32,914 nucleotides of DNA, from positions 1-32,914 of the forward strand of contig NZ_JACBXC010000008.1 in NCBI RefSeq assembly GCF_013870535.1. Direction: 5' to 3'. The number at the start of each line of letters is the position of its first letter. Position 1 is the first letter of the stretch. The translations under genes were made by a program, and so were the position numbers. The stretch is from Streptomyces phytophilus. GTDB lineage: Bacteria; Actinomycetota; Actinomycetes; Streptomycetales; Streptomycetaceae. This document shows, in pieces, positions 1 to 32,914 of this stretch. Below the pieces are notes generated by a model, which worked only from the letters and a program-made list of their open reading frames with translations, did not search any database and was not told the origin of the DNA.

Positions 1-2
1 AG

Positions 3-290
3 TTCCGGTCACGGAAGGTCGCCGCCGTGCTTACCCGGCACGGCCTGGTCGGCTCGATGGGCCGGGTCGGGGCGGCCGGCGACAACGCCGCGATGGAGAG
101 CTTCTTCGCGCTGCTTCAGAAGAACGTCCTCGACCGCCGTGCCTGGGCCACCCGGAAGCAACTGCGGATCGCGATCGTGACCTGGATCGAGCGCACCTAC
201 CACCGGCGCCGGCGCCAGCGACGCCTGGCCCGTTTGACCCCGGTCGAGTACGAGACCATCATGAGCCCGCCCGCAGCTCTGGCTGCATAA
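3..290 (+). CDS. IS3-family transposase, C-terminal end (cut by window edge)
   Basis: The frame is open from the first bases of the window to the TAA at 288-290, so only the C-terminal ~95 residues are seen. They match the end of an IS3-family OrfB (DDE integrase fold). The segment NAAMESFFALLQKNV carries the last catalytic glutamate, and the tail TYHRRRRQRRLARLTPVEYE is the typical basic C-terminus ending in the 'P-x-E-[FY]-E' signature. The catalytic aspartates would lie to the left of the window, so I cannot tell whether the element is intact. The first ATG/GTG-type codon inside the frame (27) is not the true start. No terminal inverted repeat or target duplication could be placed on the right side. 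Confidence 0.85.
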   Translation, partial: FRSRKVAAVLTRHGLVGSMGRVGAAGDNAAMESFFALLQKNVLDRRAWATRKQLRIAIVTWIERTYHRRRRQRRLARLTPVEYETIMSPPAALAA

Positions 291-803
291 ACCCCGCTGT
301 CACCCGATCATGCAGCAGTCCCGACATCCGCCGCTGCAGCGAGTGCGGCGACCAGAGCAAGCTCGGAATCCTGGTGCATTCCCGGCCCGGCGAAGTAACG
401 CACCCCGGCGCCAACTGATCTCCCGCCCCGGCCTTCGAGCCTCCGCCCGTCGCCAGCCCGACGGCAGGCAGAGGCCCTTGCGCTTCCAACTCGGATCCCG
501 GAGCCCCCGCCGCTCCGGGCCCGGCGGCCTGCCCCCAGCCTGCGCCCTGCGCACGAACTCCCGTCCTCCCCGCGAACGCTCAGTCCGCGCCACCCGCCCG
601 CCGCCACGGACACCTCCGAGCGCAGCCAGTCCAGCTCAACCTCCGCCCCAGCCCCGGATTCTCACTCTAGATGCAGCCTTCTCAACCAAGTTGCTGCCTT
701 GCAGGTCAAGCGCTAGTGAACGTCCGCCTCAGCCTCTCTCAGCTACCTACATCTACACAGGCCAGGCCGAGAACACAGCTTCACCATGAACGAGAAGGCA
801 CAC
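291..803. other. Gene-free stretch between the IS3 remnant and the membrane-protein gene
   Basis: I see no credible gene here. The open frames on both strands are arginine/proline/serine-rich shadows with no recognisable domain. The only structure I can point to is a copy of a degenerate repeat near 681-712, described separately. The last ~140 bases are noticeably less GC-rich than the DNA around them. Confidence 0.5.
681..712 (+). repeat. Degenerate ~30 bp repeat, left copy
   Basis: The sequence TTGCTGCCTTGCAGGTCAAG (691-710), with its upstream context CTCAACCAAG, resembles two copies at 12547-12578 and 12611-12639 on the far side of the nucleosidase/STAND block. By eye about 25 of 33 positions match the first right-hand copy and about 23 of 29 match the second, including GCAGGTCA in all three. 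Its core CTGC-CTT-GCAG is a small palindrome. It could be an old recombination or attachment site, an operator, or residue of a mobile element. Its function is unknown. Confidence 0.4.
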
Positions 804-1343
804 CTACGGCCCGGTGTCGACGTAAAGAGTGATCTGGACCGCCAGAACGGCGACGGCCACGACCTCAAGCAGGGAGATGACAAGCGGGACGGCCGCGCCC
901 GCTCCGTAGCCCCAGAAGACAGTCAAAGCCGCCAGCGGGACCGCGGCAAAGGCGGTGAGATCCACCGCGCACTGGATTACCTTGCGCTGGGCCCGGCGGG
1001 TATCGCGTCGGTGCGCCGTCTCCCACCCGAAGAGGCTTTCCGGTTCCCCTGCGAGTGCGCTCAGACGGGGTCCGAGATCGGTCCGTATGTAGCGGCCGAT
1101 CGCGCTGATCTTCTCGTCGTTCACCAGGTATGTCCACCCCAGGACGGACGTGGCGGCGGGCAGTGCCAGCAGCAGTTCGGCGTGGCGTGTCTGGGCAGCG
1201 CCGATCAGTACCGTCACCATCGCGGCCAGGGTGACGTAGAGGAGGTTGTCCCGGAAACCTATCCGGGTCTTCTGTTCTTCCTTCACTCTGTCGTACTCAG
1301 CCAGGAGCAGCTTGCCAATGGTGATGTCATCTGTGGCTGTCAC
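804..1343 (-). CDS. Four-helix membrane protein of unknown function
   Basis: The protein has 179 residues and starts with GTG. It has a short charged N-terminal helix (about 10-30, rich in K/E), a hairpin of hydrophobic helices (about 34-50 and 57-74), a soluble charged middle (75-122), and a second hairpin (about 124-144 and 150-174). The tail is very short. I do not recognise a named family, and no catalytic motif is visible. The layout (amphipathic helix, two TM pairs, small cytosolic loop) recalls small membrane proteins of bacterial conflict systems such as the SLATT group, but that is only a resemblance in shape. It is divergent from the nucleosidase/STAND block with about 200 bp between start codons, so a shared control region is possible. 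Confidence 0.75.
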   Translation of the reverse strand: MTATDDITIGKLLLAEYDRVKEEQKTRIGFRDNLLYVTLAAMVTVLIGAAQTRHAELLLALPAATSVLGWTYLVNDEKISAIGRYIRTDLGPRLSALAGEPESLFGWETAHRRDTRRAQRKVIQCAVDLTAFAAVPLAALTVFWGYGAGAAVPLVISLLEVVAVAVLAVQITLYVDTGP

Positions 1344-1501
1344 GCCTGGTCCTAGAGGTTCGGGGCGAAGGTGCGTCGACGGCCAATTCTGTACCCGCCA
1401 AGGAGCGGTGGGAAGGAAATCAGAGGCCGTTCCGATGTGGTCGGGCTGATCAACTCGAGAGCGGCGCCGAGGGTGGGACGGGGGCTGCGGTGAGGCGGCG
1501 G

Positions 1502-1534
1502 TAGGCTCAGCAGACGTTGCGGTTGTGAGGGGAA
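1502..1534 (+). promoter_or_regulatory. Candidate -10 box and ribosome binding site for the nucleosidase/STAND block
   Basis: TAGGCT at 1502-1507 fits a streptomycete vegetative -10 (TAnnnT), but I see no good -35 at 17-18 bp spacing. A purine-rich GAGGGGA at about 1527-1533 lies about 7 bases before the TTG at 1541 and supports that codon as the start. The rest of the interval 1344-1501, between the divergent genes, shows no other clear signal. Confidence 0.3.
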
Positions 1535-1540
1535 CATCCT

Positions 1541-2476
1541 TTGCTCGTAGGTGAGTTCGGTCTACATAATCCGGTCGTTGTGCTGACGGCTATCGGTCTG
1601 GAGTACGAGGCTGTGCGTGCACACCTCATCAATCCGCGCCGAGTGGTGCACGAGGGGACATGGTTCGAAGCCGGTGAGGTCGCAGGCTCGGGTCATCAGG
1701 TCGTTCTCGCGGAGGTGGGACCGGGGAACCGGCCGACGGCGGTGATCGCCGAGCAAGCAAGGACTCGGTTCACACCCCGGGCAATCATCTTCGTCGGGGT
1801 AGCAGGCAGCTTGAAGCCCGACGTGAGACTGGGCGATGTCGTGGTCGCGAGCAGGATTTATGCGTACGACGGGGCCAAGCACGTATCCGACGAGGTGCTC
1901 GCACGCCCGGCGGCCTGGGCGGCCTCGCACGATCTGCTGCAGGCCGCGAAGCATGCGCTGCGCGGAACCGAGTGGACCGGCCGCGTACGTGCGGGAGCCT
2001 TCGAGTCAGACGGTCCGCCTACGGTGCACTTCAAACCCGTCGCAGCTGGTGAGACCTTGCTGAGTTCGATGGATTCCGAGCTGCGTGAGCGGCTCACCCG
2101 TGTCTTCAACGATGCGGTGGCCGTGGAGATGGAAGGCGCAGGGCTGGCCGAGGCGGCTGCTATCGGCGGAGTCAAGACCCTGACGATCCGGGGCATCAGC
2201 GACTACGCTGACGGCGCGAAAGCGTCGGCCGATGCTCGCGGTATGCAGGGGGTCGCTGCGGCCCACGCCGCAGCAGCGGCGATGACTGCTCTCGCTGCCC
2301 TTCCCCTCGGCGTCGGTGAAGGCGGTGTCGACGGGCAGGGCTCCAGCACATCTGATGGTGCTGCGGTGCAAGGGCTGACGCAGGTCAACACGGCGGACCG
2401 CAAGGGTGTGGTCAACGCCGTTCAGAACGGCTCGCTCACCATCAACCATCACGGGCCGCAAGCGACCGAGCGGTGA
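1541..2476 (+). CDS. MTAN/PNP_UDP_1-type nucleosidase effector with C-terminal RHIM-like motif
   Basis: Residues 11 to about 255 form a nucleoside phosphorylase/nucleosidase domain related to 5'-methylthioadenosine/S-adenosylhomocysteine nucleosidase, which cleaves the N-glycosidic bond of purine nucleosides. Conserved features are E23 in GLEYEAV (equivalent to E. coli MTAN E12), FVGVAGS, the VEMEGA motif with M197-E198, and D221 in ISDYAD. The E198-D221 spacing of 23 equals E174-D197 of the E. coli enzyme, so the active site looks complete. A linker rich in G/S/A leads to the last ~30 residues, which carry the motif shared with both STAND ATPases. The start is TTG, chosen for its Shine-Dalgarno and because the domain begins at once. 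The stop overlaps the GTG of the next gene (GTGA), so translation is probably coupled. Inference: this is the toxic effector of an NLR-like pair. Its exact substrate is unknown. Confidence 0.88.
   Translation: MLVGEFGLHNPVVVLTAIGLEYEAVRAHLINPRRVVHEGTWFEAGEVAGSGHQVVLAEVGPGNRPTAVIAEQARTRFTPRAIIFVGVAGSLKPDVRLGDVVVASRIYAYDGAKHVSDEVLARPAAWAASHDLLQAAKHALRGTEWTGRVRAGAFESDGPPTVHFKPVAAGETLLSSMDSELRERLTRVFNDAVAVEMEGAGLAEAAAIGGVKTLTIRGISDYADGAKASADARGMQGVAAAHAAAAAMTALAALPLGVGEGGVDGQGSSTSDGAAVQGLTQVNTADRKGVVNAVQNGSLTINHHGPQATER
2381..2449 (+). other. RHIM-like/amyloid-type signalling motif, effector copy (C-terminal)
   Basis: Residues 281-303 of the first nucleosidase contain QVNTADRKG followed by VVNAVQNGSLTINH. 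The same motif with unchanged spacing occurs at the N-termini of both STAND ATPases in the block. Conserved positions are Q, N, [ST], A, G, then N-A-V-Q-x-G, then T-[IV]-N. The V-Q-x-G core with a following N resembles the RHIM core ([IV]-Q-[IVLC]-G). Known context: bacterial NLR-associated amyloid motifs sit at the C-terminus of effectors and at the N-terminus of the neighbouring NLR, exactly as here. Confidence 0.75.
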
Positions 2477-5400
2477 GCGGGGGCGACGAGCAGGCCGACG
2501 GTCCGCAGCCCGGAAATCCACACCCCGTCGAAGACCTTTCGATGGCACAGACCAATAGCGCCGATACTGGTGGCACGGTCAACGCCGTCCAGCACGGCAA
2601 CCAGACCATCAACAACTTCCTCGGACCTGATGCGCAGCGGCTCTTCACGCAATGGGAGAGAAGTCTGCGGCGCACTCCCGGCACGTTGAGCATCGCTCCG
2701 GGCCAGGTACTGGCAATGGAACGTGAGACTCCGCTGGCCTCCCTGACCGACGCCCTCAGCACGGCCCAGGCAGGTCATGTGCTCCTCGTCCGAGGGGAAC
2801 CCGGTGTCGGCAAGACCGCCCTGGTCTTGCGGTCCATCGACGAACTGCGCACCCGGTCCGTACACGTCCTGGCGGCCGCTGCGCCGGCAATGTCCCCGTA
2901 CGCGGGCGGCTTGGACGAACTCATCCACGCACTCGGGGCCCAGGACGGCACATCGAAAGCATCTGCTCCTCACGGAATTCTGGTCCTGGACGGTGCTGAA
3001 GCCGCTCAGGAGGGGCTCGAAAGCCTCGTCGTGGAAGCCGTGGAGGCAGCGATGGGTGCCGGGCTCACCGCCGTTCTGGTCAGCCGGGACGACGCGGCGG
3101 ACACTCTCCGGGACCTGCTGGACCGGGCTGGATGCACAGATGTCGGCGAAGTCATCGTGCCGTCCTTGGACGACCGGGAGATCGCCGAGATCCTGGCCTC
3201 GGCGCCGGAGTTGGCACGGCTCGCCAGTGATCCCCGATCACGCTGGCTGCTGCGCCGGATCGCCCTCATCGATCTGCTGCTGCGCTCCGTCAGGCGGGGC
3301 GCAGCACTGCCTGCTCAGCTAGCGAGTGAGGCCGAGGTCTACACCCATGTCTGGCTCGCGTTCGTGCTGAACAACCAGCGGATGGCCAACGGGGTAGTGC
3401 CCGAAGACCGCGGAGCGGCGCTCGTCTCTCTGGCAGAAGGACGGCTGACCGGCCGCCGCGCACCGTCCCTTCCCGGCCCCGCACTGGCTTCACTGCGCTC
3501 CGACGGCATCCTCGCTCCGCTCGGCGAGTCGTCGGCGACTTCGAACGAGGAGCACGCTTTCGCCCACGATGTACTGCGGGACTACGCCACCACCAAGCGT
3601 CTGCTGCTGGACGACGGCCTGTCCCTGCTGGACCTCCACGGGCCGCGGTGGGCCATTCGCGCCGGCCGTATCTTCTGCCAGATCAGGCTGCGGTCCGGGG
3701 CGGATGCGGCCGGAGGGTTCGTCACGCGGTGGAACCAGGTGCGCCAGCAGTTCAAGCAGCTGGCGGCCACGCACGGATCGCGGTGGAACGAGGTTCCCTG
3801 GGAGGCGGTGCTGTCCTCAGGGTGGTGCGCCGAGGCTCTCGCCGCACTGACTGAGGACCTGGTGCGCCGCCCCGAGCTTCTGAGCGAGCTGCTACGCTGC
3901 GTGACGTTGCGCTTCGGTGAGGATGGCGATCCGCTCGTCGCAGCCCCGGTCGTCGCCTGGCTGGCAGAGCACACGGACGTCTTCACGGACTACCGCAGCG
4001 AGCCGTGCGACACGCTCATGGTGACGTGGCTGCGGAGTGTCTCCGAACAAGAGATCCTGGGGGACGGCGTTCCAGACTACCGGCCGGTGCGGGTCCAACT
4101 GCGCGAGGCGATGTTTCGATCGGTGCCCAAGTTCCCCACGCCCGCGTTCATCGAGGCGCTGGCACTGCTCGGTGCGGATCGGGACGACGCTGCCGACACC
4201 CTGCTGCGACGGCTGGCCCGCGAACGCGCCCACACTTTGATGCCGGCAGTGGACCGTGGCGGGTCTGCCCGGTGCCTCGCCACGACGAACCCGGCGCTGC
4301 TCACGGAGCTCGCAGCGGCCTACTACGCGCCGTCGGCGGACCCGCTGCGTCTGCGTGGTGAGGTGCGGGGCCGTTCAGTGGGAAAGCATGAGTACCTCGG
4401 CATCCGCTCACAAGGGCAGGCTGCCTGGTGGCGGGGGCCGTTCTTCTCCCTGCTGCAGACGGATCCCGTGCGCTGCATGGAGCTGATCAGCACGCTTTTG
4501 GCTGCCGCCGTCCGGCCGGAGGACCGGTACAAGAGCGGAGACGAGCCGGATCCGGACAGCGCTTCTGCCCCGGCTCTGCGTGGCGACTTCCTGGGAACGG
4601 GAGACTGCGAGTATCCCGGCCGCGGGGACGCCTGGTCCTGGTATCGAGGCGCCCTGAACGGCCCACAGCCGTGCATGAGCGCGCTCATGGCTCTCGACCG
4701 TTGGCTGGACCAGCTGGTCCAGGGCCGTGTCATGCCAGCTCGCAGGGCTGCGGAACTGGTGCTCAGACGGGTGGGGACCGTGGCCGGGGCCGGCCTCGCC
4801 TACGGCATTTTGGTACGGCATCTGGACGAGATCAGCGACGAGCTGGACGGCTTCCTGGCCTCACCCCTGGTCTGGGAGCTTGAGAACGGTCGCACCGTCG
4901 CCGACATGATGTTCCGCAGGAGTAACGAGCTCCCTGGCGAGGAGCACCTGAAACTCTCCCCCGCCCAGGTGGCGATGTCTCTGGTTATCGATGCCAAACG
5001 ACGTGGGGACAACGCGGCCGCGGCACGATTGCAGGCCGTTGCAGGACGGCTTCGTTCAGCCGCGACCGATGTCATTGATGACCTGACACTCAGATTCTGG
5101 GCCGATCACCTGGACTGTGAACGTTTCGTTCTGGTGAGAGACGGCGGTCAGGCGGCCGTCGAGGTACAACCGTCCGAGGCCATCCGGCAGGAGCTTGAGC
5201 GGCGCCGTGGCCGGTCGGACCTCACGTCCAAGCAGTATGAGTTGCTCAACCGATATGCGCTGCACCAGGATCTTCCCGGCCGCATCGGTCCGTCGGCGCT
5301 GACAGAACCCAGCCAGTTGGAGAGCGACCTCCAGACGGCACGGAGCCTTCTCGACCACGCGGATTGCAGCACACAGAGGCTCGGCGGCGTGTATGCGGTT

Positions 5401-6723
5401 GCTGCGGCCGCCGTGTGCGCGGCGGCGAATGGAACCCTGGTGGCGGTCGAGGAGCTCTGCTGGTCGGTCGATCTTCTGACGGAGGTCGTCCTCGACTGCC
5501 CTGCGCATCTCGATGCGGATGTGTCTGACACGATCCAGCCTTGGGAGGGCAGCCGTCAGGCGGCCCTCGCACTACCACGCAGCCTTCTGCCGACGGTCGC
5601 GTTGTTGGCCACGGCCCCTCTTGGCACCGAGCGTGTCGGGCGTATCCGTGAAGCTGTCCTGCGGTGTAGCGCGCACCCGGTCCATGAGGTGCGGGCCTAC
5701 GCAGCCGAAGGGCTGCGTCCGTTGTGGTCCGCCCCGTGCTCGGCCACAGTGCGCTCATGTCACCACACCGTGGCGTGGGAGGCCGTGGAAGCCGGCCTCC
5801 GTCTCGTGGTCGAGGACGCCAACAGCCTCCTTGCCTCTCGCGCAGAGTCCTTGCGCCCGCCTGCGGCGGCGCTGGACCAGCTGACCGGCGAGGAGCTGTC
5901 GCTCCCCGTCCTAGGCACGGCGTTGCCTGCGATCCTTGAGGCCGCCCGCCTGCAGCATTGCAGGACGGCCCAGGCCCGGTCAGTACGAGCCCCGGTTCTG
6001 GACGCCTATGCGCGCGCGGCCTGCGTCTGGGGCGACGGTGGATACCACCGGCACTCGGAAGAGCATGGTGCGGTGGCGGAAGCGCTCCTTCGTAGCGGTG
6101 CCGAAGAGCCGACGGTGATGACCGGCTTCGTGGACACACTCACGGTGTCCCCCGCAGCGCTCAGCCATCTCCTGCATGGCCTGAAGATTGCCGCCACTTA
6201 CAGTCCCGAGCTGGCGAAAACTCTCGGCGTTGTCTGGCCTCACATCATGGAATCGGTTCTGACCCGCCCACTGCCTACCGAGCAGGTTGACCGCTTCGGA
6301 CACCAGGAGCGGCTGATGGAAGAGCTGGTCCCCAACCCCACGCCGTCCGGCGCGGACTTGCATGTGGACAGCACGCTGGCCAGGGCCCGGCGCACGTGGC
6401 TGACGTTGGGCCCTTTGCGTGACCTGATCGACAGCTGGACCACCTCTGCGGGCACAGAGAGGTTCGCCATCGACAATCTCGTCGGGTTCCTCAAGGCACA
6501 ACCGATCCATGAACAGATCGAGCCGGGTATGCGGTGGGTCCGGCAGCTCTGCGTCAGCAGCAACGGAGCGGTCGACTCGGCGGGGTTCTTGCTTGTCGAA
6601 TGGCTGCAGGACCTCCGCTCTGAGGTGACCGCTTCTGCCCGTCCCCACTATCGGGCGGTGGTCGACGGCCTCGCCCTCGCACAACACCCGAGTGCCCCAG
6701 CACTGCAACGGCTGGACGAATGA
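2473..6723 (+). CDS. Large STAND/NLR-like P-loop ATPase 1 with N-terminal RHIM-like motif
   Basis: The protein has 1416 residues. The RHIM-like motif occupies residues 26-49. A P-loop ATPase follows, with Walker A GEPGVGKT at 108-115, Walker B-like ILVLDGAE at 169-176, and a sensor-like strand AVLVSRDD. At about 363-378 the segment FAHDVLRDYATT resembles the winged-helix end of STAND ATPase modules. The remaining ~1000 residues are predicted mostly alpha-helical. I could not see WD40, LRR or regular TPR repeats in them, so the sensor is of an unrecognised type. The GTG start at 2473 overlaps the effector's stop. An in-frame ATG at 2542 would give a protein starting two residues before the motif, so both starts keep it. 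Inference: this is the sensor/scaffold that nucleates the effector upstream. I could not place a trigger. Confidence 0.85.
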   Translation: MSGGDEQADGPQPGNPHPVEDLSMAQTNSADTGGTVNAVQHGNQTINNFLGPDAQRLFTQWERSLRRTPGTLSIAPGQVLAMERETPLASLTDALSTAQAGHVLLVRGEPGVGKTALVLRSIDELRTRSVHVLAAAAPAMSPYAGGLDELIHALGAQDGTSKASAPHGILVLDGAEAAQEGLESLVVEAVEAAMGAGLTAVLVSRDDAADTLRDLLDRAGCTDVGEVIVPSLDDREIAEILASAPELARLASDPRSRWLLRRIALIDLLLRSVRRGAALPAQLASEAEVYTHVWLAFVLNNQRMANGVVPEDRGAALVSLAEGRLTGRRAPSLPGPALASLRSDGILAPLGESSATSNEEHAFAHDVLRDYATTKRLLLDDGLSLLDLHGPRWAIRAGRIFCQIRLRSGADAAGGFVTRWNQVRQQFKQLAATHGSRWNEVPWEAVLSSGWCAEALAALTEDLVRRPELLSELLRCVTLRFGEDGDPLVAAPVVAWLAEHTDVFTDYRSEPCDTLMVTWLRSVSEQEILGDGVPDYRPVRVQLREAMFRSVPKFPTPAFIEALALLGADRDDAADTLLRRLARERAHTLMPAVDRGGSARCLATTNPALLTELAAAYYAPSADPLRLRGEVRGRSVGKHEYLGIRSQGQAAWWRGPFFSLLQTDPVRCMELISTLLAAAVRPEDRYKSGDEPDPDSASAPALRGDFLGTGDCEYPGRGDAWSWYRGALNGPQPCMSALMALDRWLDQLVQGRVMPARRAAELVLRRVGTVAGAGLAYGILVRHLDEISDELDGFLASPLVWELENGRTVADMMFRRSNELPGEEHLKLSPAQVAMSLVIDAKRRGDNAAAARLQAVAGRLRSAATDVIDDLTLRFWADHLDCERFVLVRDGGQAAVEVQPSEAIRQELERRRGRSDLTSKQYELLNRYALHQDLPGRIGPSALTEPSQLESDLQTARSLLDHADCSTQRLGGVYAVAAAAVCAAANGTLVAVEELCWSVDLLTEVVLDCPAHLDADVSDTIQPWEGSRQAALALPRSLLPTVALLATAPLGTERVGRIREAVLRCSAHPVHEVRAYAAEGLRPLWSAPCSATVRSCHHTVAWEAVEAGLRLVVEDANSLLASRAESLRPPAAALDQLTGEELSLPVLGTALPAILEAARLQHCRTAQARSVRAPVLDAYARAACVWGDGGYHRHSEEHGAVAEALLRSGAEEPTVMTGFVDTLTVSPAALSHLLHGLKIAATYSPELAKTLGVVWPHIMESVLTRPLPTEQVDRFGHQERLMEELVPNPTPSGADLHVDSTLARARRTWLTLGPLRDLIDSWTTSAGTERFAIDNLVGFLKAQPIHEQIEPGMRWVRQLCVSSNGAVDSAGFLLVEWLQDLRSEVTASARPHYRAVVDGLALAQHPSAPALQRLDE
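2548..2619 (+). other. RHIM-like/amyloid-type signalling motif, ATPase 1 copy (N-terminal)
   Basis: Residues 26-49 of the first STAND ATPase contain QTNSADTGG followed by TVNAVQHGNQTINNF. The spacing is identical to the effector tail encoded at 2381-2449 and to the second ATPase (8468-8542). It lies in a short unstructured, Gly/Pro-rich N-terminal leader ahead of the ATPase domain, the usual place for an NLR-borne amyloid nucleator. Confidence 0.75.
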
Positions 6724-6856
6724 CCCACCCAGGCTCCAACCTCGCCCAGGCGCTCAGGCCCCGGCCACAGGCATTGCCCTGATGCGATGCTCAGCCGTGA
6801 AGTACGATCTCCGGCCGCCGCCGGGTGCCCTCACCGACAGCGATAAGGAATCTGCC
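6724..6856 (+). promoter_or_regulatory. Spacer before the second nucleosidase: candidate -10 and ribosome binding site
   Basis: TACGAT at 6803-6808 fits a -10 element, but the region 17-18 bp upstream has no good -35. AAGGAA at 6845-6850 is a good Shine-Dalgarno 6 bases before the TTG at 6857. The frame is open back to 6692 inside the preceding gene, and ATGs at 6782 and 6787 lack such a site. The 133 bp gap, against the overlap within the first pair, suggests that the second pair may have its own promoter. Confidence 0.3.
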
Positions 6857-8374
6857 TTGCACCAACCGAACAGCCCCCGTGTGGTGGTCCTGACCGCACT
6901 TCCTCTGGAGTACGAGGCGGTGCGCGTGCACCTGACGAACCTGGAGAGTGCAGAGCATGAGGCGGGGACCCGGATCGAGGAGGGCTCGCTGCCGGGCACG
7001 CCTTGGCGGGTGGCGATCGCCGAGCTCGGTGAGGGCATTACGAATGCCGCCGCCCTCACCGAGCGGATCAACTCATGGCTGAAGCCGGCCGCCCTGTTCT
7101 TCGTCGGAGTCGCCGGAGGTCTTAAGGACGGCGTCGAGCTCGGTGACGTCGTGGTTGCGACCAAGATCTACGCCTATCAAGGCGGCAAGCAGGACCCCGC
7201 CCAGTTCCTGGCCCGCCCGAACGCTTGGGACGCCTCCCACCGGCTTGAACAGGCCGCCCGTCATGCCCTGCGGTCCGACGAGTGGACCTCGCACATCCGC
7301 AGCCAGCGGCCACCGCGCCCGCCCGCCGTGCACCTCAAGCCCATCGCCTCCGGCGACGTCGTACTCAACTCAGCCGACAGTGCGCTCTCAGCCCAACTGC
7401 ACCACACGTACAACGACGCGGTGGCGATCGAGATGGAGAGCGCCGGCTTCGCCCGTGCGGCACACCTCGCCGACCAACTGCAGGCCCTCACAATCCGCGG
7501 CATCAGCGACAAGGCCGACGGCCTCAAGCACACGGCGGACGTGGGAGGAAGCCAGCCCCAGGCAGCCGCTCACGCCGCCGCAGCCGCCATCACCGTGATC
7601 ACGGCGCTCACACCCTCGACCTCGGCCTCCAACGCCTATCCCGCCGCCAATTCCGCGGAGGTCGGCACCGCGCGCACTCCGCACAACGGAGGTAGGCGGC
7701 CAACGGCCGACGGCTCGGGCCCCCAGTGGGAGCCGATGGCCGATGCCGTCGAGGTGAACTGGCGCAGAACGGGCCACAACTCACCCTTCAGCACGAGTGC
7801 GGCCGCCCTGGAGATCCATCTCGTCCCGGTCCCTTCCGGCAGCCGCATTGAGGTACGTAGACTGGCCCAGCTTGGTGACCAACTTATCCGCACCGGCCGG
7901 GAAGACGGCTTCTTCACTCTCTCCGAGCTGCTCGATACAGCTGCCGACGACCAGCACGCTCTGGTGACCACAGCGGGCGGTGGCCAAGGCACTACCGGAC
8001 TGGCAGTCCTGCGCACAGGACAACGCTCCGCATGGCAGCCGCTCCCCCACGACGGCATGGGAGCCGTACTCGACCCGGTTGAGCTGCCCCAGCAGATCGC
8101 CCGGCTACTGGCTCTCCTCCTCAGGTTGCCACTGCCCGACCCGCTGTCCGTCGCCCTGGGTATCGGTATCGATCCAGCCACCATGGTCAGCGAAGACACC
8201 ATGAGCCGCTTGCCCCGTAGCACGGCCCAGTTCCCGATGAGACACGACCTCTTGCGAGTCCACCCGGACGAATCGCTCACCATGAAGGAGCTGAACGCCA
8301 AGAGCGACAGCGTCGCCGAGGAGCTCGCTGCTCGCCTGCTCGCCAGCTTCCGTACCCCGCGCCGCAGTTTCTGA
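6857..8374 (+). CDS. MTAN/PNP_UDP_1-type nucleosidase 2 fused to an unrecognised C-terminal domain
   Basis: With the TTG start the protein has 505 residues. Residues 8 to about 255 are a paralogue of the nucleosidase at 1541-2476: VVVLTALPLEYEAV with E20, FVGVAGG, IEMESAG with M193-E194, and ISDKAD with D218, so the catalytic acids are present. It differs downstream: in place of the short tail with the RHIM-like motif, a low-complexity linker (about 255-287) leads to a ~215-residue globular domain beginning QWEPMADAVEVNW, which I do not recognise. It has alternating hydrophobic strands, a run of leucine-rich helix (QQIARLLALLLRLPLP) and a charged C-terminal helix. It is followed 24 bp later by the second STAND ATPase. 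Inference: a second effector whose coupling to its ATPase may use the new domain. The start is supported by AAGGAA at 6845-6850. Confidence 0.85.
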   Translation: MHQPNSPRVVVLTALPLEYEAVRVHLTNLESAEHEAGTRIEEGSLPGTPWRVAIAELGEGITNAAALTERINSWLKPAALFFVGVAGGLKDGVELGDVVVATKIYAYQGGKQDPAQFLARPNAWDASHRLEQAARHALRSDEWTSHIRSQRPPRPPAVHLKPIASGDVVLNSADSALSAQLHHTYNDAVAIEMESAGFARAAHLADQLQALTIRGISDKADGLKHTADVGGSQPQAAAHAAAAAITVITALTPSTSASNAYPAANSAEVGTARTPHNGGRRPTADGSGPQWEPMADAVEVNWRRTGHNSPFSTSAAALEIHLVPVPSGSRIEVRRLAQLGDQLIRTGREDGFFTLSELLDTAADDQHALVTTAGGGQGTTGLAVLRTGQRSAWQPLPHDGMGAVLDPVELPQQIARLLALLLRLPLPDPLSVALGIGIDPATMVSEDTMSRLPRSTAQFPMRHDLLRVHPDESLTMKELNAKSDSVAEELAARLLASFRTPRRSF

Positions 8375-8398
8375 CGTAGCCGAGAAGAAAGACGCACG

Positions 8399-11300
8399 AT
8401 GGACATGAAGAGCGGGCCAGGCGGTACGTCTCCTGACGCTACGGGCTCTGGCACCCACCCTTCTGTTCAGACGAACTCAGCGACGCACGGCGGCACGGCA
8501 AACGCAGTACAGAACGGCAATCTGACGGTTAATCAGTACTTTCACGCGGATCCCAGCGCGCCTAATCCGTGGCTCACACCGCAGGAAGCGTTCAACGATC
8601 CGCAGGCTGCCGCATACTTCAGCCATCATTGGGACCTGGTCGGACGGTCCGATCTCGTCGAACAACTGCTCTCCTTCGCCTTGGCTGATGACGACACCGA
8701 GGGCAGGATCGGTGTCCTCGTGGGCGCGGCGGGCGGCGGCAAGAGCCGTGTGCTGCAGACGCTCGCGGCAGAGTTCACCCGCCGCTCTGAAGGCGTCGTG
8801 CAAGTGCTGCTCGCCACCGAGGGCGTACATCAGCATGCTGTTGAGCAACTGCCTCAACACGACAGTCTGCTCGTCATCATCGAGGACGCCCACCAACGTC
8901 CCGACGAGTTGGCGGCGATCATCCGGGCACTCCGCCGTGAACGGCCCGGGGCCGTCCTGGTCGTCTCCACCCGACCGTCCGGCACGACAGTACTCAGGGG
9001 GACGTTCAGGCAGTTGCGGGTGGACGACGCGCGGGTTTCTACGTGGGAACTCGGCGAACTCTCGACGCAAGATGCCTCCCGCCTCGCAGAACAGGCGCTC
9101 GGCGAGGCAAAGCGGCACCTGGCTCGCCGGCTTGCCGCGACTGTGGGTGATTCACCGTTCCTACTGGTGTTCAGCGCGCTGGAGATCGCACGCGGCAGGC
9201 TCGATCCCCAGCGGATGGAGAGCGATGCCCGCCTGCACCGGGAGGTAGTGGAAGCGTTCATCGAAACGGCCCTGACGGACCCGGCGACGCGCGACCAGGA
9301 CCGAGCCGTGCTGCACACCGTCGCGGCGCTGCAGCCCGTGCGCACGGATGTCCCGCGCTTCGTCAAGTCCATGGCGGCACTGCTCGGCACCCCTGACAGC
9401 GTCCTTCAGGTCCAGCTGCGCCGGCTGGTGAGCAGCGGAGTGCTGGCACGCAGGGGTGCCTCGCACCGGATCCTTCCTGATCTCCTGGGCGATGTGCTGC
9501 TGGCCGAGGCCGCCATCAATCCGGACACCGGTGCCTCCACCGGCTTTCTCGAGCGCGTCCTGGCCGAGATCGACGGAGAACCGCTGACAAACGCACTGGT
9601 CAACGCTGGCCGAGTGGACTGGCAGTGGAGCCGGCTCAGGTCGACCGGCCGGTCCCCCTTCGAGCCGCTGTGGCACACCATCGAACAGGAGTACACCGAC
9701 GGCGATGCCTCGACCCGCAGCCAGCTCCTGAAAGTCATACGCAACATCGCCCCGTTCCAGCCACGGCGCGTCCTCGGCCTCCTGCGTCCAGAGGTGGAAG
9801 TCGGCCCGGCCGATGCGCCTCGCCTGCTGGACGACGTTCCTCCGGTGCTGGCTGCGGTTGCGCAGGACCCCGAGCATCTCGGTGAGGCCCTCGACCTGCT
9901 GTGGAAACTCGGACAGCACGACATGCGTCCCCTCCGCTCGTCCTCCCAGTCGGCACTGGGGCTATTGAGCGACCTCGCCTCCTACTCACCCGACAAGCCC
10001 TTGCTCTACCAGGAAGCGGTGGTCGAAGCGGTCGCCCGATGGGCGCAGCAAGGCCCGGTGCGCACCGCCGACCGAATGCCATTCGCCCTGCTGGGCCGGA
10101 TCTTCGAGCCCGTGGCGGAGGGACACGAGTTCGACGGCCGGACGCTCACCATCTCGCGTCTGCCGCTGCTGGCTGAGCGTGTGGCGCCGGTGCGCGACCG
10201 GGCGTACCGGGTACTGCTCGAGGCGTACGGCTCGGCGGACCGTATCAGGGCGGGCGTGGCGGCACGGAGTTTCGCGGAGGCTCTCAGCGGCCAGGTCGGG
10301 CAGTTCGCAGACTGGCTGGTGCCCGCACTGGAGGCGTTGGCGGCGCGCACACGTGAAGTCCGGCCCGGGCCGTTGGTGGCGCTGGCCGTGCGGCGGTCGG
10401 TCCACTGGCATGTGGCGTACGGCTCTCCGGATGCCGCGGCCGCAGCGCGCGTAGTCCTGGAAGCCCTGCCTGACTCGCTTCCGCACCGGCTTGCCGTACT
10501 GCTGCACAGCGACTGCCACGAATGGTCGGTAGGCGAGGACTACGACTACGAAGCGACCGAGAACAGCTGGAGCCGTCGACTGGCCGAGGCATCCTCCCAG
10601 GCCGCAGTTTGGGACGACGCCACGGCCTGGGACGCCTTGCGCGACCTGCTGGAGCAAGGGATACAGATATTCGCCGAGGCTCCGCCAGGTTGCACGGCCC
10701 TCATCGCCGGCATGGCCTCGGAACGACCTACGCATGCGGCGGCAATCATCCGCGGAGCCCTGGAGTGCAGCGACATCACAGCGGATCTCGTCCTTCCGCC
10801 AGCGTTGAAAGCCCTGTGGAAGGACGAGCCCGACACTGCCTGGCAGATGGCGGCGGAACTTGCGGACGCCAGTCGCGCCGCACCGGTCCGCGCCGTGCTC
10901 CGAGCCAGCGCGGCACGGCTGGCGGCAGGGGACGTACTGCATCCGCACGAACTCGCGATTGCCCGTCAGCTGGCCACCCGTGCCGACAGCGCCGTGGGCA
11001 CGGATGTCTTGCGCCTGGCCGTCTCGATGATCCGCAATGCGTCTTCGCGCGAAGACGCCATCGCGCTTGTCTGCTCAGTCCCGTTCTCCGGTCTGGCGCG
11101 CGGCGCGGCGGACTTCTGCTGGGCATTCATCGGCCCGGCCGGCCTGTCGTGGTCCGAGTTCACTCCGGAGCAACGGAAACGGTGTCTGGCGGAGTTGGCC
11201 AAGACACGGACGATCGATGACCATCGAGTCAAGTGGGCCGTCGCGGCTCTGTCGGATAGTCACGAGGACGAGGCATTGGACCTGCTACTGACCCGGCTGG

Positions 11301-11908
11301 AGTCGTGGGAGCAGGATCCCAAGCCGGGCTTCGATCCACTGCCCTTCGCCTGGCATGCTCGATCCCCCTTCAAGAACAGCCCGCGCCGCGTCGAGCTATT
11401 GCGGAGGCTGACGCGATGGTTCGAAGAAGAGCGTGAGCACCCATGGCGGCGCGAGCTGTACGGCACCAAGCTCTTCGCGACCGTCGCCGGAAACGTGTAC
11501 GACAGCGCCGCACGTGACGTGCTGCTGGAGGTGTTCAGGTCGGGTGAGCACCAGCGGATAGACGCTGTTGCGCCACTGCTGAGCGGCGCACATCGCGGAC
11601 TCCTCTGGGAGGAGACCCAGTTCGTGGCCGAGGTGCTGAGCGCCGCCGTCCAGCTCTCGGAGGAGCTGTACCGCAAGGTCGGCGGCAGGCTGATGAGCTC
11701 CGTGACAGACGGATCAAAATCGACCTCCCCCGGCGAACCGTACCCGCAAGATCTTGAAATCCTGCAGCGCGCCACGGAAATCCGGGCGACGCTGCGCGCC
11801 GGCTCTCCGGAGGAGCGGCTGTACGCCGCACTGCAGGACTACGCAAACACGCAGATCGACTCAGCCCGCAGAGAAGATTCCAATTTCGACGCCCGCCGAA
11901 CTTGGTGA
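8399..11908 (+). CDS. STAND/NLR-like P-loop ATPase 2 with N-terminal RHIM-like motif
   Basis: The protein has 1169 residues. Residues 24-48 carry the RHIM-like motif. GRSDLVEQLL precedes the ATPase core. Walker A is GAAGGGKS at 109-116 and Walker B is LVIIED at 158-163. A sensor strand VLVVSTRP follows, and ELGELSTQDASRLAEQAL is the helical lid typical of STAND ATPases. The rest is a long, probably alpha-helical region with many short Leu/Ala/Arg helices and no recognisable repeat family. Outside the motif the ATPase is not obviously close to the protein at 2473-6723, so the two sensors seem to have different histories. AGAAAG lies upstream of the ATG. Inference: sensor and scaffold of the second module. 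It could in principle also recruit the first nucleosidase, which carries the matching motif. Confidence 0.85.
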   Translation: MDMKSGPGGTSPDATGSGTHPSVQTNSATHGGTANAVQNGNLTVNQYFHADPSAPNPWLTPQEAFNDPQAAAYFSHHWDLVGRSDLVEQLLSFALADDDTEGRIGVLVGAAGGGKSRVLQTLAAEFTRRSEGVVQVLLATEGVHQHAVEQLPQHDSLLVIIEDAHQRPDELAAIIRALRRERPGAVLVVSTRPSGTTVLRGTFRQLRVDDARVSTWELGELSTQDASRLAEQALGEAKRHLARRLAATVGDSPFLLVFSALEIARGRLDPQRMESDARLHREVVEAFIETALTDPATRDQDRAVLHTVAALQPVRTDVPRFVKSMAALLGTPDSVLQVQLRRLVSSGVLARRGASHRILPDLLGDVLLAEAAINPDTGASTGFLERVLAEIDGEPLTNALVNAGRVDWQWSRLRSTGRSPFEPLWHTIEQEYTDGDASTRSQLLKVIRNIAPFQPRRVLGLLRPEVEVGPADAPRLLDDVPPVLAAVAQDPEHLGEALDLLWKLGQHDMRPLRSSSQSALGLLSDLASYSPDKPLLYQEAVVEAVARWAQQGPVRTADRMPFALLGRIFEPVAEGHEFDGRTLTISRLPLLAERVAPVRDRAYRVLLEAYGSADRIRAGVAARSFAEALSGQVGQFADWLVPALEALAARTREVRPGPLVALAVRRSVHWHVAYGSPDAAAAARVVLEALPDSLPHRLAVLLHSDCHEWSVGEDYDYEATENSWSRRLAEASSQAAVWDDATAWDALRDLLEQGIQIFAEAPPGCTALIAGMASERPTHAAAIIRGALECSDITADLVLPPALKALWKDEPDTAWQMAAELADASRAAPVRAVLRASAARLAAGDVLHPHELAIARQLATRADSAVGTDVLRLAVSMIRNASSREDAIALVCSVPFSGLARGAADFCWAFIGPAGLSWSEFTPEQRKRCLAELAKTRTIDDHRVKWAVAALSDSHEDEALDLLLTRLESWEQDPKPGFDPLPFAWHARSPFKNSPRRVELLRRLTRWFEEEREHPWRRELYGTKLFATVAGNVYDSAARDVLLEVFRSGEHQRIDAVAPLLSGAHRGLLWEETQFVAEVLSAAVQLSEELYRKVGGRLMSSVTDGSKSTSPGEPYPQDLEILQRATEIRATLRAGSPEERLYAALQDYANTQIDSARREDSNFDARRTW
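8468..8542 (+). other. RHIM-like/amyloid-type signalling motif, ATPase 2 copy (N-terminal)
   Basis: Residues 24-48 contain QTNSATHGG followed by TANAVQNGNLTVNQYF. It aligns without gaps to the first ATPase (2548-2619) and to the first effector's tail (2381-2449). The DNA differs at many synonymous sites between the copies, so the protein sequence rather than the DNA appears to be conserved. Confidence 0.75.
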
Positions 11909-12002
11909 GCAGCGCCTCGTCTCATGACGTCAATGCCGTGGCCCGCCGGCTACGGCCATCAGATACAGGGGCCCCAGCGATCGGGAACGGTCAGATGGCC
12001 AG

Positions 12003-12371
12003 GTGAGCTGGCCATCGCGACGCGTGCCCGGCCGGGCAGAAGGGCCGCTTGCGGTGCTGCTCCCGGACATCGACGCGGAGCTGACCGTCTGGGACAACGA
12101 CCACGCGCCGTGGTCCGAGGAACTGCTCCCCGTGGCCGAGCCGGCGTACTGGCTCATGCGCTGGCTGCAGAGCCCCGAGGCCGGGGCAGAGGGGACTCAC
12201 ACTCGACTCGATGTCCACGGATCCGGGCCTGAGTCACATCGTACGGACCGATAGCGGGTGGATCGTCGGAACTCCTCCAGCTGAATGTGCGGACGTCTCC
12301 CGTCACCTGGGGTCCCATGGAGGTCAAGATCAGGAAGTTCGTGCGCTCCGTACGCAAAGGCGGCGCCGGGC
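12003..12371 (+). pseudogene. Frameshifted small hypothetical gene
   Basis: A coding-like sequence runs through three frames. In the first (about 12045-12200), PLAVLLPDIDAELTVWDNDH leads to ELLPVAEPAYWLMRWLQ. In the second (about 12199-12295), TLDSMSTDPGLSHIVRTDSG leads to WIVGT. In the third (about 12297-12360), TSPVTWGPMEVKIRKFVRSV completes it. Joined, these read like a small streptomycete protein of about 120-130 residues with an 'F/L-D-S-M' and a 'GW-V-G' segment. I cannot name the family with confidence (DUF7878-like is a guess). At least two frameshifts, near 12190 and 12295, make it a pseudogene unless they are sequencing errors. It marks the right edge of the conflict island. Confidence 0.5.
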
Positions 12372-12404
12372 CGGGGAACGCCCCGCCTCCATCCCCGAGC
12401 CCTG

Positions 12405-12680
12405 ATGCACGCTCCAGTACGGCCGACGCCGCAGGCAGGACTGAACCGATTCCCGACTTCACCCAGCGAAGGGCAGGTGCCTCCCGCGCGAGCGGCGAGG
12501 AATCACTCAGCTGGACCCCAGGATTCTCAATACATCTGCGGGATTTTCATCCAACTTGCAGCAGAGCAGGTCAAGCACCATTACGACACGAAAGAACTGC
12601 CCAAGACATCTCTCAGCCACCTGCTGCATCGCAGGTCAGAGACCTCTCTCTACTACAACAAGAATGAGAACTCACACCGG
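12405..12680. other. Non-coding junction between the island and the CHAD remnant
   Basis: I see no gene in this stretch. It is less GC-rich than its surroundings from about 12520 on and holds two imperfect copies of the repeat that also occurs at 681-712. It ends where CHAD-like coding begins abruptly, so it probably contains the breakpoint that removed the 5' part of that gene. Confidence 0.45.
12547..12639 (+). repeat. Degenerate ~30 bp repeat, two right-hand copies
   Basis: Copy a (12547-12578) contains TCCAACTTGCAGCAGAGCAG then GTCAAGC. Copy b (12611-12639) contains CTCTCAGCCACC then TGCTGCATCGCAGGTCA. Their starts are 64 bp apart. Both resemble the left copy at 681-712: copy a shares GCAGGTCAAGC exactly, copy b shares TGCTGC..T.GCAGGTCA. 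A shared GGATTCTCA also lies upstream of each locus (about 656-664 and 12522-12530). Confidence 0.4.
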
Positions 12681-13529
12681 ATGACCGCGAAGCTCAGGGA
12701 CCTCGACCCAGCCGTCCGGCGCGACACACCCGACGCGGTGCATCAGATGCGCACCACGGCCCGCCGCCTGCGCAACTGCCTGCGCTCCTACCGCTCCGTC
12801 CTCGATCGTAACGTCACCGATCCGATCCGCCGCGACCTGCGGTGGCTGGCCCGGTCGCTCGGCGCGGAGCGCGACCACGAAGTGCTCAACGAGCGGCTGG
12901 CCCTCGGCGTATGGGAGGAGCTGCCCGGCGAGCTGGTACGCGGCCCGGTCACCGCGCGGCTGCAGGCCTGGGACGTGGCGCAGCGGGCCGAAGGCCGCCG
13001 GCGCACCCTCGACGCGCTCGCCTCGCCCCGCTACCTGGAGCTGCTGAACCGGCTGGCGGCGCTGACCGACGCTCCGCCGCTGGGCCCCAAGGCCGCCGGG
13101 AAGCCCAAGAAGGTAATGGTCAAGGCCCTCCTTAAGGAGTACGACCGGCTCGCCGAACACATGGACCGCGCGCTGGAGATGCCCCCCGGGCCCGAGCGCG
13201 ACGCCGCGATCCACCACGCCCGCAAGACCGCCAAGCGACTCCGGTACGCCGCGGAGACCGCCGGCCCGGCCCTGGGGAAGCCAGCGCAGCGGCTCCGCAA
13301 GCGTGGCAAGGCCGTCCAGCAGGTGAGCGGCGACCAGCACGACGGCGTCGTGGCCCGCGAAGCTCTGCTTCGCATGGCGGTCTCCGCGCATACGGCGGGT
13401 GAGACCGCCTTCACCTGGGGGCTGCTGTACGGCGAGGAGCGGGCCGCGGCCGGCGCACGGTAGAGGCAGCTCCCCGAGGCGTGGGCCCGGGCGCACCCGG
13501 CGGCTCGGCGCAAGGCCCTGCGCGGCTGA
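12681..13529 (+). pseudogene. CHAD-domain protein, truncated at the 5' end and with an in-frame amber codon
   Basis: CHAD domains are helical, histidine-rich modules that bind polyphosphate. Conserved features are AVHQMRTTARRLRNCL (H21, R24 counting from the ATG at 12681), the middle WLARSLGAERDHEVL, and IHHARKTAKRLRYAAE. The family normally has more sequence before 'DPAVRRD', and often a CYTH domain. Here homology starts at about residue 5 right after an unrelated AT-richer stretch, and there is no good Shine-Dalgarno. The frame stops at TAG 13461-13463, but the next codons, RQLPEAWARAHPAARRKALR, are the usual end of such proteins, with a second stop at 13527-13529. I therefore infer a decayed gene with a late nonsense mutation. 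A 260-residue product from 12681 to 13463 could still be made. Confidence 0.65.
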
Positions 13530-13688
13530 ACCGCCGTGCCGCCGACCCGCCACGGGGACCGTACGCGACCTCCACACGTCGCCGCCCTGGCGCCGCCGGA
13601 CGTACAGCTCGCCGCCACGACGGCCGTCCATCAGATCGCCGCAGGAGAAGCAGTGCTCGTCGGCGCCGTGGATGCCTGCCGCCGGTGA

Positions 13689-13942
13689 ACCGCGTCCACG
13701 CTCTCTCAGCCTGCTGTCGCCGCCACCGAGGGCGACGACAGCCACCGGGTGCTGGTACAGCCGGTGGCGGACGGCGCGGGCTGGGTCGTGACCGCCACGG
13801 ACCTCGACCGGCGGAACGGCACGATCTCCCAGCTCGTCACCGTCAACGTGACGGTGAGCGGGATCGGCCTGCTCGTCCTGGCCGTCGACGCGGTACGCGA
13901 CGCCCGGCTCCTCGCGCCGGACCGCGGCGGACACGGCCTAGC
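13689..13942 (+). pseudogene. Sensor histidine kinase fragment
   Basis: The frame is open from 13689 and contains GDDSHRVLVQPVADGAGWVV, then TATDLDRRNGTISQLVTVNV, then a hydrophobic stretch around GIGLLVLAV. This matches the end of the extracytoplasmic sensor and the second membrane helix of streptomycete two-component sensor kinases. No HAMP, His-box or ATPase follows: the sequence drifts and is cut by the IS481 element, and the DNA beyond the element is not kinase-like. No start codon or N-terminal helix is evident upstream (a stop lies at 13686-13688), so both ends are missing. The interval 13530-13688 shows nothing I recognise. Confidence 0.55.
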
Positions 13943-14891
13943 TGTATTGCCCTGAGAGGTTCGGAACACGACTGGCGGGTGGCTGGCCTTTTAGCGCGGT
14001 GTGTCCGCGGTGGTGATTGTAGGTGTGCAGCCAGTGGGGGAATGCTTCGCGTCGTTCCTGCTCGCTGCGGTAGGGGCGGGCGTAGGCCCATTCATCGAGC
14101 AGGGTGCGGTTGAGGCGTTCGACCTTGCCGTTGGTCTGGGGCCGGTAGGGCCGGGTTCGCTTGTGGGCGATCTGGGCCTCCTGCAGCAGGTCACGCCAAT
14201 CACGTGAGCGATAGCAGGAGCCGTTGTCGGTCAGGACCCGCTCCACGGTGATCCCGGCCTGGACGAAGAAGGCGTGGGCCCGCTTCCAGAAGCCGGTGGC
14301 GGTCTCTTTCTTCTCGTCGGCGTGGATCTCGCTGTAGGCCAGGCGGGAGTGGTCGTCGACGGCGGTGTGCAGGTAGCTGTAGCCGGCATGGGCGCGGTTC
14401 TTGCGGCCCGCTTGCCGGCCCAGGGCCTTGTGCCCGCCGCCGTCGGGAATGTTGCCGAGCTTCTTGATGTCCACGTGCACCAGCTCGCCGGGGCGTTCGC
14501 GTTCGTAGCGGCGTATGCCCCGGCCGGTGGCCCGGTCCAGGTGTGCCAGGCGGGCCAGGCCGTAGCGGGTGAGTACCCGGTGCACGGTCGAGGGGACCAG
14601 GCGGAGGAGGTGCGCAATGCGGGCTGGGCCCCACCGGCGCAGCACGCGGACCTTGATGATGCGCCGCTCGGTGCGGGTCGGCGTCCGCCGCGGGCTGGTG
14701 CGCGGGCGGCTGGAGCGGTCGGCCATGCCCGCCTCGCCGTACAGCCGGTAGCAGTCGGCCCACCGCTGGGCGGTGCCCACGGAGACCTGGAACCGTTCGG
14801 CGGCCCGCCGCAACGGCCAGTTGTCGTCCACGACGCAGCGAGCCAGACGCAGACGGCCGGTCTCGGTCAGCGGTGCATTACGGTGAGGCAT
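13938..14891 (-). CDS. IS481-family transposase
   Basis: With the ATG at 14891 the protein has 317 residues. An N-terminal helix-turn-helix part, RRAAERFQVSVGTAQRW (29-44), is followed by a second HTH region with IAHLLRLVPSTVHRVLTRYG (92-111). The DDE/RNase H catalytic domain then shows D141 (HVDIKKLG), D222 (LTDNGSCY) and E258 (TNGKVERLNRT). The D222-E258 spacing is the standard D-35-E. The length is normal for the family and the frame is unbroken, so it is probably active. The frame could extend upstream, but MPHRNAPLTETGRLRLA is the usual N-terminus. The stop codon TAG lies in the CTAG target duplication outside the element. Confidence 0.93.
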   Translation of the reverse strand: MPHRNAPLTETGRLRLARCVVDDNWPLRRAAERFQVSVGTAQRWADCYRLYGEAGMADRSSRPRTSPRRTPTRTERRIIKVRVLRRWGPARIAHLLRLVPSTVHRVLTRYGLARLAHLDRATGRGIRRYERERPGELVHVDIKKLGNIPDGGGHKALGRQAGRKNRAHAGYSYLHTAVDDHSRLAYSEIHADEKKETATGFWKRAHAFFVQAGITVERVLTDNGSCYRSRDWRDLLQEAQIAHKRTRPYRPQTNGKVERLNRTLLDEWAYARPYRSEQERREAFPHWLHTYNHHRGHTALKGQPPASRVPNLSGQYS

Positions 14892-15014
14892 GAGGGCCTT
14901 TCTGGTCGCCGGTGCAGATCTCGCAATCCACACCGAGCCAGAAGGCCCTCACCCACATCAAGATCAGTCAGCCGTGACCCCTGTCACCATCCACAACCTC
15001 CCCGGACAGAACAA
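13942..15014 (-). mobile_element. IS481-family insertion sequence, apparently complete, with CTAG target duplication
   Basis: The element is about 1073 bp. The left end reads CTGTATTGCCCTGAGAGGTT. The right end, read on the other strand, is TTGTTCTGTCCGGGGAGGTT. About 17 of 24 positions match, giving imperfect terminal inverted repeats. CTAG flanks both ends (13938-13941 and 15015-15018) and is the likely 4 bp target duplication. One transposase gene fills most of the element on the minus strand. The element sits between a histidine-kinase fragment and the 3' end of a LysR gene. Confidence 0.75.
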
Positions 15015-15033
15015 CTAGCGCCGAGTCGGTGGT

Positions 15034-15960
15034 TCAGGCACCGGAGCCGGCGGCGTCGGGGGAGGTGGCGGTCCAGCCCTCGGCGGTGCCCAGGGCACGG
15101 GCAGTGCGGACCAGCGCCGCGAGAGCGGGGGCGTTGTGCGCGCCGCGGTGGACCAACTGCAGGGGCACGGGCGGCAGCGGGTCGGTGAGGGTCAGGCGCG
15201 CGGCGGCGGGGAGCAGGTGCTCGGCGACGGAGCGCGGCAGCAGCATAAAGCCGTCGGCGAGGACGCCGAGATGGTTGCGCAGCCCGGGGACCGGGTTGTG
15301 CCAGACGGCGAAGTCCTCACCGGTGCTGCGGGCGGCGGCCAGGACCGCGTCGTGGTAGTCGGGGGCCAGGTCCCGGGCGAGGAAGCGAAAGGTCTCGCCG
15401 CGCAGGTCGCGCAGGGCCACCGCACCGCGGCCGGCGTACCGGTGGCCGGCGTGCACCACGGCGACGTACTCCTCGGCGCGCAGCGTCAGCGCCCGGCAGT
15501 CCCGCGGGGTCGGCAGGTGACGGCCGAGCGCGGCGTCGAGCCCGCCGGTGCGCAGGCCGTCGACGAGTCCGGGGTCCCAGGACTCGACCGCCTCCACGGT
15601 CACCTCCGGGTGCGCCTCGGCGAGGGCGGCGAGGAGCAGGGGCATCTCGGAGTGCGCGGTGGTCGGCCCGTAGCCGACGCGCAGGGTTCCGGTGGCGGTG
15701 CGGGCGGCGCGGCGGGTGACGGCGACCGTCCGCTCGGCGGCGGCCAGCGTCTCCCGCGCGGCGTCGACGAATGCCTGCCCCGCGCCGGTGAGCCGGGTCG
15801 GCCGGCGCTCGAAGAGGGCGACCCCCAACTCGCCCTCCAGTTGCCGTATCTGGCGGCTGAGCGGCGGCTGGGCGATGTGCAGCCGCTCGGCGGCGGCCTG
15901 GAAGCCGCCGGTCTCGGCGACGGCGATGACGTAGCGCATCAGGCGCAGGTCCAGCGACAT
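15034..15960 (-). CDS. LysR-family transcriptional regulator
   Basis: The protein has 308 residues. The N-terminal winged HTH has the classic LysR signature: FQAAAERLHIAQPPLSRQIR followed by QLEGELGVALFER (about residues 20-52). A linker helix with TLAAAERTV leads to the two-lobed substrate-binding domain (about 92-295) starting TLRVGYG. The gene is divergent from the aldo/keto reductase at 16063 with a 102 bp gap holding two dyads, one overlapping its own start codon. This is the usual set-up for autorepression and ligand-dependent activation of the neighbour. The ligand cannot be told from sequence. Confidence 0.93.
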   Translation of the reverse strand: MSLDLRLMRYVIAVAETGGFQAAAERLHIAQPPLSRQIRQLEGELGVALFERRPTRLTGAGQAFVDAARETLAAAERTVAVTRRAARTATGTLRVGYGPTTAHSEMPLLLAALAEAHPEVTVEAVESWDPGLVDGLRTGGLDAALGRHLPTPRDCRALTLRAEEYVAVVHAGHRYAGRGAVALRDLRGETFRFLARDLAPDYHDAVLAAARSTGEDFAVWHNPVPGLRNHLGVLADGFMLLPRSVAEHLLPAAARLTLTDPLPPVPLQLVHRGAHNAPALAALVRTARALGTAEGWTATSPDAAGSGA

Positions 15961-15995
15961 ACCTTCAGGGTATGTGCCCAGACCAAACCGGTCTG
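15959..15995. promoter_or_regulatory. Two phased dyads, likely LysR binding sites
   Basis: Dyad 1, ATACC-TTCAG-GGTAT (15959-15973), is a perfect inverted repeat with a T-N11-A core, the LysR-box form. It overlaps the regulator's start codon. Dyad 2, CAGACC-AAACC-GGTCTG (15979-15995), is also perfect. Their centres are 21 bp apart, two helical turns, so a LysR tetramer could occupy both on one DNA face. The reductase start is 67 bp further right. Confidence 0.65.
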
Positions 15996-16062
15996 TGCGT
16001 TCATCCCACGTCCCGGCTTACGCTCCGAGCGGCAAGTGCCCCGCCACGGATGGGAGTTGGCC

Positions 16063-17172
16063 ATGACGACCGACGACAGCCCGACGACAGCTACCCGCGG
16101 CACCACCCGGCGCCGCGTGCTCCAGGCCACCGGTGGTCTGGCCGTGGCGGCGGCAGCGGCCGGTGCCGGGACCGCGGCGGCACAAGGGCGGGCCGGCGCA
16201 CCCGGGCCGCGGGAACTGATCACCCGGGAGGTGCCGGGCACCGGGGAGCGGCTGCCGGCCGTCGGGCTCGGCACGTTCACCACCTTCGACACCCTGCCGG
16301 ACGCGCCCACCGGCCACATCGCCGAGGTGGTCAGGCGGTTCTACGAGGCGGGCGGCCGGGTGGTTGACACCTCCCCGCTCTACGGCGCCGCCGAGACCAA
16401 CACCGGCGCCGCCCTCACCGGCTTCCAGGACCGGGTGTTCCTGGCCGACAAGATCTGGTCCACCGGCGACTTCCTGTGGGACGAGGGCCACGCGCTGGCC
16501 AGTCTCGAGCGCTCCATGGAACGCCTCGCGCGCGGGCGGCCGCTGGATGTCGTACAGGTACACAGCCTGGTCAACATCGACTGCGTCCTGCCGATGCTGC
16601 ACGCGTGGAAACGGGAGGGCCGCATCCGCGCCATCGGCGTCACCCACCACGAGCCGGCCTACTTCGACGTGCTTGCCGACTGGATCGAGCGCGGCGACGT
16701 CGACTTCGTCCAGGTGCACTACTCCGTGCGCACCCGCGCCGCCGAGGAGCGCGTGCTCCCGGCGGCGGCGGACAACGGCGTCGCGGTCCTGGTGAACATG
16801 CCGCTGGAGAAGGCGCGGCTGCACCACGTCGTACGCGGCCGGGAGGTGCCGGACCTCGTGGGGGAGTTCGGGGCGGCCACCTGGTCGCAGTTCTTCCTGA
16901 AGTGGGTGCTCAGCCACCCGGCCGTCACCGCCGTGCTGCCGGCCACCTCCGACCCCGACCACCTGACCGAGAACGTCGGCGCCATGCGCGGCGAGCTACC
17001 CGACCGCGCGCTGCGGCGGCTGATGGTGCGGTACATGGAGAAGGTGCCGGGCTTCGACGCTCTGCCCACCGCCCCCTGGTACCCCGGCAAGTCCTACCCG
17101 GGGCTCGTCACCCGTGCCCAGTCGGCGATCCGGGAGCGCAGCCCCTGGTGGCCACCGGTGCCGACGGCCTGA
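16063..17172 (+). CDS. Tat-exported aldo/keto reductase
   Basis: The protein has 369 residues from the ATG at 16063, with GGGAG 6 bases upstream. The N-terminus carries a twin-arginine signal: TRRRVLQ (15-21) followed by an Ala/Gly hydrophobic stretch to about residue 40 ending near AAAQG. The mature part is an AKR barrel with the catalytic tetrad D102 (VVDTSPLYG), Y107, K130 (FLADKIW) and H167 (VQVHS). It would reduce carbonyls with NAD(P)H, which is odd for an exported protein because reduced nicotinamide is not normally available outside. It may carry cofactor through the Tat route. It is divergent from a LysR regulator that probably controls it. Confidence 0.9.
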   Translation: MTTDDSPTTATRGTTRRRVLQATGGLAVAAAAAGAGTAAAQGRAGAPGPRELITREVPGTGERLPAVGLGTFTTFDTLPDAPTGHIAEVVRRFYEAGGRVVDTSPLYGAAETNTGAALTGFQDRVFLADKIWSTGDFLWDEGHALASLERSMERLARGRPLDVVQVHSLVNIDCVLPMLHAWKREGRIRAIGVTHHEPAYFDVLADWIERGDVDFVQVHYSVRTRAAEERVLPAAADNGVAVLVNMPLEKARLHHVVRGREVPDLVGEFGAATWSQFFLKWVLSHPAVTAVLPATSDPDHLTENVGAMRGELPDRALRRLMVRYMEKVPGFDALPTAPWYPGKSYPGLVTRAQSAIRERSPWWPPVPTA

Positions 17173-17185
17173 CCCGCTCCGCTCA

Positions 17186-17237
17186 CCGCCGCCGGACCGC
17201 CCTCCACGCACACCCGCGCCCGGGGTGCCGGCGGCGG
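17186..17237 (+). terminator. Possible terminator hairpin after the aldo/keto reductase
   Basis: CCGCCGCCGG (17186-17195) is the exact reverse complement of CCGGCGGCGG (17228-17237), giving a 10 bp GC stem with a 32-base loop just after the stop codon. There is no T-run, as is common in streptomycetes, and such GC repeats can arise by chance. Confidence 0.3.
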
Positions 17238-17275
17238 GAGGGGCGCCGGGGGTCAGGCGGCCGGTTCCCCCTCGG

Positions 17276-17350
17276 TGCGGGTTCGGTAGGCGCGCTTTCA
17301 AGCAGCGCTACGGACTCGCGCCCACCGGGTACGCCCGGCAGAACTCCTGA
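17276..17350 (+). pseudogene. AraC-family regulator, C-terminal scrap
   Basis: The reading frame CGFGRRAFKQRYGLAPTGYA followed by RQNS and a stop matches the last helix of AraC/XylS DNA-binding domains ('F..AFKRRYG..P..YR'). Nothing upstream in any frame continues the domain, so this is a remnant of about 25 codons left by a deletion. It sits between the aldo/keto reductase and the convergent SDR gene. Confidence 0.55.
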
Positions 17351-17368
17351 TCAGAAGGGCCCGACTGG

Positions 17369-18025
17369 TCAGTTGCGGGTCTGCCGGCGGACAGCGTCGG
17401 CGATGGGGTGGGGACCTTGGGCGAGTTCGAGGATCCGGTGGTGGATCTGTGGGGTGTGGACGAGTTCGGCGAGGACCGCTGCGACATCGTCACGGGTGAT
17501 GTCGGTGTGGACCAGGGCAGGGGCGAGGCTGATCCGGCCGGTGCCCGGGGTGTCGGTGAGTGCGGCGGGGCGCAGGATGGTCCAGTCGAGGTCGGTGGCG
17601 GCCAGTTCGGCGTCTGCCTTCTTCTTGACGTCGATGTAGTGCTCGAAGGTGTCGGACACTTCGCGGCCGCGCCAGGCTTCGGGGAAGACGGAGACGAGCA
17701 GCAGGCGGTGGATGCCGGCACGGGTGGCTGCCTCGATGGCGGTGGTCAGGCCGGTGCCGTCGACGGCGGTGGTGGCGGTGGTCCCGCCTTCGCCGCCGGC
17801 CCCGGCGGCGAAGACCAGGACGTCGGTGCCGTGCAGCAGATCGGCGAGGGCGGGTGCGTCGAGGCGGGTCAGGTCGCCGTGGGTGGCGTGGATGCCCTCG
17901 GTGGCGAGGTGTTCGCCCTGTTCCGGACGACGGTAGAGCCCGTCGACCCGGTCACCGGCGGCGGTCAGCAGACGCGCCAGACGGCTCCCGACGCCGCCGG
18001 CGATGCCCACGATGAAGACCTTCAT
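17369..18025 (-). CDS. NAD(P)-binding SDR-like oxidoreductase (NmrA/atypical SDR type)
   Basis: The protein has 218 residues from the ATG at 18025. The Rossmann motif is at once visible: KVFIVGIAGGVGSRLARLL (2-20), with the G-x-x-G-x-x-G pattern of atypical SDRs. HGDLTRLDAPALADLLHGTD and VFAAGAG follow as in NAD(P)H-binding proteins of the YwnB/NmrA-like group. There is no canonical Y-x-x-x-K that I can assign with confidence. AAGGAG lies about 10 bases before the ATG; a GTG at 18034 lies almost on top of that site and is less likely. It is the last of four minus-strand genes in the NemR-like cluster. A weak half-site AGACCGG lies upstream (about 18050). Confidence 0.85.
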   Translation of the reverse strand: MKVFIVGIAGGVGSRLARLLTAAGDRVDGLYRRPEQGEHLATEGIHATHGDLTRLDAPALADLLHGTDVLVFAAGAGGEGGTTATTAVDGTGLTTAIEAATRAGIHRLLLVSVFPEAWRGREVSDTFEHYIDVKKKADAELAATDLDWTILRPAALTDTPGTGRISLAPALVHTDITRDDVAAVLAELVHTPQIHHRILELAQGPHPIADAVRRQTRN

Positions 18026-18158
18026 TGGTGTCACTCTCCTTGGGGGTGCAGACCGGGGCTGGCGGGTGGTGGGGGTGTGCCCCGCGGGCCTTTGGGCTGG
18101 TGCCGGCGGGTCCGCAGGGTCGGTGATGTGTGTGGGGTGGTGTTGGTTGGGGTGTGGG

Positions 18159-18866
18159 TTATGCGCGGGCTTCGTCGACCTGGTTGACGAGGGTGAGGAG
18201 GGTGAGGAGGGCGTCGGCGGCGGGTCCGGAGGAGGCGGGGCTCTGGCCGGTGATGAGGAGGCCGTCGATGACGACGTAGGGCTGCCAGTTGTCGGTCTTG
18301 GTGTAGTGGGCGCCGAGCTTGTTGAGTTCGTCCTCGACGAGGAAGGGGACGATGTCGGTGAGGCCGGCGTCGGCTTCCTCGCCGTTGGTGAAGCCGGTGA
18401 CCTTGCGGCCGCGGACGAGGGGGGTGCCGTCGGGGTTGCTGGCGTGGCGCAGGGTGCCGGGGGCGTGGCAGACCAGGGCGAGGGGCTTGCCGGCGCGCAG
18501 GGTGGTTTCGATGAGGCGGACGGAGGTGGGGTCTTCGGCGAGGTCCCACAGGGGGCCGTGGCCGCCGGGGTAGAAGACGGTGTCGAAGTCGTCGGCGGAG
18601 ACGCTGTCGAGCCGGACGGTGTGGGCGAGGTCGGCCATGGCGTCGGGGTCGGCCTCGAAGCGGCGGGTCTCGTCGGTCTGGAAGGCGGGTTCGTTGCTCT
18701 TGGGGTCCAGGGGCGGCCTGCCGCCCTTGGGGGAGGCGAGTACGACGTCGGCGCCGGCTTCCTTGAAGCGGTAGTAGGGGGCGGCGAGTTCCTCCAGCCA
18801 GAAGCCGGTCTTGCGGCCGGTGGTGCCGAGTTCGTCGTGCGAGGTGAGAACGATGAGGATCTTCAT
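18159..18866 (-). CDS. DJ-1/PfpI-family protein, Hsp31/glyoxalase III-like
   Basis: The protein has 235 residues from the ATG at 18866, with AGGAAG upstream. It has the class I glutamine amidotransferase-like fold of the DJ-1 superfamily. The nucleophile elbow is ALVCHAPGTL with C133-H134. The strand FDTVFYPGGHGPLWDL (94-109) and the early GFWLEELAAPYY with a candidate glutamate fit the Hsp31-like branch, which often acts as a glutathione-independent glyoxalase III or deglycase against methylglyoxal. It lies directly downstream of the NemR-like regulator, and a TAGACC-type operator lies 22 bp upstream of its start. Inference: detoxification of reactive aldehydes. Confidence 0.9.
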   Translation of the reverse strand: MKILIVLTSHDELGTTGRKTGFWLEELAAPYYRFKEAGADVVLASPKGGRPPLDPKSNEPAFQTDETRRFEADPDAMADLAHTVRLDSVSADDFDTVFYPGGHGPLWDLAEDPTSVRLIETTLRAGKPLALVCHAPGTLRHASNPDGTPLVRGRKVTGFTNGEEADAGLTDIVPFLVEDELNKLGAHYTKTDNWQPYVVIDGLLITGQSPASSGPAADALLTLLTLVNQVDEARA

Positions 18867-18887
18867 GGTGTGCACTTCCTGCGCAAG

Positions 18888-18902
18888 TAGACCGGTCGAC
18901 TC
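18888..18902 (-). promoter_or_regulatory. NemR-like operator upstream of the DJ-1 gene
   Basis: TAGACCGGTCGACTC is one of three closely related sites in this cluster; the others are at 19611-19625 and 20546-20560. The first 11 bases match TAGACC[GA]GTCG in all three. The site lies just upstream of the DJ-1 gene. Confidence 0.65.
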
Positions 18903-19001
18903 CGACAAGGTACGGGAGGCGACCGGACTCCGGGCGGATCTTCCGGGTCGAGGTGCGCCGTGATTCTGGGTTCTGCGCTGTGCTTTTCTGTGTCCTTGGT
19001 T

Positions 19002-19589
19002 CTACAGGTGCAGGAGCCGACGGGTGGCCGTCATCGTGGTGCCGAAGGGGCTCGCGTCACGGTTGATCTTGACGAGGAGGCTCGCTCCGAGCCACATGTC
19101 GTACAGGGCCTGTGCGGTGTCGCGGGCGGAGCCGTCGACCGTGAGCGATCCGTCCTCCAGGCCGGCGGTGATCGTCCGTTCCAGTCGGTCGACCATGGCG
19201 GTGGTGCCCTCCTTCAGGGCGATCCGCATCGTCTCCGACAGGTCGGAGACCTCCGCGCCGAGCTTGACGGTCAGGCACTTGCCCTGGCAGTCGTTGGCGC
19301 TCTGCGTGTCCCGCCAGTACTGCCAGTAGTTCATCAGCCGCTGTGCTGCGGTCAGTCCGGGCTCGGCGAGGATGCGGTCCATGTCTGCCAGGTAGTCGGC
19401 GTAGTAGGCCCGCATCACCGCCTCGCCGAAGGCGTCCTTGGAGCCGAAGAAGTGGTAGAAGGATCCCTTCGGGACCCCGGCGGCGGTGAGGATCTCGTTG
19501 ATGCCCACCGCCGCGAACCCCTTGCGGGGAAGGATCTGCTGGGCGGCCCTGAGGATGCTCTCGCGAGTGTTGCCCTGGACGGTGTTCAT
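19002..19589 (-). CDS. NemR-like TetR-family redox/electrophile-sensing repressor
   Basis: The protein has 195 residues from the ATG at 19589; an upstream ATG at 19610 would add 7. Neither has a good Shine-Dalgarno, and the shorter form matches the E. coli NemR length. The HTH is GINEILTAAGVPKGSFYHFF (about 29-48). The middle segment GKCLTVKLGAEVSDLS (103-118) and the late WLGASLLVKI (166-175) closely resemble NemR. C105 and K174 fall at the positions of NemR C106 and K175, the pair that forms a reversible Cys-Lys bond on oxidation by chlorine species or aldehydes. A second cysteine, C101, is nearby. An operator (19611-19625) abuts the longer start, implying autoregulation. The likely targets are the flanking hydrolase and DJ-1 genes. 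Confidence 0.88.
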   Translation of the reverse strand: MNTVQGNTRESILRAAQQILPRKGFAAVGINEILTAAGVPKGSFYHFFGSKDAFGEAVMRAYYADYLADMDRILAEPGLTAAQRLMNYWQYWRDTQSANDCQGKCLTVKLGAEVSDLSETMRIALKEGTTAMVDRLERTITAGLEDGSLTVDGSARDTAQALYDMWLGASLLVKINRDASPFGTTMTATRRLLHL

Positions 19590-19610
19590 GTGCGCCACGC
19601 TATCACCCAT

Positions 19611-19625
19611 TAGACCAGTCGTCTA
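19611..19625 (-). promoter_or_regulatory. NemR-like operator at the regulator's own start
   Basis: TAGAC-CAGTC-GTCTA is a perfect inverted repeat immediately upstream of the longer start codon of the TetR gene. It matches the sites at 18888 and 20546 and resembles the TAGACC/GGTCTA box that I recall for E. coli NemR. Confidence 0.7.
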
Positions 19626-19655
19626 TTTGACTCCGAGCGTCAGCCGCGCCCCGCG

Positions 19656-21366
<1,711 letters not shown>

Positions 21367-21381
21367 GACCCATATTTTAGC

Positions 21382-21399
21382 GCACGTTAAAGAACGTGC
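21382..21399. promoter_or_regulatory. Perfect dyad between TetR and crotonase genes
   Basis: GCACGTT-AAAG-AACGTGC is a perfect 7 bp inverted repeat with a 4 bp spacer, in an AT-richer stretch 16 bp upstream of the TetR start and about 75 bp before the crotonase start. Its size and place fit a TetR operator. Confidence 0.65.
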
Positions 21400-21473
21400 T
21401 ACGCTCCTTCTGTAACTTCCACTAAACAACATGGAACGGCCCAGCCGCCACACCCACCCGCAGGAGAGCAGCG

Positions 21474-22334
21474 ATGAGCTACAGCGGTTACAAGTCCCTG
21501 GTGGTCCGCGTGGAGGACCGGATCGCCCGGGTGACCATCGACAACCCGCCGGTGAACACCGTCGACACCACACTGGCCGGTGACCTCAAGGCGTTCGCCG
21601 ACGAGGTGGCGTCCGACGAGGGCGTCGCCGTGATCGTCCTGCAGTCGGCCAACCCCGAGTTCTTCTCCGCTCACGCGGACTTCGAGTGGTCCTTCGATCC
21701 GAGCACCCTCATGGCCCTGGCCGACCCCGAGGCCGACCCGGCCCTCAACCCGCTTCAGCAGCTCAACGAGCGGCTGCGCACGCTGCCGCAGGTGACGATC
21801 GCGAAGCTGCGCGGCTATGCCCGCGCGGGCGGCGCCGAGCTGGCGATGGCCGCGGACATGCGGTTCGCCGCCGCGGACCGGACCTGGCTGTCCCAGCCGG
21901 AGTCGCTGATGGGCATCTTCCCCGGCGGGGGCGGCACCCAGTACCTCAACCGGCTGGTCGGCCGCGCCCGGGCCCTGGAGATCGTGCTGGGGGCCGAGCT
22001 GTTCGACACCTCCGTCGCCGAGCGCTACGGGTGGATCAACCGCGCGGTGCCCGACGAACATCTCGACGCGTTCGTCGACGCCCTCGCCCGCCGTATCGCC
22101 GCGCTGCCCCAGGGTGTGGCCGCCGCCGCGAAGGAGGCGCTGGACGCGGCCGAGGCGAGCGGCCCCGTACCCGACCTGGCCGAGGAAGCGGCCGCCCACG
22201 CCAAGGTCTACCCCTCCCCCGACGATGTCGTCCACCGCCTCCGCGTGCTGATGGACCACGGCGGGCAGACACGCGACGGCGAACTGCAGCTGGAGCGCCT
22301 CCTCGAATCCATCCCCTGGGCCCACCGCTCCTGA
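21474..22334 (+). CDS. Enoyl-CoA hydratase/isomerase (crotonase) family protein
   Basis: The protein has 286 residues; AGGAGA precedes the ATG. The crotonase fold shows the first oxyanion-hole segment FFSAHADF (63-70) and the second RGYARAGGAELAMAADMRFA (113-132). E122 and E143 (in LSQPESLMGIFPGGGGTQ) stand at the places of the two catalytic glutamates of mitochondrial crotonase (E144, E164), so hydratase chemistry is possible. The spacing is one residue longer than the classic enzyme. No beta-oxidation partner is next to it, so the substrate is unknown. It is probably controlled by the divergent TetR through the dyad at 21382-21399. Confidence 0.9.
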   Translation: MSYSGYKSLVVRVEDRIARVTIDNPPVNTVDTTLAGDLKAFADEVASDEGVAVIVLQSANPEFFSAHADFEWSFDPSTLMALADPEADPALNPLQQLNERLRTLPQVTIAKLRGYARAGGAELAMAADMRFAAADRTWLSQPESLMGIFPGGGGTQYLNRLVGRARALEIVLGAELFDTSVAERYGWINRAVPDEHLDAFVDALARRIAALPQGVAAAAKEALDAAEASGPVPDLAEEAAAHAKVYPSPDDVVHRLRVLMDHGGQTRDGELQLERLLESIPWAHRS

Positions 22335-22704
22335 ACGACCACCAGCCACCGGGCACCGCACTGCCGAGGGCCCAGTGCCTCCGGCGATGGCGACCTGCGC
22401 CGCCGCTCGCAGCCATTGGCGGAGTCGAGACATGCGCCCAGGCCAACGGTTCCCAGGCGAAGGCGTCCCCGGCACGCCGTACCCGGCCGAAGGGGACGTC
22501 GGCGAAGTGGATGCCGAATCCGACGATGCGAGCGGCCAAGCACCTCTGCAACACCTCGCCGGCTTCGACAACGGGACGCCAGGTGGCCGCGTGAGGAACT
22601 TCCCTTACGTCCCTCGGACTTCACCCGGCAACCGGGGCGGCGCCAGGACTGGCCCGCATCCTCCGCGGAGGAGCCGTCCGCCGTATGTGAAAGGAACTTC
22701 AGCC
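22335..22704. other. Gene-free stretch upstream of the HIT gene
   Basis: Both strands have open frames here, but none shows a recognisable domain or a supported start. A minus-strand peptide around 22554-22400 (ARIVGFGIHFADVPFG) has a coding-like look and could be a fragment of a lost gene. GGAGG-like purines occur, but only the AAAGGA at about 22690 serves a gene, the HIT protein at 22705. Confidence 0.4.
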
Positions 22705-23139
22705 GTGCCCACTCTGTTCTCCCGCATCATCGCCGGTGAGCTGCCCGGACGCTTTGTCTGGCAGGATCCCGAGGTCACCGCGTTTCTCACCGTCGCGCCC
22801 TTGCGGCCCGGCCACACCCTCGTTGTCCCCCGGCGCGAGATCGACCGGTGGACGGATGCCGACGGCCCGCTTCTGGCGCGGTGCATGGAGGTCGCCCGGG
22901 CCGTTGGGCAAGGAGTGCAGCGGGCCTGGGACGCTCCACGGGCCGGCCTCGTCATCGCGGGCTTCGAGGTGCCGCACCTCCACATCCATGTCGCTCCTGT
23001 CTGGGACATGTCCGACTTCGATTTCACCAAGGCCAAGCTGGAGGAGGACCGGTCCGCACTGGACGACGCCGCGGAGAAACTGCGTGCCGCCCTGCTCGGA
23101 CTCGGTTATGAACAGGCCCGGGACACCGACCGCGGCTGA
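22705..23139 (+). CDS. HIT-family (histidine triad) nucleotide-binding protein
   Basis: The protein has 144 residues from the GTG at 22705, with AAAGGA upstream. The open frame extends further left, but the family begins at 'TLFSRIIAGELPGRFVW'. The histidine triad is VPHLHIHVAP, with H91, H93 and H95, of which H93 is the expected nucleophile. The segment LRPGHTLVVPRREIDRW is also typical. HIT proteins hydrolyse nucleoside phosphoramidates or dinucleotides such as Ap4A and AMP-lysine. The GMC oxidoreductase follows after 21 bp, so they are probably co-transcribed, though no functional link is known to me. Confidence 0.9.
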   Translation: MPTLFSRIIAGELPGRFVWQDPEVTAFLTVAPLRPGHTLVVPRREIDRWTDADGPLLARCMEVARAVGQGVQRAWDAPRAGLVIAGFEVPHLHIHVAPVWDMSDFDFTKAKLEEDRSALDDAAEKLRAALLGLGYEQARDTDRG

Positions 23140-23160
23140 TACTCCAAGGAGACGCTGAGC

Positions 23161-24792
23161 ATGGACAGCCACCCCGGACGTGCCGACGCCGCGGCGACCC
23201 CGACCACAGCCGCGACCACGCATTGGCTCGCACTCGCCGACCACCTGGACGACGGTGCCACGTTCGACTACATCGTGTGCGGCGCCGGTTCGTCAGGTTC
23301 CGTTCTCGCAGGCAGGCTCGCGGCCGATCCGGCCGTCACGGTCCTGCTCGTCGAGAGCGGCGGCAGTGACGACGACGAGCGTGTCCGCAATCCCGACCTG
23401 TGGCCGGCCAACCTCGGCAGCGAGCGGACCTGGGACCACGTCACGGAGCCGAACCACCATCTGAACGGGCGCCGGCTCGCCTATGCCACAGGCCGCGGGC
23501 TGGGCGGGGGAGGCGCCGTCAACGCGGGTGTGTGGGCCCGAGGCCATCGCACCGACTGGGACTCCTACGCCGAGGCCACGGGCGATCCCGCGTGGGGCTA
23601 CGCGCACGTACTGGAGCACTACCGCGGCATCGAGGACTGGCAGGGCACGCCCGACCCCGAGCGCAGGGGGTCCGGCGGGCCGATGCGGATACGACCGTCG
23701 CAGGACGTGCATCCGCTCTTCACCGCCTTCCTCGACGCCGCCGAGGCCACCGGCATCCCCCGATTCGGCAGTGCCAACGGCGTCCTGATGGAGGCGAACT
23801 CCGGTGGCGCCGTGCGGGACGAGAACATCCACGACGGGGTGCGGCAGACCCCCTTCCGCCGCTACGTCGCAGACCGTCTGGGGCAGCCGAACCTGACGGT
23901 ACTGCCGCACACGACGGTCTCCCGCGTCCTGGTCTCCGCGGGCCGGGCCCGCGGCGTCGAACTCGTGCGCGACGGTCAGCAGCTGCGCGCTCGCGCGTCG
24001 CAGGAGGTGGTGCTGTCGCTGGGCGCGCTGAGCACCCCGGCCGTGCTGATGCGGTCCGGGATCGGGGACGAGCGCGAACTGCGGGACCTGGGCATCCCGG
24101 TGGTCCAGCACCTGCCCGGCGTCGGCCGCAACCTTGACGACCACATACGCCTGCCCTGCATCTGGGAGGCGACGGACGTACCGCTGCCGGTGCCCACACG
24201 CAGCCAGGCTGTCTGCTTCTGGGAAGACGAAACACGGCCAGGGGCACCGGAGTTCGTCATGTACCTCTCGCCGGCGCCGTCCGTCTCCACCGAGAACGCG
24301 GCGCAGTACCCGCCGCCGGAGAGGTGTTTCACCCTGATGCCTGCCATGCGCCCGCGCGACGGCAGCCGCGGCCGGGTCCGCCTGGCGAGCACGGACCCGA
24401 TGGCCGGACCGCGCATCGAGACGAACTTCCTCGCCGACCCCGACGACGTGCGCTCGGCCTTGTCCGCCGTCGCCAAGGCCCGGGAGGTCGGCAACTCCGC
24501 GGCGCTGCGCCCGTTCGTCGAGCGGGAGGTGTCCCCGGTGTCGTCGGTGACGGACACGGTGGAGGAGTTCGTGCGGAACGCCGTGGAAACCTTCTGGCAC
24601 CAGAGCGGTACGTCCCGGATGGGACGGGACGAGGGAGCCGTCGTGGACGCGAGGCTCAAGGTGTACGGCATCGAGGGCCTGCGCGTCGCCGATGCCTCGG
24701 TGCTGCCCCATGTGACGGTCGCCAACACCATGGCCCCTTCCATGGCGGTCGGCGAGCGGGCGGCCGAGATTCTCGCGGCCGAACAGGGCTGA
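23161..24792 (+). CDS. GMC-family FAD-dependent oxidoreductase (choline dehydrogenase-like)
   Basis: The protein has 543 residues; CAAGGAGA precedes the ATG. A ~33-residue N-terminal leader without export features leads to the FAD-binding site FDYIVCGAGSSGSVLAGRLA (35-54; GAGSSG at 41-46) and E65. The second GMC signature region, ATGRGLGGGGAVNAGVWARG, follows, and then the substrate domain. The active-site histidine is H480 in FWHQSGTSRMG, and N522 in VANTMAPSMAVGE is at the place of the second His/Asn. This fits an alcohol oxidase or dehydrogenase of the choline dehydrogenase subgroup. The alcohol oxidised cannot be told. It is probably in an operon with the HIT gene. Confidence 0.93.
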   Translation: MDSHPGRADAAATPTTAATTHWLALADHLDDGATFDYIVCGAGSSGSVLAGRLAADPAVTVLLVESGGSDDDERVRNPDLWPANLGSERTWDHVTEPNHHLNGRRLAYATGRGLGGGGAVNAGVWARGHRTDWDSYAEATGDPAWGYAHVLEHYRGIEDWQGTPDPERRGSGGPMRIRPSQDVHPLFTAFLDAAEATGIPRFGSANGVLMEANSGGAVRDENIHDGVRQTPFRRYVADRLGQPNLTVLPHTTVSRVLVSAGRARGVELVRDGQQLRARASQEVVLSLGALSTPAVLMRSGIGDERELRDLGIPVVQHLPGVGRNLDDHIRLPCIWEATDVPLPVPTRSQAVCFWEDETRPGAPEFVMYLSPAPSVSTENAAQYPPPERCFTLMPAMRPRDGSRGRVRLASTDPMAGPRIETNFLADPDDVRSALSAVAKAREVGNSAALRPFVEREVSPVSSVTDTVEEFVRNAVETFWHQSGTSRMGRDEGAVVDARLKVYGIEGLRVADASVLPHVTVANTMAPSMAVGERAAEILAAEQG

Positions 24793-24870
24793 TGAAAGGC
24801 CGGTCCCAAGGGCGGGCTGATCGGGCAGGCAGCTTCGGCGGGAGGGGCGGCGGGCCGGTGCCTGGGTTGG

Positions 24871-25215
24871 GTGTCACTGCTTCATCGCCTTCCTGGGGCC
24901 GGTGTGGACCGGTGGACGGGGGTCCGTCAGGCCCTGATCGAGGTACTGCTGCTGGGCCGGCACCTCAAACACGAACACCTGGTCGCCGGCTTGGCCCCCG
25001 CCTTGCGCGCCGGAGCGCTGACCACGGACGCGGTCGCTTTGGAGGCCCGACCAGCCGGCCTTCGGAAGCACATCGAGCTCGTGGTCGACCCGGAAACCGG
25101 AGCAGAGACGAGCGTGCGGCTGGGGGTACGGCTGTCCAACGTCCGTTCCGGGTGGGACGGTCTGACGCCCGAGCGTGCGGAGGCTCTGAACGAGCTGGGG
25201 CTCAGGTGGACGTAG
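24871..25215 (+). pseudogene. Composite remnant: IS21 transposase (IstA) end joined to a helicase-associated domain end
   Basis: One frame carries two unrelated scraps. Residues about 13-65 (VRQALIEVLLLGRHLKHEHL, then VAGLAPALRAGALTTDAVAL) match the C-terminal part of IS21-type IstA transposases. The last ~30 residues (VRLGVRLSNVRSGWDGLTPE, then RAEALNELGLRW) match one repeat of the helicase-associated domain common in streptomycete accessory helicases. Neither domain is complete, no start is supported, and the join is probably a deletion scar. It separates the GMC gene from the ankyrin gene. The remaining ~115 bp to 25333 show no clear signal. Confidence 0.55.
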
Positions 25216-25333
25216 AGCGCGACGTGCCGGACGCCTGGGGTGGGGATGCGTTCGGGCCCTGCCGGGGTTTTTCCCGGGTCCGCCCGGTCTGTGCTGCCCT
25301 GCCGGTGTCAGACCGCTCTGTCAGTCTCGGTGC

Positions 25334-27073
25334 ATGGGGTTCTTCGACGATCTGGTTTTCCCGGAGGAACCGGCTGCGGAACGGGCTGTGTTGGTCCGGC
25401 TGGGTCCGCCGGGTGAGGAGGTGGGGAGGTATGCGCCGCCGGTCGACTGGTATGCGCCGGGGCTGGTGCCGCACCTTGCGGTGGCGGGGGCCGGTCCGCA
25501 GGTCAGGGTGGTGGTGACGGGGTGGTCTGTGTGGCCGGGAGCGGCCACGTTGCATCTGGCCGTGTTCCGCAAGACGCGCCGGCGGGACGCGGACGCAAGC
25601 CGGCAGTCTGGTCTGCGTGTGGGCATGCTCTTCTCCGATGGCCGCCGTGTCACCTCGCTGGACGGTACGGTGCAGCGGCGGGTGCGGTACACGACGCCTC
25701 AGGGCCTGCCGGTCGATGCGGCCACGGAGCAGGCGACCGGGCTGATCCCGCTGGATCCCGGGCTGCAGCAGAGCCGTCGGTCTCTTTTCAAGACGGACGT
25801 CGATCTCTATCTTTCGGAACTCCCGCCGCCAGGTGAGACGCAGTTGGTGGTCGAGTGGCCGGACGAGGCCGTAGCCGAGACCCGCATCGCCGTTGACGCG
25901 GCGGCGTTGCATGCTGCGGCGGGGGCGGCGCTGGAGGTCTGGCCGGGGCTCGGGCCGGCGGATCTTTCTGGGCCGCCGGGCGCGTTCGCGTCCGTGGAGT
26001 TCAGCGGCCCGCCTCAGTTCCTGGCTCCGCCCCTGACCCGCCGTCAGTGTCAGATGCTGCGCCGCCAGGAAGAGGAGCGCCGACGCTATGTGCCGCGGGC
26101 CGACTGGGAGGAGGTGCGCTGGCAGGATTGGTCGGATGCCGTGGTGATACGAGCGAGGCTGGACGGAGGTGCCCCAGCTGACGCAGCTGTCGGCTGGCGC
26201 GGCGCCACCCCGCTGCACCTCGCGGCCGAGCACGGGTCGGGGGAGGCGGTGGCCGCGCTCCTGCCCCATGTCGCTCGGGTCGACGCGCGCGACGACGACG
26301 GGCGCACTGCGTTGTGGTTCGCCGCGTGCAGTGTGGACGAGGGCAGCGTCCGCGCGTTGCTCGACGCCGGTGCCGATGTGTGGACTCCGCAGCTCGGGCC
26401 GTGGTCGCCGGGTCGGCTGCTGCTCACGACGCGGCTCGCGCAGCTCGTGGCGGACCTGCCGGGTTCGGTGTTGCCGCCCGCGGAGGAAACCGTCGCCTTC
26501 CAGGCGGCGGACGCGCTCATCGCGGCCTTCGGCGGGCGAGAGCTGTGGATCGAGGGGCTCGGCATCGCCTTCGTGCGGGGTCTGGACGAGGACGAGCTGA
26601 TCCGACGGTTGGGCGCCGACCCCACGCACTGCCCGCGGGCAGCCCTGGAAGAGGCCCCATTCGACCCGACGGACTACGAGGAGTCCCTGCGCTTCGTGGG
26701 GGTCGCAAGCGTGCCGGGCGAACCAGGCGGCTGTGTGATCACCCAGCAGGGGTACATGCCCAGCGACAACGCCGTGCTGCGGGCGGTATCCCGGGGGACC
26801 TCCGCGTACGGCATCTACTACAACCCGAAGGGCGGCACGTTCGGCACCCTGGCCCGTGACGGTGAGATCGCGGACAGCGAGGAGATCGGACTGCGGCCGG
26901 CCGAGCAGGACCCGCCCGCCTACTGGCACTTCCGCTTCTGGCAGCGTGGGCGCACCTTTCCGTATGGTGCCAACACGCTCGCCTACGGCTGTGCCGCGGC
27001 CGGTCTGAAGATCAGCGACGGTCGGCAGGCAGCGGACCACCGCACTCCGCGTCGCTGGGTGGCGCTGCCATAG
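25334..27073 (+). CDS. Ankyrin-repeat protein with C-terminal DUF6461-like domain
   Basis: The protein has 579 residues. The N-terminal ~220 residues are a beta-rich part with WSVWPGAATLHLAVFRKTRR and a long 'ETQLVVEWPDEAVAETRI' strand region that I do not recognise. Residues about 288-350 hold two ankyrin repeats: RGATPLHLAAEHGSGEAVAA and DGRTALWFAACSVDEGSVRA. The C-terminal ~180 residues (LWIEGLGIAFVRGLDEDELI, then RRLGADPTHC) look like DUF6461, a family frequent in actinobacteria. There is no signal peptide. The ATG at 25334 has no convincing Shine-Dalgarno, so it may be translated from a leaderless or weak site. Role unknown; ankyrins suggest protein binding, perhaps in toxin-immunity or signalling. 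Confidence 0.85.
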   Translation: MGFFDDLVFPEEPAAERAVLVRLGPPGEEVGRYAPPVDWYAPGLVPHLAVAGAGPQVRVVVTGWSVWPGAATLHLAVFRKTRRRDADASRQSGLRVGMLFSDGRRVTSLDGTVQRRVRYTTPQGLPVDAATEQATGLIPLDPGLQQSRRSLFKTDVDLYLSELPPPGETQLVVEWPDEAVAETRIAVDAAALHAAAGAALEVWPGLGPADLSGPPGAFASVEFSGPPQFLAPPLTRRQCQMLRRQEEERRRYVPRADWEEVRWQDWSDAVVIRARLDGGAPADAAVGWRGATPLHLAAEHGSGEAVAALLPHVARVDARDDDGRTALWFAACSVDEGSVRALLDAGADVWTPQLGPWSPGRLLLTTRLAQLVADLPGSVLPPAEETVAFQAADALIAAFGGRELWIEGLGIAFVRGLDEDELIRRLGADPTHCPRAALEEAPFDPTDYEESLRFVGVASVPGEPGGCVITQQGYMPSDNAVLRAVSRGTSAYGIYYNPKGGTFGTLARDGEIADSEEIGLRPAEQDPPAYWHFRFWQRGRTFPYGANTLAYGCAAAGLKISDGRQAADHRTPRRWVALP

Positions 27074-27536
27074 AGACGCGGAGAACGGGCCCGGGGTAGA
27101 GATACTGACCCGGTGATCATGGTCCCTGCGGCTGTGTCGACCTTCTCTGCAACAGGTGAGCGCCACCTGTCAGTCCCCAGTACGCGGTCAGCCGGTCTGT
27201 GGTGGTGACGCTCTGATGGCGGTGCCCAGCTGGCGCCCTCAGTGCCCCTGCGTGGCCGGTGTCCGAGGCGCCCCGGGGTGTCGGCCGTGGGTGGGATCGG
27301 TCGAAGCGGTCTGGTTGTCGCAGGTGAGGTGTCTGACTTGTCACATGCGCTCATTCGGCAGTTTTTCTGTCGCCAGAAGCGAAGATCGAGAGTCTGTGGC
27401 TCGTCGTGGCGGTTCTATGGGTCGTGGTCGCTGCACGCGCCGGGTTGGGAAGGGCAGTGTGTCCCAGCAGGGGTGAGTAGGGGCGCTCATTGGTCCAGGC
27501 CCGGAATCGTCGGGTCGTAGAAGACAGGTGATGGGA
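27074..27536. other. Gene-free stretch with a perfect hairpin
   Basis: No frame here shows a domain or supported start. The visible structure is ACAGGTG-AGCGC-CACCTGT (27152-27170), a perfect 7 bp inverted repeat 79 bp after the ankyrin stop. It has no T-run, and could be a terminator for that gene or an operator. The bases just before 27537 hold GGTG (27527-27530) as a modest ribosome binding site for the EF-hand gene. Confidence 0.45.
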
Positions 27537-28070
27537 ATGCGCGATGAGGCCGCCAAGCGGGTCGAGCTGGTCTTCTCCCTTTTCGACGCCAACGGCAACG
27601 GAGTCATCGACTCCGGCGACTTCGACTTGATGGCGGGCCGTGTTCTGGAGGCGGCGGCCGCTTCGGACGGCGGTGCCAGGGCCGCTATCCGGGCCGCGTT
27701 CCGCCGCTACTGGACGACGTTGGCCTCTGAGCTGGACGCCAATGGTGACGGTGTGATCACGGTGGACGAGTTCCGGCCGTTCGTGCTCGACCCCGAGCGT
27801 TTCGGTCCTACGGTCGCCGAGTTCGCCGAGGCCCTCTCCGCGCTCGGCGACCCCGACGGGGACGGTCTGATCGAGCGCCCCCTTTTCGTATCGCTGATGG
27901 CGGCGATCGGCTTCGCGGAGGCGAACATCCACGCTCTCTTCGACGCCTTCGGTCCGGACGGCGAGGACCGCATCACCGTGGCTACTTGGGCCGCCGGCAT
28001 CGAGGATTACTATGCGCCGGATATGGCCGGGATCCCGGGCGACCAGTTGGTGGCTGCCGGGGCCGTCTGA
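27537..28070 (+). CDS. EF-hand calcium-binding protein (calerythrin-like)
   Basis: With the ATG at 27537 the protein has 177 residues; GTG 27528 and ATG 27531 are alternatives. There are four EF-hand positions. Loop 1, D17-D28 (DANGNGVIDSGD), and loop 2, D67-E78 (DANGDGVITVDE), have full ligand sets, although loop 1 ends in Asp instead of Glu. Loop 3, starting at D105 (DPDGDGLIERPL), has Leu at the last position and is weakened. A fourth near 139-150 (GPDGEDRITVAT) is degenerate. Its size and layout fit the cytosolic calcium buffers or sensors of actinobacteria related to calerythrin. It is convergent with the methyltransferase gene. Confidence 0.9.
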   Translation: MRDEAAKRVELVFSLFDANGNGVIDSGDFDLMAGRVLEAAAASDGGARAAIRAAFRRYWTTLASELDANGDGVITVDEFRPFVLDPERFGPTVAEFAEALSALGDPDGDGLIERPLFVSLMAAIGFAEANIHALFDAFGPDGEDRITVATWAAGIEDYYAPDMAGIPGDQLVAAGAV

Positions 28071-28113
28071 CACGGTCCGTCAGCGGCTTTCCCGGCGGTG
28101 GGGGCGGCACCGC
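28067..28113. terminator. Two small hairpins between convergent genes
   Basis: CTGAC (28067-28071) pairs with GTCAG (28079-28083) across the EF-hand stop codon. GCGGTG (28095-28100) pairs with CACCGC (28108-28113). The position between convergent genes fits a bidirectional terminator. Neither has a T-run. Confidence 0.35.
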
Positions 28114-28148
28114 TGCGACGTAGTCGGGCTGCCGGCTTCCTGCGGGCG

Positions 28149-29138
28149 TCATGGCGAGGGTTTGTGCGCGAAGACCCACCGGTTTCCCTCCAGTGCGTCG
28201 TTGGGTTCGGGGAGGGGGCCGCGTCGGTGGCGGCGGGTGAAGTCGAAGGGCGTGTGCATGGAGGTGGACCAGCCCTTGGCCGTCAGGTTGCCCGCGGAGT
28301 CGGGTCGTGGCCCGTTGTCGAAGAGGTGGAGCAGGTCGATGCCGATCTGTTCTCGTGTCGCCGTGTAGATCGGGCTGTCGCGGTACGCCTGCTGGTCGTT
28401 TTCCAGCTTGGCCTCGAAGGCCAGAGCGCTGCCTCCGGTGGTCAGCCTGTCCACCGTGTCGATGAGGTACGTCTCGGCCGGGGCCGGCAGGTAGAAGAGG
28501 AGTCCTTCGGCCAGCCAGACGCTCGGTGCGGCCGGGTCGAAGCCGGCGGTGGTCAGTGCGGTGACCCAGCCCTCGCGCAGGTCGGCCGGTACGGGGACGC
28601 GCTTCGTCTTCGGGGTGGCCGGCAGGTCGGTGAGCACCCGTTGCTTGAAGGCCAGCACGCCTGCCCTGTCGATCTCGTAGACGACGCAGTCGGACGGCAG
28701 GTCCAGTCGGAAGGCGCGGGTGTCCAGCCCTGCTCCCAGCAGGACCACCTGGCGGGTGCCCGCGCCGGCCGACCGGAGGAGGAAGTCGTCGAGCGCCCTG
28801 GTCCGCAGGCCGAAGTAGCGGGCGAACCGCCCCCACAGCGGGTTGTCGTCCCCGTCCGGAGCCTGCTCGATGCGTACCGGCCAGTCCGCGCAGGCGGGGG
28901 CCGCGCGGACGAAGTGTTCGGCGTAGGTGTCCTGGGCCAGGCTGTCGTGGCGGTGGGTCTCGATGGCGCGTGCCGCGGCGACCAGGAGGGCAGTCAGGCC
29001 CACACCTGCGTGCATGCCTTCCTCGTCTGTGTGCTGGGGCGTCGTGCCTGCCATGCTTCCTCCGTGGGCGGAAGTGGGGGGTGCGGGGTGCTCACTCGCC
29101 GGCTGGGGTGGGTGCTCGGTGCCGCGTGCCTCGCTCAT
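28149..29138 (-). CDS. SAM-dependent methyltransferase (LCMT/TIGR00027 type)
   Basis: The protein has 329 residues from the ATG at 29138, which overlaps the upstream stop as ATGA and has GGAGAG in front. The first ~40 residues are Pro/Ser/Ala-rich. The catalytic domain has motif I VVLLGAGLDTRAFRL (131-145), the acidic residue in VVYEIDRAGVLAFK (152-165), and SVWLAEGLLFYLPA (206-219). These are the marks of the leucine carboxyl methyltransferase-like family, widespread in actinobacteria and often tied to secondary metabolism. It is the last gene of an operon with an alcohol dehydrogenase, an aldehyde dehydrogenase and an MfnB homologue. A carboxylate or hydroxyl of the pathway product is a reasonable but unproven substrate. 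Confidence 0.9.
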   Translation of the reverse strand: MSEARGTEHPPQPASEHPAPPTSAHGGSMAGTTPQHTDEEGMHAGVGLTALLVAAARAIETHRHDSLAQDTYAEHFVRAAPACADWPVRIEQAPDGDDNPLWGRFARYFGLRTRALDDFLLRSAGAGTRQVVLLGAGLDTRAFRLDLPSDCVVYEIDRAGVLAFKQRVLTDLPATPKTKRVPVPADLREGWVTALTTAGFDPAAPSVWLAEGLLFYLPAPAETYLIDTVDRLTTGGSALAFEAKLENDQQAYRDSPIYTATREQIGIDLLHLFDNGPRPDSAGNLTAKGWSTSMHTPFDFTRRHRRGPLPEPNDALEGNRWVFAHKPSP

Positions 29139-30241
29139 CGGTTCGTTCTCTCCGGGAGCAGGACGGGTTTGACCGTGCGGCCCGCGTCGCAGTCGCGTTC
29201 GGCCTCGTTGATGCCGGCCAGCGGGTAGGTGCGGATCAGCTGGTCGAAAGGGAAGCGGCCGGCCTGCCACAGTCCGATCAGCCGGGGTATCAGTACTCCG
29301 GGTACGGCGTCTCCTTCGCAGATGTGGCGGATGCTGCGGCCGCGGTCGAGCGTGCCCGGTTCGAGCGCCAGTGGGGTGTGCAGGCGTGCCACCAGGCCGA
29401 GGCTGCCGGTGGGGCGCAGGGCTTGGAGCGCTTTGTTGATGAGCGGAGGTGAGGCCGTGGTGTCCAGTGCGTACTGGGCGCCGCCGCCGGTCAGTCGCCG
29501 GATCCGTTCGGGCAGGTCGGGTGAGGTGGCAGGCAGGGGGGTCGCGCCGAACCGCTCGGCCGCAGCGAGCCTTTCGGGGTGCCGGTCGACGGCCACGGTC
29601 GGTGCGCCTGCGGCGGTGGCCGCCATCACCGCGGACAGGCCCACTGCTCCCGCGCCGAGGACCACGAGGGTGTCGCCGGGGCCTGCGCCGAAGGTGTTCA
29701 GTACGGCTCCGGCCCCGGTGAGGGAACCGCAGCCGAGGGGTCCGAGCAGTTCGAGCGGTAGTGCGGGGTCGACCCGTACGGCGTTGCGAGCCGGGACGAG
29801 GGCGTACTGGGCGAAGGAGGACTGCCCGAACCACCGGGGTGCCAGTGCTCTGCCGGTCGCGTCGGTGAGCCGCGGCGGTTCCTCCTTGCGCCCCCCGAAG
29901 AGGTTGAGGGAGGCGAAGGAGTCGCAGTAGGCCGGGGCCGCGGCGCGGCAGGTGCGGCAGTGTCCGCAGGAGTCGAAGCTCAGTACGACGTGGTCGCCGG
30001 TGGCGATCGCGGCGTCCGGGCCACCCCCCGTCCGCACCACGATGCCGGCGCCCTCGTGGCCGAGGACGGCGGGCACAGGGCTCCGGCCGGCGGATCGCCG
30101 GACCGCGAGATCGGTCCGGCACATCCCGGTGCCCGCGATCTCGACCAGGATCTCGCCGGCGGCGGGCTCGGTCCGCAAAACCACCTCCTCGACCGTGAAC
30201 GGGTTCGTGTACGAGCGCAGTACGGCTGCCTGGAACCTCAT
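29135..30241 (-). CDS. Zinc-dependent NAD(P) alcohol dehydrogenase
   Basis: The protein has 368 residues from the ATG at 30241, with AGGAG 8 bases upstream. It is a medium-chain dehydrogenase of class III/aryl-alcohol type. Catalytic zinc ligands are C41 (GMCRTD), H62-E63 (GHEGAG) and C171 (LGCG). The structural zinc loop has C92, C95, C98 and C106. The nucleotide fold starts LVVLGAGAVGLSAVMAA (193-209), and D at the end of VAVDRHPER suggests NAD. It lies 2 bp after the aldehyde dehydrogenase and overlaps the methyltransferase by 4 bp, so it belongs to one transcript. It would interconvert a primary (possibly furfuryl-type) alcohol and its aldehyde. Confidence 0.93.
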   Translation of the reverse strand: MRFQAAVLRSYTNPFTVEEVVLRTEPAAGEILVEIAGTGMCRTDLAVRRSAGRSPVPAVLGHEGAGIVVRTGGGPDAAIATGDHVVLSFDSCGHCRTCRAAAPAYCDSFASLNLFGGRKEEPPRLTDATGRALAPRWFGQSSFAQYALVPARNAVRVDPALPLELLGPLGCGSLTGAGAVLNTFGAGPGDTLVVLGAGAVGLSAVMAATAAGAPTVAVDRHPERLAAAERFGATPLPATSPDLPERIRRLTGGGAQYALDTTASPPLINKALQALRPTGSLGLVARLHTPLALEPGTLDRGRSIRHICEGDAVPGVLIPRLIGLWQAGRFPFDQLIRTYPLAGINEAERDCDAGRTVKPVLLPERTNR

Positions 30242-30243
30242 CG

Positions 30244-31644
30244 TCACGTCTCCTGGGGGCGGTGGACGACGAACGGCCGGAGGTTGCCGTACAGCCCCCA
30301 TGGCCCGCCCGCGACGCCGACCCCGCTGTCCTTGACGCCTGCGAAGGGCTGGGCGAGGGACAGTTCGGCGTGATGGTTGACCCAGGCTGTGCCGCATTCA
30401 AGCCGCTCGGCCACTGCCTCGGCCCGGTCGGGGTCGGTACTCCACACGGAGCCGCCCAGTCCGAAGCCGGTGCTGTTGGCGGCGTCGACGGCTTCGTCGA
30501 GGCTCCGGTACGGCAGTACCGGCAGCACCGGTCCGAATTGCTCCCCGGTCACCACCGGGCTGCCGGGCGGCACGTCGGTGAGGATCGTGGGAGCGAAGAA
30601 GTAGCCCGGCCGGTCCAGCCGGTGGCCGCCCGCCGCCGCCCGGGCGCCGTCCGCCAGAGCCTGCTGTGTGACGTGGTCGATCCGGGCCAGTTGCGGGGCG
30701 TTGCTGACGGGGCCCAGCCGGGTGTCCGGGTCGAGGCCGGGGCCGACGGCGACGGTCTTCGCGCGCTGGGCGAGGGCTTCGACGACCTCGGTGTGCAGCC
30801 GGGCGGGGGCGTAGACGCGTTTGACGGCCATGCAGACCTGCCCGCAGTTGCGAAACGCCGCCCAGAACAGCCGGTCCGCGATCCGGTCCACTTCGATGTC
30901 GTCCAGGAGGACGGCAGCGTCGTTGCCGCCCAGTTCCAAAGTGACCCGGGTGAGTGAGGCCGCCGCCGCTTGGGCGACGGCCCGCCCGGTGGGCACCGAA
31001 CCGGTGAAGGTGACGTGGCGGATGCCCGGATGGGATGCGAGGCGGGCGCCGAGGGGTTCGCGGCCGGTGACGACGGTCAGGACGTCCTCGGGCAGGGCGG
31101 TGGCAAGGACGGAGCCGAGCAGCCGGGTGGCCGAAGGGGTGAACGGGGAGGGTTTGAGGACCATGGTGTTGCCCGCCGCGAGCGCGGGCGCGAACTTGGC
31201 CGCCGCGAGTTGGAGGGGGAAGTTCCACGGCACGATCGCGGCGACGGGCCCCAGCGGGCGCCAGCGGATCTCGCTGCGCACCGGCCGGCCGTCGGCGATC
31301 CGCCGGGTTCGGGGGGCGAGGTCTGCGAAGTAGCACAGGCGGGCCGCGGTACGGGCGACTTCCGCGTACGACTCGGCCAGGGGCTTGCCCTGTTCCCGGG
31401 TGAGCAACCGGGCGAGGTCGTCGCCGGCGGCCTCCACCGCGTCGGCCGCCTCGCGCAACGCGGCGGTGCGTGCGGCGGGGTCGGCCCGCCAGCCGTGCCA
31501 GGCCCGGTGGGCCCGGTCGACCGCGGTGTCCAACTCGTCCGGCTGCTGATCGGGAGCCTCGTCGAAAGGTTCCCCGGTGGCCGGGTCGACGACGGCGAAG
31601 GGTGCGGCCAGGTATCCGGCGCGCTCGGCCTCGGAGGTCGGCAT
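30244..31644 (-). CDS. Aldehyde dehydrogenase family protein
   Basis: The protein has 466 residues. Motifs of the ALDH superfamily are all present: PWNFP with N141, KPSPFTP (164-170), the GS-loop FTGSVPTGR, the general base E237 in LELGGND, and the nucleophile C271 in NCGQVCMAVKR. It would oxidise an aldehyde to an acid with NAD(P). The length is slightly short of the usual ~480. The closest type by eye is the broad succinate-semialdehyde/betaine-aldehyde group. It starts 8 bp after the MfnB-like gene and ends 2 bp before the alcohol dehydrogenase, so it shares their transcript. A formylfuran intermediate is a natural guess for the substrate. Confidence 0.93.
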   Translation of the reverse strand: MPTSEAERAGYLAAPFAVVDPATGEPFDEAPDQQPDELDTAVDRAHRAWHGWRADPAARTAALREAADAVEAAGDDLARLLTREQGKPLAESYAEVARTAARLCYFADLAPRTRRIADGRPVRSEIRWRPLGPVAAIVPWNFPLQLAAAKFAPALAAGNTMVLKPSPFTPSATRLLGSVLATALPEDVLTVVTGREPLGARLASHPGIRHVTFTGSVPTGRAVAQAAAASLTRVTLELGGNDAAVLLDDIEVDRIADRLFWAAFRNCGQVCMAVKRVYAPARLHTEVVEALAQRAKTVAVGPGLDPDTRLGPVSNAPQLARIDHVTQQALADGARAAAGGHRLDRPGYFFAPTILTDVPPGSPVVTGEQFGPVLPVLPYRSLDEAVDAANSTGFGLGGSVWSTDPDRAEAVAERLECGTAWVNHHAELSLAQPFAGVKDSGVGVAGGPWGLYGNLRPFVVHRPQET

Positions 31645-31652
31645 GGCGGCGG

Positions 31653-32408
31653 TCAGTGCATGGAGGAGACGCCGGCGGTGTGTTCTGTGGCGTGCCGGTC
31701 CATCTCCGCCCGGAAGGCGGCCACCAGATGCGGCTGGATCCTTCCGGTATTGCGGTCGCCGCCCTCGCAGACCGCTCCCCGCACGCCCACGATGTCCGTG
31801 CCGATGCGGGTCAGCGGGCCGAGGTCGGCCTGCGTGACGCTGCCCGCGAGGGCCGCGAGGCGGCTGGAGGCGTGGGTGAGCCGGACGAACTCCGCGCAGA
31901 CGTCCGGCGGAACGTGGTCGAACAGCCGCGTCCCGTCCTTGACGGCGGTGTCGAGCATGGCCGCGTCGGCGCCGGACCGGGCGGTGATGTCGGGCACGGC
32001 GAGCGGGTTGACGCAGCCGATCCGGTGGGCGTCGGCGTAGCCCGAGGCGACGACGAGCGCGTCGGGGCGGTGGTCCTTCACCGCCCGGACGACCGCGCGC
32101 ATGACCTCGATGCCCTGATCAGGTGTCGTGCAGCCGTAGAGGCCGACCTTGATGTACGTGGCCCCCGAGACGGCCGCGCCGAGTGCGGCCTGGGCCACTG
32201 TGCCGGGCTTGTACGGGACGTCCCCCACGGTCGCGGATACCGGTGTGTCCGCCGGGACGGCGTCGCGGATCTCCCTGATGACCCAGGGGAAGTTCGCGCC
32301 GAGCGAGCCTTCGTCGGGCTTCTTGACGTCGACGATGTCGAGATACTCCGCCGCCTTCGCGCAGTCGAGAGCCTCCTCGACACTGTCCGGGGAGATGAGA
32401 AGCAACAC
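31653..32408 (-). CDS. mfnB: (5-formylfuran-3-yl)methyl phosphate synthase (MfnB family)
   Basis: The protein has 251 residues from the GTG at 32408, which has a strong AAGGAGG 5 bases upstream. The frame continues left to an ATG at 32498, but MfnB proteins begin with 'LLLISP'. The family makes (5-formylfuran-3-yl)methyl phosphate from two glyceraldehyde-3-phosphates through a Lys Schiff base, known from methanofuran synthesis in methanogens. K29 ([11 protein letters not shown]), K87 (YIKVGLYG), D153 and K157 (LDTAVKDG) sit at a constant +2 offset from K27, K85, D151 and K155 of the Methanocaldococcus jannaschii enzyme, and ALAGSV plus [10 protein letters not shown] are also conserved. It should be active. 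Its operon with two dehydrogenases and a methyltransferase suggests a furan product rather than methanofuran. Confidence 0.93.
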
Positions 32409-32681
32409 CCTGGCCTCCTTCGCCGCCGGTCCGCCCGGCCGAGGGGCAGGGGGCCCGGATCGCCTGGCTGATGTACGTGCGCTCATCATTTCCGTCACCC
32501 TTGGGAACCGGGAGGGCGCACAGAGTGCCCAGGGTGCTCATGCCTACGCATGACGCGCCGTACATACCGCGGCAAATTGACCACAGGTGATGATTCTTCT
32601 GGTTGGTGAGTAGTTGGTGGCATGGGTGATGATTGCGCTTCGGCTCGATCACGCAGCCGGTCGACGCTGCGCCCGCGGGGT
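32409..32681 (-). promoter_or_regulatory. Leader of the mfnB operon with direct repeats
   Basis: There is no gene here. GGTGATGATT occurs twice (32586-32595 and 32625-32634), 39 bp apart, in a less GC-rich stretch, with GTTGGTG also repeated between them (about 32602-32608 and 32613-32619). This may be a regulator site or the promoter region of the operon. I could not place a convincing -35/-10 pair. Confidence 0.3.
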
Positions 32682-32914
32682 TCAGGTGAGGTCGACGTCG
32701 AGGTGGTCGATGTCGGTGACGGTGACCTCCAGGCCGGCGGCGCGGCGGCCGCGGTCCTGGAAGTAGGCGTGCCCGAGGCCGGCGCCGAGGAGGTCCCGCA
32801 GTTCCGCCTCACCGGCGCCGGCGGCGTGCCGGGCGAGGAGCCGGGCGGTGGTGTCCGGGGGGAGTTGTTCGGTGATGCGGCGCATCCGCGGGTCGTCGGT
32901 CGAGCCCGGGGCGG
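32682..32914 (-). CDS. C-terminal part of an unrecognised protein (cut by window edge)
   Basis: The minus-strand frame is open from the window edge to the TGA at 32682-32684. It encodes about 76 residues including LPPDTTARLLARHAAGAGEA, then ELRDLLGAGLGHAYFQDRG and a beta-like end GLEVTVTDIDHLDVDL. An internal ATG at 32885 exists but lacks support, and the frame reads on past it. I do not recognise the family. It lies upstream of the mfnB operon on the same strand, about 270 bp away, so it may or may not belong to it. Confidence 0.5.
   Translation of the reverse strand, partial: APGSTDDPRMRRITEQLPPDTTARLLARHAAGAGEAELRDLLGAGLGHAYFQDRGRRAAGLEVTVTDIDHLDVDLT

Follow-up and report, generated by a model that had tools for sequence, protein, structure and literature searches.

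A mobile mfnB gene cassette of Streptomyces that probably makes a small furan compound

In Streptomyces phytophilus, a homologue of the archaeal furan synthase MfnB forms a compact operon with an aldehyde dehydrogenase (ALDH), an alcohol dehydrogenase (ADH) and an LCMT-family methyltransferase, and the unit also includes a convergent EF-hand gene. The product of this cassette, predicted from its enzymes, is probably a small furan that has yet to be described. Part of the best explanation is that the cassette is a horizontally mobile, self-contained mini biosynthetic unit; on balance, it seems to serve the synthesis of a redox-adjusted, carboxyl-methylated 2,4-substituted furan from two molecules of glyceraldehyde-3-phosphate. 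The window, the whole 32,914-nucleotide stretch of contig NZ_JACBXC010000008.1 that was analysed, contains the following features:

32454..32525, minus strand: conserved leader/promoter-like element upstream of mfnB, core of the GGAAATGATGAGC type
31653..32408, minus strand: mfnB homologue, 4-HFC-P synthase, 251 aa, GTG start (PF04476, NF002573)
30244..31644, minus strand: aldehyde dehydrogenase, 466 aa, optional member (PF00171)
29135..30241, minus strand: zinc alcohol dehydrogenase, 368 aa, aryl (benzyl) alcohol dehydrogenase-like (PF08240/PF00107)
28149..29138, minus strand: LCMT-family SAM methyltransferase, up to 329 aa (PF04072, TIGR00027)
27528..28070, plus strand: EF-hand (calerythrin-like) protein, 180 aa, convergent with the operon (EF-hand Pfams)

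The tight linkage noticed in the first-pass annotation was confirmed: the order mfnB–ALDH–ADH–methyltransferase runs along the minus strand from 32408 to 28149, with gaps of 8 bp (mfnB/ALDH) and 2 bp (ALDH/ADH) and a 4 bp overlap (ATGA) between ADH and methyltransferase. The four-gene operon therefore stands, but its proposed end at 28149 overlooked the convergent EF-hand gene at 27528–28070. This gene and the repeated loss of ALDH described below are additions to that annotation. Inspection of the reading frames and sequence places a GGAGG before the GTG start of mfnB; in-frame alternative starts occur upstream as far as 32498, but the match to the family reaches back no further than 32402. 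For the methyltransferase, translation could also begin internally, at 29054. About 500 bp of contig remain upstream of mfnB.

The MfnB homologue matches 4HFCP_synth (PF04476) with an E value of 1e-76 (258 bits against a cut-off of 22.4) and exceeds the NCBIfam equivalog cut-off of NF002573 (389 bits against 341). It shares 58.5% identity (134/229) with MJ1099 of Methanocaldococcus jannaschii and, as first claimed, possesses all four catalytic residues: D27, K29, K87 and D153 align with D25, K27, K85 and D151 of MJ1099, of which we take D25, K85 and D151 to be active-site positions accompanying Lys27. At least 97% of 134 sequences retain this set of two lysines and two aspartates. Lys27 is given as the Schiff base residue of MfnB in PMC6604932.

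The name mfnB is already attached to this gene in public records, and to SCO6440 of S. coelicolor in PMC7581861. The original observation of a furan operon in a streptomycete is real, and it is no single-strain oddity, being widespread in Streptomycetaceae. About one sampled Streptomyces species in four has mfnB (70 of 295 genomes). This count derives from 73 PF04476-positive genomes by leaving out three weak hits (G079, G107 and G227, 31–35 bits) and retaining G223, whose mfnB lies in two pieces; in a further count, the weak hit G776 was set aside from 23/121. Merging loci that share an identical MfnB C-terminal part gave 133 loci, 132 after removal of one that is not streptomycete-type (L187) and 121 after removal of 11 cut less than 4.5 kb downstream. 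The tree comprised the 123 loci in which MfnB, ADH and methyltransferase were all called at full length, and one locus survey covered the best 80 of 264 loci. Because the home-made codon-usage gene caller missed some genes, for example in L138, counts over the 121 loci were redone by tblastn.

The cassette ADH and methyltransferase occur in all 70 mfnB genomes, with 67–100% identity for the methyltransferase; in each genome the top 6 or 7 candidates from a first look were scored, so that the absence of orthologues elsewhere is as certain as this ranking. ADH identities are 76–100%, and the runner-up among the ADH matches listed has 52%. Both genes stand beside mfnB in 121/121 loci with enough sequence, and the remaining neighbours vary. 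Apart from the EF-hand gene and the cassette's own four, no gene cluster occurs in more than 12 of the 133 loci, so none belongs to the cassette; in particular, neither a phosphatase nor an exporter recurs. A larger biosynthetic cluster or dedicated regulator was rejected on the same grounds, as was the GMC oxidoreductase at 23161–24792, considered as an HMF-oxidase-like partner and absent from the recurrent neighbours. Among streptomycete plasmid records with mfnB, the methyltransferase is nearby in 13/13, and one plasmid copy of the cassette adjoins Tn3 transposase genes. A search for phage carriage gave no match.

The element upstream of mfnB is present in 119 of 131 loci (at least 16/24 matches) at a median of 86 bp (54–157) before the mfnB start, a conservation that may partly reflect common descent. 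Its position weight matrix gave no hit above 15 bits in the mfnB-less loci L189–L233, a threshold below which a few training sites also fall, and a regulatory element shared with EF-only or IDH-type loci was not retained. Rfam gave no match to a known RNA leader in 32000–32914.

The partner enzymes suit redox chemistry and methylation of an aryl-type aldehyde or alcohol. ALDH (Aldedh, E 1e-137) has 8yen and phenylacetaldehyde dehydrogenase 4o5h as its nearest solved chains. Those of ADH (ADH_N/ADH_zinc_N, E 1e-19/5e-22) are 5tnx and benzyl alcohol dehydrogenase 1f8f; of the solved chains whose substrate is named, 1f8f is the closest. ADH in this respect recalls the benzyl alcohol dehydrogenase/benzaldehyde dehydrogenase pairs of the XylB/XylC type, but here a furan synthase and a methyltransferase lie alongside. 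The methyltransferase matches LCM (PF04072, E 9e-53, above the gathering score), and its predicted fold resembles ML2640 and Rv0731c, then LCMT1, PPM1 and TYW4. It is thus assigned to the LCMT/TIGR00027 family, which also includes TcmP, with a predicted fold common to carboxyl methyltransferases; family alone leaves the acceptor unfixed.

The first-pass proposal that the partners oxidise the formyl group, interconvert alcohol and aldehyde, and methylate fits the enzyme families, except for oxidation by the cassette ALDH, which cannot be a fixed step since this gene has been lost repeatedly: it is unbroken in 108 of 121 loci and broken or missing in 13 (one of them, L040, has a frame break only, possibly a sequencing error). 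If ALDH is required for an ester and acts in cis, these losses count against an ester product. Despite them, the other cassette genes mostly remain unbroken, and selection on them is purifying (the four genes have median pairwise dN/dS values of 0.13–0.25). The methyltransferase displays no visible relaxation where ALDH is lost, a supportive but not decisive result, since pairwise dN/dS also covers the time preceding the loss. Some cassettes decay as a whole: ADH is broken in addition to ALDH in L101 and L173, and L101 also has broken mfnB and methyltransferase genes.

MfnB is known from coenzyme synthesis, where it converts two trioses into an aromatic furan within a single active site. By close homology to the characterised enzyme, the streptomycete protein would convert two glyceraldehyde-3-phosphates into 4-(hydroxymethyl)furfural phosphate (4-HFC-P, (5-formylfuran-3-yl)methyl phosphate). 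A housekeeping phosphatase would then release the alcohol, the cassette encoding none, and the aryl-alcohol-type ADH would interconvert alcohol and aldehyde. ALDH, or another cellular ALDH where it is lost, may oxidise an aldehyde to a furoic acid, whose carboxylate the methyltransferase could cap to give a small neutral methyl ester. Candidate products are methyl 4-(hydroxymethyl)furan-2-carboxylate or a methyl ester of furan-2,4-dicarboxylic acid. The EF-hand protein may work with the methyltransferase in this step, possibly as a calcium-responsive binder or regulator. No description of such a cassette was found in open-licence PubMed Central papers. PMC9966152 reports small Streptomyces furans of the 2,5 type, bis(hydroxymethyl)furan and acetyl esters of it. 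The methylenomycin furans (AHFCA, mmfLHP) are likewise small 4-hydroxymethylfuran-type Streptomyces molecules built with one triose unit (PMC6604932). In contrast, MmfL forms them by condensation with a beta-ketoacyl unit, and, going by the neighbour count over the 133 loci, a linked AfsA/MmfL-type synthase and receptor are probably no part of the cassette.

The methyltransferase is tied to the EF-hand gene as well as to mfnB. Of the genomes with an EF-hand hit, 67/70 have this methyltransferase, compared with 19/225 of those with none (the Fisher tests of co-occurrence ignore genome relatedness), and an EF-hand gene lies within 7 kb of mfnB in 58/121 loci and accompanies the cassette on two plasmids examined. 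The protein carries EF-hand Pfams; its best solved match is a juvenile hormone diol kinase chain (3e-10), and calerythrin 1nya is also matched (E 8e-8). It differs from calerythrin-like proteins in its location in a mobile biosynthetic unit. Among mfnB-less loci, the arrangement EF–IDH-like–isochorismatase-like–methyltransferase was found in 9/17 and EF–methyltransferase alone in 5/17, and one plasmid keeps methyltransferase and EF-hand genes while mfnB, ALDH and part of ADH are gone. An apparent EF-hand/IDH-like fusion in L202 was discarded, the remainder of the ORF not matching the IDH-like protein. Since the two genes pair and persist without mfnB, the methyltransferase may act on a different substrate. 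The identity gap is thin: among the best candidates per genome, methyltransferases accompanied by mfnB start at 67% and those without it reach 65%; by blastp, an mfnB-less copy reaches 69% over 286 residues; another mfnB-less copy, carried by one plasmid, stands at 81%. It is possible, though we hold the idea only tentatively, that methyltransferase and EF-hand form a module of their own, for example for calcium-linked carboxyl-methylation of a protein or of varied small acids, with mfnB–ALDH–ADH as one interchangeable supply module. Against this, 53 of the 70 mfnB genomes have an EF-hand hit and 17 have none, and in 25 of the 53 no EF-hand gene lies on the mfnB contig at a distance of 10 kb or less (in G162, at least, linkage was missed only through a broken contig). 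Moreover, unlinked EF-hand genes lie partly in contexts common to several genomes (e.g. L207–L210, L212–L215), so that the association may be part ancestry, and ADH tracks mfnB exactly across the sampled genomes, among the matches listed, as expected of one pathway.

A broader proposal, which we regard as speculative, is a family of mobile Streptomyces mini-clusters in which an EF-hand/LCMT-methyltransferase core is combined with differing supply enzymes (MfnB–ALDH–ADH, or isocitrate-dehydrogenase-like plus isochorismatase-like) to make calcium-linked methyl-ester signals or volatiles; in the furan version, an archaeal-like ring synthase would have been recruited from coenzyme synthesis to give a 2,4-substituted furan.

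Repurposing of the MfnB homologue for a product other than the furan phosphate, such as a simpler aldol product at which the reaction stops, seems unlikely. The class I aldolase-like TIM barrel of MfnB (PMC6604932) is compatible with it, and activity data for a streptomycete MfnB were not found in the open-licence PubMed Central literature; however, the identity to MJ1099, the equivalog-level score and the retained Lys/Asp set all argue against it.

A methanofuran- or methylofuran-like coenzyme is very improbable as the product. The role of mfnB in methanofuran synthesis (PMC6604932) would favour it, as would two non-streptomycete actinobacterial mfnB genes that adjoin an amino-acid-kinase gene, as expected of coenzyme loci, one of them also lying beside ATP-grasp and GXGXG-domain genes. 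However, TIGR03123 (MfnF-type) and PF01913 (FTR) were each found in 0/70 carrier genomes, with positive controls scoring, which extends to whole genomes the earlier remark that no other methanofuran genes were in view, and the cassette has no further recurrent companion beyond the EF-hand gene. While the ring-forming enzyme and its catalytic residues are shared with the archaeal pathway, the streptomycete partners are ALDH, ADH, a carboxyl-type methyltransferase and the EF-hand protein. Equally improbable is a furfural-detoxification or catabolic operon, which ALDH and an aryl-type ADH would suit: MfnB is a synthase using phosphorylated trioses, ALDH is the cassette gene most often lost, and a carboxyl-type methyltransferase would be unneeded. 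The equivalog-level MfnB, the absence of MfnF and FTR from the carriers and the fitting partners together make a furan-making operon distinct from methanofuran synthesis, as first suggested, well supported; the identity of the metabolite is predicted.

Small furans serve as antibiotic inducers in Streptomyces. If our preferred reading of the cassette as a source of 2,4-substituted furans is true, streptomycete use of MfnB would add a furan natural-product route that dispenses with polyketide and GBL synthases, and industrially interesting 2,4-furan carboxylates would become accessible by natural routes. The pairing of an EF-hand protein with a carboxyl-type methyltransferase provides a concrete handle on Streptomyces calcium biology.

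The cassette consists of the mfnB operon, whose four genes have clear Pfam/NCBIfam assignments, and a convergent EF-hand gene:

32408–31653, minus strand, mfnB
31644–30244, minus strand, aldehyde dehydrogenase (ALDH)
30241–29135, minus strand, zinc alcohol dehydrogenase (ADH)
29138–28149, minus strand, methyltransferase
27528–28070, plus strand, EF-hand protein of 180 aa, convergent with the operon

The operon genes are separated by gaps of 8 and 2 bp, followed by a 4 bp ATGA overlap; coordinates and spacing bear out the arrangement described in the first-pass annotation. The MfnB homologue attains the NCBIfam equivalog cut-off, and its D27, K29, K87 and D153 align with D25, K27, K85 and D151 of MJ1099, the characterised Methanocaldococcus jannaschii enzyme, in which D25, K85 and D151 are the remaining active-site positions beside K27. 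Lys27 of MJ1099 is named as the Schiff-base lysine in PMC6604932. Identity is higher to the archaeal MJ1099 (58.5%, 134/229) than to the MfnB proteins from two other actinobacterial genomes (45%) or to the proteobacterial plasmid copies listed (29–36%), a pattern of pairwise identities that suggests a possible archaeal-like source.

The mfnB family (PF04476) is present in 70 of 295 Streptomyces genomes by profile search, three weak matches being left out, and in 22 of 121 Streptomycetaceae, leaving out one weak match. Phylum-wide, 5 of 396 genomes have a match above the cut-off, three of them Streptomyces, and the 80 named loci retained from a genome scan (the best 80 of 264) belong to Streptomyces, Kitasatospora and Actinacidiphila. 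A function in methanofuran synthesis is very unlikely: the MfnF-type (TIGR03123) and FTR (PF01913) families, markers of methanofuran synthesis or use, were found in none of the 70 carrier genomes by profile searches in which two methanogen controls were positive for both. Unlike the streptomycete cassette, mfnB of two non-streptomycete actinobacteria (loci L185 and L187) has the neighbours expected of methanofuran loci, an amino-acid-kinase gene in both, with ATP-grasp and GXGXG-domain genes as well at L185; these are probably methanofuran loci in Actinomycetota.

The cassette is real, widespread and mobile. Among 133 non-redundant loci, the recurrent clusters within 12 genes of mfnB are ADH (125), methyltransferase (125), ALDH (116) and EF-hand (59), and the next commonest neighbour cluster in this interval occurs in only 12. 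A tblastn recount of 121 loci, after removal of one non-streptomycete locus and 11 truncated ones, finds ADH and methyltransferase in 121/121, unbroken ALDH in 108/121 and the EF-hand gene within 7 kb of mfnB in 58/121. The methyltransferase is inverted yet still adjoins ADH in nine loci. An upstream element precedes mfnB in 119 of 131 loci, at a median of 86 bp ahead of the start, and gave no match above 15 bits in 45 loci without mfnB (L189–L233). Of 24 carriers with contigs above 6.5 Mb, 16 have the cassette within the terminal 15% on one side or the other. Thirteen streptomycete plasmid records bear mfnB, each with the methyltransferase within 4 kb; on one of these plasmids, of 70 kb, the cassette and EF-hand gene adjoin Tn3 transposase genes, and another is linear and encodes a MOBP relaxase. 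The phage records searched gave no match.

Elsewhere on the contig, an IS481-type integrase/transposase gene lies at 13938–14933 (minus strand). At 1541–11908 (plus strand), two nucleoside-phosphorylase (PNP_UDP_1) domain genes alternate with genes for two large NTPases of the AAA/STAND type (1416 and 1169 aa); since PADLOC effector models recognise the phosphorylase-domain proteins, this region may be a defence locus.

The methyltransferase is found in all 70 mfnB genomes (67–100% identity), and a relative (E 1e-60 or better) occurs in 16 of 225 genomes without mfnB, at no more than 65% identity in that search. ADH is likewise present in 70/70 at 76% identity or more, the next best match being 52%. 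Such co-occurrence of MfnB, ADH and methyltransferase is the pattern that one pathway would give. However, strict linkage has a counter-example in a plasmid with an 81% methyltransferase, the EF-hand gene and a truncated ADH, without mfnB.

The ALDH, by contrast with ADH and methyltransferase, is disrupted or absent at 13 of the 121 loci, most of which keep the other three genes intact; three are weaker cases (a single frame break in L040, other genes also broken in L101 and L173). When 123 complete loci are placed on a tree, the 11 without a full ALDH need nine changes, and in a second count, against the EF-labelled loci, well supported branches force at least five. Median dN/dS between these 11 loci and their nearest ALDH-bearing locus (MfnB 0.15, ADH 0.23, methyltransferase 0.25) is close to that of 40 ALDH-bearing pairs (0.13, 0.23 and 0.25). 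The pathway seems to keep its value without a local ALDH. This weakens a strictly linear scheme of the kind outlined in the first-pass annotation, in which the partners could oxidise the formyl group, interconvert alcohol and aldehyde, and methylate: the ALDH is optional. Either another cellular ALDH would substitute for it where it is lost, or the local enzyme would give a branch product.

The nearest solved chains of ADH, 5tnx and the benzyl alcohol dehydrogenase 1f8f, suggest an aryl-type alcohol or aldehyde substrate; those of ALDH are 8yen and then phenylacetaldehyde dehydrogenase. For the methyltransferase, the predicted structure (mean pLDDT 89.8) is matched first by ML2640 and Rv0731c and next by LCMT1, PPM1 and TYW4. 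The record names of LCMT1 and PPM1 denote carboxyl methyltransferases and TYW4 also acts on a carboxyl group, so that a carboxylate acceptor is a first guess from these fold matches. HMF oxidases are members of the GMC superfamily; a GMC oxidoreductase gene (23161–24792, plus strand) lies about 3.4 kb from the cassette and is not a recurrent mfnB neighbour in other loci.

EF-hand matches (E 1e-30 or better) occur in 70 of 295 genomes, 67 of which also have the methyltransferase (Fisher 9.5e-45, ignoring relatedness of genomes). Within the 70 mfnB genomes, the EF-hand gene is within 10 kb of mfnB in 28, not within 10 kb in 25 (in G162, at least, owing to a broken contig) and not found in 17. 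Of a further 17 loci that hold a relative of the methyltransferase (15 come from mfnB-less genomes), nine contain an operon of EF-hand, isocitrate-dehydrogenase-like, isochorismatase-like and methyltransferase genes, five an EF-hand–methyltransferase pair and one (L202) a variant with the EF-hand domain inside a longer ORF; no EF-hand was found in the other two. Because the pair recurs without mfnB, with other enzymes or alone, EF-hand and methyltransferase look like a stable pair whose supply enzymes are exchanged. However, several unlinked EF-hand genes have one common context, three EF-positive genomes have no methyltransferase match and another 19 carry the methyltransferase but not the EF-hand; the co-occurrence may thus partly reflect ancestry, and neither partner strictly requires the other. 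The EF-hand gene is also under looser constraint than the enzymes (median dN/dS 0.31, 58 pairs).

A second conserved cassette, in Streptomyces genomes without mfnB (L192–L199 and L205, at roughly 5–13 kb of each locus), encodes in order an EF-hand protein, an isocitrate/isopropylmalate-dehydrogenase-like protein of 366 aa, an isochorismatase-like hydrolase of 214 aa and an LCMT methyltransferase. In the window, an ankyrin-repeat/DUF6461 protein gene (25334–27073, plus strand) adjoins the EF-hand gene, and an S. zaomyceticus plasmid likewise has an ankyrin-repeat gene some 5 kb away from its cassette.

Searches of open PubMed Central papers turned up no account of the cassette or of a compound made by it. 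PMC9966152 reports small 2,5-type furans from Streptomyces strains, namely bis(hydroxymethyl)furan, its acetyl esters and HMF acetals; its authors state that they know of no naturally occurring 2,5-furan oxidised as far as the formyl-acid or diacid level. S. coelicolor SCO6440, a gene named mfnB, is listed as up-regulated in an abrB1/B2 mutant (PMC7581861), and SCO6439, a putative DNA-binding protein, as rising on acid shock (PMC2631018). The chemistry of MfnB is already known; in the open literature searched, its employment for anything but coenzyme synthesis appears undescribed, as do a dispensable ALDH and the pairing of EF-hand with methyltransferase. The furan-forming first step is well supported, and the steps and product beyond it are putative. 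MfnB would convert two glyceraldehyde-3-phosphates into (5-formylfuran-3-yl)methyl phosphate (4-HFC-P), which a host enzyme would dephosphorylate; redox adjustment and then methyl esterification would follow, with the EF-hand protein as a possible calcium-linked partner.
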